DNA of 57,517 nt from Oscillibacter sp. (lineage in GTDB: Bacteria; Bacillota; Clostridia; Oscillospirales; Oscillospiraceae). Numbering within the stretch: position 1 is the stretch's first letter; the number at the start of each line of letters is the position of its first letter. Both the position numbers and the translations under genes were made by a program. The notes under the pieces were generated by a model, which was not told where the DNA came from, searched no databases, and was given only the letters and a program-made list of their open reading frames with translations. Positions 1 through 57,517 of the stretch are shown here, in pieces. The stretch spans positions 1-57,517 of the forward strand of contig JAAWGR010000010.1 in NCBI GenBank assembly GCA_022795445.1, given 5' to 3'.

Positions 1-38
1 CAAGACAGAAATTAAAAAATTAGATGAGGTGCGAGTAA

Positions 39-883
39 ATGAGTGAAAGATTGCAGAATTTATGTAAAATCAGTGAATTTGCATCTTTGTGCGGGGTTAC
101 AAAGCATACTCTTTACCATTATGATGAAATTGGCCTGCTGCGCCCCTGCGTAATACAAGAGAACGGCTACCGCTACTATACAATGGAACAGTATAGCATA
201 TTTTCTATCATCTCTATTCTGAAAAAACTGGGACACCCTTGGAAGAAATTAAGGAATATCTAAGCAAAAGAGATAATCAAACGTTTGTTAAGGTTCTCAA
301 TCAAAAGTTGGTAAAGCTAAATGAAGAAGCGGAAGCTCTAAAGAAAATGTGCCGTATTCTTTCCAGCACAATTACTGAGATGGAAAGAAATATGGATATA
401 AAAATAGGTGAAATGCAATTTATAGAGTGCAATGAAGAATATTTAATTAGAACGGCATCACCGATTCGTTCTGGTTCCAGCAGACAAGCTATGTTTTCCT
501 GTTTTAGCCAGCATTTTCAATACTGCGAAGAGCACAACATTGAGGTTGGTTGGCATATTGGTGAAATTGTATTACAATCAGATATTGCAAATGGCTGTTA
601 TAAAGAGGGATTTTATTTTAGCCGCTTGCCAAGTCCGATAGATGATGAGCGTTTTTTTATTAAGCCTAAAGGTACTTACGCTGTTATGTACTATCAAGGA
701 AATTCTGACAATTTGGAAATCATATATCATGAAGTTGTCCAAAAATTAGAAGCACTTGGGGTTCAGATCACCGGAAATATTTACGAAGAAGATGTAATTG
801 ATTATCTTTCTGAACGTGATCCAGACAATTATGTTTATAAAATTGAAGTACAAGTTGAAAAGAATCTTTGTCAGACGATTTAA
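39..883 (+). pseudogene. MerR-family regulator with GyrI-like effector domain, frameshifted
   Basis: The first frame (39-263) encodes a MerR winged-helix DNA-binding domain, with KISEFASLCGVTKHTLYHYDEIGLL-type helix-turn-helix residues in two adjoining parts and then GYRYYTMEQ. The second frame, entered near 239, continues without a gap as LEEIKEYLSKRDNQ, a helical linker and a C-terminal effector-binding domain of the BmrR/GyrI kind (GWHIGEIV, KPKGTYAVMYYQG). The two join if one G is added to the three-G run at 230-232. The gene is therefore a one-base frameshift mutant, or carries a sequencing error. Family members bind small hydrophobic ligands and activate efflux or stress genes, but no target gene is adjacent. 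The gene is AT-rich compared with its neighbours. Confidence 0.8.
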
Positions 884-954
884 GCTGCGTAGTATAATAC
901 CTCCTTTAATCTGTTTAGCTGTTAACCCCAAATACTAAATCCATTATTGTTCGC

Positions 955-1095
955 CTAATAGATAAGGCCTGTAGGGATTTGCACGGTGGCCGCGATATTC
1001 CGCATAGCAGCCAGTTTATATCCCCACGCATAAAATTCTTCTAAAGCCGCGGCGTGAATCCTTTCCCGAATTTCGTCCTTCAATACCTGCGCCAT
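955..1095 (-). pseudogene. TetR-family regulator, N-terminal remnant
   Basis: A 46-residue reading frame starts at 1095 with MAQVLKDEIRERIHAAALEE and runs through a TetR helix-turn-helix (MRNIAATVQIPTGLIY). It stops at 955-957 exactly where the family normally continues into the (R/N)YYxNKE helix. No ligand-binding domain follows in any frame on this strand. It is a truncated gene, probably non-functional. The remaining gap bases (884-954 and 1096-1291) hold no other gene. Confidence 0.65.
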
Positions 1096-1202
1096 AGCGG
1101 CCCCTAATCCTGAATAGTTGTTCAATTATGAAATAGGGCGCTTTTTATTGTCAAGCTCTTATTGCTGTTCTTGAAACCAAAAGAGGAACCGGAGAAGCAA
1201 AA

Positions 1203-1263
1203 GCAACCAGGTTTCGGTAGATCCAGGGAATTGTGCCAAGGCAGGGAACCAGAACCTGGTTGC
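1203..1263. repeat. 11-bp inverted repeat between TetR remnant and hrb
   Basis: GCAACCAGGTT (1203-1213) is repeated inverted as AACCTGGTTGC (1253-1263) with a 39-base spacer. It lies just past the 3' end of the reverse-strand gene at 1292 and could fold in its transcript. No T-run follows, so it is not a typical terminator. Confidence 0.4.
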
Positions 1264-1291
1264 CATCCGGGCAGGAGACCTTTCGTTAAGG

Positions 1292-1912
1292 TTATACTAC
1301 CACTTTTTCAAAATCCGCTGCGGGATGCTTACACAGCGGACAGATGAAATCCTCTGGCAGCTGCTCTCCCTCATATATATAACCGCACACCTTGCACCGC
1401 CAGACAGTTTTTCCAACAGGAGCATCGGGCTTTTGGGGCTGGGGCTTGATGTGGGCCTGGTAGTATGTGTAAGTGGCAGAAGGCGTATTGGACAAAAGTC
1501 CCAGATCATCCACTCCGGCGAGGAACAGGGTATGGGTCCCTAGATCGATGGCCCGCTCCACGGTGGCGCTGAGAAAACTATTGGTACCTGCTGTGATATA
1601 GTACAAGCCGTTGGCGGACCGCTGGCACATAGGATACCCAGCGAACTTGTCAACCTCTCGTCCGGATTGAAGCCCAAAATGCTTAAATGTGTCAAAACTG
1701 GCTGCTTCGCTGAGGACAGACAGATTGAATCGTCCGCTTTCCTTCACCAGATCATGGGTGAAGCTGGATTGATTCACCGCAATACTAATGCGGTTGGGTT
1801 CATTGGTTACCTGGACTGCGGTGTTAATGATACAACCGCTTTCTTGCCCACTCGCGGCGGAAGTGAGGACAAACAAGCCATAAGACAGCTTATACAGAAC
1901 TTCTTGATCCAT
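1292..1912 (-). CDS. hrb: High-molecular-weight rubredoxin (flavin reductase-rubredoxin fusion)
   Basis: This 206-residue cytoplasmic electron carrier has an N-terminal FMN-binding flavin-reductase-like domain (about 1-155) and a C-terminal rubredoxin (171-204). The rubredoxin has the iron ligands C173, C176, C191 and C194 in CKVCGYIYEG and CPLCKH. In acetogens the same fusion (Hrb) passes electrons from NAD(P)H to a flavodiiron protein that reduces NO or O2; that role is inferred here. The start is supported by AAGGAG 6 bases before the ATG. The gene stands alone, with no fprA-type partner in the window. The family and domain order are clear. The physiological acceptor is not shown by the sequence. 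Confidence 0.85.
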   Translation of the reverse strand: MDQEVLYKLSYGLFVLTSAASGQESGCIINTAVQVTNEPNRISIAVNQSSFTHDLVKESGRFNLSVLSEAASFDTFKHFGLQSGREVDKFAGYPMCQRSANGLYYITAGTNSFLSATVERAIDLGTHTLFLAGVDDLGLLSNTPSATYTYYQAHIKPQPQKPDAPVGKTVWRCKVCGYIYEGEQLPEDFICPLCKHPAADFEKVVV

Positions 1913-2108
1913 TTTTAATCTCCTTGCTGCTTCAAACGATGCTGTAAACGGTTTTCGATTTCTTTCAACTACACATCAAGTTTTTCATTTTCCTGAGTTC
2001 TTTATTCAAAAATATAGAAAAGCCCGCAGCCTGTTAACGCTGCTTACCGTCAACAGGGGATCGTTTTTATCTTTACAAAGCAACCCTGTATTATTTTTTA
2101 CAAAGGGC

Positions 2109-2137
2109 TTGCAGTTTTGAGAATTATTGTGTAAAAT
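2109..2137 (+). promoter_or_regulatory. Promoter for queuosine-precursor transporter leader
   Basis: A TTGCAG -35 (2109-2114) and TAAAAT -10 (2132-2137) are separated by 17 bases. Transcription would start near 2144, giving a leader of about 168 nt before the ATG at 2312. Confidence 0.6.
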
Positions 2138-2143
2138 ACTTAT

Positions 2144-2311
2144 GCAATCGTTCAGATGCCGACAGTTCATTTGTACCATCCTGTCGTAAAACAAAACCAG
2201 GACTGCTTATCCATCCTTTGCGGGTTGACGGCGGCTTTGCGTTTTGCAAAGCCTTTTCCTTTTATGGAGGTAGTTTTGCGTTTTGTGAATCTACTTTTTA
2301 GGAGGAAAAAT
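2144..2311 (+). promoter_or_regulatory. Transporter 5' leader, candidate preQ1-type riboswitch
   Basis: Between the promoter and the start codon lie about 90 nt containing an inverted repeat (CGACAG near 2160, CTGTCG near 2180), followed directly by an intrinsic terminator at 2233-2253. A terminator inside the leader of a predicted queuosine-precursor transporter is the arrangement used by preQ1 riboswitches. I cannot match a known preQ1 consensus by eye, so the ligand is inference from the downstream gene. Confidence 0.4.
2233..2257 (+). terminator. Leader intrinsic terminator
   Basis: GGCTTTGC (2233-2240), loop GTTTT and GCAAAGCC (2246-2253) form a perfect 8-bp stem followed by a T-rich tract. 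It sits upstream of the gene it would control, as an attenuator does. Confidence 0.65.
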
Positions 2312-3088
2312 ATGAATTACAAATCTGCACAATCCAAACGAATTCTCCCTTCCGTTAGAATCTGGCTTCAGAGAGAACGGGAAGAAACGGAGCTCCTGTT
2401 CCGGTGCATCCCTGCAACCGCTGTCTCGCTGCTTGTCGTCAGCGTCATCTGCATGAATTTGCTGGCGAACAAAACGCTCGTTCAAACCGATTGGATTGCA
2501 TTGGACGGCGGCATTTTGACATCCTGGCTGTCTTTTATGTGCATGGATGTCATCACAAAATATTTTGGGCCCAAGGCGTCCAATAAAATTGCAGTCCTCG
2601 CGGCGGCCATCAATCTGCTCACATGCCTGATCTTTTATATTGCCAGTATCATCCCATCCAACGCAGACGATTACACTGCCCTGAATACCATCCTTGGCGG
2701 GACTTGGTTCATTCTTCTGGGCAGCACCATTGCATTTCTCCTGTCGGCGGTCGTAAACAATTTTCTGAATTGGACGATTGGCAGCGCTTTTCAAAAAAAT
2801 CCCGATGGAAAACTGGCGTTTGCAGCTCGGACATATATATCGACTTTTATTGGTCAGTTTGTGGACAATTTTATCTTTGCAGTGATCGTTTTTGTCGGCT
2901 TTGCACCGATATTTTGGGACGGATTTCATTGGACAATTTTGCAGTGTGTGATGTGTTCTCTCACTGGAGCCGCGGCAGAGCTGTTGATGGAGGTCATCTT
3001 CTCGCCGTTTGGTTACAGAATTGTGAACAAATGGAAGAAGTATCGCGTTGGTCAGGAATATCTCGCTTATATCAGAGAGGGGAACTAG
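2312..3088 (+). CDS. VUT/YhhQ-family queuosine precursor transporter
   Basis: This 258-residue integral membrane protein has about six hydrophobic segments and the family pattern MNLLANKT near residues 48-55, followed by SWLSFMCMDVITKYFG. Members of the YhhQ/VUT family import 7-cyano- or 7-aminomethyl-7-deazaguanine, the precursors of the tRNA base queuosine. The start at 2312 follows GGAGGAAAAAT; the upstream in-frame extension overlaps the leader terminator and is unlikely to be translated. The SDR gene begins 1 base after its stop, so the two are co-transcribed. Substrate is inferred from family membership. A different vitamin-like substrate is possible for VUT proteins. Confidence 0.78.
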   Translation: MNYKSAQSKRILPSVRIWLQREREETELLFRCIPATAVSLLVVSVICMNLLANKTLVQTDWIALDGGILTSWLSFMCMDVITKYFGPKASNKIAVLAAAINLLTCLIFYIASIIPSNADDYTALNTILGGTWFILLGSTIAFLLSAVVNNFLNWTIGSAFQKNPDGKLAFAARTYISTFIGQFVDNFIFAVIVFVGFAPIFWDGFHWTILQCVMCSLTGAAAELLMEVIFSPFGYRIVNKWKKYRVGQEYLAYIREGN

Positions 3089-3089
3089 G

Positions 3090-3740
3090 ATGAACGTGTT
3101 AATAACAGGGACTTCCCAGGGGATCGGCTTGGCAATCGCACGCCGATTTTTGCATGAGGGCCATGCGGTGATTGGGTTTGACCGGCAGAAAGCGGGAATT
3201 GCGCATAAAAGGTATACGCATTACCAGCTTGACGTTCGGGATTATGAAAATCTTCCTGCAATTCAGGATATCCATGTTTTGATCAACAATGCTGGCACAC
3301 AAAACGAAAATGACATTGATATCAACCTGAAAGCGCTTATCCACATTACCGAGAAATACGGCATTCAAGACCAAATCCGCTCGATTTTGAACATCGGCTC
3401 TGCAAGCGCGCACACGGGTTCCGAGTTTTTTGAATATTGTGCCAGCAAGGGCGGCGTGTTGGCGTATACCAAAAATGTTGCGGTGCGGGTGGCGGAATAT
3501 GGCGCGACCTGCAACAGCTTGGACCCTGGCGGCGTTTTGACGCCGCTGAACGAATGTGTAATTAACGATGAAAGCCTATGGGCGCAAATTATGGATGAAA
3601 CGCCTTTGAAAAAGTGGGCGACTCCTGAAGAAATCGCAGAATGGGCCTACTTTTTGACGATAACCAATACTTTTTGCACCGGCCAGAGCATCGTTGTCGA
3701 CGGCGGAGAATCGATCAATCACAAGTTCATCTGGAAATGA
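3090..3740 (+). CDS. Short-chain dehydrogenase/reductase
   Basis: This 216-residue Rossmann-fold NAD(P)-dependent oxidoreductase shows TGTSQGIG (6-13) for cofactor binding, NNAG (66-69), a Ser in NIGSAS near 104, the catalytic Y116-x3-K120 and a C-terminal GQSIVVDGG. It is shorter than the usual 240-260 residues because the variable region before NNAG is compact. The ATG is 1 base after the stop of the queuosine-precursor transporter and follows AGAGGGGAAC, so it is translated from the same mRNA. SDRs are not a standard part of queuosine salvage. Its substrate cannot be read from the sequence. Confidence 0.85.
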   Translation: MNVLITGTSQGIGLAIARRFLHEGHAVIGFDRQKAGIAHKRYTHYQLDVRDYENLPAIQDIHVLINNAGTQNENDIDINLKALIHITEKYGIQDQIRSILNIGSASAHTGSEFFEYCASKGGVLAYTKNVAVRVAEYGATCNSLDPGGVLTPLNECVINDESLWAQIMDETPLKKWATPEEIAEWAYFLTITNTFCTGQSIVVDGGESINHKFIWK

Positions 3741-3807
3741 CGGAAACATCTCCTAGTACACAGCCCTGCATACATGAGACCCAAATGATCCTCTCCAAAC
3801 CGAAGAA

Positions 3808-3846
3808 AACCCCGCCGGGAACCGTTTTCTGGTTCCCGGCGGGGTT
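3808..3846. terminator. Bidirectional terminator
   Basis: AACCCCGCCGGGAACC (3808-3823), a 7-base loop and its 16-base perfect complement (3831-3846) form a very stable hairpin. It is followed by T-rich sequence on the reverse strand and lies between convergent genes ending at 3740 and 3870. Confidence 0.85.
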
Positions 3847-3869
3847 CTTATGTGTCCCACGTTTGTGCG

Positions 3870-5006
3870 TCACTCCAAGATATAGACTGTGCAGCTCCGG
3901 CGTCCAAACTGGATGCACTGGTTGTACGTGTCGTAGTAGAGATCAACGGTGTTGCCCCGCACGCCGGTGTCCTCTGCAACCGCCAGGCCGTACACAATGC
4001 CGCCGTCGGCTACAATATACATCCGGGTGCCCAGAGGGATGACATTCCGGTCCACAGCCACTGTGCCGCGGTGGACCTGGGTACCGGTGGCGGTCCGGGT
4101 GCCAACGCCGCCGTGCCCGGCGGTATACGCTGTAGCAGTCATGGTCCGGACACCGGAATATCGCAGTTCTGTGCCGTCTTTCAAGTACAGGATGCCGCTG
4201 CCGTCGGCGTTTTCAGAGGTACGGAGGACGCCGCTTCGTCCGCTGGCAGTGGAAGTTGTTGTGCTTGGCGTTTCTGCCGTGGAACCGCTGCCGCTGTCTT
4301 TCGGCGCATCGGCGGTTGTTTCATCCGGCAGGGGTGTGATCTCTTCCGGCTCTTCCTCCCGGGCTGGGCCATATTCCACAATCCGGTCTACGGCGGTGCT
4401 GTTCAGTTCATGGACGAACTGCCGAGAAATTTCTTCTCCGTTGGACCACACAACTTCATAGATGGCTGTCCGCAGGCCGCTGACGCCCTCCTGAACGACC
4501 TTTTCTTCTCCCTCTGCCAGCTCTGGGTTTTCCACCCGGATGGTGTCATAGCTGTCTACCTCAAACACCTGCTGGTAGTAGGAGAGGTCCGAGGCGATGC
4601 TCAGCGTCACGCTGTCTTCCAACAGCTCCACGTTGACCATTTCAAAGGAGCTGGGGGCCAGCTGAAGGCGGTTCAGCAGCGTCGACACGCTTTCCCGCCG
4701 GGACTGGACAGTAAGCCGGGCCCCCTCATGCAGAATGGTGACGCTGATGCCTTCGTTCAGCATCACATCATAGCCCCGGCTGCCGTTCGAGACGTAGACC
4801 AGCTGGGAGGAGAGGTCTGGGGCTTCCGCCTGGTTTTGGTCCAGGATGATGGCTGCGTCTTCTTCCTCACTGGTGATGATATACAAGGAATCGGCCCAGC
4901 CAGTGGCGGCAAGACTGGTCAAAACCGCCGCCATCAAGCCCACGACCACTGTGCGGTGCCGTTTCCACAGTGTGCGCAGTTTCGGTTCATGTTGTATCGT
5001 TTTCAA
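3870..5006 (-). CDS. Secreted G5 and 3D domain cell-wall protein (YabE/Rpf-like)
   Basis: This 378-residue exported protein has a hydrophobic anchor or signal at about 18-37. DUF348 repeats follow at about 60-165, a G5 domain at about 170-215 (EGVSGLRTAIYEVVWSNGEE), a low-complexity Pro/Thr/Ser linker, and a C-terminal 3D domain at about 290-378. The 3D domain shows its Asp residues in AVDRNVIPLG, AEDTG and VDLYYD. The 3D domain is a double-psi beta-barrel related to lytic transglycosylases. YabE-like proteins remodel peptidoglycan, so it probably cleaves or binds the wall. It has its own strong promoter and a leader of about 195 nt with a multi-hairpin structure, suggesting RNA-level control. 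Its exact bond specificity is unknown. Confidence 0.85.
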   Translation of the reverse strand: MKTIQHEPKLRTLWKRHRTVVVGLMAAVLTSLAATGWADSLYIITSEEEDAAIILDQNQAEAPDLSSQLVYVSNGSRGYDVMLNEGISVTILHEGARLTVQSRRESVSTLLNRLQLAPSSFEMVNVELLEDSVTLSIASDLSYYQQVFEVDSYDTIRVENPELAEGEEKVVQEGVSGLRTAIYEVVWSNGEEISRQFVHELNSTAVDRIVEYGPAREEEPEEITPLPDETTADAPKDSGSGSTAETPSTTTSTASGRSGVLRTSENADGSGILYLKDGTELRYSGVRTMTATAYTAGHGGVGTRTATGTQVHRGTVAVDRNVIPLGTRMYIVADGGIVYGLAVAEDTGVRGNTVDLYYDTYNQCIQFGRRSCTVYILE

Positions 5007-5126
5007 TGAAATACCCTCCTGAAAAGGTTTATTCGTGCGGCGCGCAAAAATGGGATGAAGGGACTGCCCGCTGTTTTGGGGCAGTGCATCGCGCTGCAGC
5101 GTTCCCGCCTGGGGGAGTTGTTTACG

Positions 5127-5174
5127 GTTGTTTCTCCCTTCGGAGGCTCCTTCCAGGAGCGGAAGTGAAACAAC
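5127..5174 (-). ncRNA. Structured leader RNA of the G5/3D gene (candidate cis-regulator)
   Basis: In the transcript of the reverse strand, GTTGTTTC and GAAACAAC (the ends of this interval) pair as an outer stem. They enclose two hairpins, one with a 6-bp stem (5146-5160, GCTCCT/AGGAGC) and one with a 4-bp stem and GAAG tetraloop (5134-5145). This makes a three-way-junction-like fold inside a leader of about 195 nt. I do not recognise the consensus; it does not show the conserved blocks I know for the c-di-AMP riboswitch found before some cell-wall genes. Confidence 0.4.
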
Positions 5175-5208
5175 TTGTAACTTTTGTTACCCTCTGAAAA
5201 CTGTACTG

Positions 5209-5237
5209 AGTATACACCGAACTCCTACTTTTGTCAA
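5209..5237 (-). promoter_or_regulatory. Strong promoter of the G5/3D gene
   Basis: Read on the reverse strand, TTGACA (5232-5237) and TATACT (5209-5214) are spaced by 17 bases. Initiation near 5202 gives the long leader. A GTAAC-TTTT-GTTAC inverted repeat (5177-5190) lies just downstream of the start and could be an operator. Confidence 0.8.
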
Positions 5238-5347
5238 GCTTTTTGGCATTTGGACGCGTCTTTTCCTCACTTACGACCAATTATAACAAATTTTTCCATG
5301 GAAACTTTTCGGAAGAAAAAATATAAAAGTAACAAAACGGTAACGAA

Positions 5348-5379
5348 AAACCGCTCCATAATGGGCTATGGAGCGGTTT
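5348..5379 (-). terminator. Terminator of the amino acid ABC operon
   Basis: AAACCGCTCCAT (5348-5359) pairs with ATGGAGCGGTTT (5368-5379). On the reverse strand the stem is followed by TTTTTCG. It closes the operon ending at 5395. Confidence 0.85.
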
Positions 5380-5394
5380 CTATACCATATTTTG

Positions 5395-6117
5395 TTAAAG
5401 CACTTTCTCCAGGAAGGCTTTCAGACGGTCGCTGCGGGGATTGGAGAAAAATTCCGCCGGTTCGTTCTGCTCCAGGATGTGGCCGCCATCCATAAACAGC
5501 ACGCGGCTCCCCACCTCCCGGGCAAACCCCATCTCATGGGTGACCACCACCATGGTCATGCCCTCCAAGGCCAGTTCCTTCATCACGTCCAGCACCTCGC
5601 CCACCATTTCTGGGTCCAGGGCGGAGGTCGGCTCGTCAAACAGCATGACTTTCGGCTTCATTGCCAAGGCGCGGACAATGGCGATCCGCTGCTTCTGCCC
5701 GCCGGAGAGCTGGTTTGGATAGGCGTCCGCCTTGTCCACCAGCCCCACGCGCCGCAGCAGGTCTGTGGCCGCGTCATCCGCTTCCGCCGGACTCATGCGC
5801 CTCGTCCGCACTGGGGCCAGGGTGATGTTTTTCCGGATCGTCATGTTTGGGAACAGATTAAAGTGCTGGAAAACCATGCCCATTTGCTGGCGCACCTCGT
5901 CGATCTTCACTTTTGGATCTGTGATCTCTGTACCTTCAAAGGTGATTTTGCCGGAGGTAGGCGTTTCCAGCAGGTTCAGGCACCGCAGAAAGGTCGACTT
6001 CCCGGACCCGGAGGGCCCGATCACGACCACCTTCTCGCCGGGGTTGATGTGTTCGGTGATACCGTCCAACACCAAGTGGTCGCCGAAGGATTTGGAGAGT
6101 TTTTCAACGTCGATCAC
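5395..6117 (-). CDS. Polar amino acid ABC transporter ATPase (GlnQ type)
   Basis: This 240-residue cytoplasmic ATPase energises amino acid uptake. It shows Walker [10 protein letters not shown] (34-42), the Q-loop at about 84, the signature LSGGQKQR (137-144), Walker B VMLFDEP (157-163) and the switch His in VVTHEMGF (H194). The length and the [15 protein letters not shown] segment are typical of the GlnQ/ArtP/HisP group. Its start overlaps the end of the permease gene by 14 bases, which implies translational coupling. Substrate (glutamine, glutamate, cystine, arginine or another) cannot be decided from this subunit. Confidence 0.93.
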
Positions 6118-6868
6118 TTTCGCGCAGCCTCCTTTCCAGCTTGCCTTGGAGCCAGCTGAACACCAGCACCATGATCAAATACATGGCCGCCGTGATCAAA
6201 TACGGGAACATTGGCTCATAGGTTCGGGTAATAATAGCGCGGGCAAAATAAATAATTTCTTTACCCGCAATGACGGAAATGAGGGAGGTGTCCTTTAGCA
6301 GCACAATAAACTCGTTGCCCAAAGAGGGCAGAATGGCTTTAAACGCCTGGGGAATTACAATAAAGCGCATGGTGTCAAAGTAGGTCAGCCCCAAAGAACG
6401 CCCCGCCTCGGATTGGCCTGGGTCCAGGGACATCAATCCGCCGCGGATGATTTCCGACACATATGCGCCGGAGTTGATCCCCAGCGCAAGCGCGCCGACC
6501 ATTGTAAAATTGCGGCTGCTTTTGAAAATAACAAAGCCCATAATCATCAGCTGCACCATCATGGGCGTGCCGCGGATAATGGTTACATAAATTTTGCAGA
6601 TAAAATCCACAATGCCCAAAACCGGATTCCATGTCCCAGGACGGCGCTGGTCATGGGCAGTGCGGATGACCGCGACCAATACGCCCAGGACGACGCCGAT
6701 GCATAGGGCAATGACTGTTACTTGCAGGGTGGTTCCCAAACCTTGAAAATAAGTAAGCCACCGGTCGTCCTGAAACCACGCCAGATAGAATTTTCCGTAA
6801 GCATCCTGCCATACATTCCGGGCCGCAATTTCCGGCAGGCCCTCATACAGCCGGGTCCAAAAATCCAT
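6104..6868 (-). CDS. Polar amino acid ABC transporter permease
   Basis: This 254-residue membrane protein is of the HisM/GlnP family. An amphipathic N-terminal segment of about 40 residues precedes the first membrane helix ([20 protein letters not shown] region), and about five helices follow in all. The ATPase-contacting EAA loop reads [20 protein letters not shown]. The extra N-terminal part ([19 protein letters not shown]) is common in Clostridia versions. It lies between the binding-protein gene (75 bases upstream, past a hairpin) and the ATPase gene, and would form a homodimer in the membrane. Confidence 0.92.
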
Positions 6869-6905
6869 GCGCTTCCACCTCTCTCCTGTATACTTTAACG
6901 GAAGA

Positions 6906-6929
6906 AAAGGGCGACCTGGGCCGCCCTTT
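6906..6929 (-). terminator. Intercistronic hairpin after the binding-protein gene
   Basis: AAAGGGCG (6906-6913) and CGCCCTTT (6922-6929) form an 8-bp stem followed on the reverse strand by TCTTCC. The weak T-run suggests partial termination or mRNA stabilisation, which would give more binding protein than permease. Confidence 0.6.
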
Positions 6930-6943
6930 CTGGTATCCTCTTT

Positions 6944-7852
6944 TTACTGTTCCGCAGTAATATATTTGTCAATGATCTCCTGAACGGTACCGTTTTCGAT
7001 CAGTTCCTCCAAAGCGCTGTTCAGCACCTCCAGCAGGGCGCTGTTGCCTTCGTTAACCGCGAGGCAGTAATCTTCCAGGACCCAGTTGCCTTCCAGAATG
7101 TGAATGCCGGGATTTGCTTTGACATATTCCTGTGCCGGGCCATTGTCGATAATCACAGCGTCGATTTGACCGTTGATCATAGCCTGAACCGCAAGCGCAC
7201 CATTGTCATATGCCAAAACGTGTTCTTCTCCATAGCCGCCGTTTTCCGGGGTGTCGCTGGCATAGATGTGCCCCGTGGTACCGCGCTGAACGCCGATCAT
7301 TTTACCGTCCAGGCCGTCATTGTCTTCGATGTCGGAACCGTCGGGAACGATAACTACCTGCACGCCGGTTGCATAGCTGGTTGAGAAATCCATCACCTCG
7401 TCACGGTCCTCGCGGTAGCTCAGGCCGGCAAGCACCATGTCACTGCGGCCTTCCTGCACAGCGAGAAGGGCGGAATCGAAATCTATATCTATAATTTCCA
7501 GCTCCAGGCCCAGCTTTTCCGCCAGAGCCGCGGCAATTTCCGCATCAATACCGATGATGTTGCCGCTTTCGTCAACCATTTCATACGGAGGGAACGAAGC
7601 GTTCGTAGACATGACGAGCTTGCCTTCTGTTACGGTTGTGTATGTACCGTCCGTGTTGCCGTCATCGTTGGAATCGCCGGAACCGGAGGTATCGCCTGCG
7701 GTCTGGGAATCGTCGGTACCGGAGGTATCGCCTGCGGTCTGGGAATCGTCGGTACCGGAGGTATCACCAGAGCTGCTGGAGTCATTGCCGCCGCAGGCAG
7801 CCAGGGAGAGGACCATTGCCAAGACAAGCAGGCAGGTCAAAAATTTTTTCAT
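6944..7852 (-). CDS. Polar amino acid ABC transporter substrate-binding lipoprotein
   Basis: This 302-residue surface lipoprotein has the signal MKKFLTCLLV, a lipobox ending at C20 (LSLAAC-GG), a linker rich in Ser/Gly/Asp/Thr, and a type 2 periplasmic-binding fold (about 65-302: FPPYEMVDESGNIIGIDAEI, then MDFSTSYATG). It captures the amino acid for the permease and ATPase encoded downstream. The start was placed at the Met before the signal peptide, after a GGAAG ribosome site. An in-frame extension reaching 8092 crosses the promoter and is not coding. The linker holds a 36-bp tandem duplication. Confidence 0.93.
   Translation of the reverse strand: MKKFLTCLLVLAMVLSLAACGGNDSSSSGDTSGTDDSQTAGDTSGTDDSQTAGDTSGSGDSNDDGNTDGTYTTVTEGKLVMSTNASFPPYEMVDESGNIIGIDAEIAAALAEKLGLELEIIDIDFDSALLAVQEGRSDMVLAGLSYREDRDEVMDFSTSYATGVQVVIVPDGSDIEDNDGLDGKMIGVQRGTTGHIYASDTPENGGYGEEHVLAYDNGALAVQAMINGQIDAVIIDNGPAQEYVKANPGIHILEGNWVLEDYCLAVNEGNSALLEVLNSALEELIENGTVQEIIDKYITAEQ
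7683..7765. repeat. 36-bp tandem repeat in the lipoprotein linker
   Basis: Two identical 36-base units (7683-7718 and 7719-7754) and an 11-base third start encode the repeated peptide DTSGTDDSQTAG. Being a multiple of three, copy-number change would alter linker length without shifting the frame. Confidence 0.85.
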
Positions 7853-7888
7853 GATGTAATCTTCCTTTTCCAAACAAAATTCTCTCAA

Positions 7889-7911
7889 GGGAGGGATAAA
7901 CGATCCCTCCC
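7889..7911 (-). promoter_or_regulatory. Leader hairpin before the binding-protein gene
   Basis: GGGAGGGAT (7889-7897) and ATCCCTCCC (7903-7911) form a perfect 9-bp stem with a 5-base loop. It lies between promoter and start codon and is followed in the transcript by a U-rich but broken tract. It may attenuate transcription or protect the mRNA 5' end. Confidence 0.5.
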
Positions 7912-7925
7912 TCTCAGATGGAGAT

Positions 7926-7954
7926 ACCTTATCACGCCCCTGTGGCATTGTCAA
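7926..7954 (-). promoter_or_regulatory. Promoter of the amino acid ABC operon
   Basis: On the reverse strand, TTGACA (7949-7954) and TAAGGT (7926-7931) are separated by 17 bases. Confidence 0.7.
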
Positions 7955-7968
7955 GAGGATATTTAAGA

Positions 7969-7982
7969 ATTTATGCATAAAT
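7969..7982. promoter_or_regulatory. 14-bp perfect palindrome upstream of the ABC promoter
   Basis: ATTTATGCATAAAT is its own reverse complement and lies 14 bases upstream of the -35 box. AT-rich direct repeats (ATATTCATCT twice on the reverse strand, near 8071-8092) lie further upstream. The position suits an activator or an amino-acid-responsive regulator such as ArgR, but the sequence does not match a full ARG box. Confidence 0.4.
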
Positions 7983-8092
7983 ATTTGTGCTCTTTTCCAT
8001 AGGCAGAAAATCTTGCGACGATTTCCAAGCATTTCAGGGGTTAAAATTGTGTATTTTAACAACACAAGATGAATATTTAGATGAATATGCAA

Positions 8093-8451
8093 GGATCCGC
8101 GAAAGGCAGACTGATTGGCATTGGTTTAATGGGAGTTCGATGTAAAATTCTATATGAGATGTGATGTATTAAGTGCGGTGTCACCACCAAACGCATATGA
8201 CTGGCGGTTCATATATGCGGCAAGAATGGCTTAGGCTGAAGGGCAATGATTGACCAGCAGGAGGGAACCAAAGCAGAGGTATCCGGGAAGGATCTGGGCA
8301 CTCTGTTCTCCCTGCCAGCTCTACGAGGGGCGGTCCGCCGCCAACAAGTGAGTCTTGGCATATACCAAGACATTGCTTGCCGCTATGTGTTATCCAGTAC
8401 AATCCAATAAAAAAATATCGCCAGTAACACCTGAAATGCGCAAAGATTTAT
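8093..8451. other. Intergenic stretch without a recognised gene
   Basis: This gap separates the amino acid importer from the defence-type island. It holds one short open frame (8246-8410, 54 codons, MIDQQEGTKAEVSGKDLGTL start) with no good ribosome site and no family I recognise. It may be debris at the island's left edge. Confidence 0.4.
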
Positions 8452-8480
8452 TTGTAGTTTATAAGGGCATATGATACAAT
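8452..8480 (+). promoter_or_regulatory. Promoter of the helicase-methylase-ATPase island
   Basis: TTGTAG (8452-8457) and TACAAT (8475-8480) are spaced by 17 bases, with transcription predicted from about 8487, 33 bases before the helicase ATG. Confidence 0.65.
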
Positions 8481-8519
8481 GACTGTGTTTTAGAAATATA
8501 TAAGGCGGAGCGTGCAGTC

Positions 8520-11500
8520 ATGGCTTTACTTGAGTCGGTAACAATTGGAGCGTATGTATTTGGCATTGTCAGCAACATTTCTGTTTGTATTATTTCTGTA
8601 ATGTGGCATGGAACAAATGCCTTAACGGTCACTTATCGGGATGCAAACGGTAATGTAGGAGAGCAAATCCTGTACCGTGAGGATGAAGCGAATTTGTCAA
8701 TTGCTGACGGAGGTCTCCCTTGGAGCTTCGATGCGGATGCCAATTTGCTGCGTCTGACTTCCGAAGCATATCGAATCAATCTTGCCCATATTTTTGACCC
8801 GTACCTTGCAGTCCATACCTCGGCAGTTGAACCTTTGCCGCACCAGATTTCTGCCGTGTACCAAGAAATGCTGCCGCGTCTGCCGCTTCGTTACATTTTA
8901 GCGGATGACCCTGGCGCAGGTAAAACCATCATGACGGGCCTGTTCATCAAGGAACTCATGATTCGTGGTGCGCTGAAGCGGTGCTTGGTTGTGTCGCCAG
9001 GAAATCTGGCAGAGCAGTGGCAGGATGAGCTTTACCGAAAATTTGGTTTGCGATTTGAAATACTGACCAATGACCGTTTTGAGTCAGCTGTTTCCGGCAA
9101 CGTGTTCTTGGAGAGCAATCTGTGCATTGTGCGTTTGGACAAACTGGCCCGTAATGAGGACATACAGGCAAAGCTGAAAATTACATCATGGGATTTAATT
9201 GTCTGCGATGAGGCGCTTAAAATGTCCGCTACCGTATGGGGCGGTGAAGTGAAATACACGAAGCGGTTTCAAGCTGGGCGGCTGTTATCATCCGTTACAA
9301 ACCATTTCCTGCTTTTGACTGCCACTCCTCACAACGGTAAAGAAGAGGACTTCCAGCTTTTCATGTCCCTCATCGACCAAGACCGGTTTGGGGGTGTGGC
9401 CCGTAGTGGGAATCAGGCAGTGGATGTCACAGATGTAATGCGCCGTCTGATAAAGGAGGACCTGCTGAAATTTGATGGAACTCCGCTGTTCCCGGAGCGG
9501 AGAGCGTATACCGTTAACTATGATCTTTCCAACCGGGAAGCTGCGCTTTACAATGCAGCAACCAACTATGTCCAAGAAGAGTTCAACCGGGCCGATAACT
9601 TGGAAAAAGACCGCAGAAACACGGTGGGCTTTGCTTTGACCATCTTGCAGCGGCGGTTGGCATCCTCGCCCGAGGCAATTTATCAATCACTCAAACGGCG
9701 CAGAGAGAGACTGGAAGATCGGCTTGCTGAAGAACGGCTCGGCCGCCGGGGGGCGGAGTATTCTTCTATATACTACGATGATTTTGACGATGACGATCTT
9801 CCTTCGGCTGAATGGGAGGACGAGGAGGAGAAGGTTGTTGACCAAGCCACCGCTGCACGGACGATTTCCGAGTTGGAAGCCGAAATCGCCACGCTAAAGA
9901 AACTGGAGCGGATGGCCAACGATGTGCGTCAAAGCGGCGAAGATCGCAAGTGGAGCGAGCTGTCTAAACTGCTCCAAGATAATGATAGTATGTTTGGGGC
10001 TGAAGGTGAGCGAGAAAAGCTGATTATCTTTACGGAACACAGAGATACGCTCCGCTATCTCCAGAGCAAAATCCGTTCCCTGCTGGGCAGCGGGGACGCG
10101 GTGGTCACCATCCACGGCGGGCTGCTCCGGGACGAACGGCGCAAGGTGGAAGAACGGTTCAAACAGGACAAGGAAATCCGTGTCCTCATTGCCACCGATG
10201 CCGCAGGAGAAGGCATCAACCTACAACGGGCGCATCTAATGGTCAACTATGATCTGCCGTGGAATCCTAACCGTCTGGAGCAACGATTTGGACGGATTCA
10301 TCGTATCGGCCAGACCGAGGTCTGCCATCTGTGGAATCTGGTGTCCAAGGAAACCCGTGAAGGTATGGTGTATGGCCGTTTGCTGGAGAAGCTGGAGCAG
10401 GAGCGAGAGGCTCTGGGGGGAAAGGTCTTTGATGTGCTTGGCAAGTTATCCTTTAACAATAAATCACTGCGAGAACTGCTAATTGAAGCTGTTCGCTACA
10501 ACAACCGGGAAGATGTGCGGCGGCGGCTCTTTGAAGTAGTGGATCATTCCCTGGGCCGGGACGCGCTGAGGCAGCTCCTGGACGAGCAGGCTCTCACACC
10601 GGACGCAATGGATATCCACCAGGTTATGACTATTCGTGAGGACATGGAGCGTATGGAGGCCCACCGGCTCCAGCCGCACTTTATCGAGTCCTTCTTCTTG
10701 GAGGCATTCCAAAGTGTGGGGGGCAGAGTGCGCCAAAGGGAAAAGGGACGTTATGAGGTCCTCTCCGTTCCGTTTGCCGTCCGCAATCGCGATATGCAAA
10801 TCGGTACAGGGACTCCTGTGCTTAACCGTTATGAACGTATCTGCTTTGACAAAGCTTTTTGCAATGTGCCGGGTAAGCCTCAAGCCGACCTGATTGCTCC
10901 GGGACATCCGCTTTTGGAAGCTACGATTGACTTGGTACAGGAACGTAACATAGACGTATTGAAGCGTGGGGCAGTATTTGTAGATGACAACGATTTTGGC
11001 GCCGAGGCCAGGCTCCTGTTCTATATAGAGGATTCTGTTCAGGACGGAATCGTTCTCCCCAGTGGGAGTAAACGGGTAATTTCCAAGAACATTCACTTTG
11101 TGGAGCTAAAAGAGAGTGGCGCTGCTGCCAATGCGGGATATGCGCCCTACTTGGACTATCGCGCAGCTACAGAGGAGGAACAGCCAGTGATCCGTTCCTT
11201 TCTGAAGAGTCAAAGATGGCTCACAGAAAATGTGGAGAACATTGCCACCAGCTACGCCATTTCTGAAATTGTCCCAGCCCATGTGTCTGAGGTGCGCCAG
11301 CGCACAGTGAAACGGGTAGACAAAACTGCAAAGGCTGTCAAAGACCGTTTGACCGCCGAAATTCAATATTGGGATTTCCGGGCTGGCGAGTTGAAAACGA
11401 AGGAAGCGGCTGGCAAGGTCAACGCTAAGCTGAACTCGGATATGGCTACCCGCCGTGCAGACGACCTGCAAGCGCGGATGCAAAAACGATTGGCAGAACT

Positions 11501-12029
11501 TGAGCAGGAGAAGCACATCTCCGCTCTGCCGCCAGTGATTGTAGGGGGTGCAGTGGTTATCCCGCAAGGCTTGTTGGATAGACTCATGGGCCGTCCAGCT
11601 ACTTTCTGTACAGACGCTGCGGCGCGGCGCAGGATTGAACTTGCCGCCATGAAAGCGGTGATGGATATTGAACGGTCCCTCGGCTTTGCCCCTGTTGACG
11701 TGAGCGCACAGAACAAGGGGTATGACATAGAGTCCAAAATCCCCGCTGAGCTGCGGGATGCGGACGGGACCATGCTCCGTTTCATTGAGGTCAAGGGTAG
11801 AGCCAAGGACGCGATTTGTGTGACTGTCACAAGGAAGGAAATCCTAACCGCGCTGAATGAGCCAGAGCAATTCATCTTGGCAATTGTGGAGGTGGACGGC
11901 AACACCACCCACACGGTATATTTGAAGAACCCCTTTCATAAGCAACCCGACTTTGCCGCCACCAGTGTGAATTACGATATCGCTGATTTGATTGGCGGTG
12001 CTGAAATTATTCACGAAAGCAGGCTGTAA
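8520..12029 (+). CDS. SNF2-family helicase with C-terminal DUF3883 nuclease-like domain
   Basis: This 1169-residue protein resembles DrmD-type helicases of phage-defence loci. It has an N-terminal beta-rich region (1-80), Walker A ADDPGAGKT (128-136), motif II at 230-233, SAT-like LTATPHNG near 266, and an acidic insert DDFDDDDL near 420. Motif V DAAGEGINLQ lies near 560 and motif VI QRFGRIHRIGQ at about 588-598. The C-terminal DUF3883 (about 1040-1150) carries GYDIES and FIEVKGR, a D-x(n)-E-x-K pattern of PD-(D/E)xK nucleases. Motif II reads DEAL, not DEAH, so ATPase coupling may be impaired. GGCGGAG precedes the ATG. The methyltransferase gene follows after 243 bases. The role in DNA translocation or restriction is inferred from family and context. 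Confidence 0.85.
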   Translation: MALLESVTIGAYVFGIVSNISVCIISVMWHGTNALTVTYRDANGNVGEQILYREDEANLSIADGGLPWSFDADANLLRLTSEAYRINLAHIFDPYLAVHTSAVEPLPHQISAVYQEMLPRLPLRYILADDPGAGKTIMTGLFIKELMIRGALKRCLVVSPGNLAEQWQDELYRKFGLRFEILTNDRFESAVSGNVFLESNLCIVRLDKLARNEDIQAKLKITSWDLIVCDEALKMSATVWGGEVKYTKRFQAGRLLSSVTNHFLLLTATPHNGKEEDFQLFMSLIDQDRFGGVARSGNQAVDVTDVMRRLIKEDLLKFDGTPLFPERRAYTVNYDLSNREAALYNAATNYVQEEFNRADNLEKDRRNTVGFALTILQRRLASSPEAIYQSLKRRRERLEDRLAEERLGRRGAEYSSIYYDDFDDDDLPSAEWEDEEEKVVDQATAARTISELEAEIATLKKLERMANDVRQSGEDRKWSELSKLLQDNDSMFGAEGEREKLIIFTEHRDTLRYLQSKIRSLLGSGDAVVTIHGGLLRDERRKVEERFKQDKEIRVLIATDAAGEGINLQRAHLMVNYDLPWNPNRLEQRFGRIHRIGQTEVCHLWNLVSKETREGMVYGRLLEKLEQEREALGGKVFDVLGKLSFNNKSLRELLIEAVRYNNREDVRRRLFEVVDHSLGRDALRQLLDEQALTPDAMDIHQVMTIREDMERMEAHRLQPHFIESFFLEAFQSVGGRVRQREKGRYEVLSVPFAVRNRDMQIGTGTPVLNRYERICFDKAFCNVPGKPQADLIAPGHPLLEATIDLVQERNIDVLKRGAVFVDDNDFGAEARLLFYIEDSVQDGIVLPSGSKRVISKNIHFVELKESGAAANAGYAPYLDYRAATEEEQPVIRSFLKSQRWLTENVENIATSYAISEIVPAHVSEVRQRTVKRVDKTAKAVKDRLTAEIQYWDFRAGELKTKEAAGKVNAKLNSDMATRRADDLQARMQKRLAELEQEKHISALPPVIVGGAVVIPQGLLDRLMGRPATFCTDAAARRRIELAAMKAVMDIERSLGFAPVDVSAQNKGYDIESKIPAELRDADGTMLRFIEVKGRAKDAICVTVTRKEILTALNEPEQFILAIVEVDGNTTHTVYLKNPFHKQPDFAATSVNYDIADLIGGAEIIHESRL

Positions 12030-12272
12030 GTCTACTTTTATGAAAAAGCCAACTTTTGAATTTCCAAGCAGTTCCAATACATTGTATGATGGTTATGCTT
12101 GTTATTTGTTGAGATACGCCTATAGTAAGCCTGTTATTAAATATTTTGAATATTGATGTAGCAGGTTTATGCAAGATAATATGTATGGCCGCTACGAATT
12201 TTTATAATTGCGCATCGGATAAAACCCTGTTTAAGGATTTTCTACTTGCTAATGTAGAAGAAGGAGCAGAAA

Positions 12273-14984
12273 ATGGGAGCGAAAAAACTGATCGAGGTGG
12301 CCCTCCCCTTAGAGGCCGTCAATAAGGAGGCGGCCCGTGAAAAATCCATCCGCCACGGCCATCCTTCCACATTGCACCTGTGGTGGGCGCGGCGTCCGCT
12401 GGCGGCGGCGCGGGCGGTGATCTGGTCCAGCTTGGTGGACGATCCGTCCAGCCATCCGGAGGAGTTCCCCACAGAGGAGGAGCAGAACATCGAGCGGCAG
12501 CGCTTGTTTCGCATCCTGGAAAAGCTGGTGGTGTGGGAGAACTCTAACAACCTGGACGTGCTGGACGCGGCAAAGGCCGAGATCCTGAAGTCCACCGGCG
12601 GCAGCCCACCCGCTCTGCTGGACCCCTTCGCTGGAGGTGGGGCCATCCCGCTGGAGGCACAGCGGTTAGGTCTCGAGGCCCATGCTCATGACCTGAACCC
12701 GGTAGCGGTGATGATTAACAAGGCCATGATCGAGATACCGCCCAAGTTTGCTGGCCAACCGCCGGTCCATCCAGGCGCGACGGAGCTGGAGGGCGGCTGG
12801 CGCGGTGCGGCGGGGCTGGCGGAGGACGTGCGCTACTACGGCGAGTGGATGAAGCAGGAGGCATTCCAGCGCATCGGGCATCTGTACCCAAAGGTGAAGG
12901 ACGAGCAGGGGGAAGAGCATACCGTGATTGCTTGGATTTGGGCGCGGACGGTAAAGTGTCCGAATCCGGTTTGTGGGTGCGAAATGCCTATGGTGAGTTC
13001 CTTTGTACTTTCCAAGAAAAAGGGAAATGAAGCCTGGGTTGAACCAATTGTTGAAGGGCAAAAAGTGCGCTTTGAAGTGCATGAAGGCAAATGTCCCAAG
13101 GAAAAAGAAAGCAATAAAATAAGCCGAAGCGCTGTATTCAAATGCCCTTCCTGCGGAGAAACAACTCTGGATTCTTATGTGAAGGAAAACGGCAAAAACG
13201 CCGCTATTGGTACGCAGCTTATGGCAGTTGTTGCGGAGAGAAAACGGGGACGGCTATACCTCACGCCAACAACTGAGCAAGAAGTAATTGCAAAAGTCGC
13301 AGTGCCTGAAAATTGCCCATCTGGTGAGCTGCCTGACAACCCGCGCTGGTTTAGTCCTCCCGCTTTTGGTATGACAAATTATGCGGATTTGTTCACCAGC
13401 CGCCAGCTGACCGCCCTCACCACTTTCAGCGAGTTAGTGTCTGAAGCCCAGGCAAAAGTAATTGCAGACGGCGGTTCGGAGGAATATGGGCAGGCTGTGG
13501 GCGTGTATCTGGCGTTTGTGGTAGATAAATTAACGGACTATCATTCTTCTATCTGTTCATGGCATTCATCGAAGGAGCTTATTAGAAACACTTTTGGCCG
13601 TCAAGCTATCCCTATGGTATGGGATTATGCAGAAGGAAATCCGTTTAGTTCTTCTGCGGGATGTTTTGGCAGTATGCTTGACTGGGTTTTCAAGTGCATT
13701 TTCTCATTACCCGCACTACAGCAAGGAAATGCAAGTCAGTTTGACGCACAAAGCGACTGCGGTCTGCGGGATATTATGGTATCTACGGATCCGCCTTATT
13801 ACGATAACATCGGTTATGCCGACTTGTCTGATTTTTTCTATGTCTGGATGCGGCAGTCTTTGCGGACAATATATCCCGACCTGTTCCGAACCATGCTTGT
13901 ACCCAAGACGGAGGAACTGGTGGCTACACCCTATCGCTTTAATGGAAGTATTGAAAAAGCAAGAGATTTTTTTGAGAATGGGATGCTGCAAACCTGCAAA
14001 CAGGTTTATCAATATGCCCGGGAAGATGTGCCAGTGACGATTTACTACGCCTATAAGCAAAGTGAAACAAATGACGATCAAACATCATCTTCCGGCTGGG
14101 AAACCATGCTTTCTGCTATCATCCAAGCAGGTTTTGCTATCACTGGCACCTGGCCCATGCGTACCGAAATGGCAAACCGTTCCATTGCCAGCGGCACCAA
14201 CGCCCTTGCCTCCTCCATCGTTCTTGTCTGCCGTAAGCGCCCCTCGGACGCACCCATGTGTACCCGCCGGGACTTCATCAACGCCCTGAAACGGGAGCTG
14301 AAACCCGCCCTGCAAAAGCTCCAGGCCAGCAACATCGCCCCCGTGGACCTGGCACAGTCCGCCATCGGCCCCGGCATGGGCGTCTACTCCCACTACTCCA
14401 AGGTCCTGGAAGCGGACGGCGCCCCCATGAGCATCCGTTCAGCCCTGCAAATCATCAACCAGGAGCTGGACCTCTATTTCAACGAGCAGGACGGCGAACT
14501 GGACAAAGAAAGCCGCTTCTGTGTGGAATTATATACCCAGTGCGCATTCAACAACATCCTGTTCGGCGAGGCGGACGTGCTGGCGCGGGCGAAGAACACC
14601 AGTGTGGACAAGCTGCGGGCAGATGGCGTGCTGTATTCCGAAAAGGGCGTAGTGCATCTGCTGACCCGTGAGGAGCTGCCGAAAGAGGCGGATAAAGACA
14701 AGGGAATCTGGCTGTTGACCCAGCAACTTACCCGTGCTATGGAAACAGATGGTGTAGGTGGTGCGGCAAAAATTGTGGCCGGCATTTTTACTTCCGAGCC
14801 GGAGCGGGCCAAGGCTTTGGCCTATCGTCTGTTTACCTTGTCAGAACGTCGGGGCTGGACTGGTGAGGCGTTCGCTTACAATTCCCTCATCGCAGCGTGG
14901 TCAGAGGTTCAAAGCCGAGCGGCAGACCTGTCCGCGGCGTGGAACAACGCAGAGCAGACAACATTTTTTCACAAGGAGGATTGA
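12273..14984 (+). CDS. DUF1156 DNA methyltransferase (N6-adenine/N4-cytosine type)
   Basis: This 903-residue protein begins with the DUF1156 signature (LIEVALPLEAVNKEAAREKS, HPSTLHLWWARRPLAAARA). It carries the AdoMet motif DPFAGGGAIPLEA (about 117-129), two zinc-ribbon-like Cys clusters (CPNPVCGC near 229 and CPSCGE near 291) and the catalytic DPPYYDNIGYADL (506-518). It should modify host DNA to mark it as self. AAGGAG precedes the ATG. The ATPase gene starts 2 bases after its stop. Base composition is mosaic: the ends are very GC-rich, while about 12.96-14.1 kb is much more AT-rich, as if the specificity region had been exchanged. Target sequence is unknown. Confidence 0.88.
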   Translation: MGAKKLIEVALPLEAVNKEAAREKSIRHGHPSTLHLWWARRPLAAARAVIWSSLVDDPSSHPEEFPTEEEQNIERQRLFRILEKLVVWENSNNLDVLDAAKAEILKSTGGSPPALLDPFAGGGAIPLEAQRLGLEAHAHDLNPVAVMINKAMIEIPPKFAGQPPVHPGATELEGGWRGAAGLAEDVRYYGEWMKQEAFQRIGHLYPKVKDEQGEEHTVIAWIWARTVKCPNPVCGCEMPMVSSFVLSKKKGNEAWVEPIVEGQKVRFEVHEGKCPKEKESNKISRSAVFKCPSCGETTLDSYVKENGKNAAIGTQLMAVVAERKRGRLYLTPTTEQEVIAKVAVPENCPSGELPDNPRWFSPPAFGMTNYADLFTSRQLTALTTFSELVSEAQAKVIADGGSEEYGQAVGVYLAFVVDKLTDYHSSICSWHSSKELIRNTFGRQAIPMVWDYAEGNPFSSSAGCFGSMLDWVFKCIFSLPALQQGNASQFDAQSDCGLRDIMVSTDPPYYDNIGYADLSDFFYVWMRQSLRTIYPDLFRTMLVPKTEELVATPYRFNGSIEKARDFFENGMLQTCKQVYQYAREDVPVTIYYAYKQSETNDDQTSSSGWETMLSAIIQAGFAITGTWPMRTEMANRSIASGTNALASSIVLVCRKRPSDAPMCTRRDFINALKRELKPALQKLQASNIAPVDLAQSAIGPGMGVYSHYSKVLEADGAPMSIRSALQIINQELDLYFNEQDGELDKESRFCVELYTQCAFNNILFGEADVLARAKNTSVDKLRADGVLYSEKGVVHLLTREELPKEADKDKGIWLLTQQLTRAMETDGVGGAAKIVAGIFTSEPERAKALAYRLFTLSERRGWTGEAFAYNSLIAAWSEVQSRAADLSAAWNNAEQTTFFHKED

Positions 14985-14986
14985 CA

Positions 14987-17900
14987 ATGGATGGCAACGC
15001 TTTGAAGGTACAGCGAGGATTTCATATTTTGCACCCATTTTTGGCTGGCTATGTGGCACAGGAACTCCGGCAGGAATACCGGGACAACTGGTGGCAGGAG
15101 GCGCTGAGAACCTTGAGCGACCAGGTTCGTGATCTTCCGGATGACGGCGCTTATGGAGTGCTGGTGGATTCCCTGGATATTGCCAACTGCCTGCGGCTGT
15201 TCGACCGCAAGTGGAATGACCTTTTTCGCAAAAAGCTGTCTTTGGATTACCGCACCTGGGCTAAGGAACTGATGGGCGTCCGCAACAAGCTAGCCCATTT
15301 GGGCGGGCAGGATTTTAACGACGATGATACCTGGCGCGCACTGGATACCATGTCCCGGCTGTGTGAGGCGTTTGATGCGGAGGCCACCGAGGAGATTCGC
15401 AAACTGCTGCGGGAGGCGCGGTATGGTTCGGCAGACGGTTCCACCACGGTGACGGAGGCTCCAGCTGCACCTGCTGCCCCGGCAAAGAAAAAAGCGGGTA
15501 TTTTGCATTCTGCGCCGATTAGGGGACTCCCTTGTTGGCGGGACGTGATCCAGCCGCACCCGGACGTAGCTCAGGGACATTACAAAAATGCGGAGTTCGC
15601 CGCTGACATTGCCCAAGTTGCAAGGGGCGAGGGAGCCTATGAATACCGGGACCCGGTGGAGTTTTTTGCCCGCACCTATGTGACTGAGGGTATGACGGGC
15701 CTTTTGGAACAGGCCCTGCGCCGTGTGTCCGGCAAGGACGGAGAGCCGGTCATCCAGTTAAAAACAGCATTTGGCGGTGGCAAAACCCACAGTATGCTGG
15801 CGCTTTACCATATGCTGCGGGCAAGAGTTTCCATTGATAAGATTCCGAACATCAAGCCGGTTCTACAGCGGGCAGGCGTGTCTGCTCTCTCCAAAACCAA
15901 TGTCGCTGTGCTGGTCGGCACAGCCCTGGACCCCACCAAAACCAAACGGCCTCAGAATTTCCCAGGTATTAGTATCAATACGCTGTGGGGTGAGATGGCA
16001 GCGCAGCTTGCAGAGTCTGCGGGGGATCCCAAACTCTATGACTATGTGAAAGAAGCGGACAAGAAGGGGGTTTCTCCCGGCTCTGAGGCACTAAAGAACC
16101 TGTTTGACGCCTGTGGCCCATGTTTGGTGCTGATGGACGAGCTAGTAGCCTATGCCAAAAAACTGTACGGCGCACACGGCCTGCCCGCCGGAACTTTTGA
16201 TAATTTCATCTCGTTCATCCAAGAAGTGACCGAAGCGGCAAGGGCCAGTCAAAACAGCCTTGTAGTGGCCTCTATCCCGGAATCCGATATCGAGATTGGC
16301 GGTGATGCAGGAAAAATCGCATTGGAAGCCGTCGAGCATACCTTTGGGCGTATGGAGTCTATCTGGAAGCCTGTGGCGGCGAACGAAGGGTTTGAGGTGG
16401 TGCGCAGGAGGCTTTTCCTTGACTGCAAGGACCCAGATGCCCGTGATGCAGTCTGCGCCAGGTTCAGCCAAATGTATAATGAAAACCAGAGTGACTTCCC
16501 TATAGAGGCCCGCGAGGTGGAGTACCGGAAGCGTATGATTTCCTGCTATCCTATCCATCCAGAAGTCTTTGACCGTTTGTATGAGGACTGGGCAACCTTG
16601 GAGCGGTTTCAGCGGACTCGCGGTGTTCTGCGATTGATGGCGGCGGTCATTCATGAGTTGTGGATGGGCAACGATGCCGGCCTTTTAATCATGCCCAGTT
16701 CGATCCAGATGGACGTACCTACCGTACGCAATGAATTGACACGCCACTTGGACATAGAAGAAGGATGGAATGCGATTGTAGACCGGGAGGTAGATGGCAG
16801 AAACTCTGTCCCTTATCAGATAGAACGGTCCAATGGCCGTTATTCTAAAAATATGGCTGCCCGCCGGGTAAGCCGAACAATTATGCTGGGTTCCGCGCCA
16901 ACCTCTAGGATTCAAAACGTGCGTGGCATCGAAGCGTCTCGCATTCGGCTGGGTGTTGTGCAGCCAGGAGAGAATATCTCTGTGTTCAATGATGCACTGA
17001 ATACACTCACGACCTCTTTGGCATATCTTTACACCAATCCGTCCGGTGACCGCTTCTGGTATGACACACGTCCTACCCTACGAAAAACCGTGGAGGACCG
17101 CGCTACCCAAATAGCGGCCTCCGATGTGGAGTATGAGATTGAAACGCGGCTGCGCGCTGTGAGGAGGGAGCCGCCATTCGGCGGCATCCATGTTTGCCCG
17201 TCCTCCTCTCTGGATGTGCCAGATGAGCAGACTGTCCGACTTGTAATTCTCCGTCCAACAGATACATACCGGGCCTCCAACCAGAATAACTCTGCGATGA
17301 CTGCGGTGATTGACATTCTGAATAATCGAGGTACCACCCCTCGAATCTACCGAAATATGGTCGCCTTTGTTGCTCCGGAGCAGGACTTGATGCTTTCGCT
17401 CCAGCAGACAGTCCGGCGTTTCCTCGCATGGAAATCCATCAAGGAAAACAGCGAAGACCTCAATTTGGACGCTGTGCAAAATCGGGAAACAGATAACAAT
17501 CTGTCTCGTTTCAATAAAACAGTGGATGACCAAATCAAAGAAGCTTACTGCTGGCTCCTGATTCCCTATATTGATAAAGCCACGGACCTCAAAACCATTA
17601 TATGGGACACCATTCGTATCAGCGGCGGCAGTGAGTCCATTATCGGTAGGGCTGCGAACAAGATGCGGCAAAACGAGCAAATCATCACAAGATGGGCGCC
17701 AGCACTGTTGAAAATGGAACTGGACAATATCCTGTGGGTTTCCTCCGATCATATCCAAATCAAAATGTTGTGGGACTATCTCTGCACCTACTGTTACTTA
17801 CCGCGATTGGCGGCTGAGAACGTGTTGCTGGACGCCATCAGCTCTGGCCTTACATCCACTGAGTATTTTGCGTATGCTTCCGGATTTGACGGAACGCGGT

Positions 17901-18400
17901 ATCTTGAGTTGAAACTTCATCAAAACGTAGAAATGGCGGAACGGTCTGCCTACTTAGTGAAGATTCCTGTGGCGCAAAGGCAACTTAACGAGGATGAAGC
18001 AAAGCGGCAAGCTGCAGAGGCCGAAACTCAAACACAGGCGGCGCAGCAGAAGTTTGGCAATGATTTAGGAGGGAGTGTTTCTACAACGCCGCCAGATGTT
18101 GGAGAAGCAACTGCTCTACATACTGATTCTGACTTACCGACCCCTACTCCGCCGGCGGAAAATCCAAAGAACAGGCGGTTTTACATGAGTGTTCCATTAG
18201 ACGCCACTCGCATTGGACGCGATGTGCAACGGCTTGTTGAAGAAATAATAACCCACCTTACCGCAGCAGACGGGACACAAATAGAAGTTTCCTTGGAGGT
18301 CAACGCGCAAGCCCCTGATGGGCTTTCCCAGCAGATTGTCCGCACAGTATCTGAAAACTGCCGGACGCTTCACGTTAAGGATTTCGGATTTGAGGAGTAG
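14987..18400 (+). CDS. HEPN-DUF499 ATPase (anti-phage-associated)
   Basis: This 1137-residue protein starts with a Swt1-type HEPN domain (about 1-145) containing R99-N-K-L-A-H104, the Rx4H motif of HEPN ribonucleases. A Pro/Ala linker (155-168) leads to a DUF499 P-loop ATPase (about 185 onward) with Walker A FGGGKTHS (262-269) and Walker B CLVLMDEL (379-386). A long alpha-helical region and a Pro-rich segment lie near the C-terminus. The start follows AGGAGG and lies 2 bases after the methyltransferase stop; a longer frame reaching 14897 overlaps that gene. It probably powers or regulates the DNA-handling complex, with HEPN as a possible toxic effector. That division of labour is inference. 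Confidence 0.86.
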   Translation: MDGNALKVQRGFHILHPFLAGYVAQELRQEYRDNWWQEALRTLSDQVRDLPDDGAYGVLVDSLDIANCLRLFDRKWNDLFRKKLSLDYRTWAKELMGVRNKLAHLGGQDFNDDDTWRALDTMSRLCEAFDAEATEEIRKLLREARYGSADGSTTVTEAPAAPAAPAKKKAGILHSAPIRGLPCWRDVIQPHPDVAQGHYKNAEFAADIAQVARGEGAYEYRDPVEFFARTYVTEGMTGLLEQALRRVSGKDGEPVIQLKTAFGGGKTHSMLALYHMLRARVSIDKIPNIKPVLQRAGVSALSKTNVAVLVGTALDPTKTKRPQNFPGISINTLWGEMAAQLAESAGDPKLYDYVKEADKKGVSPGSEALKNLFDACGPCLVLMDELVAYAKKLYGAHGLPAGTFDNFISFIQEVTEAARASQNSLVVASIPESDIEIGGDAGKIALEAVEHTFGRMESIWKPVAANEGFEVVRRRLFLDCKDPDARDAVCARFSQMYNENQSDFPIEAREVEYRKRMISCYPIHPEVFDRLYEDWATLERFQRTRGVLRLMAAVIHELWMGNDAGLLIMPSSIQMDVPTVRNELTRHLDIEEGWNAIVDREVDGRNSVPYQIERSNGRYSKNMAARRVSRTIMLGSAPTSRIQNVRGIEASRIRLGVVQPGENISVFNDALNTLTTSLAYLYTNPSGDRFWYDTRPTLRKTVEDRATQIAASDVEYEIETRLRAVRREPPFGGIHVCPSSSLDVPDEQTVRLVILRPTDTYRASNQNNSAMTAVIDILNNRGTTPRIYRNMVAFVAPEQDLMLSLQQTVRRFLAWKSIKENSEDLNLDAVQNRETDNNLSRFNKTVDDQIKEAYCWLLIPYIDKATDLKTIIWDTIRISGGSESIIGRAANKMRQNEQIITRWAPALLKMELDNILWVSSDHIQIKMLWDYLCTYCYLPRLAAENVLLDAISSGLTSTEYFAYASGFDGTRYLELKLHQNVEMAERSAYLVKIPVAQRQLNEDEAKRQAAEAETQTQAAQQKFGNDLGGSVSTTPPDVGEATALHTDSDLPTPTPPAENPKNRRFYMSVPLDATRIGRDVQRLVEEIITHLTAADGTQIEVSLEVNAQAPDGLSQQIVRTVSENCRTLHVKDFGFEE

Positions 18401-18542
18401 GATATTTTTTCCTTGCCTGTAGATTGGCTTTTTTGATATAGCAATATACGTTTTTTCAGAACCGTAAGGTGGCCAATGAATTTGCCCGCCTCCCTTGTGT
18501 TGTTGCTCCAACCTAAGAAGGCATGAATCTTATCAAGGTAAA

Positions 18543-19162
18543 ATGAATAACCGAATTGACGCGATTTATGCAAGACAATCCATTGACAAGAAGGATAGTA
18601 TTTCTATCGAAAGTCAGATTGAGTTTTGCAAATACGAATTGAGAGGCGGGAGTTGCAAGGAATATCAAGACAAGGGTTACAGCGGCAAGAATACGGACAG
18701 GTCCCAGCTTCAAATGCTGGTGGAGGACATCAAGCGTGTGCTGATTGCCAGGGTAGTCGTTTACAAACTCGACCGCAGCAGCCGTTCCATTCTGGACTTC
18801 GCAAACATGATGGTGCTATTCCAGGAGTACAACGTAGAGTTTATCTCGTCTGCGGAGAAGTTTGACACGTCCACGACATTGCCGCCCAGCTTGCGGCGCA
18901 AGGCGTGAGATCGCACTATGGCAATCTGTTTTCCTGGTCAACGATTAGCTTAATCCTCCGCAATCCAATTTACGCAATGGCTGACCTGGACATTTACGAG
19001 TTTTTCAAAAGCCAGGGAACAGAGATTTATAACGATGCCGCCAACTTTGTGGGGACCAACGGCTGCTACTATTATCGCAGTAAGGGAAGTACGAAAGCAA
19101 GCACAAGTATCTGCAAAGAAAGCATGCGGCTATTACGTTCTCTGCACTTGACTGTCATTTAA
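18543..19162 (+). pseudogene. Large serine recombinase, internally deleted and frameshifted
   Basis: The first part (18543-about 18875) encodes a serine-recombinase catalytic domain with the nucleophile in AIYARQS, then KGYSGKNTDR and YKLDRSSRS up to SSAEKFDTST. The reading then shifts, and from about 18873 to 19162 another frame encodes a later region (VHDIAAQLAAQGVRSHYGN, then STISLILRNPIYAMADLDIY). The stretch that normally joins these, roughly 80-90 residues, is missing, and the zinc-ribbon and coiled-coil C-terminus is absent. It cannot encode an active integrase. Its place directly after the defence genes suggests that these arrived on an integrative element that is now fixed. Confidence 0.8.
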
Positions 19163-19229
19163 GGCTCTTTGAAAAAGTGGTGAAGCAAGGACTGGTATAG
19201 CGCCTAAAGCTCTCGACTTTGCAAGGCTT

Positions 19230-19650
19230 TTATAAATTCTCGAGATACTCCCGCAGCAGACAAATAAAATCTTTGTCATAACTTACGAGTTCCTTTCCAA
19301 CCTCCATAAATTTCCGCTGGTCCGGTTCTTTGCATTGTCCGCGCTGTGCGCAGACGGTTACAGTTCCAATACAGCATGGATCAGCGGCGCCCATTCCCCC
19401 ACATTCCCCAGCAGGCGTTCCGCCAACTTGGCGGAAGACTGGGTCAACACGGGAATCTCAACCCACGTGTTGGGAGAATGTTCCAAGAGCGCGCCAGCAG
19501 CGGCACGGAGCACAGTCATAGCGTTCGCGGCGCTGCATACAAGCTCACTAGTTCCAAGCAGATATCATTCTCTGGGTCCAAACGGGCGCAGGCAGCCCCC
19601 CGCGCCTCGCCCTCTTCTACGACGGCAAGCCCAAAGGTATAAAATCCGCG
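19230..19650 (-). pseudogene. Decayed gene of unknown family
   Basis: Three successive reverse-strand frames read like one protein with two interruptions. They are FYTFGLAVVEEGEARGAACA... (about 19520-19650), MTVLRAAAGALLEHSPNTWV... (19358-19519), and QCKEPDQRKFMEVGKELVSY... ending at 19230. The first junction is a one-base shift at about 19525, and a stop plus a shift separates the last part. I do not recognise the family. It sits between the recombinase remnant and the hairpin array, so it is probably a piece of the same mobile element. Confidence 0.4.
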
Positions 19651-19701
19651 CTATGTCTTAAAAGAGGCAATTCACATGAAATGCACAAACGGCAAGCAAT
19701 T

Positions 19702-19889
19702 CGGGTGTGTCCACACTCCGAAATTTTTGCTGGGCCGATGGCCCGCAAAAATGCTTGTTGGGGAGCCTCCCCAAACCCCGACTCTTTGGGACAAAATGTC
19801 TCAAAGTCACTACCCGATATTTATACTATGCGGATGGAGTGACCAGGGTCTGCTGGGGGCCGCCTTGATAACTAAAACAGGGCGGCCCC
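19702..19889. repeat. Array of five hairpins, candidate origin of transfer
   Basis: Within 190 bases there are five inverted repeats. They are GGTGTG-TC-CACACT (about 19703-19717), ATTTTTGC..GGGCC-GAT-GGCCC..GCAAAAAT (19723-19752), TTGGGGA-GCC-TCCCCAA (19758-19774), an imperfect GACTCTTTG/CAAAGTC arm pair (19780-19808), and GGGGCCGCC/GGCGGCCCC (19856-19889). Closely packed repeats of this kind are typical of oriT regions of mobilisable elements in Firmicutes. No relaxase gene remains nearby. A structured RNA is the alternative. The rest of the 19.65-20.29 kb gap holds no gene. Confidence 0.45.
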
Positions 19890-20137
19890 AGTGGACTCCG
19901 GCCATGTCACGCAAAAAACCGCCCCATTTTCACGGATGGCTTTCTGCGTAATGTGATAGATTCAATCTTTTTTCTTTTATTTTCTCCAAAATTCTTTCGT
20001 TTTCGTATTCCTAATAAGAGTTAATTATATGGTTTGTAAATGGGTTTTGGGACTCATGAAGCCATTTTAAAGAAATATTAAAAAGAGATTTCCGCAGCAA
20101 GGGCATAGGGACCCTGAGCGGTTAAGCCGCAGGTTTC

Positions 20138-20167
20138 TTGACAAACAAGTGGGGCACTGGTTATAAT
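20138..20167 (+). promoter_or_regulatory. Promoter of the zinc-finger hypothetical gene
   Basis: TTGACA (20138-20143) and TATAAT (20162-20167), both perfect consensus boxes, are spaced by 18 bases. The leader to the start at 20295 would be about 120 nt and shows no clear fold. Confidence 0.75.
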
Positions 20168-20294
20168 GTTGAGCAGAAAAGCGGAGCCTGCGTTTTGCAC
20201 GGCCAAAGACGCGAGCCAGGTGCGGTATTTTATCTGGCTTGATCAATGGACTATGCAAAATTGAAAAATGATTTTAGAACAAAGAAGTGGTATA

Positions 20295-20822
20295 ATGAGA
20301 CAGCAGCTTGAGAAAGCCCTTGGTGACGCTTTCCCGTTTATGCAGCGGGGGCTGTCCGAAAAGGAGCAGGTTGAGAAGTGGGGACATACTCGTAATATTT
20401 ACGACGCTTATGGGATGGAACTGGGAGATGGATGGTACCAGGTTATTTGGGATATGTGCGCGGAAATTACCGCAGTTTATGAAACGGAAGGCTTGCCGGT
20501 TGATCTTGTCGTGGACCAGGTTAAGGAGAAGTTTGGAACCCTGCGCTTTTATTACCATCCCAAGGATCAAGAGGCTGCCATCCACGCGTTTGACTGCCTG
20601 AACGAAGGGGCCAGCCTGCGGTTCCAGCCCGGTTCTTCAAATGTACATCAGAAAACTGCGGAGATTGTGGGCAAGTATGAAACATTGAGCGCCCAGGTTT
20701 GTGAAATCTGCGGAAAACCAGGATGTCTCCGTAAGGATTTGCGCCGGATACAGACGCTGTGCGAAGAACACTATCATAAAAATCTTAATCTTATCAAAAA
20801 AACGAAACAGCGGCGGCAATAG
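20295..20822 (+). CDS. Conserved hypothetical protein with C-terminal zinc-finger-like motif
   Basis: This 175-residue soluble protein contains the conserved stretches GDGWYQVIWDMCAEI and QVKEKFGTLRFYYH, and a C-terminal CEICGKPGCLR...LCEEH cluster that could bind zinc. Proteins with this QVKEKFGxLRFY plus CxxCGxPG pattern are widespread but uncharacterised. I chose the start at 20295, after AGAAGTGG; an ATG at 20268 in the same frame would add nine residues and lacks a ribosome site. It is monocistronic, under a consensus promoter, and ends at a shared terminator. No function can be assigned. Confidence 0.7.
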   Translation: MRQQLEKALGDAFPFMQRGLSEKEQVEKWGHTRNIYDAYGMELGDGWYQVIWDMCAEITAVYETEGLPVDLVVDQVKEKFGTLRFYYHPKDQEAAIHAFDCLNEGASLRFQPGSSNVHQKTAEIVGKYETLSAQVCEICGKPGCLRKDLRRIQTLCEEHYHKNLNLIKKTKQRRQ

Positions 20823-20865
20823 CCCGGAAGATTCCACAGAGCATATCAGCAGCAGATACGATTTC

Positions 20866-20905
20866 GCTCCCATTTCCCAGCCCATCCAGGCCGGAAAATG
20901 GGAGC
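20866..20905. terminator. Bidirectional terminator
   Basis: GCTCCCATTT (20866-20875) pairs with AAATGGGAGC (20896-20905) around a 20-base loop, between convergent genes ending at 20822 and 20917. Confidence 0.65.
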
Positions 20906-20916
20906 CGTTCGTTTGT

Positions 20917-21351
20917 TTAGAGGAACATGCGAATATCTGCCGCCAAATCTTCCTCAATGCTGATCAGCCGTTTTGCAAGGTCCTTGGATGTTTCATCGGC
21001 TGCCTGATATTGGTTCAAATACTTGTTCAAAGATTTGACGCCCATGTTGCACCCGTCGGTCACAAAATCCGCAATTGCCGCATCCGAGCCTTCCATAGCC
21101 AGCTTTACATTTGTCTTTACCCATGACATGCCCTTAGCGATTGGGTTTGGCTCCTTCCCGTCATCATGATAGTTGTTCAGCTGCCGTTTGATTTCACCTT
21201 CCAGCGTCTCGTGCGCGGATACTCCCTCCGCCAAGCACTGCCGCAGTTCCTCTTCGTGGATATACGTCAGAACGTCCCCAATGGATGAAATGCCCATTTT
21301 TACACCCGCATCGCATTCCCGCAATAATTTTATCGTATCCGGTTCTGCCAT
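20917..21351 (-). CDS. Predicted helical-bundle (ferritin-like) protein
   Basis: This 144-residue, almost wholly alpha-helical acidic protein starts MAEPDTIKLLRECDAGVKMG and contains AMEGSDAAIADFVTDGCNMG. The helix pattern and spacing suggest a four-helix bundle of the DUF2383/ferritin-like type, which includes proteins of stress resistance and spore coats. No complete di-iron ExxH pair is evident, so metal binding is doubtful. AGGAGG lies 10 bases before the ATG. It is monocistronic and convergent with the gene at 20295. The family assignment is tentative. Confidence 0.6.
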   Translation of the reverse strand: MAEPDTIKLLRECDAGVKMGISSIGDVLTYIHEEELRQCLAEGVSAHETLEGEIKRQLNNYHDDGKEPNPIAKGMSWVKTNVKLAMEGSDAAIADFVTDGCNMGVKSLNKYLNQYQAADETSKDLAKRLISIEEDLAADIRMFL

Positions 21352-21485
21352 AGAAAACCATCCTCCTTTTGCGTCAAAGGATAGTATGTCCCATTTTTGC
21401 GGAAGCCGGTTATTTGATACGCCGGACGATATAGCGCTTTAAACACAAAAATCTGTATGAAACCAATATAAAGGAGAAGGAAGAT

Positions 21486-22079
21486 ATGAATATCAAAGAA
21501 GAACTGGAAAGAAAAGTAGGTATAGCAAAGGATATATATCTAAACAATATTGAAATAGACCCACTTACGGTCAAGGCAATTCTGATAAATGAAGTCGTCC
21601 CAGCTGACCCTTTACAGGATTTTTATGGAGAACCTGACGCGGATTATCTGAAAACAACCATCCCTCTTTTCCGAGGCGCAGGGACTGCAGTCGCTTCGAT
21701 GCAGGATATCCTGCAAATGGGTATCTATATTACCAATGCAGTTAAAACCCCAAAAACAGAATATACCATTGAGAAAAGCAGTATCGAAAATAGTTTGCCT
21801 TATCTGGAAGCAGAGTTCTCTTTGTTTCCGAATATAAAGGTCATCATGCTCATGGGTGACGTTGCAAAGAAAGCCTTTAATATGATTGCAAAAAAGGCCG
21901 CAAAGAAAAATATTATCCCCGCTGTTTCTACCTACAAATTACGGAATACCCCTATTTATTATGAGGGTATTCGCGTAATGCCGTCCTACATAATGACAGG
22001 GGGAAACATTTTAATCGAAAAGTCAAAAGTAACAATGACAACCGAGGATATTGCCGCGATGTTGGAAATCATCAAATAA
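21486..22079 (+). CDS. Uracil-DNA glycosylase-family protein
   Basis: This 197-residue cytoplasmic protein resembles a Clostridia branch of the uracil-DNA glycosylase superfamily. It shows the INEVVPADPLQDFYG segment near 34-48, YITNAVKTPKTEYT near 80-93 and KVIMLMGDVAKKAFN near 118-132. A late PSYIMTGGNILIEKS takes the place of the usual catalytic loop. Such enzymes remove damaged or misplaced bases from DNA. The start follows AAAGGAGAAGGAAGAT. It is AT-rich compared with most of the window and stands alone between the helical-bundle gene and a decayed regulator. The exact substrate is unknown, and activity has not been shown for this branch as far as I know. Confidence 0.7.
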   Translation: MNIKEELERKVGIAKDIYLNNIEIDPLTVKAILINEVVPADPLQDFYGEPDADYLKTTIPLFRGAGTAVASMQDILQMGIYITNAVKTPKTEYTIEKSSIENSLPYLEAEFSLFPNIKVIMLMGDVAKKAFNMIAKKAAKKNIIPAVSTYKLRNTPIYYEGIRVMPSYIMTGGNILIEKSKVTMTTEDIAAMLEIIK

Positions 22080-22292
22080 ACCTGGTCAGGTGGAAGATAT
22101 ATCTATATCCAATTTTCCCCCCAGAACAATCCCGATTTGCCGAATTGATACACGCAAAGCATACTACCACTCCTGGCGGCATTCAACCCTAATTTATAGG
22201 CGCTGATAGAGGAACGTCTGACGGAACCGTTCCCCAGAGGGCGCACGATTTTTGCAATTGCCTCTTGACAGGGAGGCAGATTTGGCACAAAG

Positions 22293-22320
22293 TTAACATC
22301 GTTAGCTAACGCTGTATACT
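22293..22320 (+). promoter_or_regulatory. Promoter and operator of the decayed TetR gene
   Basis: TTAACA (22293-22298) and TATACT (22315-22320) are spaced by 16 bases. The spacer contains the perfect palindrome GTTAGCTAAC (22301-22310), whose GTTAG half-site recurs in the operator at 22693. The 22080-22292 gap upstream holds no gene I recognise. Confidence 0.6.
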
Positions 22321-22332
22321 CTTAGAGGAATT

Positions 22333-22669
22333 ATGCCCAGAGACAAAACAGAAACCCATCAGAAGATTCTGTTGGCGGCCATGGCAGAATCTTCTGGAAA
22401 AAGGCTTTGAAAAGGCCACTATGCGAAGCATTGCGGAAGAAGCTGGCATCACTGCGTCAGGAAACCCTGGCCTATTTGGAAGCCGCCCGGTAAAAAGGCA
22501 TACCTATCTGGAGCATCCAACCGGAAGAGCTTCACCTGCTGATGACTGCCTACACCAGCGCCCTGTTCGAGGTAGTGGTCCACGACTTTTCCTGGGAGGA
22601 AGCCGCTCACTTTCTTCATGCGCTGGAAACGTTTTTTACCCTGTCTGGAGAGCTGTCTTGGGGCTGTAA
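22333..22669 (+). pseudogene. TetR-family regulator, deleted and frameshifted
   Basis: It starts MPRDKTETHQKILLAA and is shifted within the first helix. In a second frame it continues as LEKGFEKATMRSIAEEAGIT, a TetR helix-turn-helix. The central part is missing. A third frame then gives IPIWSIQPEELHLLMTAYTS and LFEVVVHDFSWEEAAHFLHA, and another shift restores the family-like end FYPVWRAVLGL. At least three lesions make it a pseudogene. It once probably repressed the exporter gene just downstream. Confidence 0.75.
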
Positions 22670-22692
22670 CAAGCCCTCAATCTTTTCAAAAA

Positions 22693-22710
22693 AGTTAGTT
22701 ATAACTAACT
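22693..22710. promoter_or_regulatory. 18-bp palindromic operator of the exporter remnant
   Basis: AGTTAGTTATAACTAACT is a perfect 18-bp palindrome placed 18 bases before the exporter start codon. It shares GTTAG/CTAAC half-sites with the palindrome in the TetR promoter, so both were probably bound by that regulator. Confidence 0.6.
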
Positions 22711-22728
22711 GAGGCGGAGGTGTATCCA

Positions 22729-23284
22729 TGAAAGAAAAACAAGAGAATCCCTTGAACGTGCGGTTCTCTTTCGCAGGAGAAGCGAAAGGAAAAATGACTT
22801 TTTCCAGCATCTTGGCCCTGGTGGGCGAGTGCTTTGGTATGGCCCCCTATTTCGCCGTGGCGCTGTTGGCGAAGCGGCTCTGCGAGGGAACGGCGGCGGT
22901 ATGCATGTACCAATGGGGATCATGCTGGAAACTCCTCCGGCACGTTCAAAACCCTTCTGGTGGACAACGTGGGACGGCTGGAGGACATCATCGCCCATAT
23001 GGTGCCGAAGCTTACATCGAACTTGTTTGCACCGCTGCCGAGTATTGTGCTGGTGTTCGTCCTGAACTGGCGGATGGGGCTAGCTTCAAAGCGTTGCTGC
23101 CGTCGCCCCTCCTGGGCGCCCTGCCCACCAGCTGTCCACTGTCCAGGAAGCGGACCAAATTATCGTCATCAACCAGGGACGCATCCTCCAGCAGGGCACC
23201 CATGAAGCGCTGATCAAACAGCCTGGCTTATATGCCAGTTTCATCAGGAGGCGCTGGGAAACAACAGGCTGGAAACCGGCTTGA
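22729..23284 (+). pseudogene. ABC exporter (fused permease-ATPase), mostly deleted
   Basis: The start MKEKQENPLNVRFSFAGEAK follows GGAGG and leads into the first membrane segment. A shifted frame encodes TFKTLLVDNVGRLEDIIAHM and FVLNWRMGL from the exporter membrane domain. A last frame gives the end of an ATPase domain, QLSTVQEADQIIVINQGRIL and GTHEALIKQPGLYASF. Most of both domains, including Walker A and the signature motif, is gone. The gene is a deletion derivative of a heterodimeric multidrug or MdlB-type exporter and cannot function. Confidence 0.75.
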
Positions 23285-23398
23285 ACTTCACCTAGCAGAT
23301 GGAGGAAGTGGAAACACCAAAAAAAGCGCCGCTGCATAGGCTGATGCAGGAAGCAAAGCGGAGACATGAGGAGCAGCGCTTCTAAGGAGGAAACAAGA

Positions 23399-23839
23399 AT
23401 GGCATATTCCGACCGGGAGCTGTTGGCGCGCCTGATCCAATGCGAGGCGGGCGGAGAGGGAGATATCGGTATGAAAGCGGTAGCGGGCGTGGTGATGAAC
23501 CGCGTACACGCTTCTGGAGGCGAGTACGCACGCGTAGGAAAAGGAAGCATCCGGAATATCATCTTCCAGCCGTACCAATTCGTCTGTGCCAGCGAAACGG
23601 AAGGCGGCGTTTACAACCCGCAGAACATATACAACATGAGCCCCGAGGCCATCCATTACGAAATCGCCGACTGGGCTATCGCAGGGAACCGTGTGCCAGT
23701 GGTTGCAGAATCACTGTGGTTCTATAACCCCTTCAGCCCAGACTGCCGTCCCAACTTTCCTTCAAACGTCGGCTACTGGCAGACACGCATCGGCGATCAT
23801 TGTTTTTACAATCCGACTAACGCTTACTATCAAACTTGA
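23399..23839 (+). CDS. cwlJ: Spore cortex-lytic cell wall hydrolase (CwlJ type)
   Basis: This 146-residue protein consists only of the SleB/CwlJ hydrolase domain: SDRELLARLIQCEAGGEGD with the predicted catalytic E17, then GVVMNRVHA and the C-terminal GDHCFYNP. No signal peptide or peptidoglycan-binding domain is present, as in CwlJ, which is made in the mother cell and placed at the cortex/coat to degrade cortex during germination. AAGGAGG precedes the ATG. A gerQ-like gene follows 11 bases later, matching the known dependence of CwlJ on GerQ. Expression is expected late in sporulation, but no sigma-E/K promoter was located. Confidence 0.88.
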   Translation: MAYSDRELLARLIQCEAGGEGDIGMKAVAGVVMNRVHASGGEYARVGKGSIRNIIFQPYQFVCASETEGGVYNPQNIYNMSPEAIHYEIADWAIAGNRVPVVAESLWFYNPFSPDCRPNFPSNVGYWQTRIGDHCFYNPTNAYYQT

Positions 23840-23850
23840 GAGGTGTCATT

Positions 23851-24489
23851 ATGCCAAACACGCAGAATGTACAGAACATACAGAATGTGCAGAATATTCA
23901 AAATATACAGCATACGCCCGCCCAAACTCAGCCTACACCCACGCAATCGACGACTCAGACCACCACACAGGACGGCTCTGCCACACAATCTACACAAATG
24001 CAGTCCACCCCTATGCAGTCCGCGCCTATGCAGTCCGCGCCCATGACCGACTGGTCCAGCGAGATCTCCACACCGGAAGGGAATGGCGCTTCCGGACAGG
24101 CCGACCATCCGATGCTGCGTCCTGCAATGCGCAGCGAGCTGGCTGGCAGCACTGGAATCCTCGACCTGCAGAACCATTTGCCCGACGATATGATCGATAC
24201 ACCCACCTCTGTTGCAGAGGCTTACTTAGGCTCCATGAAATCCATGTTGAGCCGAAACAAGGGCAATTTCGTTGTCGCCACGTTCTTGATTGGCACCCAA
24301 GGTACCACAACCTGGGAAGGCATCCTCTACGAGGTTGGCAACGACTATCTGATTATCCGGCAGACCGGCCGTGACCGGTTCATTGCCTGCGACATGTACT
24401 CTCTGAAATACATCGAGTTTTATGATACCCAGCGCCAAAAAATCTGCGACAGCCTGCTTTGGCAAAACGGCTGGCAGGATGGGTGCTGA
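23851..24489 (+). CDS. gerQ: GerQ-like spore coat protein
   Basis: In this 212-residue protein, about the first 115 residues are low complexity (NVQNIQ-type repeats, a Gln/Thr stretch, then QSTPMQSAPM repeats). The C-terminal part (about 120-200) matches the GerQ core: YLGSMKSMLSRNKGNFVVAT, WEGILYEVGNDYLII, RFIACDMYSLKYIEFYD. In Bacillus GerQ is a transglutaminase-crosslinked coat protein needed to localise CwlJ. The Gln-rich N-terminal region would suit crosslinking. The start at 23851 was chosen 11 bases after the cwlJ stop. It is longer than Bacillus GerQ mainly through the repeat region. Confidence 0.82.
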   Translation: MPNTQNVQNIQNVQNIQNIQHTPAQTQPTPTQSTTQTTTQDGSATQSTQMQSTPMQSAPMQSAPMTDWSSEISTPEGNGASGQADHPMLRPAMRSELAGSTGILDLQNHLPDDMIDTPTSVAEAYLGSMKSMLSRNKGNFVVATFLIGTQGTTTWEGILYEVGNDYLIIRQTGRDRFIACDMYSLKYIEFYDTQRQKICDSLLWQNGWQDGC

Positions 24490-24494
24490 GCCAG

Positions 24495-24523
24495 TTGCCA
24501 AAACCAGAAAAACATGATACAAT
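24495..24523 (+). promoter_or_regulatory. Promoter of the nitroreductase gene
   Basis: TTGCCA (24495-24500) and TACAAT (24518-24523) are spaced by 17 bases, immediately after the gerQ stop. Confidence 0.65.
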
Positions 24524-24555
24524 TTGGATATCTGTTAAAAAGGAGAATGATATCC

Positions 24556-25068
24556 ATGGATTTTCAAGCTCTGTCTGCGGCACGGTACTCTCTGCGGAAA
24601 TTCAGTACCCAGCCAGTAGAATCGGAGAAACTGGCCCTAATTTTGGAGGCGGGGCGCAACGCGCCTACGGCGCACAACAACCAGCCCCAGCGCATCTTTG
24701 TCCTGCAAAGCACAGAGGCCCTGGAGAAAGCCGATACCTGCACCGCCGCCCATTTTCATCCGCCGGTGATGTTGATCGTAGGCTATGACGCAGCCGTTTC
24801 CTGGAAGCGGGAAACCGACGGCAAAGACCATGGCGAGATCGACGCCGCGATTGCCGCGACACAAATGATGCTTCAAGCGGCAGACTTGGGGCTGGGTACC
24901 ACCTATGTGGGCATGTTTGAACCAGAGAAGCTGCAAGCTGCCTTCCCTGAGATGGCGGGCACGGAGCTGATTGCCATGCTCCCGCTGGGCTACCCGGCGG
25001 AAGGCGCTCATCCCTCCCGCCTGCACGACAGCCGCAAACCAATGGAGTCCCTCGTTCAGTATCTGTAA
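24556..25068 (+). CDS. Nitroreductase-family FMN protein
   Basis: This 170-residue flavoprotein starts ALSAARYSLRKFSTQPV and contains GRNAPTAHNNQPQRI, with the Arg and Asn/Gln contacts to FMN. ADLGLGTTYVGMF and a C-terminal MLPLGYPAEG follow. It is of the short nitroreductase type that works as a dimer and reduces nitro compounds, quinones or flavins with NAD(P)H. GGAG lies upstream of the ATG at 24556. It is monocistronic, with its own promoter and a terminator at 25111. The natural substrate is unknown. Confidence 0.88.
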   Translation: MDFQALSAARYSLRKFSTQPVESEKLALILEAGRNAPTAHNNQPQRIFVLQSTEALEKADTCTAAHFHPPVMLIVGYDAAVSWKRETDGKDHGEIDAAIAATQMMLQAADLGLGTTYVGMFEPEKLQAAFPEMAGTELIAMLPLGYPAEGAHPSRLHDSRKPMESLVQYL

Positions 25069-25110
25069 ATACAGGCCGGAGAAATCCACAGCAAAAGCGC
25101 TCTATGACAA

Positions 25111-25137
25111 AAGGCCGGGAGGTTTCCTCCCAGCCTT
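25111..25137. terminator. Bidirectional terminator
   Basis: AAGGCCGGGAGG pairs with CCTCCCAGCCTT (one mismatch) around TTT and is followed by TTCTTTCC. It serves the convergent nitroreductase and HlyIII genes. Confidence 0.8.
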
Positions 25138-25146
25138 TTCTTTCCT

Positions 25147-25851
25147 TCAGCAATAAAGCTGCGTATAAATCCCAATCCAATGCAGCAGCGCCGCCAAAAG
25201 CACAAACATATGCCAGATGCAGTGGTCGTACTTCTTGCTCCGTGCAAAGGGGATCATCCCCAGGGTGTACACGACCCCGCCCGCCAGAATGAACCACAAG
25301 AGCGTCTGCGCGTGCATATACAGGCTTGGCAGAAACAGCAGTCCGCTCCATCCAATCAGAAAATACAGCGTGAAGTGCAGCGCTCGCCAGCGTCCAGGGC
25401 CGAAAATGCCGATCAAAGCCACGCCTGTCAAAATCACCGCCCATTGGATGCAAAAGAGGGTAATCCCCAAGCGTCCGCCCACGTACAACAGCAGTACCGG
25501 CGCAAACGTACCGCCAATCAACAGGTAGATGGAGGTATAATCAAACCGGCGGCAGACCCGTTTTGCGGTAGAGCCGGTTTTCATCGCATGGTACACACAG
25601 CTCATCAGCATCATGACAACCATGCTGATGCCATAGAAACAGGTTGCCACCATTTCTGCCGGCCCCTTTGACCGCAGGAGCAGCAACGTCAGTCCAGCCG
25701 CCGCGATCAGTACGCCAATCCCGTGGCTGATGGCATTAAAAACTTCCTCGCCCAGCGTCAGGCGGGGCGGTTCATTCCGCGCACGGATCGTCGCCTTTCG
25801 TACTGCCCGCAGCCGCGCCCGCTGCAATTGTTTTGCCGAAGCCGCCTCCAT
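25147..25851 (-). CDS. Hemolysin III/PAQR-family membrane protein
   Basis: This 234-residue membrane protein has seven predicted helices and the metal-site motifs of the HlyIII/PAQR family: S-x3-H in SCVYH, the Asp of FDYTSIYLLIGGTFAP, and H-x3-H in HCIWH near the C-terminus. Bacterial members have been linked to membrane energetics and fluidity homeostasis; haemolytic action is historical. The start at 25851 follows GGAAGGAG, and a longer frame lacks a ribosome site. A basic N-terminal tail of about 40 residues precedes the first helix. It is monocistronic. Confidence 0.88.
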   Translation of the reverse strand: MEAASAKQLQRARLRAVRKATIRARNEPPRLTLGEEVFNAISHGIGVLIAAAGLTLLLLRSKGPAEMVATCFYGISMVVMMLMSCVYHAMKTGSTAKRVCRRFDYTSIYLLIGGTFAPVLLLYVGGRLGITLFCIQWAVILTGVALIGIFGPGRWRALHFTLYFLIGWSGLLFLPSLYMHAQTLLWFILAGGVVYTLGMIPFARSKKYDHCIWHMFVLLAALLHWIGIYTQLYC

Positions 25852-25908
25852 AGCGTCGCTCCTTCCCCAGCGTTCTGCTGTCAATCATTTAATATGGTTT
25901 ACAATATC

Positions 25909-25937
25909 ATATTACACGATTGACGAGTATATTTCAA
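25909..25937 (-). promoter_or_regulatory. Promoter of the HlyIII gene
   Basis: On the reverse strand, TTGAAA (25932-25937) and TAATAT (25909-25914) are spaced by 17 bases. Confidence 0.6.
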
Positions 25938-26004
25938 GTGGTACTTCGGAAAAATACACCGATATTCTGCCCCTAAAACTGTGAGATCATACAAAGCACA
26001 GGCG

Positions 26005-27390
26005 TTATAACGTTTTTTCCCCCTCTTCCAGCGCCGCGACACTCCGCCGAAACTGAACGAAGAACAACGCCGCCGTCGTCGAAACTGCCAGCAAATCCGC
26101 CACCGGCTCTGCCAGGAACACCGCAAACGCTTTATCCTCGAAGAAATTCGGCAAAATATAGATCATGGGGATCAGCAGGATAATTTTCCGCAGAATCGCC
26201 AGAAACAGGGATGATTTTGCATTGCCTGTCGCCATAAACGTCTGCTGGCAAGCCAATTGTACACCGAACAAACAGCTTGCGCCCATGTAAATCCGCAGCG
26301 CCCAGGCGCCATAACTTACCAGCGCTGAGTCGTTGTTGAAAATCTGCACAAAAAATTGCGGGAACGCCTGCACCAGAAGCCAAAGGACAACTGCATAGCT
26401 GACGGAAGCTTTCAGCAGGCAGAGGAACGCATCCTTCACCCGCCGGGCATTCCGTGCGCCAAAATTGTAGCTGATAATCGGCTGCGCCCCCTGGCTCAGC
26501 CCCTGGATGGGCATCATGGCAAATTGCATCATACTTGTGAGTACGGTCATTGCGCCTACCGCGATGTCACCGCCGTATTTCAGCAAGGAGGAGTTGAAGC
26601 AGATAGCAAGCAGGCTCTCCGTAGACTGCATGATAAACGGTGAAAGCCCCAGCGCCAGGCTCGGCAGGAACACCTCGGCACGGAGCCGCAGGTTCTCTCG
26701 CCGCAGCCGCCACTTGGTTTGTCGGCCGGAAAGGAACCGCAACACCCAGATTGCCGATACGGCTTGGGAGATAATCGTCGCTGTCGCCGCGCCCTGCACG
26801 CCAAGACGCAGACCAAAAATGAGGATAGGATCCAGCACGGTGTTAAGGCCCGCTCCAATCAAGACCGTTTTCATTCCCACGGTCGAAAACCCTTGGGCGG
26901 TGATAAATCCATTCATACCAAGGGTCATCTGTACGAAAATTGTGCCCAGCGAGTAAATACGCATATAGCTCATCGCATAGCTGATGGTGTTCTCACTTGC
27001 TCCAAAGGTCAGCAGAAGCGGCTCGGCAAAGAGCTGGAAACATATGGTCAGGATTATGGCCATGATTGCCAACAGCGTAAAGCTGTTGCCCATGATCTGT
27101 TCGGAGCGGTTGATGTTGCCGCGGCCCTCTTCAATCGAAGCGCGGGGCGCTCCGCCCATGGCGGCCAGAGCCGCGAAGGCAGAGATGATCAAAATAACCG
27201 GCAGACACACGCCCACGCCCGTCAAAGCCAGCGCTCCCACGGTATCCACAGGCTTCATGTGGCCGATGTACACCCGGTCCACCAGGTTGTACAGCATATT
27301 GACGATTTGGGATGTAATCGTTGGCAGCGCCAGAGAGAACAGGAGCTTTCCCACGGGCCCGCTGCCTAAATCTACGCCTTTTTGTTTCAT
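26005..27390 (-). CDS. MATE-family multidrug efflux protein
   Basis: This 461-residue inner-membrane antiporter has twelve predicted helices in two six-helix halves. It starts DLGSGPVGKLLFSLALPTIT and contains NLVDRVYIGH, GMNGFITAQGF, PIQGLSQGAQPIISYNFGA and a lysine-poor C-terminal tail. Length and motifs match the DinF/MepA-like branch, which exports cationic drugs with Na+ or H+. Its ATG overlaps the stop of the MarR gene by 4 bases (ATGA), so the regulator and the pump are co-translated. The MarR protein is the probable sensor of the exported compound. Confidence 0.92.
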   Translation of the reverse strand: MKQKGVDLGSGPVGKLLFSLALPTITSQIVNMLYNLVDRVYIGHMKPVDTVGALALTGVGVCLPVILIISAFAALAAMGGAPRASIEEGRGNINRSEQIMGNSFTLLAIMAIILTICFQLFAEPLLLTFGASENTISYAMSYMRIYSLGTIFVQMTLGMNGFITAQGFSTVGMKTVLIGAGLNTVLDPILIFGLRLGVQGAATATIISQAVSAIWVLRFLSGRQTKWRLRRENLRLRAEVFLPSLALGLSPFIMQSTESLLAICFNSSLLKYGGDIAVGAMTVLTSMMQFAMMPIQGLSQGAQPIISYNFGARNARRVKDAFLCLLKASVSYAVVLWLLVQAFPQFFVQIFNNDSALVSYGAWALRIYMGASCLFGVQLACQQTFMATGNAKSSLFLAILRKIILLIPMIYILPNFFEDKAFAVFLAEPVADLLAVSTTAALFFVQFRRSVAALEEGEKTL

Positions 27391-27839
27391 AACAAAGCCT
27401 CTCCTTCCATCATCCGTTCCGTGTTGTCCATCACTTTTGCCAGCAGGGACAGGAAAACGGCGCGTTCACTTTCTGTTAGCCCGTCCAGCAGCCGCAGGCC
27501 GCAGGCGGCTTGGATGGCCTGAACCTCCCGCGCCAGCGGCGCGCCTTTTTCCGTAATGGCAAGGTGCACAACCCGGCGGTCGGCCTGGTCCTGTGTGCGG
27601 CGCAGGATTCCCCACTCCGTCAAAAGCTCCACTGCTTGGGACACTTGGGATTTGGACAATCCCCGCAGTTCTACGACATCCCGGGCAGTATCCTGTCCAG
27701 GATGGTTCGCCAGGAACAGCAGCACATTGATTTCCCGCGCCGACAATCCCGTCCGAGCCATCAGCGGAGCAAACTGCTGGATATAAAACTTTCCAAACTG
27801 CTGGGAAAAATGGGTCAGCTGGGAGATGGTAACTGTCAT
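27387..27839 (-). CDS. MarR-family transcriptional regulator
   Basis: This 150-residue dimeric winged-helix repressor shows LSAREINVLLFLANHPGQ, the recognition region RGLSKSQVSQAVELL and the wing QDQADRRVVHLAITEKG. It heads the operon with the MATE pump. A perfect 7-3-7 palindrome lies between its promoter and its start codon, so it very likely represses its own operon until a ligand binds. The ATG is preceded by AGGAGGCAGGCAA. Confidence 0.92.
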   Translation of the reverse strand: MTVTISQLTHFSQQFGKFYIQQFAPLMARTGLSAREINVLLFLANHPGQDTARDVVELRGLSKSQVSQAVELLTEWGILRRTQDQADRRVVHLAITEKGAPLAREVQAIQAACGLRLLDGLTESERAVFLSLLAKVMDNTERMMEGEALL

Positions 27840-27870
27840 TTGCCTGCCTCCTCTTTGTTTCGGATAAAAC

Positions 27871-27887
27871 AGTTTCTCGCAGAAACT
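27871..27887. promoter_or_regulatory. Probable MarR operator
   Basis: AGTTTCT-CGC-AGAAACT, a perfect inverted repeat, covers the predicted transcription start of the MarR-MATE operon. Confidence 0.7.
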
Positions 27888-27892
27888 TTCTT

Positions 27893-27921
27893 ACTTTATC
27901 ATATTCCAGAAGAGATGTCAA
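27893..27921 (-). promoter_or_regulatory. Promoter of the MarR-MATE operon
   Basis: On the reverse strand, TTGACA (27916-27921) and TAAAGT (27893-27898) are spaced by 17 bases. Confidence 0.75.
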
Positions 27922-27995
27922 GAAACCACCTGAAATCCCACGCGCAGCCTTGGCGGCAGACCTGACAAGTTTTCCAGTAATGTCTAAAAATAAAA

Positions 27996-28023
27996 GGCGG
28001 CCTTCCAATCAATGGAAAGCCGC
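27996..28023 (-). terminator. Terminator of the AraC-DUF2000 operon
   Basis: GCGGCCTTCCA (27997-28007) pairs with TGGAAAGCCGC (28013-28023) with one mismatch. On the reverse strand CTTTTATTTTTA follows. Confidence 0.8.
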
Positions 28024-28042
28024 TCGCTTTTTCCCCTGCTGT

Positions 28043-28465
28043 TCAACGCAGCAATGGCAAGCTGCCGGTCAAACGGTCTATCAGCTTCTTGGGGCCATAA
28101 AGCCCTAACCCCAAATACTGCAAACCATCCTCTGGAACGGCCTGCATTTTCTCCTGGAACTCCATATACGTCCGGCAGCTTTGCGCCAAATCGGAGAAAT
28201 CCACTGCCGTCACCTCAGAAAACTCGGCCTCCCGCAGCCGCTGCCGCAGTGTTTTCAGCCTCTCCGGTTCCCCCTTCAAAACCGGGACCGGAGTCTCGAT
28301 AATGCCCAAATGAGCCTCTCCTGTACCATCGGCCACATCCACGCCCACCGCCTCTGGATGCCGCTGCCCAATGGTGATGCCCAAAATTGCGGCGGTATTG
28401 GCAGCCAGCCCTAGAGGGAGCCCGCCGTCGACGATTAACACACATTTATCCTTTCGATGTTCCAT
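28043..28465 (-). CDS. DUF2000 domain protein
   Basis: This 140-residue cytoplasmic protein is of the DUF2000 family, which has a peptidyl-tRNA-hydrolase-2-like fold. It has KCVLIVDGGLPLGLAANTAA, then LGITIGQRHPEAVG and VTAVDFSDLAQSCRTYMEFQ. Members are small, often next to AraC or LysR regulators, and have no proven activity. AGGAGG precedes the ATG at 28465, which lies inside the 3' end of the AraC gene (20-base overlap), so the two genes are translated together. Confidence 0.8.
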   Translation of the reverse strand: MEHRKDKCVLIVDGGLPLGLAANTAAILGITIGQRHPEAVGVDVADGTGEAHLGIIETPVPVLKGEPERLKTLRQRLREAEFSEVTAVDFSDLAQSCRTYMEFQEKMQAVPEDGLQYLGLGLYGPKKLIDRLTGSLPLLR

Positions 28466-29288
28466 AGGATTCCTCCTCTTTTTCTGTTTCATTGACAGAC
28501 GGCACAAAAATATTCCGGTATGCGCCGGGCGAAAGTCCGATAAAGCGGGTAAAATACCGGGTAAAATGGCTTTGGTCGAAGAATCCTGCCCGCAGCGCAG
28601 CCTCAGCAGGCGTTACGCCAGATTCCAGCAGCTTTTTTGCCTCACTGACGCGGAGCGCCTCTAAATACCGGTACGGCGTCACGCCCTTGGCCCGGGTAAA
28701 TGCCCGCAGCAGCGCGGAACTGCTCAACCCCACCTGCCGTCCAAGTTCTTCCATCTGGATATGCTCGGTAACGTGGCAAGCCAAATAAGCGCAGACAGCG
28801 TTCACCTCCCCCCGGCAGTCCACAGGCACAGCGGCCCGCGTTTTCAGGAGGCCCGACAGCAGCGCCAGCAAAGCATCGTCTTTTTCCGCCGCCCCAGCCC
28901 GCTGGAAAATCAGGCGGTGCAAACTCCGCAGCTGTTCCGCCGCCTCCGTGTCCTGGACGACGGTTTCCGGGAATACTGGGAGCGGTCCCCGTTTGCCTCC
29001 TGTCCGCTCCGATAAATTCAGTAGCGCTTCTATTGGCAGGTTGACGCTCCGGTAACAGAGCGCACCGCTGCTCTGGGTACAGGTGTGGCTGTCGCCGGGG
29101 TTAAACGCCAGTACATCTCCTGGCTTTAAGAAGTATTCCTCTTTTTTACAGACCAGGCGGCGCGTCCCCTCCTCGATCAGCCCCAACACATAATAGGGAT
29201 GAAAGTGGACAGGAAAGGGCTGCAAATAACCTTGGAAAAAGTAGGCTTCCACCTGCAAATCCGCGTCATAGACCGCTGTTTTCTCCAA
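28446..29288 (-). CDS. AraC-family transcriptional regulator
   Basis: This 280-residue regulator has an N-terminal cupin-like sensor (QPFPVHFHPYYVLGLIEEGT, FLKPGDVLAFNPGDSH) and a C-terminal pair of helix-turn-helix motifs (MEELGRQVGLSSSALLRAF; ALRAGFFDQSHFTRYFTRF). The start is taken as TTG at 29288 after AGGAGGCGGTTTT. The in-frame region upstream of it contains the promoter -10 (TATACT, near 29320) and a small AGACAG-G-CTGTCT inverted repeat that may be an operator. It controls, at least, the overlapping DUF2000 gene. The ligand is unknown. Confidence 0.87.
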   Translation of the reverse strand: MEKTAVYDADLQVEAYFFQGYLQPFPVHFHPYYVLGLIEEGTRRLVCKKEEYFLKPGDVLAFNPGDSHTCTQSSGALCYRSVNLPIEALLNLSERTGGKRGPLPVFPETVVQDTEAAEQLRSLHRLIFQRAGAAEKDDALLALLSGLLKTRAAVPVDCRGEVNAVCAYLACHVTEHIQMEELGRQVGLSSSALLRAFTRAKGVTPYRYLEALRVSEAKKLLESGVTPAEAALRAGFFDQSHFTRYFTRFIGLSPGAYRNIFVPSVNETEKEEESYGTSKG

Positions 29289-29404
29289 AAAACCGCCTCC
29301 TTTGCGTCTGTGGCTTATAGTATACACCACAACAGACAGGCTGTCTTGCACAATATCAGCGTTTCAATTCTCCAGGCTGTCGGACAGGGTTGGGCATAAA
29401 CGGA

Positions 29405-29442
29405 AAGCCAGCCGGTTCCAAAGAAAGGAACCGGCTGGCTTT
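29405..29442. terminator. Terminator of the nik-lar operon
   Basis: GCCAGCCGGTTCC (29407-29419) and GGAACCGGCTGGC (29427-29439) form a perfect 13-bp stem flanked by A and T runs. It closes the reverse-strand operon after larC. Confidence 0.85.
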
Positions 29443-29461
29443 TTTCATACAAACCGGACGT

Positions 29462-30736
29462 TCAAGGGCATTCTCCACCCAGATCGATGCCTTCGACCCA
29501 AGCGGCGGCCTCCGAAAGGCTGATCTTCTGCTCCCGGGCAATCCGGGCAAGGTCTTCGTATTCGTACTTCCGCCGCTGGACGCCCCAGCCCTCGGAATCT
29601 TTACGGCGCACAGGGCCGTAAGGCGTTTCCAGCGTGGTCAGCGTCCGGCGAAGCGTGTGCCGTGCAAGATGTGCCTCCCGGATGCCCAAGGTGGTGGTAT
29701 GCCGGAACAGCAGGGACAACATCGCCTCCCGGTCCGCTTCCTTGCAAATCACCCGCAGCAGCGTCCCGGAGCGGCTTTTCTTCATCCCGACCGGCGTCGT
29801 GTAAACATCCAGCGCGCCGCCGTCGAAAAGCTGCTCCATGGCAAACCCCAGCTGTTCCGCCGTCATGTCGTCCAGATTGCACGACAGCACCAGCACGGAA
29901 CCAGAAGCCTCCGCCGTCTCGCCCAGCAGGGCGCGGACGCAGTTGGCCGCCTCAAAATCCTTCTTCCCCATGCCGTAGCCGATGGACTGGATTTTCATAA
30001 CCGGCATTGCGCCGAACCGGGCCGCGAAGTGCTTCAGCAGCGCTGCGCCCGTGGGGGTGCATAGCTCCCCCTGTACGCTGCCGCCGTATACCGGCACATC
30101 CCGGAGAATATGGGCCGTTGCCGGAGCGGGCACCGGAAGGATACCATGGGCACAGCGCACCTGCCCGCAGCCGACGTGGATGGGGGAGACGACGATTTCA
30201 TCCGGCGCAAGGCGGTCCAGCAGCAGGCATACGGCGGTAATGTCCGCCACTGCGTCCAACGTGCCGACCTCATGGAAGTGGATCTCCGTCACCGGAACGC
30301 CGTGGGCATGGCTCTCCGCTTCAGCAATCAGGTTATACACTGCCAAGACATCCTCCTGCACGTCTTTTGGAAGACGCAAGTGGTCCCGAACGATGTGCGC
30401 AATATCATGAAGGCCGCTGTGGTGGTGGGTATGGTCATGGTGTTCCTGTCCATGTTCATGCTCGTGATGATGAGGATGAACATCCTGTGCGTGGCCGTGG
30501 AAATGTTCATGGGGATGGTCGTGACTCCCCTCCTCCTCGCCGTGGACTGTGACGGAAAAACGCGTCCCGGTAATGCCGCATTTGACCGACGCCTCCTTCG
30601 CGATCGCGACACCGGGCAGGCCCAAGCCGTTCAACTCCCGGATAAAGCCGTCGGGGTCCGGCAGCAGCTCCAGCAGCGCAGCGGCAAGCATATCCCCGGC
30701 CGCTCCCATGCCGCAGTCCAAATATAATATTTTCAT
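29462..30736 (-). CDS. larC: LarC, nickel insertase for the nickel-pincer nucleotide
   Basis: This 424-residue enzyme carries out the CTP-dependent nickel insertion that completes the nickel-pincer nucleotide cofactor. It starts MKILYLDCGMGAAGDM, the conserved LarC opening. A His-rich, mobile nickel-binding loop lies at 72-110 (22 His). HFHEVGTLDAVADI lies near 155 and the later NLDDMTAEQLGFAMEQLF near 285. In Lactobacillus the protein is split into LarC1 and LarC2 joined by programmed frameshifting; here it is one continuous frame. The start is 4 bases after the larB stop. It is the last gene of the nik-lar operon. Confidence 0.93.
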   Translation of the reverse strand: MKILYLDCGMGAAGDMLAAALLELLPDPDGFIRELNGLGLPGVAIAKEASVKCGITGTRFSVTVHGEEEGSHDHPHEHFHGHAQDVHPHHHEHEHGQEHHDHTHHHSGLHDIAHIVRDHLRLPKDVQEDVLAVYNLIAEAESHAHGVPVTEIHFHEVGTLDAVADITAVCLLLDRLAPDEIVVSPIHVGCGQVRCAHGILPVPAPATAHILRDVPVYGGSVQGELCTPTGAALLKHFAARFGAMPVMKIQSIGYGMGKKDFEAANCVRALLGETAEASGSVLVLSCNLDDMTAEQLGFAMEQLFDGGALDVYTTPVGMKKSRSGTLLRVICKEADREAMLSLLFRHTTTLGIREAHLARHTLRRTLTTLETPYGPVRRKDSEGWGVQRRKYEYEDLARIAREQKISLSEAAAWVEGIDLGGECP

Positions 30737-30740
30737 GGCC

Positions 30741-31502
30741 CTATGCCTCCCTTTTTACATCCATATGATTGATCATGCTGGCCAGATACCCCGCGCCAAA
30801 TCCATTGTCGATGTTTACCACCGAGACGCCGCTGGCACAGGAGTTCAGCATGGACAGCAGCGCCGACAGCCCATGGAAGGACGCGCCGTAACCCACGCTG
30901 GTAGGCACTGCGATGACCGGGCAGTCCGCAAGGCCCCCGATGACGCTGGCAAGCGCACCCTCCATGCCAGCGATGGCAATGATCACGCTGGCGCCCATGA
31001 TGTCGTCCAGGTGCGCCAGCGTCCGGTGCAGCCCTGCGACGCCGACGTCGTACAGCCGTGCAACCTCATTGCCCAGGACCTGGGCCGTCCGAGCGGCTTC
31101 CTCCGCGACGGGGATATCGCTGGTGCCTCCGGTGGCAACAACGATCCTGCCGATGCCGTCCGGCTCTGGCAGCTGGCCAATGATGCCGGTTTTAGACTCC
31201 GGGTGGTAGTCCAGCGGATGGACTTCGCCTACAATGGCCGCGGCCTCCGGCGACATGCGGGTGACAAGAATGCTCCCTTCCCCATTCTTCCGCATGGCTG
31301 CTATGATGCCTACAATTTGCTCCGGCGTTTTTCCGGCCCCATAGATCACCTCCGCTGCACCCTGGCGAATTTTTCGGTGCAAATCCACCTTGGCATAGCC
31401 GATATCCTCAAAAGGAGCCGCTTTCAGCTTGAGGAGGGCGTCCTCCACCGGTAATTCCCCTTCCCGCACGGCCTCCAAAACTCGTTTGATTTCGTGATTC
31501 AT
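30741..31502 (-). CDS. larB: LarB, pyridinium carboxylase/hydrolase
   Basis: This 253-residue PurE-like enzyme carboxylates and hydrolyses nicotinic acid adenine dinucleotide to pyridinium-3,5-biscarboxylic acid mononucleotide, the first step of nickel-pincer synthesis. It shows GKTPEQIVGI near 67-76, IVVATGGTSDIPVAEEAA near 121-138, IAGMEGALASVIGGL near 176-190 and the PurE-like VPTSVGYGASF. The ATG overlaps the larE stop by 4 bases (ATGA). The order larE-larB-larC gives all three biosynthetic enzymes from one mRNA. Confidence 0.93.
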   Translation of the reverse strand: MNHEIKRVLEAVREGELPVEDALLKLKAAPFEDIGYAKVDLHRKIRQGAAEVIYGAGKTPEQIVGIIAAMRKNGEGSILVTRMSPEAAAIVGEVHPLDYHPESKTGIIGQLPEPDGIGRIVVATGGTSDIPVAEEAARTAQVLGNEVARLYDVGVAGLHRTLAHLDDIMGASVIIAIAGMEGALASVIGGLADCPVIAVPTSVGYGASFHGLSALLSMLNSCASGVSVVNIDNGFGAGYLASMINHMDVKREA

Positions 31503-32245
31503 CCTCGCGCCTCCAAATCCAGCAGCACACCGCTGTGGGTTTTTCGTAAAGTATTGAGGATCTCCCGCCGCTTCTCCAACACTTGGGGAAGCTGTGCCTC
31601 CGGAACCTGTATCCGTGCGCAGCCGTCCAGCAGACGGACACGGAAATCCGTCAGGCCCAGGGAAAACAGGTAATCTTCCGCCGCCTCGGTTTTTTGCAGC
31701 TTTTCCGCCGTGATGGCTTCCCCGGCAGGAATCCGGGTCGCAAGGCATGCATAAGCAGGCTTGTCCCAGGTAAAAAGGCCCGCCTCTTTGGAAAGGCGGC
31801 GGATTTCATCTTTGGCCAGTCCGCACTCCTGCAGGGGAGACCGCACCGTCAATTCTTGCAGCGCCCGCATACCGGGCCGGTCTCCCGCGTCGTCAGAAGC
31901 ATTCGTGCCATCCAGCACAAGCGCATATCCGTCTGCCGCCGCCGTTTTGGCGATGGTCTCAAATATCGCCCGTTTGCAGTGGTAGCACCGGTCTGGCGGG
32001 TTCGCTGCAACCTGCGGCACAGACAGCACATCCACTTCCAGGACCCGCATGGTTGCGCCCAGCAGCACCGTAAGCCGCTCCGCGTCCGCCCGTTCGAACT
32101 GCGGCTGAAAGGCTGACTGTACATAATAAGCCTGCACCTCCGCTCCACACTGCCGGGCAAAGTACAGCAGATACGCCGAATCCACGCCGCCGGAGAATGC
32201 CAGAGCCGCCTTGGGATTCTTTTGGAAAAACTCGTTCAGCGTCAT
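31499..32245 (-). CDS. larE: LarE, ATP-dependent sulfur transferase
   Basis: This 248-residue PP-loop enzyme adenylylates the pyridinium carboxylates and replaces them with thiocarboxylates in nickel-pincer synthesis. The PP-loop is SGGVDS (18-23); C86 and C89 lie in DRCYHCK, and C166 in AYACLATR is the probable sulfur-carrying Cys by position. Whether this version donates its own Cys sulfur or holds an iron-sulfur cluster cannot be settled by eye. GGGGG precedes the ATG. It follows the ABC permease gene by 16 bases in the same operon. Confidence 0.93.
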   Translation of the reverse strand: MTLNEFFQKNPKAALAFSGGVDSAYLLYFARQCGAEVQAYYVQSAFQPQFERADAERLTVLLGATMRVLEVDVLSVPQVAANPPDRCYHCKRAIFETIAKTAAADGYALVLDGTNASDDAGDRPGMRALQELTVRSPLQECGLAKDEIRRLSKEAGLFTWDKPAYACLATRIPAGEAITAEKLQKTEAAEDYLFSLGLTDFRVRLLDGCARIQVPEAQLPQVLEKRREILNTLRKTHSGVLLDLEARG

Positions 32246-32261
32246 GAAAAAAGCCCCCTTT

Positions 32262-33137
32262 CTATAAATTACTCTGCCCCCGGTTCATCCGGCGGCGCAG
32301 ACTGCTGCCGATACTGGTCACACACATAAGCGCCGCCGCCAGAAACCCGCCGGGAATCAAAATCATCCACCACGCGCCGCTTAACAGCCCTTTCTCCGCC
32401 AGGGAAAGCATACTCCCCCAAGAAATCACTTCCAGCGGAAGCCCCAAGCCCAGAAAGCTCAAAGTCGATTCCGCCAGGATGGCCCCCCGCAGGTTCATGA
32501 CCACCATAAACAGGATCGATGGCAGGAAATTCGGCGCAAGATGCCGCTGGAGGACATGGAAAAATCCGCCGCCCATACACTGCGCTGCCGCCACGTACCC
32601 GCTTCCCCGTAGCTGAAGGACCTCTGTGCGGACAACCTTGGCGACACTGGCCCAGCTGGTCGCGCCGATTACCAGGGAGATGCTGAAGACGTCCGGTTTC
32701 CCCAGGGCCCCTTGCAAAAGCAAGATCAACAGCAGGCTGGGGATGCTGAGGAGAATTTCGGTCAAACGCATAAGGAGACCATCCAGCCAGTGGGGCGCAA
32801 GGCCGCTGACCGTGCCAAACACGACGCCCACAACGGTTGAAACGGCCGCCGCGGCAAAGCCGACGAACAAGGAGACCCTTCCGCCATACCAGATCATGGA
32901 AAAGATATCCCGGCCCATGGCGTCCGTGCCAAACCAAAATTCTCCGCATGGCGGAAGGCTGGTATGGGCGAGGTCCATATAGGCAGGGTCTTTGGGCAGG
33001 AACGGGCAGAGGCAGCCCAGCAGTAAAACCGCCAGCACAATCCAGGATATCCATGGAATTTCGGGCGGAAGCTGTTTTGACGGCGCTGCCGCCGCTTCTG
33101 CCGGACGGGGGCCAACGAGGGTGAACCGTTCATCCAA
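32262..33137 (-). CDS. Nickel/peptide ABC transporter permease (NikC/DppC type)
   Basis: This 291-residue permease has a first helix near 32-50, the family motif FWFGTDAMGRDIFSMIWYGG, and the EAA loop SWASVAKVVRTEVLQLRGSG. The start is taken as TTG at 33137, overlapping the preceding stop (TTGGATGA) and following GGAGGTGG; an ATG at 33182 would overlap the upstream gene by 53 bases. It forms the channel with the NikB-type protein. Placement before larE points to nickel as substrate, which is inference. Confidence 0.85.
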   Translation of the reverse strand: MDERFTLVGPRPAEAAAAPSKQLPPEIPWISWIVLAVLLLGCLCPFLPKDPAYMDLAHTSLPPCGEFWFGTDAMGRDIFSMIWYGGRVSLFVGFAAAAVSTVVGVVFGTVSGLAPHWLDGLLMRLTEILLSIPSLLLILLLQGALGKPDVFSISLVIGATSWASVAKVVRTEVLQLRGSGYVAAAQCMGGGFFHVLQRHLAPNFLPSILFMVVMNLRGAILAESTLSFLGLGLPLEVISWGSMLSLAEKGLLSGAWWMILIPGGFLAAALMCVTSIGSSLRRRMNRGQSNL

Positions 33138-34134
33138 GATGCTCCACCTCCGTTCCGCCGCCGGACTGTACCCTAGGATCAATGCGTTCGTTGACCGCCT
33201 GGGCCAGCATGCTGCAAAGCATCACCGCCGCTCCTGAGAGCAGGCACAGCGCCATTAGCAGGTGATAATCCTGGTAACGGGCGCTTTCGTAGGACAAGGC
33301 GCCCAGGCCCGGGTAAGAAAATACCGTCTCCACAACGTAAGTGCCGCCCAAGATGTGGGGCACGGCAATCGCCATCATACTCAAGTAAGACGGCATCATA
33401 TTCCGCAGGCAATGGCGCAGGAGTACCTGCCGCTTGCCAAGACCCTTGACCTTTGCCAATAAAACATAGTTCGCCCGTATTTCCTCCATCAATTTGTTGC
33501 GGATCATATAAGCATAATACCACAAATGGCTCAAAACCACAACCGCCAGCGGCAGCAGCAAATGCGTAATCCGGCTGCTCCAATCGTGGGCTTTTCCAGC
33601 GGCGTACGCACCGCTGCTGGGCAGGACGTGCAGCCAAACGGAGAAGATCAAGATCAACACCAGGGACAGCCAGAATTCCGGGATGCAGCTGGAAAGAGAA
33701 CCCACTTTGCAGAGCAGCCGGTCAAGAGGCCTATCCTCAAACCGGGCGCACAGGATTCCCAACGCCGGGGACAGGGTGAAAATCAAAAGAAATCCCGTCC
33801 CGCCCAACAGCAGGGTATTGCCCAGGCGCATTCCAATGACATCCAGCACGTTCATTTTGTACTTGTAGGACATGCCGAAATCCCCCCGCAGGGCGTTGGA
33901 CAGCCAACGGAAGTATTGTGTGTGCAGCGGGTCGTGCAGCCCTAAACGTTCCTCCGCTTGGGCACGTTCGGCGGGCGTCAGCTTCTCCGACCGCTCGCCG
34001 TAGTAGGAAACCAATGGGTCGCCTGGCGCCAAGCGGGCCGCATAGAAAACGACCAGCGACAATATAAATACGCTGAGGAGAAAAAATAGTAATTTTTTTA
34101 GATAGTAGATACACAGATTCGCGTGCATCAGCAA
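33130..34134 (-). CDS. Nickel/peptide ABC transporter permease (NikB/DppB type)
   Basis: This 334-residue membrane protein begins with a hydrophobic helix (FLLSVFILSLVVFYAARL) and contains RLGLHDPLHTQYFRWL, typical of the DppB group. The EAA loop reads YVLLAKVKGLGKRQVLLRHC, then GGTYVVETVFSYPGLGALSY. It overlaps the ATPase gene upstream by 7 bases and the NikC-type gene downstream, so five transporter genes are tightly coupled. It would form a heterodimeric channel with the NikC-type subunit. Confidence 0.88.
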   Translation of the reverse strand: MLMHANLCIYYLKKLLFFLLSVFILSLVVFYAARLAPGDPLVSYYGERSEKLTPAERAQAEERLGLHDPLHTQYFRWLSNALRGDFGMSYKYKMNVLDVIGMRLGNTLLLGGTGFLLIFTLSPALGILCARFEDRPLDRLLCKVGSLSSCIPEFWLSLVLILIFSVWLHVLPSSGAYAAGKAHDWSSRITHLLLPLAVVVLSHLWYYAYMIRNKLMEEIRANYVLLAKVKGLGKRQVLLRHCLRNMMPSYLSMMAIAVPHILGGTYVVETVFSYPGLGALSYESARYQDYHLLMALCLLSGAAVMLCSMLAQAVNERIDPRVQSGGGTEVEHLG

Positions 34135-35015
34135 TCCTCCGTCAATACAAGATGGCCTAGCGACACTTCCCGCAGCGTCCCTGCTTGGGGGAAGCTGTCA
34201 AATTTCAGCGGTTTTCTCGCCCGCTCCCGACGGGGGTCGGGGAGCGGAATCGACGACAGCAGCGCCTGGGTATATGGATGCCGGGGATTTGCAAAGAGTT
34301 CCCCTGTGGGCGCAAGTTCCACCAGTTTCCCACGGTACAGGACGGCCACCCGGTCGCACAAATAGCGGACAACCGCCAAGTCGTGGGCGATGAACAGGAA
34401 CGTAAAACCGTGCTCCTCCTGCAAGTGCCGGAACAGGTTCAAAATCTGGGCCTGGATGGATACGTCCAGGGAGGAAACCGGCTCATCCGCCACCAGGAAC
34501 TCCGGCTCCATAGACAGCGCACGGGCGATGGCAACCCGCTGCTGCATCCCGCCGGAAAGCTCTGGTGGATACTTCTCCAAATAAGAGGCATCCAGGCCGA
34601 CATAATGGAGCTGGAACGCCGCTTCCGCCCGGTGGGAGCCGCGGGGAGGCGTGATGCCATGGATGGCCATTGGCTCTGCGATGATATCGGCCACCTTCAT
34701 CCGCTGGTTGAGGCTGGAGGTGGAATTCTGGAAAATGATCTGCCGTGTAGTCTGAAGCATCTTCCGGTTGGCCCGGAATGCTCTGGGGTCCCAGATGTTG
34801 ACGCCCTTATAAACAATTTCTCCGGCAGAAGGACGGCAGAGGTTCATCAGACAGCGGGCAAGGGTGGATTTTCCGGAGCCGGATTCTCCCACCAGCCCGA
34901 AGACCTCCCCCCGCCGGAGCTGGAAAGAGACATCGTCCAAGGCTTGGAGCGTCATCCGGCGGGGAAGCTTGAAGCGGCAGGACAAATGCCGCACGTCCAA
35001 GAGGGGTTCAGCCAT
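34128..35015 (-). CDS. Nickel/peptide ABC transporter ATPase (NikE/OppF type)
   Basis: This 295-residue ATPase shows Walker A GESGSGKST near 40-48, the segment QIIFQNSTSSLNQRM (OppF-like Q-loop), signature LSGGMQQR near 153, Walker B FLVADEP near 173 and the Opp-type C-terminal tail LFANPRHPYTQALLSSIPLP. Its start overlaps the other ATPase gene by 8 bases. The two ATPases pair on the cytoplasmic side of the importer. Confidence 0.9.
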   Translation of the reverse strand: MAEPLLDVRHLSCRFKLPRRMTLQALDDVSFQLRRGEVFGLVGESGSGKSTLARCLMNLCRPSAGEIVYKGVNIWDPRAFRANRKMLQTTRQIIFQNSTSSLNQRMKVADIIAEPMAIHGITPPRGSHRAEAAFQLHYVGLDASYLEKYPPELSGGMQQRVAIARALSMEPEFLVADEPVSSLDVSIQAQILNLFRHLQEEHGFTFLFIAHDLAVVRYLCDRVAVLYRGKLVELAPTGELFANPRHPYTQALLSSIPLPDPRRERARKPLKFDSFPQAGTLREVSLGHLVLTEDC

Positions 35016-36015
35016 AAAAACCGCCTTTCAAAGGGGATTCTACCAGGGGCGCCCGGCTGTCCAGCAGCCAGGTGGCTGCAAAATGAGTTTCGCTGATTTG
35101 GAACATAGGCGGCGCTTCCTCATAGTCGATCGCAAGGGCATACCGGTTCCGGCTGGCGAAGGCGTCCCCCTTGGGCGGATGGAGCATAGCAGGCGGCGTA
35201 CCGGGAATGGTATAGAGCGGTTCGCCGTTCCGGGCGCAAGCGGGCAGCGCCTGCAAAAGGCCCCAGGTATACGGATGGCGGGGTTCGTAAAAAATTTCCT
35301 CCGCCGTGCCGATTTCCACGATCTTTCCGGCGTACATCACGGCTACCCGGTCCGCCACGCGGGCTACGACCCCTAGGTCGTGGGAGACAAAAACTGTTGC
35401 GGTACCAAGGGTTTTCTGGATATCCCGCAGAAGATCCAAAATCTGCGCCTGGACCGTGACATCCAAGGCGGTGGTGGGCTCATCCGCAAACAGGATGCGC
35501 GGTTCCGACGCCAATGCAGCCGCCATTACGCTCCGCTGCCGCATCCCGCCGGAAAGCTGGTGCGGATAAAAGCGCGCCTTTCCCGGCTCCAGCCCCACCA
35601 ACTCCAGCAAATCCGCCACACGGCGCTGAAGCGCCGCTTTTGGCATCCGGGGGCGGTGTACCTGTACCGCCTCGGCAATCTGCTTCCCAACAGGGATTGT
35701 AGGGTTCAGAGCCGTCATGGGGTCCTGGAAAACCATGGAGAACAGTCTGCCCCGCAGCTTCTGCATCTTCCGCTCCGGGCAGCAGGTGATATCGGTCCCG
35801 TCTGCGGTGACGCTCCCGCTTTTGATCCGTGCCGATGCAGGCAGCAGTTTCAAGATGCTCTTACACAGCACGCTCTTGCCGCTGCCGGATTCCCCGACAA
35901 TTGCCAGCACTTCCCCCGCCTTTACGGAAAATGACACATCCCGCACCGCCTCCACTTCCCCTTGCGGGGTCTGGAAGCTGACAGACAAATTTTTGACTTC
36001 CAATAACGCCGGCAT
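35008..36015 (-). CDS. Nickel/peptide ABC transporter ATPase (NikD/OppD type)
   Basis: This 335-residue ATPase has Walker A GESGSGKSV near 38-46, FSMVFQDPMTALNPTIPVGK as Q-loop region, signature LSGGMRQR, Walker B ILFADEPTTALD, and the OppD-type C-terminal segment PRHPYTWGLLQALPACA. No Cys-rich [4Fe-4S] tail of the kind seen in some OppD proteins is present. The ATG is 4 bases after the binding-protein stop. Confidence 0.9.
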   Translation of the reverse strand: MPALLEVKNLSVSFQTPQGEVEAVRDVSFSVKAGEVLAIVGESGSGKSVLCKSILKLLPASARIKSGSVTADGTDITCCPERKMQKLRGRLFSMVFQDPMTALNPTIPVGKQIAEAVQVHRPRMPKAALQRRVADLLELVGLEPGKARFYPHQLSGGMRQRSVMAAALASEPRILFADEPTTALDVTVQAQILDLLRDIQKTLGTATVFVSHDLGVVARVADRVAVMYAGKIVEIGTAEEIFYEPRHPYTWGLLQALPACARNGEPLYTIPGTPPAMLHPPKGDAFASRNRYALAIDYEEAPPMFQISETHFAATWLLDSRAPLVESPLKGGFYG

Positions 36016-36019
36016 ACCT

Positions 36020-37582
36020 TTATTTCCTCAAAGTCCATTCGGTAACATTCCAAAAGATTCCAACACCGTGGTGGCCCATGACCGTATCTTCCGTAATGCC
36101 TTCCAAACCGGATACTGCCACATAATCCGCATCCACGTAACAGATGAACGCAAAGGCTGGATGCTCCGCAAGCGCCTCCTGAAATTTCGCGTAAGCCTCC
36201 GCCCGAACGTCTGGGTCGTCGGAACGGCGGGCCTCTGTGAGGTACTGGTCTACCAAGGGATTGGAATAACCGGAGTAGTTGGCGCCTTTCCCTGTGCCAA
36301 AGACCTTATATGTGTGATCGTCCGCGTCGAAGGGACTGCCCCAGCCGATCAGGTAGGCCATTTGGTTTGCCCAGTCTACCCGGGCAGGAACTTCTACGGT
36401 GCAGTCAATGCCAACCTCCCGCAGCTGCTGGGCTGCGGCCTGGGCGATCTCCAAACGCACCTGGTCGCCTGCGCCCACGCTGAGAACGAAGCCGATCTTT
36501 TCACCGCCGCGGTAGTAGAACCCATCCTCCGCTTTGATGCAGCCCGCTTCTTGCAGAAGCTGCTCGGCTTTGGAAGGATTATAATCGTAATGCTCCACAT
36601 CCTCATTGTTATAAAGGTTGCGCTGCAAGGGGCTATAGGCCGTGATGCCGTGACCCAGGACAACCGCGTCCAGGATGGCCTGCCGGTCAAGAGCATAACA
36701 GATGGCAGGGATTAAATCCTGATTTTCCGTCCAGTAATCATTCCAGAAGTTAAAGAGAATGCCCCGGTAGTCTGCGGTTTTCATTTCGTAGACCGTCCAG
36801 CCTTCCCGGTCCCGGAAGGTCTCGGCGTCCTTGGGCGTCAGCAGGGCAAGATCCAATTCGCCGGTCTGCATTTGGAGCGCCTTGGCGTTGTCGTCTGTGA
36901 CGATTTTGAACAGAATGGTGTCAATCTTAGCAGGCGTTCTGAAGTAATCCTCGTTCTTCACCAGCGTAATTGCCTGCCCGTCGTCCCAGGCTGCCAGCCG
37001 ATAGGGTCCGGTACCGACAGGACTGCGGAAAAAGCTGGACGTTTGCCAATCCTCGCCCTCCAGGAGGTGCTTGGGCAGAATCGCCATGGTCATGTAGTCC
37101 AAAAACGCCGCATTCGGCGCATCCAGCCGGAAAGAGACCGTGTAAGCATCCACTGCCGTGATCTCTATAACATCCTCAAAGTTCGGCGCGTTTTCAGAAG
37201 CGTTTTCCGGGTCCATCACTGCCTCAATGGTGAATTTTACATCTTCCGCGGTAAAGGGCTCGCCGTCGTGCCATGTAACCCCCTCTTCCAGCTGGAAGGT
37301 ATACGTACAGGTTTCCTCATCAAACGTCCAGGACTTGGCAAGTCCCGGCACTACCTGGTTTTCGCCGTCGTGGGCCGTGAGTCCGTTAAACAGCAGGATG
37401 TTGATCTCGCCATGTTCATCCATGGCGGGGTTTATGCGGCTGTAATCGCCGCTGCCATATACCAGCACCGAGGACTCGGGTGCATCTGGTAAAGGGCCGG
37501 TACCGGCGGAAAGCGTCTGACCACATGCGGCAAGGGTGCATAAGCACGCCAGCGCAAAAAATAAAACGATTCTTTTTTTCAT
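36020..37582 (-). CDS. Nickel/peptide ABC transporter binding lipoprotein (NikA-like)
   Basis: This 520-residue surface lipoprotein of the SBP_bac_5 family has a signal with lipobox ending at C20 (CTLAAC-GQ), the family segment LAKSWTFDEETCTYTFQLEE, and DGEPFTAEDVKFTIEAVMDP. The C-terminus contains MGHHGVGIFWN, whose paired His (about 504-505) could bind metal. Together with the three downstream lar genes this suggests nickel (free or chelated) as ligand, though peptides cannot be excluded. The start at 37582 follows AAAGG; a longer in-frame extension to 37672 runs through the leader hairpin and is unlikely to be used. Confidence 0.85.
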   Translation of the reverse strand: MKKRIVLFFALACLCTLAACGQTLSAGTGPLPDAPESSVLVYGSGDYSRINPAMDEHGEINILLFNGLTAHDGENQVVPGLAKSWTFDEETCTYTFQLEEGVTWHDGEPFTAEDVKFTIEAVMDPENASENAPNFEDVIEITAVDAYTVSFRLDAPNAAFLDYMTMAILPKHLLEGEDWQTSSFFRSPVGTGPYRLAAWDDGQAITLVKNEDYFRTPAKIDTILFKIVTDDNAKALQMQTGELDLALLTPKDAETFRDREGWTVYEMKTADYRGILFNFWNDYWTENQDLIPAICYALDRQAILDAVVLGHGITAYSPLQRNLYNNEDVEHYDYNPSKAEQLLQEAGCIKAEDGFYYRGGEKIGFVLSVGAGDQVRLEIAQAAAQQLREVGIDCTVEVPARVDWANQMAYLIGWGSPFDADDHTYKVFGTGKGANYSGYSNPLVDQYLTEARRSDDPDVRAEAYAKFQEALAEHPAFAFICYVDADYVAVSGLEGITEDTVMGHHGVGIFWNVTEWTLRK

Positions 37583-37629
37583 CTTGATCCAAAACCTTTC
37601 ACTGTCTGCATTCCGCCGAAAAGAAAAAA

Positions 37630-37674
37630 GCATACGGTTTTTTACACGAAAAAACCGTATGCCTTCTGGCATAC
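37630..37674 (-). promoter_or_regulatory. nik-lar leader: mutually exclusive antiterminator and terminator
   Basis: Read on the reverse strand, GTATGCC-AGAA-GGCATAC (37674-37657) forms one hairpin. Its second arm also belongs to the start of a 14-bp hairpin GCATACGGTTTTTT-CGTGT-AAAAAACCGTATGC (37662-37630), which is followed by TTTTTTCTTTTC. Only one can form at a time, so this is a complete transcription-attenuation platform about 50 nt before the binding-protein start. Upstream about 60 nt (37675-37737) with GTTTGC/GCAAAC and CAGC/GCTG hairpins could be a small aptamer. I cannot match it to a known riboswitch. Confidence 0.65.
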
Positions 37675-37743
37675 TTTGTCAGCGGGGCTGCGTTTGAATG
37701 GAGCTTCAGCTTTCTTTGTTTGCTTCCTGCAAACAGTGTTTGT

Positions 37744-37772
37744 ATTTTACAATAAGAAAGGAACTTTGTCAA
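37744..37772 (-). promoter_or_regulatory. Promoter of the nik-lar operon
   Basis: On the reverse strand, TTGACA (37767-37772) and TAAAAT (37744-37749) are spaced by 17 bases. Initiation near 37737 leaves a leader of about 155 nt. Confidence 0.8.
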
Positions 37773-37854
37773 GGGCCGGTTTAACGGCAAGGGATGTCCA
37801 AATACAATGTCCAAATTTGAATATTCTTCCTTGCCTGGATTGGGGGCGTTCCTA

Positions 37855-37883
37855 TTGCAATTCCCTGCAATTTGGTGTATCAT
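37855..37883 (+). promoter_or_regulatory. Promoter of the RND-GLUG operon
   Basis: TTGCAA (37855-37860) and TATCAT (37878-37883) are spaced by 17 bases. The site supports a downstream start codon for the exporter, since upstream in-frame codons would lie before or inside the promoter. Confidence 0.6.
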
Positions 37884-37932
37884 GTATGAAAATTTGACCT
37901 CTTTTCGAGGAGGCAGAAAGGGAGCGGAGTTC

Positions 37933-40383
37933 TTGAGCGCGTCAGCACAATCTTCCAGCGAGAAGCAGAATCCCATTGAACAGGTTGCAGCCTTTATCGT
38001 CGACAAACGGAAGGCGTTTTACCTGCTTTACATCGGTCTGGCCATCTTCTGCGTATTTTCCAGCAGCTGGGTGGAGGTAAACGACGACCTGACCAGTTAC
38101 CTCCCGGCTGAAACCGAAACCCGCCGCGGCCTGACTGTTATGGAGGATGAATTTGTCACCTTTGGTACGAACCGGGTTTTGGTGGATAATATTTCCATGT
38201 CCCAAGCCCGGTCGCTTGCAAACGCTTTGGAGCGGGTGGAGGGCGTGAAGTCCGTCGATTTTGACGAGGACGGCGCAGATTTTATCAACGGCAGCGCACT
38301 GTTCTCCATCACCTACGACGGCACGGCAGACGATCAAATCAGCCTTGACGCTCTCGCCGCCATGCAGGAGAACCTGCAAGGATATGACCTCTACATCACC
38401 GGCGACACCGGAGCCGACGATTCCGCCAGCCTTGACGCGGAAATGCAGGTGGTGATGCTCATCGCTGTCGTCATCATCCTCCTGGTGCTGCTGTTCACCT
38501 CCCATACCTATATGGAAATCCCCGTTTTGTTGGCGACGTTCGGAATGGCGGCGCTTTTGAACAAGGGAACGAATTTCCTGTTTGGTGAAATCTCGTTTGT
38601 TTCCAACTCTGTGGCCGTCGTCCTGCAATTGGCGCTGGCCATTGACTATGCCATCATCCTCTGCCACCGCTATACCGAGGAACGGGAAACCCAAGAGGCC
38701 CGGGAGGCTACGGTTGCCGCTCTGAGCAAGGCCATTCCTGAAATCGCCGGAAGCTCCCTGACGACCCTCTCCGGCCTGGGCGCCATGTGCTTTATGCGCT
38801 TTGGCATCGGCAAGGATTTGGGCGTGATCTTGATGAAGGCCATCATCCTGAGCCTTTTGTGTGTGTTTACCCTCATGCCGGGACTGCTGATGAGCTTCAG
38901 CCGCTTGATCGACCGCACCCATCACCGCAGCTTCGTCCCGCAGATCAGAGCCTGGGGCCGACTGGCCGTCCGGACGCGGTTCATCATGCCGCCGCTGTTC
39001 GCGGTACTGTTGGTCTTAGGCTTTGTGTTTTCCAACCGCTGCCCCTATGTATACGGCCAAACCACCCTGTCGACACTTCGCCAGAACGAGTCCCAGATTG
39101 CGCAGAAAAAGGTGGATGGGACCTTCGGATCTGTGAATACCATTGCCATCATGGTTCCCGCCGGGGATTATGAGCAGGAGGGCCGCCTCCTGCGGGAGCT
39201 GGAAGCGATGCCGGAAATTGATACCGTTCTGGGTCTTGCAAACATCGAGGCCATGGACGGTTATGTGCTAACGGACCGCTTGACGCCCCGCCAGTTTGCG
39301 GAGCTGACCGATTTGGACATTGAAGCGGCGCGCCTCCTGTATTCTGCCTACGCGGTCAACCAGGAGAGCTATGGCCGTATCGTGTCTGGCGTGGACAGCT
39401 ACCGGGTTCCCCTGTTGGATATGTTCCTCTTTGTATATGACCAGATGGAAGAGGGTTACGTCTCTCTGGACGACGACATGACGGAAACCATTGAGGACCT
39501 GCACATTCAGCTCTCGGATGCGCAGCTGCAGCTCAAGGGTGAAAACTACAGCCGCTTGGTACTCCAGTTGAACCTGCCGGAGGAGAGCGAGGAAACCTTT
39601 GCGTTTCTGGACGTCCTGCATATGACGGCTGCCCGGTATTACAGCGAGTATCTGGTTGTCGGCAACTCCACCAGCGATTTCGACCTCTCATCCTCCTTTG
39701 AAAATGACAATCTTTTAATCAGCATCCTGACCATCGTCTTTGTTATCCTGGTCTTGGTCTTTACCTTCAAGTCCGCCGGGCTTCCGGTGCTGCTGATTCT
39801 AGTCATCCAAGGCAGCGTTTGGATCAACTTCTCCTTCCCCTACTTAATGAAAGAAAACCTGTTTTTCCTAAGCTATCTGGTGGTCAGTTCCATCCAGATG
39901 GGTGCAAATATCGACTACGCCATTGTGATTGCGAACCGTTACACAGAGCTGAAGCAGACCATGCCGCTGAAGGACGCTGTGATAGAATCCCTCAACGAAG
40001 CTTTCCCTACCATTGTCACCTCCGGTTCGATCCTGGCTTCCGCGGGCGTTCTGATTGGCATTCTCTCCACCACGCCCTCCATTGCATCCATTGGTGTCTG
40101 CCTGGGCCGCGGCACATTGATTTCTATTTTCCTTGTTATGGGTATCCTGCCCCAGATCCTGCTCTTGGGCGACGTCATCATCGAAAAGACAGCCTTCACC
40201 CTCAAGCGCCGTCTGCCGCTTCAGTCCCATACGGGCAATCTGCGGATTGACGGCCATGTCCGCGGCTACGTCTCCGGTATGGTAGATGCGGATTTCAGCG
40301 GCACCATTCACGGCAGCATCAATGCCGCCGTGGAAGCGGGGGCTGTCCAGGAATTGTCTGGAAAGGAGGGAGGACCGGTATGA
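37933..40383 (+). CDS. MMPL/RND-family exporter
   Basis: This 816-residue inner-membrane protein has two repeats, each with one helix, a large extracellular domain and five helices. The first helix is KAFYLLYIGLAIFCVFSSSW. AIDYAIILCHRYTEERE and ANIDYAIVIANRYTELKQ, at matching places in the two halves, carry the Asp-Tyr pairs of the proton-relay helix. MMPL proteins export lipids or hydrophobic molecules using the proton gradient. The start is taken as TTG at 37933 after GGAGCGGAG. A short hydrophilic tail (last about 40 residues) has a G-x-V-x-G repeat reminiscent of bactofilin strands. The gene overlaps the surface-protein gene by 4 bases (ATGA). Confidence 0.85.
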   Translation: MSASAQSSSEKQNPIEQVAAFIVDKRKAFYLLYIGLAIFCVFSSSWVEVNDDLTSYLPAETETRRGLTVMEDEFVTFGTNRVLVDNISMSQARSLANALERVEGVKSVDFDEDGADFINGSALFSITYDGTADDQISLDALAAMQENLQGYDLYITGDTGADDSASLDAEMQVVMLIAVVIILLVLLFTSHTYMEIPVLLATFGMAALLNKGTNFLFGEISFVSNSVAVVLQLALAIDYAIILCHRYTEERETQEAREATVAALSKAIPEIAGSSLTTLSGLGAMCFMRFGIGKDLGVILMKAIILSLLCVFTLMPGLLMSFSRLIDRTHHRSFVPQIRAWGRLAVRTRFIMPPLFAVLLVLGFVFSNRCPYVYGQTTLSTLRQNESQIAQKKVDGTFGSVNTIAIMVPAGDYEQEGRLLRELEAMPEIDTVLGLANIEAMDGYVLTDRLTPRQFAELTDLDIEAARLLYSAYAVNQESYGRIVSGVDSYRVPLLDMFLFVYDQMEEGYVSLDDDMTETIEDLHIQLSDAQLQLKGENYSRLVLQLNLPEESEETFAFLDVLHMTAARYYSEYLVVGNSTSDFDLSSSFENDNLLISILTIVFVILVLVFTFKSAGLPVLLILVIQGSVWINFSFPYLMKENLFFLSYLVVSSIQMGANIDYAIVIANRYTELKQTMPLKDAVIESLNEAFPTIVTSGSILASAGVLIGILSTTPSIASIGVCLGRGTLISIFLVMGILPQILLLGDVIIEKTAFTLKRRLPLQSHTGNLRIDGHVRGYVSGMVDADFSGTIHGSINAAVEAGAVQELSGKEGGPV

Positions 40384-43300
40384 AAACCGGGAAAAGATTG
40401 GCTGCACTCCTGCTGACGGCCTGTCTGCTGGCAGGGCTGGCCCTGCCGACTGTCTGGGCAGAGCCCTCCGATGGAAATGCAGAGATTACCATTTCTACCG
40501 TGAAAGAGTTTCGGGAGTTTGCCCAAAATTGTGCGCTGGACACCTGGTCCCAAGGCCGAACCGTGCGCCTTACGGTGGATTTAAACCTCTCTGGCCAGAG
40601 TTTTACACCGATTCCGACCTTCGGCGGTACGTTTTTAGGCGGCGGCCACACGATTTCAGGCCTGCGCATCACAGCTGCCGGTTCCAATATGGGCCTGTTT
40701 CGTTATCTTCAGCGCGGCGCGGTCGTTCAGGACCTGCATGTCGCAGGCCGCGTCCTGCCGGAGGGCAGCGGCGTGAACGTCGGCGGCATCGTGGGCGTGA
40801 ACGAAGGAGCGGTTCGGAACTGTACGTTCCAGGGCACTTCCGGCGGCGAAGACTCTGTGGGCGGCATCGCCGGATTGAACGGGGAAACGGGTGAAATTGC
40901 AGGCTGCTCCGTCACTGGCGCCGTATCCGGCAAAAACGGAACCGGCGGCGTTGTGGGACGGAACCTGGGACAATTGATCAAATGCACCAACGCTGCCAGT
41001 GTCAACACCGCAACGCCGGATTGGAATACCGGCGTAGACCCTATGACGGTGGTGGACATGGTAGAAACGGCGGCAGACAATGAGGAGGAACATGGCCTGC
41101 TGGACAATCATGACGACACTGGCGGGATTGCAGGATTTTCCAGCGGCGTCATCCAAAGCTGCGCCAACGCAGGGGATATCGGCTATCCTCATGTGGGCTA
41201 TAATGTTGGCGGCGTCGCTGGACGCCAAACCGGCTACACAGCAGGCTGCGTCAACAGTGGGACTGTCCATGGCCGGAAGGATGTCGGCGGGATTGTCGGG
41301 CAGGCGGAACCGTACATCGCCCTGGCCCCTGGCAGCAGCAGCCTCGACCGCCTGCGGACGGAGCTGGATACCTTGGATCGTCTCATTGACCGTGCCCTAA
41401 CGGACGCTGAACGGAACGGCGATGCCATATCGGCCCGTCTCAGCAGCATGGGGACATCCGCCGACATGGCCCGGGACAGCGCCAAGGCGCTCCTGGACCA
41501 GACAACGGATTTTGTCGATGTAAACATTGACACGATCAATACGCTCAGCGCCACAGTCACAGGAGCCCTGGACGACCTGATCCCAGCCTTGGATGAATTG
41601 ACCGATGTTTCCGCCCATCTGGAAACCCTGGCCGACCGTTTGGAGGACGCCCTGCGCACATTAAGAGACGCATCTTCCATCGGCAGCAGCGCCGCGGACG
41701 ACGCAAGCAGCGCCATAAGCCTCCTGCGCCGTGCGGGGGAATTGATGCAGTCCGCCGCCAGGGATTTACGACGCGCAGTTGAAGCTTTACAGAGCGCGGT
41801 CATTGTGAAAGACCACGCCGCCATTGCCGCCGCCATTGTCAGCCTGGGGGCGGCGCTGGATGATCTTGGAAGCGCGGTCGAACAGACCAGTCAGGCGTCG
41901 GACGCCCTCCGTGCCGCCCTGGCGGCGCTGCGGGAGGAACCGTCTTTAAGCGGCGCACAGGACGCGCTGCGTCAAATGGGCGAGCTGCTGCGCCTGTCGG
42001 CGGAGAGCCTCAAGGAGATGGCCGCTGTCCTGCGGCAGACGGCAAAGACCCTCCGCACCATCAACGCCAACGTTAGCCTGGATTGGAACCAAGTCCGTAC
42101 CGCCCTTCAGGAGGCCGGAACGGGTATGGACAGCCTGGATTCTGCTGCTGGACGCCTCAGCAGCGCGTTGGGCGGCCTCCAGGAGGCCGTGAACGGCCTG
42201 CGGAACCTTTCCGGCAAACTTGGGGACGCTATGGGCCAGTTAGCGGACGCGGCCTCCCTGGGCAGTCCCATTGGCAGAGGGCTGGAGCATGCGTTTACGA
42301 TTCTGCGGGATGTAACCAACGGGTTGGCGGAAGATGGGCCGTTCACCTTTTCACCGTTGGGCGAGGCTGTGCAGGCTGCCAGTGACGACCTCTTTGATTC
42401 GCTTACAAGCATTTCCAGCGACATGAAGGGCCTGCAAGCCTCCATAGAGGAGGCGGGAGATACGCTTTCGGCGAACCTGCGGGCCATCAGCCGCCAGTTC
42501 AACACCGTGTTTGATGTCCTTTTGGACGCCATTACGGACATCCGGGACGGTACAGACAGTTCTGTGGAGGATTTAATCGAGGACACCTCTGACCAGGATA
42601 TCACCGCTACCCACTTGGGCAAAGTCGAGGACTGCCGCAATACCGGGACCATCGACGGGGACCGGAATGTGGGAGGCGTTGCAGGCGTGGTGTCCATAGA
42701 AGTGTCCTTGGACCCGGAGAGCGATTTGGAGTTCTCCCTTGGCAGTACCTACGAGACGAAAGCGGTTTTGCAGGACTGCAAAAATCAAGGCTCCGTCACC
42801 GCGAAAAAGGACTGCGCCGGAGGACTCGCGGGCCGTATGGACCTGGGGGCAATCGTGAACGGCGAGAACTACGGGCCCATTGAGAGCGCCAGCGGCAACT
42901 ATGTGGGCGGCGTCGCTGGTTACGCGGAGGGAACCATCCGGCAGAGCTATGCGAAATGCACCCTTTCCGGACTCCATGATGTGGGCGGCATTGCCGGGTG
43001 GGCGGGAAGTCTTCGGGATTGCTGTGCGATTGCAACCGTGCTGGAGGGTACGGAGCGTATTGGCGCGGTTGCGGGCAGCGGCGACCGGGATGGAATGCAA
43101 AACAACTGGTTTGTGGATACCGGTGTTGCCGGAATTGACAGCATCAGCTATGCCGGGATTGCGGAACCGATTGCCTTCGACACGCTGCGGCAGCTGCCGG
43201 GAATCCCGGACGCCCTGGCGGCGTTTACCCTGACATTGACCGCTGATGGGGAAATCATCCAGGAAATCCCCTTTGCCTACGGCGAGGATTTGAGCCGTAT

Positions 43301-43880
43301 CACCCTGCCGGAAATTCCGGAGAAGGAAGGGGTTTACGGCGTTTGGCCCGCGTTCAGCACTACCGGGCTGGATTCGGATATTACGATAGAGGCGGTTTAC
43401 AAGCCTTGGGTGACCATCGTTTCCAGCCGTGCGCGGGATGATAAGCTTGCTCTGGCGCTGGCGGAGGGGCAATTTACGGAAGAAGCCGCCCTCCAGGTCA
43501 GCGACAGCGCCCAAACACCGCCCGCCTCAGCAGGCCAGGAAATAGATGTTTGGGATTTGGAGCTTACCGGCACAGATTGTACGGAGGATGATGGAATTCC
43601 CATCCGCCTCTTGAACCGTACCGGCGGCAAAGCCGTGATTTGGCAGTATATAGATGGGAATTGGGTAAAGGCGGATACAAAGACCAACGGACGGTATTTG
43701 CTCCTGACGATGCAGGGAACTTCTGGCACGTTCTGCGCAGCGCCTGCCCAAAGTATGTGGTTGTCATCCCTGCTGATCGTAGCAGGCGGCGTACTGGCAG
43801 CTTTGTGTACCATCCATGTTGTAAAGAAGAAAGGGCGGAAGATAAAAGCGGCAAAGAAACCGGCGCAGATAAATTCATGA
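40380..43880 (+). CDS. Large GLUG-motif coiled-coil surface protein
   Basis: This 1166-residue exported protein has a signal peptide (1-27, LLTACLLAGLALPTVWA). A repeat region of GLUG type (about 75-310; copies such as VGGIVGVNEG, VGGIAGLNGE and VGGVAGRQTG) is followed by a helical segment of heptad character (about 320-770) with many Asp/Ser/Leu-rich helices. A second set of GLUG repeats comes next (about 770-930), then a beta-rich part, and one C-terminal helix with a basic tail (about 1130-1166: SLLIVAGGVLAALCTIHVVK). It is thus anchored at both membrane and wall. Overlap with the RND gene implies a functional pair, like other exporters with a long coiled-coil partner. Function is not known. 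Confidence 0.75.
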   Translation: MKTGKRLAALLLTACLLAGLALPTVWAEPSDGNAEITISTVKEFREFAQNCALDTWSQGRTVRLTVDLNLSGQSFTPIPTFGGTFLGGGHTISGLRITAAGSNMGLFRYLQRGAVVQDLHVAGRVLPEGSGVNVGGIVGVNEGAVRNCTFQGTSGGEDSVGGIAGLNGETGEIAGCSVTGAVSGKNGTGGVVGRNLGQLIKCTNAASVNTATPDWNTGVDPMTVVDMVETAADNEEEHGLLDNHDDTGGIAGFSSGVIQSCANAGDIGYPHVGYNVGGVAGRQTGYTAGCVNSGTVHGRKDVGGIVGQAEPYIALAPGSSSLDRLRTELDTLDRLIDRALTDAERNGDAISARLSSMGTSADMARDSAKALLDQTTDFVDVNIDTINTLSATVTGALDDLIPALDELTDVSAHLETLADRLEDALRTLRDASSIGSSAADDASSAISLLRRAGELMQSAARDLRRAVEALQSAVIVKDHAAIAAAIVSLGAALDDLGSAVEQTSQASDALRAALAALREEPSLSGAQDALRQMGELLRLSAESLKEMAAVLRQTAKTLRTINANVSLDWNQVRTALQEAGTGMDSLDSAAGRLSSALGGLQEAVNGLRNLSGKLGDAMGQLADAASLGSPIGRGLEHAFTILRDVTNGLAEDGPFTFSPLGEAVQAASDDLFDSLTSISSDMKGLQASIEEAGDTLSANLRAISRQFNTVFDVLLDAITDIRDGTDSSVEDLIEDTSDQDITATHLGKVEDCRNTGTIDGDRNVGGVAGVVSIEVSLDPESDLEFSLGSTYETKAVLQDCKNQGSVTAKKDCAGGLAGRMDLGAIVNGENYGPIESASGNYVGGVAGYAEGTIRQSYAKCTLSGLHDVGGIAGWAGSLRDCCAIATVLEGTERIGAVAGSGDRDGMQNNWFVDTGVAGIDSISYAGIAEPIAFDTLRQLPGIPDALAAFTLTLTADGEIIQEIPFAYGEDLSRITLPEIPEKEGVYGVWPAFSTTGLDSDITIEAVYKPWVTIVSSRARDDKLALALAEGQFTEEAALQVSDSAQTPPASAGQEIDVWDLELTGTDCTEDDGIPIRLLNRTGGKAVIWQYIDGNWVKADTKTNGRYLLLTMQGTSGTFCAAPAQSMWLSSLLIVAGGVLAALCTIHVVKKKGRKIKAAKKPAQINS

Positions 43881-43889
43881 GTTTCTATA

Positions 43890-43917
43890 TTGACGCAGGA
43901 CCGGGCGGGCCTATAAT
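43890..43917 (+). promoter_or_regulatory. Promoter of the malate/lactate dehydrogenase-family gene
   Basis: TTGACG (43890-43895) and TATAAT (43912-43917) are spaced by 16 bases. Direct repeats GCGAAAGAA lie in the leader. Confidence 0.65.
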
Positions 43918-43976
43918 AAACATGGCAGTTTTCATGGATTGCGAAAGAATGCGAAAGAAAGGGAAGGATACAAATT

Positions 43977-45068
43977 ATGCAGTATCATCATGTCGCCTAT
44001 GAACCGCTGAAAACATTCTGCCAGGAGGTGTTTAAAGGCTACGGCTTTTCCGCCGCGGAAGCCGTCCAGATCACCGCCGTCCTCTTGGAAGCAGACCTGT
44101 CAGGCATTGAATCCCACGGCATCCAGCGGCTGATCCGGTATCACCAGGAGATCACTGGCGGGCTGGTCAAGCTGGACGCAGAACCGGAAACCGTGTTTGA
44201 AACGCCGCTGTCTGCCGTTGTGGAAGGCAACGATTGCATGGGGCAGACCTTGGGTGTCAAAGCGATGAACATGGCCATTGAGAAGGCAAAAGCCCATGGT
44301 TTTGGTATGGTCACCGTCCGGAATTCCAACCATTACGGCGTCGCGGGCTACTATGCCAGGATGGCCGTCCAGGCGGACATGATCGGGATGTGTATGACCA
44401 ATACAGAGGCTATCCTGGTGCCGACGTTCGGCCGGCAGGCCATGCTGGGTACGAACCCGATTGCCTTCGCCATGCCGGCGGACCCTGTGCCGTTCTCCTT
44501 CGACGCAGCGACGACAGTAGTGCCCCGCGGAAAGCTGGAGGTATACGCCAAACGCGGCAGCGGCCTTCCGGAAGGCTGGGCGTTGGACGAGAAGGGCCGC
44601 GACAGTGTGGACCCCGACCGGGTGCTGCATAATATCATTGCCAAGACCGGCGGCGGCATCCTGCCCCTGGGTGGTTCCGGCGAGGCGACTTCCGGTTACA
44701 AGGGCTACGGCTTTGCCATGCTCTGTGAAATCTGCACAGCGATCCTCTCCGGCGGCACGACTTCCAACTATATTTATAAAACTCCCGGACGCTCCAACAT
44801 TGCCCAATGCTTCCTTGCGCTGGACTACGGAATGTTTGGTGACAAGACGGCCATCAAAAAGGCCTTGACGGCGTATCTCCAGGAAATTCGGGACTCCGCC
44901 AAGGCGGAGGGAGAAGCGCGTATCTTCATCCACGGCGAAAAAGCTGCCGAGGCGAAAGCGCACGTTTTGAAGGAAGGCGTTCCCCTGAACGAAAAAACCT
45001 ACGCCGAGATGCAGATGATCGCCGCCCATACCGGCGCGGAAGCGTACCTCCCCGCCTATTTGGACTGA
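43977..45068 (+). CDS. Malate/L-lactate dehydrogenase-family oxidoreductase
   Basis: This 363-residue NAD(P)-dependent enzyme is of the Ldh_2 family (unrelated to Rossmann-fold LDH/MDH). Diagnostic parts are ADLSGIESHGIQRLIRYHQE (catalytic His region), VTVRNSNHYGVAGYYARMA, LGTNPIAFAMPA, and GYKGYGFAMLCEICTAILSGG near the C-terminus. Family members reduce or oxidise 2-hydroxy acids (malate, lactate, ureidoglycolate, 2,3-diketogulonate), so the substrate is open. GGGAAGG precedes the ATG. It is monocistronic, ending at a strong terminator. It is not the nickel-dependent lactate racemase. Confidence 0.9.
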   Translation: MQYHHVAYEPLKTFCQEVFKGYGFSAAEAVQITAVLLEADLSGIESHGIQRLIRYHQEITGGLVKLDAEPETVFETPLSAVVEGNDCMGQTLGVKAMNMAIEKAKAHGFGMVTVRNSNHYGVAGYYARMAVQADMIGMCMTNTEAILVPTFGRQAMLGTNPIAFAMPADPVPFSFDAATTVVPRGKLEVYAKRGSGLPEGWALDEKGRDSVDPDRVLHNIIAKTGGGILPLGGSGEATSGYKGYGFAMLCEICTAILSGGTTSNYIYKTPGRSNIAQCFLALDYGMFGDKTAIKKALTAYLQEIRDSAKAEGEARIFIHGEKAAEAKAHVLKEGVPLNEKTYAEMQMIAAHTGAEAYLPAYLD

Positions 45069-45087
45069 CTGCCGGCGAAACAAGCAG

Positions 45088-45122
45088 CATGCGCCTCCTG
45101 GAACACTCCCGGGAGGCGCATG
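45088..45122. terminator. Bidirectional terminator
   Basis: CATGCGCCTCC (45088-45098) pairs with GGAGGCGCATG (45112-45122), followed by GTTTTCG, between convergent genes. Confidence 0.8.
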
Positions 45123-45134
45123 GTTTTCGTATAT

Positions 45135-45638
45135 TCAGGTTCTCAGTTTTGTGTTGACATAATCCACAAAACAGTATGTCATGCCGTTTTCGGTCATCGG
45201 TTCGCCGGTGCTTTCGATCTCCCAGCCCGGCAGCTTATCCAGGTTTGGGAAGAACGTATCCGCATCGTCGACACAAGCGTCCACACGGGTGAGGTAAACC
45301 TTCCGGCACTGGGGCAGCAGCGCCGCATAAACGCTCCCGCCGCCAATAACCCACAGGTCATCGGAATCGGTATCGCCAACCAGGTCCAGTGCATCTTTGG
45401 GGCTGGATACGATCTCTGTATCCGCGATGTTCAATTCGGCATTTTTGCTGATGACAATGTTCCGCCGTTTTGGCAGCGGCTTCCCGCCGGGGAAGCTCTC
45501 TAAAGTCCGGCGGCCTAAAATCACGGTTCCGTTCAGCGTCAGCTCACGGAAGCGGTTCATATCCTGGGGAAGGGAAAACAACAGCTGGTCTTCCCGCCCA
45601 ATGGCCCAGTTTTGGTCTACTGCAACGATCGCGTTCAT
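45135..45638 (-). CDS. folA: Dihydrofolate reductase
   Basis: This 167-residue enzyme reduces dihydrofolate with NADPH. It shows MNAIVAVDQNWAIGREDQLL with the Met-20-type loop, an acidic substrate residue at D27 (SLPQDMNRF), ILGRRTLESFPGGKPLP, and LWVIGGGSVYAALLP for cofactor binding. The start at 45638 follows AAGGAGG. It lies 10 bases after thyA, so the enzyme that regenerates tetrahydrofolate is made with the one that consumes it. A longer upstream frame overlaps thyA and is not coding. Confidence 0.95.
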   Translation of the reverse strand: MNAIVAVDQNWAIGREDQLLFSLPQDMNRFRELTLNGTVILGRRTLESFPGGKPLPKRRNIVISKNAELNIADTEIVSSPKDALDLVGDTDSDDLWVIGGGSVYAALLPQCRKVYLTRVDACVDDADTFFPNLDKLPGWEIESTGEPMTENGMTYCFVDYVNTKLRT

Positions 45639-45648
45639 AACAGCCTCC

Positions 45649-46479
45649 TTAAATTGCAATTGGAATGGCGGCGTCAAAAGCCGAGGGGGTGTAATGCTCC
45701 AAGCGGAAGCTTTCGGGGGTAAAGGCGTAGAAGTCCGTAACCGAGGGATCGGTCTGGAATTCCGGCGCGTCCGCCGGGGACTGTTCCAGCATTTTTTCAA
45801 CCAATGGGACGTGTCGGTCATAAATATGCGCGTCGGCAATTACATGGACCAGTTCGCCAGGGATCAAACCGCTCACCTGTGCAAACATATGCAGAAGGAC
45901 GGCGTATTGTACAACATTCCAGTTGTTTGCCGTCAGCATATCCTGGCTGCGCTGGTTCAGGATGGCGTTCAGCACATTCCCGGAGACATTGAAGGTCATA
46001 GAGTAAGCGCAGGGATAGAGCCGCATTTCATGCAGGTCCTGAAAGTTGTACAGGTTCGTCAGGATCCGGCGGGAGGCAGGCTGGTGCTTCAAATCGTACA
46101 GCACCCGGTCCACCTGGTCCATCTCTCCCTCAGGGTAATGGTGTTTGACCGCCAGCTGATAGCCGTAGGCTTTGCCGATGGAACCGTTCGCGTCGGCCCA
46201 CTGATCCCAGATATGGGCGTCCAGGTCGTGGATGTTATTGGATTTCTTCTGCCAAATCCACAGCAGCTCTTTGACTGCCGTTTTCCAGTAGGTCCGGCGG
46301 AGGGTCAGGATGGGAAACTCCTTTTGCAGGTCGTACCGGTTGACAATGCCGAATTTTTTGACGGTGTGAGCGGGCGTACCGTCCTCCCACCGGGGGCGGA
46401 CCGCTTGTCCGGTGTCCCAGATGCCGTTGGCAAGGATATCTCGGCAGTTCTGGATAAAAAGGGCATCAGCGTAGCTCAT
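45649..46479 (-). CDS. thyA: Thymidylate synthase
   Basis: This 276-residue enzyme methylates dUMP to dTMP with methylene-tetrahydrofolate. It shows the catalytic C157 in LYPCAYSMTFNV, the phosphate-binding ASRRILTNL, LNQRSQDMLTANNWNV, and HIYDRH near the C-terminus. It is closer to the Bacillus/phage ThyA branch in the short N-terminal part. GGAGGTTCCCCGCC precedes the ATG; a TATAGT -10 lies near 46510-46515 on the reverse strand with a weak -35. It heads the thyA-folA operon. Confidence 0.95.
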   Translation of the reverse strand: MSYADALFIQNCRDILANGIWDTGQAVRPRWEDGTPAHTVKKFGIVNRYDLQKEFPILTLRRTYWKTAVKELLWIWQKKSNNIHDLDAHIWDQWADANGSIGKAYGYQLAVKHHYPEGEMDQVDRVLYDLKHQPASRRILTNLYNFQDLHEMRLYPCAYSMTFNVSGNVLNAILNQRSQDMLTANNWNVVQYAVLLHMFAQVSGLIPGELVHVIADAHIYDRHVPLVEKMLEQSPADAPEFQTDPSVTDFYAFTPESFRLEHYTPSAFDAAIPIAI

Positions 46480-46636
46480 GGCGGGGAACCTCCTGTTCTC
46501 AGTTCCTTTACTATACCAAATTTCCGGGGCCGTGTATAGCGGTGGATAGCTGAACTTTTTATGGAAATGAACGAAATTTTTGCCTGTTTCTCTAAAGATT
46601 ACACATAAGTTATCATAGATTTGTTAGAAATTTTCA

Positions 46637-46665
46637 TTGTAGAAATGGTGAAATTGCGCTAAGAT
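46637..46665 (+). promoter_or_regulatory. Promoter of the AraC-MATE pair
   Basis: TTGTAG (46637-46642) and TAAGAT (46660-46665) are spaced by 17 bases, diverging from thyA. Confidence 0.55.
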
Positions 46666-46705
46666 AGGGCCAATGCAGCAGTGGGGGAAAGGGGGCGCTT
46701 GCGCC

Positions 46706-47554
46706 ATGCTGGAATACAACGAGGCGGGAAGACGGGGGTGGCTGAATGAAAATTTCCGGCTGTTCCATCTCAAAGACCGCCGTGCCCAGCGCCTGGATTT
46801 CCATTACCACGAGTTTGATAAACTGATTTTGTTTCTCGGCGGCAAGGTCACGTATCAGATTGAGGGCGTAACTTATTTCCTCCAGCCCTGGGATTTGCTG
46901 CTGGTGCAGCATAATCTGATCCACAAAGCGGTCATTGATCCGGAGGAGCCTTATGAGAGGGTGGTTGTATGGCTGGGGCCGGAGTGGATCACAGCCCGCA
47001 GCGATCCTGGCGAGGCGTTGGATCTGTGCTTTGATACAACCCGGAAACGGTGCTTTCATCTCCTGCGGACGGGATCGGAACGGCGGCTGGATTATATGAA
47101 GACCATCCAGCGGCTGGAGGAAACCCTGCGGTCCGGCGCTTTTGCCGCAAACCGGCTGGCAGACCTGCTGTGCCAGGAACTGCTGATTGATGTGAACCGT
47201 GATATCTTACAGAACCGCATTGCGCAGGAAGTCCGGGAAAGCTGCCGGATAGACCCGAAGATTGAGGAAATCCTGCGTTATATCACGTCTCACTTGGATG
47301 AGGATCTGACGGTGGATGCCTTGGCGGGGCGCTTCTACCTGAGCCGGTACTATCTTATGCACCGCTTCAAGGCTGTGACCGGTTACTCGCTCCATCAGTA
47401 CATCAGCCAAAAGCGGCTCCTGCGGGCCGGAGAACTGATCCGTTCCGGCGTGCCGGCAATGAAGGCGGCGGAACAGGTGGGGTTTTCGGAGTATTCCACG
47501 TTTCTGCGGGCTTTCCGCAATATGTTCCATATGACGCCCAAGGCTTTTCGGTGA
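46706..47554 (+). CDS. AraC-family transcriptional regulator
   Basis: This 282-residue regulator has an N-terminal cupin-type sensor (DFHYHEFDKLILFLGGKVTY, FLQPWDLLLVQHNLIH) and a C-terminal double helix-turn-helix (VDALAGRFYLSRYYLMHRFK; AAEQVGFSEYSTFLRAFRN). The start at 46706 was chosen as the Met closest to the first conserved strand; a start 33 bases upstream is possible. The MATE gene begins 24 bases after its stop, so this regulator probably controls the pump. The inducer is unknown. Confidence 0.88.
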   Translation: MLEYNEAGRRGWLNENFRLFHLKDRRAQRLDFHYHEFDKLILFLGGKVTYQIEGVTYFLQPWDLLLVQHNLIHKAVIDPEEPYERVVVWLGPEWITARSDPGEALDLCFDTTRKRCFHLLRTGSERRLDYMKTIQRLEETLRSGAFAANRLADLLCQELLIDVNRDILQNRIAQEVRESCRIDPKIEEILRYITSHLDEDLTVDALAGRFYLSRYYLMHRFKAVTGYSLHQYISQKRLLRAGELIRSGVPAMKAAEQVGFSEYSTFLRAFRNMFHMTPKAFR

Positions 47555-47578
47555 GGAGAACAAGGAGGGGAATGTTTC

Positions 47579-48937
47579 ATGGGAGTCAAAGAAGGGAAAG
47601 AAATTGAATTTACCAACCAAGACCTCCGGCGGCTGATTGTGCCGCTGATCATTGAGCAATTGCTGGCGATCACGGTGGGCCTTTGCGATTCGCTGATGGT
47701 GTCTCAAGTTGGCGAGGCAGCGATTTCCGCCGTATCGCTGGTGGATACGGTCAATGTACTGCTGGTCAACGCGTTTGCGGCGCTGGCTACCGGCGGCGCG
47801 GTCATCGCGGGGCAGTATCTGGGGCGGCGCGAGCTGGAAAAAGCCGGACATTCCGGGGGGCAGCTTCTGCTGTTTATGATCGAAGTCTCCCTGCTGGTGA
47901 TGGCCCTGTTTTACCTGGGGAAGGGGTTCGTTCTGAACGTTGTGTTCGGGCAGGTGGAGCCGGACGTGGCGGCGTATGCCAACACGTATTACATGATTGT
48001 GGAGGCGTCTATCCCGTTCCTGGCGGTTTATAACGCCGGGGCAGCTCTGTTCCGCATGATGGGCAATTCTCAGATTTCCATGTGGGTTTCCCTGATGATG
48101 AACCTGATCAACGTCGGCGGCAACGCCTGGCTGATTTTCGGGATGGGCATGGGCGTGGAGGGCGTCGCCATCCCGACGCTGGTTTCCCGTGTCTTTGCCG
48201 CTGGGGCAATGCTGCTCCTGCTGCGGCGGAAGGATCTTCCCCTCAAAATCGACCGCTTTACCCTGCGGCATGACCCGTACGTGGTGAAGAACATCCTGCG
48301 GTTCGGCGTCCCCAACGGGATGGAGAGCAGTATGTTCCAATTGGGGAAAATCCTGCTGTTATCGACGGTTTCTGTTCTGGGCACGGCGTCTGTGGCGGCC
48401 AACGCCATCGGCAATATGTTTGCCTCGTTCCAGTGTATGCCGGGACTTGCCATCGGCCTTGCAATTGTAACGGTCGTGTCCCAGTGCGTGGGCGCGGGAA
48501 GCATTGAAAAAGCCCGGTTCTACACGAAGAAACTTTTGAAACTGACATACCTGTTTATGGGGGTTACCATCGCCATTACGCTGCTGGCGATGCCGGTGGT
48601 CCTGCGGCTTTACAACGTCTCCCAGGAGGCGGAGAACTATGCGCGGCAGATCATTTGGATGCACGGCGTGATTGGCATTGTAGGCTGGCCGCTGGCATTT
48701 GCGCTGCCGAATGCTCTCCGTGCGGCGGGCGATACCCAGTTTACGCTTGCGGCTTCTTCGGTGTCCATGTGGACGATGCGGGTTGGCTTCGGCATCCTTC
48801 TGGGCCGCTATCTGGGATTCGGCGTGGTTGGTATTTGGATGGCAATGTTTATTGATTGGCTGCTGCGGATCTCGCTGTTTGTCCCCCGCTTCCTTGGGCA
48901 CAAGTGGGAAACGATGGGACTTGCAAAGGATGCGTAA
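47579..48937 (+). CDS. MATE-family efflux protein
   Basis: This 452-residue membrane antiporter has twelve predicted helices. It starts TNQDLRRLIVPLIIEQLLAI, then VGLCDSLMVSQVGEAAIS, VNAFAALATGGAVIAGQYLG and GMESSMFQLGKILLLSTVSV. It belongs to a different branch from the MATE protein encoded at 26005 (the N-terminal sequences are not alike). AAGGAGG precedes the ATG. It is paired with the AraC regulator upstream. The substrate could be a drug or a metabolite. No clear terminator follows. Confidence 0.92.
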   Translation: MGVKEGKEIEFTNQDLRRLIVPLIIEQLLAITVGLCDSLMVSQVGEAAISAVSLVDTVNVLLVNAFAALATGGAVIAGQYLGRRELEKAGHSGGQLLLFMIEVSLLVMALFYLGKGFVLNVVFGQVEPDVAAYANTYYMIVEASIPFLAVYNAGAALFRMMGNSQISMWVSLMMNLINVGGNAWLIFGMGMGVEGVAIPTLVSRVFAAGAMLLLLRRKDLPLKIDRFTLRHDPYVVKNILRFGVPNGMESSMFQLGKILLLSTVSVLGTASVAANAIGNMFASFQCMPGLAIGLAIVTVVSQCVGAGSIEKARFYTKKLLKLTYLFMGVTIAITLLAMPVVLRLYNVSQEAENYARQIIWMHGVIGIVGWPLAFALPNALRAAGDTQFTLAASSVSMWTMRVGFGILLGRYLGFGVVGIWMAMFIDWLLRISLFVPRFLGHKWETMGLAKDA

Positions 48938-48997
48938 TGCTGAGATCATGCATAAAAATTGCGTTCCTTGGAAAAGTAACAAACTGGAATTAAAAAT

Positions 48998-49012
48998 GTA
49001 ACAGAATGTTAC
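48998..49012. repeat. GTAAC inverted repeat
   Basis: GTAAC-AGAAT-GTTAC lies upstream of the DUF4358 promoter and resembles the GTAAC-TTTT-GTTAC element at 5177-5190. It may be a shared operator of two cell-surface genes or chance. Confidence 0.3.
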
Positions 49013-49022
49013 GGGTTTGATG

Positions 49023-49051
49023 TTGAAATCCTACCGAGATTCCTGTATAAA
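49023..49051 (+). promoter_or_regulatory. Promoter of the DUF4358-MBOAT-DHHW operon
   Basis: TTGAAA (49023-49028) and TATAAA (49046-49051) are spaced by 17 bases. The leader of about 75 nt contains a small GGC/GCC hairpin. Confidence 0.6.
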
Positions 49052-49132
49052 AAGCAACAAATAGTGTAAATTTTCCGGGGGCTTTCGGAGCCGGGAAACC
49101 GCCGCCGGATGGGATCGAAAGGGAGCGGGTTC

Positions 49133-49618
49133 ATGAAAAAAGGGGCGGCATTTGCTATGACGGCGATTCTGCTGCTGGGCGCCGCCTGCGGCGGAACCGG
49201 TGCAGACAGCGAAAACACAACGGATGTCGACTTGTCAGCCCTGTATGCCGCGGCGGAAGCGGAGTACGGTTGGGAAGAAGGATATATGGCGGATATTGAG
49301 GGCGATTTGCTGGAAAATTACTACCCTAGGTTGAGGGATGTCCCAGCAAAGCAGCTGATTGCGAAAACGCCCGCGATGAGTTCGGATGTCAACGAATTGG
49401 TTTTTATGGAGTGCGAAGACGCCGACGGCGCCGCGGATGCCTCGGTTATCCTCCAAAACCGCATCGACGAACAGGTTGGCGGCGGGGCGCTGTATCCTGA
49501 GACCATAGAAGCATGGGAGAAAGCAGAGGTTGTGCAGCAGGGGAACTATGTTGCGATGGTGGCCTCTGGGGCGCATCAGGCAGAACTGGTGGAGGATTTT
49601 AACGAAGCCTTTCGGTAA
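49133..49618 (+). CDS. DUF4358 lipoprotein
   Basis: This 161-residue predicted lipoprotein has the signal KKGAAFAMTAILLLGAAC with the modified Cys at C19. It also has the DUF4358 core LENYYPRLRDVPAKQLIAKT, VNELVFMECEDADGAADASV and LQNRIDEQ, ending EQV...YVAMVASG. The family recurs next to MBOAT acyltransferases and DHHW proteins in Clostridia. It may help the acyl-transfer complex on the outer face of the membrane. The start was placed at the ATG before the signal peptide. The MBOAT gene follows 18 bases later. Confidence 0.82.
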   Translation: MKKGAAFAMTAILLLGAACGGTGADSENTTDVDLSALYAAAEAEYGWEEGYMADIEGDLLENYYPRLRDVPAKQLIAKTPAMSSDVNELVFMECEDADGAADASVILQNRIDEQVGGGALYPETIEAWEKAEVVQQGNYVAMVASGAHQAELVEDFNEAFR

Positions 49619-49636
49619 TAAGGAGGCGGGCCATTT

Positions 49637-51031
49637 ATGGTTTTCAGCAGCCTGACGTTTTTATTTGGATATCTCCCGCTGACGCTGGGGGCGTACTTTG
49701 CTGCGCCCCTGCGCTGGCGGAATTTCGTTTTATTGGCAGTCAGCCTGTTTTTTTACGGCTGGGGCGAGCCGGTATATTGTACCATCATGCTCCTGTCCAT
49801 CCTGATCGACTACACGCACGGGATGTTGGTGGAGCGGTTCCGGGAGGACCGGAATAAAGCGCGGTGGTTTGTTGGGCAGTCGGTGGTTTTCAACTTGCTT
49901 CTGCTGGGATTTTTTAAGTATTGGGATTTTATCGCGGCAAATCTGTCCTTGCTGCCTGGGGTGTCTGTCCCGCAGCTGGGACTGCCCCTGCCGCTGGGCA
50001 TCTCGTTCTTCACGTTCCAGACCATGAGCTACACCATCGACGTTTACCGAAACGACGCGCCTGTCCAGCGGAATATTGTGGATTTCGGCGCATTTGTGAC
50101 GCTGTTCCCGCAGCTGATCGCGGGGCCGATTGTGAAGTATAAAGCCGTGGCTGCCGATTTGAAAAAGCGGTCCTGCACAGCGGAAGGGTTTGCAGCGGGA
50201 GCCTGCCGGTTTACGGTGGGGCTGGCGAAGAAGGTGCTGCTTGCCAACGGCGCCGGGGCGCTGTGGGAGACATGCCTCGCGGCCCAGTCTGTGGGAACGC
50301 TGAGCGTCGCAGGCGGCTGGACGGGATTGTTCGCCTTTGGATTTCAAATCTACTTCGACTTCTCCGGCTACTCCGATATGGCCATTGGCCTGGGGTACAT
50401 CCTCGGTTTCCGGTTTGCAGAAAATTTTGACCACCCATACCTTTCGTCCTCTGTGGGGGAGTTCTGGCGGCGGTGGCATATGTCCCTGACCTCCTGGTTC
50501 CGGGAATACTTGTATTTTCCGCTGGGCGGCAGCCGCGGCGGTACGGTGCGGACGCTGCGAAACCTGCTGATTGTATGGCTCTGCACTGGCCTATGGCACG
50601 GGGCCAGCTGGAATTTTTTGTTGTGGGGACTGTATTTTGGCCTGTGGCTGTCCCTGGAACGGTTTCCTTTGCGAAACCTGCTTATGAAAATGCCTGCGTG
50701 GCTGAAACACGCCTATACCATCATCGTCGTTTTCGTCGGCTGGGGAATTTTTGCCATCGAAGACATTGGAGCCTGCGGCAAATACCTTTCGGTTTGTTTT
50801 GGCAATGGGGCGCTGTGGAACGCTGCCGATGGCTACCGTCTCCGCAGCTACGCAGTTATCCTGCTGCTGTTGGCACTTGGGTCGACAACGCTGGCGGTGG
50901 ATTTGTGGAAGCGTTTACCGCATTGGGCCGTGAAACTCCTGACGCCGGTGCTGATGCTCTTGGGCCTGACGCTTTGCACAGCGTACCTGGTGGATGGGAG
51001 TTATAACCCGTTTTTGTATTTCCGGTTTTAG
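49637..51031 (+). CDS. MBOAT-family O-acyltransferase (AlgI/DltB-like)
   Basis: This 464-residue polytopic membrane enzyme starts FSSLTFLFGYLPLTLGAYFA, then has PLGISFFTFQTMSYTIDVYR, LFPQLIAGPIVKY, EFWRRWHMSLTSWFREYLYF and the catalytic-His segment LWHGASWNFLLWG. It moves acyl (usually acetyl) groups across the membrane to extracellular polysaccharide or wall polymer. AGGAGG precedes the ATG. It is followed by a DHHW protein of the AlgJ/AlgX-like type that would complete the transfer. Confidence 0.92.
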   Translation: MVFSSLTFLFGYLPLTLGAYFAAPLRWRNFVLLAVSLFFYGWGEPVYCTIMLLSILIDYTHGMLVERFREDRNKARWFVGQSVVFNLLLLGFFKYWDFIAANLSLLPGVSVPQLGLPLPLGISFFTFQTMSYTIDVYRNDAPVQRNIVDFGAFVTLFPQLIAGPIVKYKAVAADLKKRSCTAEGFAAGACRFTVGLAKKVLLANGAGALWETCLAAQSVGTLSVAGGWTGLFAFGFQIYFDFSGYSDMAIGLGYILGFRFAENFDHPYLSSSVGEFWRRWHMSLTSWFREYLYFPLGGSRGGTVRTLRNLLIVWLCTGLWHGASWNFLLWGLYFGLWLSLERFPLRNLLMKMPAWLKHAYTIIVVFVGWGIFAIEDIGACGKYLSVCFGNGALWNAADGYRLRSYAVILLLLALGSTTLAVDLWKRLPHWAVKLLTPVLMLLGLTLCTAYLVDGSYNPFLYFRF

Positions 51032-51041
51032 GAGGGACGGT

Positions 51042-52181
51042 ATGACGAAAGCATACAGCCGTTTTTTAGCGGCGGTTTTCTGCATCTTCCTAGGCGGGCT
51101 GCTGGTATGGCACCTGCTTGCCCCAGACCGGGAACGTTCCGAGACGGAAAACCGTCTTTTGGCACAGATGCCGGAGTTTTCCTGGAAAACCTTGACAAAC
51201 GGCAGTTTTACAAAAGGCGTTGAGGAATATTTTGCGGATCAGTTCCCTTTCCGGGACCAGTGGACAGGTCTGAAGGCCCGGGCAGAACAAGCCTTAGGAC
51301 AGCGGGAATTCCATGGCGTATACCTCTGCGGCGATACGCTGATTGCAAAAGTCGCGCCGCCGGAAGAGGGATTGGCGGAGAAGAACCTCTCCTACGTCTC
51401 CCGCTTCGCGGCGGCGGTGGATGTGCCGGTATATTTGGGATTGATTCCCTCGGCGGCAGAAATCTGGCAGGAAAAGCTTCCTGCCGGAGCAGAGAGCTGG
51501 GATCAGGCAGCTTTCCTGGCAGAAGCCGCAGAGATTGATGGCATTTATGGAACGGTCGATTTTTACACGCCGTTGTGGTCCCATAAAGAGGAGCCGGTTT
51601 TCTACCGCACGGACCACCACTGGACAAGCCTGGGCGCTTTTTATGGGAGCAGTTCCCTCTTGGCAACGCTGGGGAAAACGCCGATCATGCAGCGCACAGA
51701 CTTCCTGCCAGAAACCGTTAGCAGGGAATTTCAAGGTACGCTCTATTCCACCTCTGGCGTACACTGGCTGGAACCAGATACGATGGAATTCTGGGTCCCG
51801 GCGGAGGGTCTGGAAGTCACGTCCTGGCGCAGCGGTCAAGCGGAGGCAGCAGAGCTGTATGACCGCTCTTATTTGGAGAAAAAGGATAAGTATTCTGCCT
51901 TTTTAGGGGGAAATCAACCGCTGTGCGTCATCAAAAACGGGAGCGGCACTGGAAAACTGCTGTTAATCCGTGATTCTTATTCTGATTCGCTGGCGCCGTT
52001 TTTAGCCTGTTATTTCCAGGAAGTCCATCTTCTGGACCTCCGTCACTACCGCCTCTCCGCGGCACAGTACGCCGCAGAAAATGAGATTGACGCCATTGTT
52101 GTGCTGTACAGCGTCCCAAATTTTATCACAGACAAAAACCTCGTCCTGCTGACGCAATCACTCAGCGGATCAGCAGCATGA
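51042..52181 (+). CDS. DHHW-family protein (AlgJ/AlgX-like)
   Basis: This 379-residue protein is anchored by one N-terminal helix (about 8-27) with an extracellular SGNH-hydrolase-like domain. It has ERSETENRLLAQMPEFSW, the family motif YRTDHHWTSLG (188-198, D191-H192-H193-W194) and a later LLIRDSYSDSLAPF with the presumed nucleophile S312. It would transfer acetyl groups delivered by the MBOAT protein to a surface glycan. The start at 51042 follows AGGAGGG. Its last 20 bases overlap the end of the convergent transporter gene. Confidence 0.88.
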   Translation: MTKAYSRFLAAVFCIFLGGLLVWHLLAPDRERSETENRLLAQMPEFSWKTLTNGSFTKGVEEYFADQFPFRDQWTGLKARAEQALGQREFHGVYLCGDTLIAKVAPPEEGLAEKNLSYVSRFAAAVDVPVYLGLIPSAAEIWQEKLPAGAESWDQAAFLAEAAEIDGIYGTVDFYTPLWSHKEEPVFYRTDHHWTSLGAFYGSSSLLATLGKTPIMQRTDFLPETVSREFQGTLYSTSGVHWLEPDTMEFWVPAEGLEVTSWRSGQAEAAELYDRSYLEKKDKYSAFLGGNQPLCVIKNGSGTGKLLLIRDSYSDSLAPFLACYFQEVHLLDLRHYRLSAAQYAAENEIDAIVVLYSVPNFITDKNLVLLTQSLSGSAA

Positions 52182-53070
52182 CCGCAGACATCACAGGAAT
52201 CATGAAGGCTGTTGTGAGCGGGTGCAGGGCAGAGGCAATTTCCATCGGCACGCCCAGGCGGGTGGTGTAGATCAGCGCCACGTTGGGCACCGCTGCGAAC
52301 ACCGCCAATGCCAAAACCTGCCGCATGACCAGCGGCGCAGGCAGTAGTGTGAAGATACAGAACGAGAATACCGCCCCGCAGGCGTAACGCAGGAAAAGCA
52401 TTTGCAGCACCTCGCCAACGTCTTTCCGTTCGAGGTTGATTTCCAGGGAGATGCCTACCATCAGCATGGCGAGGAAGCCGTTGCCCCGGCCCATGAAATC
52501 TGCCGCCTGTAAGATAGGCTCTGGCAGTTCGATTTGCAGGAGGGAGAGTGCAGTCATAATCAGGTAGACATCAAAGGGGACCGATTGGATCAGGCTGGTC
52601 AGGATGCTGCGGAATTTAGAGCCGCTCTTCCGTCCCAGGCGCATACAGGCAATGGCGTATGTAGTGCCAAGGGAGATGAAGGAATCACCGGTGTCGAACA
52701 TGCAGAGGTAGGGGACGCCGGCGGGGAAGAAGTTGCTCAGGAAGGGCATCGCCAGGTTGCCGACATTGAAACCGGCGCAGTTAATGATATACAGGGCCTG
52801 AACCTCCGGCTCCTTCCGGCGGGAGAAGATGCTTGCGGCAATGACCATCAGGACGTTGCCCAAAATCCCCAGGAACAGCGCCATCAGAAACCAGAAGTCC
52901 ACGACTGCGCCGCTGAAGCTGCTGATAAGCATGGCGGGAAGGGTGACATAAAAGATGATGTTTGATAAAATGCGTTTATCTTCTGTCCGGAAGACGCCCA
53001 TCCGCTTGAGGAAATAGCCAAGGAACATGGTGAGCATATAAATGACCGCCCAGGTAATGACCTCCAACAT
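52162..53070 (-). CDS. AEC-family transporter (auxin efflux carrier type)
   Basis: This 302-residue membrane protein has about ten helices in two inverted five-helix halves. It shows LGYFLKRMGVFRTEDKRILS, FNVGNLAMPFLSNFFPAGVP and FMGRGNGFLAMLMVGISLEI. Bacterial AEC proteins such as MleP-like carriers move malate or other organic acids. The start at 53070 follows GGAGG; an ATG 15 bases upstream overlaps that site. The 3' end overlaps the DHHW gene by 20 bases without a terminator between them. Confidence 0.88.
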   Translation of the reverse strand: MLEVITWAVIYMLTMFLGYFLKRMGVFRTEDKRILSNIIFYVTLPAMLISSFSGAVVDFWFLMALFLGILGNVLMVIAASIFSRRKEPEVQALYIINCAGFNVGNLAMPFLSNFFPAGVPYLCMFDTGDSFISLGTTYAIACMRLGRKSGSKFRSILTSLIQSVPFDVYLIMTALSLLQIELPEPILQAADFMGRGNGFLAMLMVGISLEINLERKDVGEVLQMLFLRYACGAVFSFCIFTLLPAPLVMRQVLALAVFAAVPNVALIYTTRLGVPMEIASALHPLTTAFMIPVMSAVMLLIR

Positions 53071-53136
53071 TTGTAAAACCTCCATGATAAAAGCAGAATC
53101 CCTTATGAAACTTGTGCTGCTGCTGTTTCATTCAAA

Positions 53137-53373
53137 TCAGTTTACCCAATGAATTGCGGGAAAGCCGTCAATCCAGCCTGGCCGGTCAATTTTCGATTGA
53201 TATATTTTAAAACAATTCAGCGGAAAATCCTGGAACCCTTTTCTGCCTTTTATCTGGTCAATTGCTTCATTCGCTTTGGCTTTGGACGAAAAAACACCAA
53301 TCAGTTTTGCTTCTTCATGCGTTCCGGAACCATCTGTCAAGTCATGCGTATGCCATAGCAGAAAAATATCCAT
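53137..53373 (-). CDS. Small conserved protein (DUF7336-like)
   Basis: This 78-residue protein starts MDIFLLWHTHDLTDGSGTHE and contains KLIGVFSSKAKANEAIDQIK, ending DRPGWIDGFPAIHW. Short proteins with this LWHTHxL...KLIGxFSS...RPGWxDGF pattern are common in Firmicutes and have no known function. The start was placed at the Met after AAGGTG. It lies just past the terminator of the dual-OB operon and is probably monocistronic. Confidence 0.75.
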   Translation of the reverse strand: MDIFLLWHTHDLTDGSGTHEEAKLIGVFSSKAKANEAIDQIKGRKGFQDFPLNCFKIYQSKIDRPGWIDGFPAIHWVN

Positions 53374-53436
53374 ATCAATCACCTTATAATCAAATCCTCC
53401 AGCCAATAACACTCAAACAGATAAGGGGAAAGCAAA

Positions 53437-53470
53437 AACGCTTTACGACCGGTAAGGGTTGTAAAGCGTT
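53437..53470 (-). terminator. Terminator of the DUF488-dual-OB operon
   Basis: AACGCTTTAC (53437-53446) pairs with GTAAAGCGTT (53461-53470). On the reverse strand TTTTTGCTTT follows. Confidence 0.75.
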
Positions 53471-53555
53471 CCGCGCTTTTCTGATCAAATAATACCATAC
53501 CACACACTGCCGCACCTGTCAAGGGGCATTTGCGGCCGCACCTTTGGCAGGCCAG

Positions 53556-54179
53556 TTACAAAGGGTATATTTTTGCGATGAATTTGTAGAAATACCGCTC
53601 ATTGTAGGGGACGTCCGGCAGGCTCATGATCAATGCGGCTTGTGCAATCCTCATGCCGTTTTCCTCCGTGTAATAGTCTGGATCAGTAACAGACATATTC
53701 TCATAACGAACGGTATTGTACACAAACGATGCTTTATGATGTTCCGCATCTGTTATGACAAAATCCTGCACTTTGACCAAGATCAAAGAACGGCCGGCCC
53801 GGTCTATGTAATCGGAAGTTATGTAAGGGTAGGAATTCCCCAGCAGGTAACGATAGATTTCCGGTTCATGGAAAGCCAACACTTCTTGGATGGACATTTC
53901 ACAGATCTTCACCCAGCGCCTGGATCGATCCATCAGGACGTTTTCCGGCTGATATATGCCCGGAAGCTCCTGCAGAACAGGCACGCGCACGACGTCAAGC
54001 GGCTGGCAGTAGGAACCGTCCTGGAATTTCATGCTTCCATGGAATACGGCGCCGTGGCTTTCCTCATCGTCGGAGACGATCCGGACCCATTGGTTTGTGT
54101 TCATATCAAGTCCGCCCACGCAGAATCCACCGTTTTTGTACGATTTTGCAAGGATTACAACCTTCAAACTGTTTGTCAT
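53556..54179 (-). CDS. Dual OB-containing domain protein
   Basis: This 207-residue soluble, mostly beta-strand protein starts MTNSLKVVILAKSYKNGGFC with GGLDMNTNQWVRIVSD. YCQPLDVVRVPV and MSIQEVLAFHEPEIYRYLLG follow, ending YKFIAKIYPL. The opening matches the dual OB-fold family, whose members are thought to recognise nucleic acid or nucleotides. GGAGG lies before the ATG at 54179, and that Shine-Dalgarno overlaps the stop of the DUF488 gene upstream. It is the last gene of a three-gene operon with two DUF488 proteins. No biochemical role is established. Confidence 0.7.
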   Translation of the reverse strand: MTNSLKVVILAKSYKNGGFCVGGLDMNTNQWVRIVSDDEESHGAVFHGSMKFQDGSYCQPLDVVRVPVLQELPGIYQPENVLMDRSRRWVKICEMSIQEVLAFHEPEIYRYLLGNSYPYITSDYIDRAGRSLILVKVQDFVITDAEHHKASFVYNTVRYENMSVTDPDYYTEENGMRIAQAALIMSLPDVPYNERYFYKFIAKIYPL

Positions 54180-54193
54180 CTCTCTTGGCCTCC

Positions 54194-54637
54194 TCAAATG
54201 TGCCTTACCGTAATTTTTTCAGGCGCGGCGCCGACAATCATCTCTGCAAGGAGCCGCCTATGACACTTTTCCGGCGTTGGCTCGCTACACAGTAGGCAGA
54301 CGTTCTGATATGCCGAAAAACGTTTCGCAAAATCCCGGTGCCGTCCCCGTTTTTCCATCAGTTCTGTATACCCTTCCACATATCCCTCCCAGGTAATCTG
54401 TTTCTTTTTGTATCCGTCCAGAATCTCTTTTGTCGGGGCAAATTCCTCGCAGTGCCGGTAAGCGCAGTGACAAATCTCCGATAAGAAGTAGGGCAGGTCG
54501 TCGCCCTTGGTAAAACCTGCCAGTTGAGATTTATTGTTCAGCCGGATATCCACCAGGAGATCTATCTGGTTTGCTTTCAGAAGTTCAAAAAACTGTTTGG
54601 CATTCTTCTTTGTGAAACCAATGGTAAAGATCGTCAT
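54194..54637 (-). CDS. DUF488 family protein (short form)
   Basis: This 147-residue protein starts MTIFTIGFTKKNAKQFFELL and contains DIRLNNKSQLAGFTKGDDLP. It ends with the DUF488 Cys/His signature VCLLCSEPTPEKCHRRLLAE. DUF488 proteins are small alpha/beta proteins with conserved Cys and Arg and unknown activity. It overlaps the second DUF488 gene upstream by 4 bases (ATGA), so the two are co-translated. The two paralogues share the C-x(6)-CHR ending but differ in length and N-terminal region. Confidence 0.8.
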   Translation of the reverse strand: MTIFTIGFTKKNAKQFFELLKANQIDLLVDIRLNNKSQLAGFTKGDDLPYFLSEICHCAYRHCEEFAPTKEILDGYKKKQITWEGYVEGYTELMEKRGRHRDFAKRFSAYQNVCLLCSEPTPEKCHRRLLAEMIVGAAPEKITVRHI

Positions 54638-55245
54638 TTAAGTTCCTCCTCAATAGAATAACCGATTTCCGAATTTCGCATCTGGTAGGCTTTTTTCAGG
54701 TAATTGCTTTCATCCAGGGCTTCTTCGAAGAGGCCGAACTGATCCCGGCCTGGGAAATATTTGTCTAAAAGGCGCTGTTCAATTTCCGCATGCGGCACGG
54801 TTTTGCTTTCCGGCATCAGGTGAAGGACACGATATCCAGCTTCATAAAACGGCCGGGCCACCAGAAACGTCCGGTGACAGTTAAACGGGTCTTTTTCGGC
54901 GCACATCAGCGTAAACCGGTAGCCCTGTTTCATGCTTTCTACCAAACGGGTATAGCCTTCCTGGAAGGGGGGCGATTGGGAAAACAGCTCAAAATCCAAA
55001 TACCCTCTTGGATAGTATGCCCGATCTTCCTGCCGTGCGCCGAATTCTTTCGCATAATTCCGGTAATAGATTCCGAACCCCTTCAGCGTCTTGGCAAGGT
55101 GTTCCTTGTTATAGTCAGGAAATCGTTGGGAATAGGGCTGGCTGCGGACGTCCACAACCAGGGAAATCTGGTGTTCCCGCAAAGTGCGGATGAAGCGGTC
55201 CGGGGAAAAGCAGGAATATCCAATTGTGTATACGGTATCGACCAA
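54634..55245 (-). CDS. DUF488 family protein (long form)
   Basis: This 203-residue protein starts VDTVYTIGYSCFSPDRFIRT and contains VVDVRSQPYSQRFPDYNKEH, YYRNYAKEFGARQED and the signature LMCAEKDPFNCHRTFLVA. The start is taken as TTG at 55245 after AAGGTG, because upstream in-frame ATG codons overlap the -10 box of a consensus promoter. It heads the DUF488-DUF488-dual-OB operon. Function is unknown. The CHR motif and pairing with an OB-fold protein hint at nucleic acid or nucleotide chemistry. Confidence 0.8.
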   Translation of the reverse strand: MVDTVYTIGYSCFSPDRFIRTLREHQISLVVDVRSQPYSQRFPDYNKEHLAKTLKGFGIYYRNYAKEFGARQEDRAYYPRGYLDFELFSQSPPFQEGYTRLVESMKQGYRFTLMCAEKDPFNCHRTFLVARPFYEAGYRVLHLMPESKTVPHAEIEQRLLDKYFPGRDQFGLFEEALDESNYLKKAYQMRNSEIGYSIEEELK

Positions 55246-55282
55246 TTTTATCACCTTGTTTCCGTAGGATTGGATGTTCCTC

Positions 55283-55311
55283 ATTATACAAGAAATGGCA
55301 GGATTGTGCAA
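55283..55311 (-). promoter_or_regulatory. Promoter of the DUF488-dual-OB operon
   Basis: On the reverse strand, TTGCAC (55306-55311) and TATAAT (55283-55288) are spaced by 17 bases. Confidence 0.75.
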
Positions 55312-55326
55312 GGAGCAAAACGGTTT

Positions 55327-55368
55327 CCGCGGCGTCCGTCCGGAACGGCAGCGGAGTGAACGCCGCGG
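55327..55368 (-). terminator. Possible terminator after the transglutaminase-like gene
   Basis: CCGCGGCGT (55327-55335) pairs with ACGCCGCGG (55360-55368) around a 24-base loop, and CCGTTTTGC follows on the reverse strand. The T-run is short, so termination may be weak. Confidence 0.45.
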
Positions 55369-55381
55369 GAGGTTTTATCTC

Positions 55382-56671
55382 TCAGGTATATCGGATGGAG
55401 AACACGTAGGACTTTGTGGCAGAATTGTACGTGCAGCCGCAGCTGACTCCCCAGCCAGGGAGGGAACAGTGTCCCATCGCCCAGTAAATGGGCCCCTTAT
55501 AGCCGCCGTAAGCCGCGGCGGTAGTGGGATGGAGGCTGAACTGTGTTTTCCCCTGTGCCAGCTGCGCGATCAGGCACTTGCGGAACTGGTCGGCGGTGGT
55601 AAGGTTCTTCGGATCGATTTGTTCCCAGGCCGGGTCATACTCGGAGGGGTAGGTGCAATCCGTATCTGGCCAAACATGGGTGTCCATCATTTTATCTGGG
55701 GTGACCAGGAAATAGGTGGTTCTTAAAGTCGGCGTAGGACCAGGGTCGTCGAAGGTCACATCCACATGATACCACTGGCCCCACAGCCAGACCCGGTTCC
55801 AAGTGTGGTCCATATCGAAGCTTGTCACCAACTCGCAGGGGATACCCGCCTGGAGGCACATAGCCTGGAACAGTTCGGCATAGTCCTGGCATACTGCGTA
55901 CCGGGAAGCCAGTTTCACATTGTTGAAGACGCCATATTTTTCCCACATCTGCGCGATCCGCTCATAACGTTGGGGGTCGTTTTTCTGGAAATAGGCGTTG
56001 TCGATAAAATCTTCGTGGGTCAGGGTGTTGATGAGGTAATCGTGGAAGGCCCGCAAGGTTTGTTTGGTGTCCTCCACCCGCAGGCTTTTAGCGGCCTGAC
56101 CTGCCAGATCTTCCTCCCAGGTCACCGTAGGGATTGTACCGCCGCTGGGATCTTCGCAAATGTGGATGCCAGCCTCGTCTTCCCGATAACCGAAATACTC
56201 GCCCAAGGTTTTCAGGCGCACCATCGTATAGCGTCCGCCCAGGTCGTACACCGCATTGGCGGGAAGGGTCTGGGTCTTGGTGGCGTTTGTAAAGGTTTTT
56301 ACGGTAGTGCTGGACGGCGTAACTGCGCCAAGCTGCAAACCTGGTATGGTACACATGATGGGCTTGACGGCCTTGGTGGCGTTATTACTCCATCTGTTTG
56401 CATAACTCACACTGATTTGATAGCTGCTGTCATTGGTGTAGCTAAAAGAAATCGGAAGGATGCACTGTTTACTGCCGCTGTTCAATGTCTCAAGCGGCAC
56501 ATAATACTCGTTGTTGATGACGGTCAGGCCCGCTACGGGAATGGGGCCGAGCCACAGAAGTTTATCGCAGGTGTAGGCGTATGTCTGGGCGGTTTCCTCC
56601 GCCATGACCGGGGCAGCCAGTCCCAGGCAAAGCGCCAGGGCCAGCAGCAGGGACAACCATTTTTTCTTCAC
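55382..56671 (-). CDS. Secreted transglutaminase-like domain protein
   Basis: This 429-residue exported protein has a signal peptide (1-24, LLLALALCLGLAAPVMA), a beta-rich N-terminal region with a copper-amine-oxidase-N-like stretch (TLGEYFGYREDE), and a transglutaminase-like domain (about 200-320). C261 lies in YAVCQDYAELF, H289 in MDHTWNRVW and D304 in YHVDVTFDD, a full Cys-His-Asp triad. Such domains act as proteases or crosslinkers at the cell surface. The start is GTG at 56671 after AAGGAGG. Additional Cys near the C-terminus (SLPGWGVSCGC) may form a disulfide. Substrate is unknown. Confidence 0.85.
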   Translation of the reverse strand: MKKKWLSLLLALALCLGLAAPVMAEETAQTYAYTCDKLLWLGPIPVAGLTVINNEYYVPLETLNSGSKQCILPISFSYTNDSSYQISVSYANRWSNNATKAVKPIMCTIPGLQLGAVTPSSTTVKTFTNATKTQTLPANAVYDLGGRYTMVRLKTLGEYFGYREDEAGIHICEDPSGGTIPTVTWEEDLAGQAAKSLRVEDTKQTLRAFHDYLINTLTHEDFIDNAYFQKNDPQRYERIAQMWEKYGVFNNVKLASRYAVCQDYAELFQAMCLQAGIPCELVTSFDMDHTWNRVWLWGQWYHVDVTFDDPGPTPTLRTTYFLVTPDKMMDTHVWPDTDCTYPSEYDPAWEQIDPKNLTTADQFRKCLIAQLAQGKTQFSLHPTTAAAYGGYKGPIYWAMGHCSLPGWGVSCGCTYNSATKSYVFSIRYT

Positions 56672-56840
56672 TGCAGTTCCTCCTTGATTATTGAGAGTGG
56701 GGATTTTTACCGGAATTTTCCGTTCATATATAAGTAACTTGAAGATAAGGAATGGTTTTAAAATTCAACGAAATTTTTCGTTTTTAGAGGAACTTAGAAA
56801 GGCGGTCGTCGATTTTTGTCGGATTTTCTCGCAAAAAACC

Positions 56841-56869
56841 GTAGGAAGATGGATTTTCCATCTTCCTAC
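56841..56869 (-). terminator. Terminator of the Big2 protein gene
   Basis: GTAGGAAGATGGA (56841-56853) and TCCATCTTCCTAC (56857-56869) form a perfect 13-bp stem. On the reverse strand GGTTTTTTGC follows. Confidence 0.85.
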
Positions 56870-56891
56870 AGTCGTTCGTCCGGCTATGGAA

Positions 56892-57517
56892 TCATGCGTA
56901 CTTTGCAAGCGTAAGTTTGCCGTCTTTATCCAATGCCAAACTAATTTTCTCAGGGAACTCATAATCAGGTGATACCGTATAACCTCCCCCGTTATACGGT
57001 TCCGAAAGAAGCGTTACTGTTAGGTCACAAATCGTATTCTGGGACGTTTTAAAGAATTCCAGGAGTTCTTTTTTGTTAATTTCGATACTCGTAGAAAATT
57101 GCTGATCCTTCTCTATGGGTGTTGTGCTGGAAATGTTTTCCCAGGTGGTATGGATCAGTGCGTAGCGGTAGTCTCGATCGCCTGTATAGAGCCCAGTTAA
57201 AACAAGGCGGCTCCCCTGTACGTTTACCTGTATGAAGGTGCCATCTTGCAACCCTACTCTATAACCAGCGCCCAAAATCTGACTTTCCGGGAGAGACGGC
57301 AGGAGATTCGATGTATCAGAGTCCTGACCGGAGGAACCCGAGTCGCCGGAGCCTGTGTTGTCGGGATCCACAGGGGTCTGGCTGGCGGTTACCGTGACGG
57401 TACAGGCTGCCGTGTAGCTTTTGCCGCTTACGGTAGCGGAAGCGGTAATCGTAGCGGTACCGGCGTTTTTTGCCGTCACATCGCCGCTGCTGCTGACGCG
57501 CAGGCTCACATCTCCTG
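56892..57517 (-). CDS. Surface protein with bacterial Ig-like (Big2) domain, partial
   Basis: This is the C-terminal part of a reverse-strand gene whose start lies beyond the window. The first readable region is the end of a Big2 domain (SSGDVTAKNAGTATITASAT, then YTAACTVTVTA). A Ser/Gly/Asp linker (about 45-70) follows, then a 135-residue beta-rich domain (RVGLQDGTFIQVNVQGSRL) that I do not recognise and that ends the protein without an LPxTG or membrane anchor. It precedes the secreted transglutaminase-like gene in the same direction, across a terminator. Confidence 0.8.
   Translation of the reverse strand, partial: GDVSLRVSSSGDVTAKNAGTATITASATVSGKSYTAACTVTVTASQTPVDPDNTGSGDSGSSGQDSDTSNLLPSLPESQILGAGYRVGLQDGTFIQVNVQGSRLVLTGLYTGDRDYRYALIHTTWENISSTTPIEKDQQFSTSIEINKKELLEFFKTSQNTICDLTVTLLSEPYNGGGYTVSPDYEFPEKISLALDKDGKLTLAKYA

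Follow-up and report, generated by a model that had tools for sequence, protein, structure and literature searches.

What system do three very large genes lying in one direction on a contig of Oscillibacter sp. encode, and what can this copy tell us about how such a system is put together? The window analysed here, the whole stretch of 57,517 nucleotides, contains three long same-strand open reading frames (ORFs) at 8520-12029 (1169 aa), 12273-14984 (903 aa) and 14897-18400 (1167 aa as an ORF). The initial annotation described them as an SNF2 helicase with a nuclease-like tail, a DNA methyltransferase and a P-loop ATPase with a HEPN domain, forming a self-contained defence operon of undescribed mechanism that had still to be recognised as a system. 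The ORFs are where they were said to be and their domain content was read correctly; the novelty was not, as set out below.

Identity and organization of the operon

The proposed PADLOC run, which also took in 10 other ORFs of the window, matched the three proteins to the models HmaA, HmaB and HmaC, each at E = 0 (1662, 1153 and 1057 bits, respectively). Because all three matches reach this value, and because dN/dS against the nearest relative is low, the trio is not a product of chance. Pfam recovers SNF2-rel_dom, Helicase_C and NOV_C (E = 1.8e-17) in the first protein, DUF1156 in the second, and HEPN_Swt1 with DUF499 in the third. The trio is thus no newcomer: its HEPN-DUF499 / SNF2-DUF3883 layout appeared in print in 2013, was named 'Hma' (its PADLOC name) in 2021 and called 'Type-1 BREX-related' in 2026 (PMC3710099, PMC8565338, PMC12839542). 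The locus (Table 1) is probably a complete copy of this catalogued defence system, of the HEPN-fused kind, that was acquired horizontally as a cassette. Since the system is already catalogued, the main contribution of the locus is a further member of Hma, a widespread defence system that is biochemically little known.

Table 1. Features of the hma locus, in window coordinates
Feature	Position	Strand	Description	Evidence
hmaA	8520..12029	+	SNF2-family helicase, C-terminal PD-(D/E)xK-type NOV_C/DUF3883	PADLOC, Pfam, motifs
A-B intergenic slot	12030..12272	.	243 bp, GC 0.33	
hmaB	12273..14984	+	Predicted DUF1156 DNA amino-methyltransferase	PADLOC, Pfam, motifs, variability
hmaC	14987..18400	+	Swt1-like HEPN + DUF499 AAA+ ATPase	PADLOC, Pfam, motifs, ribosome-binding site
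DNA shared with closest relative L002 (Pseudoflavonifractor sp. 524-17)	8443..18491	+		Comparison of window 6001-26000
Serine recombinase N-terminal fragment	18543..18908	+	Probable mobile-element debris	Pfam Resolvase E=1.2e-20; PHROG integrase E=1.6e-23

The same three-gene operon recurs in relatives, as emerged from the neighbourhood survey that had been suggested. Among 50 entries (49 loci and the window), 27 have the order A-B-C, a further eight have it with more than one HmaB piece (a second HmaB copy in seven, a split HmaB in L034) and in 15 the available stretch covers the set incompletely; none of the 50 has another order. A distant copy on a Thermus plasmid, with its helicase on the opposite strand, is an exception to this order. 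The A-B gap of the window was searched for a hidden gene, and this idea was rejected, the longest ATG-initiated ORF there being 38 aa. When operon gaps of more than 300 bases were searched in the relatives, an extra ORF (at least 110 codons, stop to stop) appeared in the A-B slot of 11 of 49, and seven further loci have one either in the B-C interval or separating two copies of HmaB. Ten such ORFs, from 10 of these 18 loci, were run through PADLOC, and seven matched known or candidate defence genes with E below 1e-90.

Motif and tree work used proteins covering at least 93% of the query (34 relatives for HmaA, 37 for HmaB and 29 for HmaC, out of 49 loci), a rule that left out the HEPN-less HmaC of L028 as well as genes truncated or divided in the contigs; from this set, alignment A1 comprised 26 of 29 relatives and alignment A2 31 of 34. 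Outside the target block of HmaB, the hma genes are under purifying selection (dN/dS 0.06-0.08).

The helicase HmaA and its motif II

The HmaA profile aligns over residues 1-1163, and the best relatives by sequence in the PDB are RapA. Motif I (DDPGAGKT) and motif VI (QRFGRIHRIGQ) are present, as are the putative active-site residues of the C-terminal PD-(D/E)xK nuclease (GYD...EVK), whose D and EVK are conserved in all 35 aligned sequences, window included. A nuclease with its active site at the helicase C-terminus is reported for 79% of Type-1 BREX-related taxa (PMC12839542).

Motif II departs from this pattern of conservation. At residues 230-233 the window reads DEAL, in place of the DEAH found in all 34 aligned relatives and in all 15 relatives checked among 18 viral-contig loci, the remaining three being weak matches; for L079, DEAHK is one hit of a six-frame pattern search, not placed within the gene. 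Codon 233 is CTT here and CAC in the three closest relatives, a two-base difference that is less likely to stem from a single sequencing error. Motif II is named as a criterion in none of the published descriptions of Hma consulted; DEAL does not disqualify the copy from membership, as it bears on activity and not on descent.

The window helicase may therefore be weakened or impaired, and the strength of restriction is uncertain. In the strong form of this idea, a DEAL helicase would bind but fail to couple ATP hydrolysis to movement; the operon, in early decay, would then restrict weakly and keep methylation plus, at most, HEPN-based suicide. The uniqueness of DEAL and the two-base change speak for it, but all three genes are open, dN/dS, which is 0.058 for HmaA as a whole, is 0.033 across residues 90-620, the core of the helicase, and the four singleton changes that the window HmaA shows at otherwise invariant columns are exceeded in six of 34 relatives. 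We rate this explanation as a minority possibility, to be kept in mind beside the Hma defence operon that we prefer. The natural variant could help to establish whether methylation, restriction or HEPN action requires the helicase motor.

The HEPN-ATPase HmaC

An AAGGAGG motif just upstream and the end of the methylase gene at 14984 make ATG 14987, not GTG 14897, the most likely start of hmaC, giving 1137 aa. The protein has an N-terminal Swt1-like HEPN domain with the motif RNKLAH (Rx4H), a DUF499 AAA+ domain (Walker A AFGGGKTH, Walker B LVLMDE), a variable linker and a conserved C-terminal end. The alignment to the PADLOC profile begins only at ORF residue 211 and so leaves the HEPN domain uncovered. 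Walker A is kept in 30 of 30 sequences, window included, and RNxxxH in 29 of 30, the His being lost in L034; dN/dS against the nearest relative is 0.056. The published survey reports HEPN fusion in 1370 of 2446 Type-1 BREX-related taxa and its absence in 1076, and describes a C-terminal RRM on HmaC and a Tudor domain with an inactive nuclease in HmaA (PMC12839542).

The methyltransferase HmaB and its variable block

HmaB carries DPFAGGG at residue 117, Cys pairs near residues 229-294 and DPPYYD at 506; the DPPY is conserved in 38 of 38 sequences, window included. We take this motif to fit an amino-methyltransferase, here one with a predicted internal target block. The methylated base is in dispute in the literature: HmaB is called an m5C enzyme by Payne et al. 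2021 (PMC8565338), in contrast to our motif reading, whereas Rakesh and Krishnan 2026 (PMC12839542) give N6A. By sequence, no solved structure matches HmaB or HmaC at E 0.01.

The variable, putatively target-recognizing block spans about residues 251-500, and dN/dS is 0.246 inside it and 0.077 outside. With the outlier L035 removed, correlations fall to 0.79 between HmaA and HmaC and to 0.48 between HmaA and HmaB outside the block, with -0.05 for the block. Across relatives, the target block varies independently of HmaA and HmaC while the C-terminal quarter tracks both, which suggests that the part of hmaB that reads the target can be swapped with hmaA and hmaC staying nearly unchanged. We lean towards a two-part HmaB, in which an exchangeable block at about 201-650, responsible for target recognition and including some of the catalytic core, would set the site of the machine, and the C-terminal part (about 651-903), which stays with HmaA and HmaC, is therefore read as a docking end. 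In Type I restriction-modification systems, hsdS plays this retargeting role; if our reading is true, a single recombination in one gene would likewise retarget an entire restriction machine. For the homologous Type-3 BREX methylase, the literature suggests that C-terminal HTH-like domains aid target recognition, a role that contrasts with the docking proposed here.

Several observations temper exchange. Only one clear example was seen (L005-L038-L040): L038 and L040 differ in their HmaB blocks but have near-identical HmaA and HmaC, while HmaA and HmaC of L005 are known only in part. Correlation with HmaA is present for B 51-100 (r 0.50), weak for B 451-500 (0.25) and B 551-600 (0.34), and mostly absent for the catalytic blocks that lie outside the target block. 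In none of 703 pairs does the target block exceed the core in similarity, so most of its signal could also stem from fast divergence. According to AU tests, the five partitions all reject one another's trees, which means that full congruence is lacking even between HmaA and HmaC; the HmaB C-terminal data reject the HmaC tree narrowly (AU p 0.025, SH p 0.40). All three proteins were present in 24 systems, window included (23 in the trees, after L035 was dropped), and the relatives were found by HmaB peptides, which may bias the sample.

Flanks and distribution

The stretch shared with L002 is interrupted at 12039-12142 and 13024-13391, and L002 has just 274 bases of sequence before its match begins. 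The upstream stretches of L038 and L040 are longer (5.8 and 6.0 kb), and the match of both runs from 8604 to 18399 and nowhere outside. HmaB is found in none of 36 other genomes of the genus. Sporadic occurrence and the shared DNA at 8443-18491 make the operon read as a moving cassette. The exact empty site was not found in the nearest genome (G021), whose left flank matches up to window position 7999, whereas the right flank is found on different contigs or is arranged differently. Mobile-element debris had been claimed on both sides; downstream this probably holds, in the form of the recombinase fragment, which is not part of the system, but upstream there is only a short repeat-like stretch (8154-8310), which is 74% identical to a single site elsewhere in the genome and, over part of its length, 75% identical to a second. 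The window holds no Rfam family at the gathering threshold and no tRNA gene, and so no signature of a tRNA-integrated island.

Such mobility raises the question of the target. The operon could act mainly on plasmids and mobile elements, or stabilise its own cassette through HEPN-mediated post-segregational killing, and sporadic occurrence would suit this, as would relatives on plasmids: among 72,556 plasmid records, 87 match HmaA with an E-value no worse than 1e-50, and for 62 of these the match extends over 80% of the HmaA length, although some may be other SNF2 defence helicases. In a phage collection, HmaC found no match at E 1e-10. We consider such a principal role rather improbable, given the phage-defence genes inside relatives' operons and the phage-defence role of the helicase, confirmed in Halomonas (Liu 2024) according to citing authors. 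Phage-defence and anti-plasmid roles are not exclusive.

Proposed mechanism

In the literature consulted, the mechanism of Hma/Type-1 BREX-related systems is still a prediction. For the Hma operon described here, the most likely mechanism is a defence resembling restriction-modification, with the HEPN RNase as a suicidal backup. HmaB would mark host DNA by methylating an amino group (probably adenine N6) at a site that the variable block determines, while HmaC, as a BrxC-like AAA+ ATPase, would build a scanning complex. Unmarked invading DNA would trigger HmaA, whose motor would move on DNA while the NOV_C nuclease cuts. The HEPN motif of HmaC points to an RNase that may serve as a last resort.

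Relation to known systems

Weaker matches connect the operon with DISARM and BREX. HmaA is distantly homologous to the helicase of DISARM class 1 (DrmD helicase, methylase), scoring at 1e-125 against DrmD and at 7e-98 against BrxHI/BrxHII, and HmaC scores weakly against BrxC (7e-4), as a remnant of either system with its other genes lost might do. The Hma models score far higher, HmaA falls below the NCBIfam DrmD cut-off (365 vs 610 bits), and neither PglZ (PF08665), the mark of BREX, nor MZB/DUF1998 (PF09369), which we take to mark DrmB of DISARM, has a match in the assembly, which is 92.9% complete; the same searches in 14 control genomes found PglZ in two and MZB/DUF1998 in eight. In four plasmid regions with the trio, the part displayed carries no annotated gene of either kind, the gene tables there being incomplete. 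We reject the remnant explanation as highly improbable, and the initial view of a helicase-methylase-ATPase operon apart from DISARM and BREX, lacking their partners, stands.

By published comparison, Type-3 BREX shares a helicase, a BrxC-like ATPase and a methylase that contains an internal target block and ends in three HTH-like domains, but differs in its PglZ, and the methylase here has a DUF1156 N-terminus. No architectural difference was found from the HEPN-DUF499 restriction-modification class (Ava_2192; Anantharaman et al. 2013, PMC3710099), which fuses a HEPN domain of the Abi2/Swt1 family to DUF499 in an operon with SNF2-DUF3883 and restriction-modification components. The HEPN-fused subset of Type-1 BREX-related systems (PMC12839542) likewise has the HEPN-DUF499 ATPase, the DUF1156 methylase, the SNF2 helicase with a C-terminal PD-(D/E)xK nuclease and no PglZ, its simplest layout being the three genes seen here. 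Hma (PADLOC; Payne et al. 2021, PMC8565338) comprises the same three proteins, matched over nearly their whole length; its HmaC profile lacks the HEPN domain that the window HmaC has. The relatives compared here carry DEAH where this copy has DEAL. What seems specific to this copy and comparison is the DEAL motif II, together with an HmaB block that appears to vary independently, a specificity that would be exchangeable and a docking end that would be kept. The HmaB comparison thereby yields a testable picture of which part may choose the DNA site and which may hold the complex together.

The three genes and their identity

The three large genes in one direction that the initial annotation had described (an SNF2 helicase with a nuclease-like tail, a methylase and a HEPN ATPase; here hmaA, hmaB and hmaC) were borne out by their ORFs and Pfam domains. 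In the PADLOC check that it had proposed, the products were named HmaA, HmaB and HmaC, scoring 1662, 1153 and 1057 bits in PADLOC-DB (E = 0 for each), far above the DISARM helicase DrmD (419 bits) and the BREX helicases BrxHI/II (327 bits). The NCBIfam models DrmD, DUF1156_antiphage and DUF499_antiphage also matched, all under their cut-offs. The trio is a genuine Hma (Type-1 BREX-related) system and belongs to its HEPN-fused subset. Such a system is already on record, named Hma by Payne et al. 2021 and Type-1 BREX-related by Rakesh and Krishnan 2026.

Features of the operon and its downstream flank
Feature	Coordinates	Strand	Domains	Source
hmaA ORF	8520-12029	same as hmaB, hmaC	SNF2-rel_dom, Helicase_C, NOV_C (DUF3883)	Pfam
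hmaB ORF	12273-14984	same as hmaA, hmaC	DUF1156	Pfam
hmaC ORF	14897-18400 (as ORF)	same as hmaA, hmaB	HEPN_Swt1, DUF499	Pfam
serine-recombinase fragment	18543-18908

All three reading frames are open. Translation of hmaC most likely starts at the ATG at 14987, since it follows an AAGGAGG site and the stop codon of the methylase gene, whose last base is 14984. Relative to the nearest relative, dN/dS is 0.058 for hmaA, 0.056 for hmaC and, for hmaB, 0.077 outside residues 251-500 and 0.246 inside, and all three genes are under purifying selection. The gap between hmaA and hmaB spans 243 bp (33% GC), and no extra ORF of 110 codons or more lies in the operon gaps of the window.

Relatives and gene order

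With HmaB as the query, 49 loci were found in genome contigs; judged by record title, many are in Clostridia and others in Desulfovibrio-like bacteria, Bacteroidota, Synergistaceae and further groups; the best HmaB relative among them was L002 (Pseudoflavonifractor sp. 524-17, 80% identity). The neighbourhood survey envisaged for the trio showed that the order A-B-C recurs: with the window counted, it occurs in 27 of 50 entries, and with more than one HmaB piece in eight others (seven a second copy, one, L034, a split HmaB). A partial set lay within the stretch covered in 15, and no entry had another gene order. Plasmid relatives in Gloeocapsa and Meiothermus are annotated 'helicase-related protein', 'DUF1156 domain-containing protein' and 'Swt1 family HEPN domain-containing protein', with extra genes between the members in the former and none in the latter. 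The protein annotated DUF499 is shorter in the Acidovorax copy and lacks HEPN, and in the Thermus copy the helicase is on the opposite strand.

Extra ORFs of at least 110 codons, counted between stops, were present in operon gaps exceeding 300 bases at 18 of the 49 loci. Seven of ten scanned matched a known or candidate defence protein at E below 1e-90 (HEC-01 twice, PtuA twice, QatA, PDC-S13 and PDC-S02); two of the rest matched weakly and one not at all.

Two or three tandem DUF1156 methylases occur in L011, L015, L016, L019, L021, L022, L024, L033, L036, L046 and L081, usually as a closer copy accompanied by a second one of 36-43% identity that aligns over about residues 4-750. The second match in L021 is shorter, as the contig end cuts the gene, and L016 holds three near-full copies (61-66%). 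With such tandems, a single machine could mark two different sites or, where a site is asymmetric, both of its strands.

A variable block in HmaB

Compared with L002 and two further relatives, L038 and L040, window HmaA is 90.5-91.8% identical and HmaC 84-85%, whereas HmaB residues 251-500, the target block, fall to 24-76% per 50-residue block. Over 276 pairs from 24 systems, HmaA identity correlated with that of HmaC (r 0.88) and of HmaB outside the block (0.67); for HmaB residues 251-500 there was no correlation (r -0.01). By 50-residue block, r was about 0 in 251-450 and 0.67-0.80 in 651-900, values as high as the latter never arising in 2000 label permutations. Low variability alone does not explain this pattern, because equally conserved blocks differ in r (501-550, mean identity 0.78, r 0.14; 701-750, mean 0.78, r 0.67).

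Trees of 23 systems placed the target block at Robinson-Foulds distances of 36-40 from the other four trees, the maximum for 23 tips being 40 by our own reckoning; the HmaB C-terminal tree was nearest to that of HmaC (24), and HmaA and HmaC differed by 26. L038 and L040 share 97% of HmaA, 93-100% of HmaB 1-200 and 86-100% of 651-900, and only 20-78% of 201-650. HmaA of L005 is 77-78% identical to that of either (587 residues compared); in HmaB 201-650, L005 agrees with L038 at 64-96% and with L040 at 16-82%. As read from sequence comparison, the pattern fits exchange of the specificity block with retention of a putative docking end; contrary results also exist.

An altered helicase motif

Motif II of window HmaA (residues 230-233) reads DEAL, with codon CTT. 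All 34 aligned HmaA relatives have DEAH, as do all 15 viral-contig relatives checked, at identities down to 33%, and L079 has a DEAHK match. The codon in the three closest relatives is CAC, two bases away. The remaining helicase and nuclease motifs are the same as in relatives, and singleton changes are otherwise unremarkable. Impairment of the helicase by DEAL is possible, short of proof.

Genomic setting

A search of 36 other genomes of the genus, not all of them complete, did not find HmaB, and a weak match of 50 residues in one genome was the sole hit among another 23 from the order. Of 291 genomes of the class, two encode an HmaA-like protein at E 1e-100 or better, the genome of the window being one of them. 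DNA shared with L002 covers 8443-18491, only 274 bases of L002 upstream sequence lying beyond the match; with L038 and L040 (about 6 kb on each side) it is limited to 8604-18399. No empty site was definable in the nearest genome, because that genome is rearranged at the locus.

Several neighbouring features were also observed. A short ORF after the recombinase fragment (18905-19162), with no Pfam or PHROG match, was taken by eye for another part of that recombinase. Upstream of hmaA, a short repeat-like stretch (8154-8310) is matched at 74% and 75% by two further positions of the genome, and in part by other genomes of the genus; no Rfam family matches it. The small protein encoded at 21486-22079, near the island, modestly matches the uracil-DNA glycosylase superfamily (E 3e-6); its stretch lies before the point, at about 23330, where the DNA first resembles the nearest genome again. 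Farther on, a 1166-aa ORF (40380-43880) adjoining an MMPL-family gene (37807-40383) has only GLUG-motif and weak coiled-coil-type matches, and its product may be a repetitive protein of the surface or coiled-coil type.

Comparison with known systems

Anantharaman et al. 2013 (PMC3710099) describe the HEPN (Abi2/Swt1)-DUF499 protein Ava_2192 in an operon with restriction-modification components, including an SNF2 helicase-DUF3883 fusion. The name Hma comes from Payne et al. 2021 (PMC8565338), who report 1,638 instances in 26 phyla, often alongside Septu, and who describe cloning and testing other systems. Rakesh and Krishnan 2026 (PMC12839542) report 2446 taxa with the Type-1 BREX-related system, 1370 of them having the HEPN fusion, propose self-marking by methylation, helicase-nuclease restriction and HEPN suicide, and cite Liu 2024 for a helicase role in phage defence. 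They also remark on the fast divergence of such target blocks in general; in the parts of the literature on such systems that were searched, we found no statement of HmaB block exchange. The kind of system is already known; what is unusual in the window copy is the helicase motif, and what is informative is the HmaB pattern.
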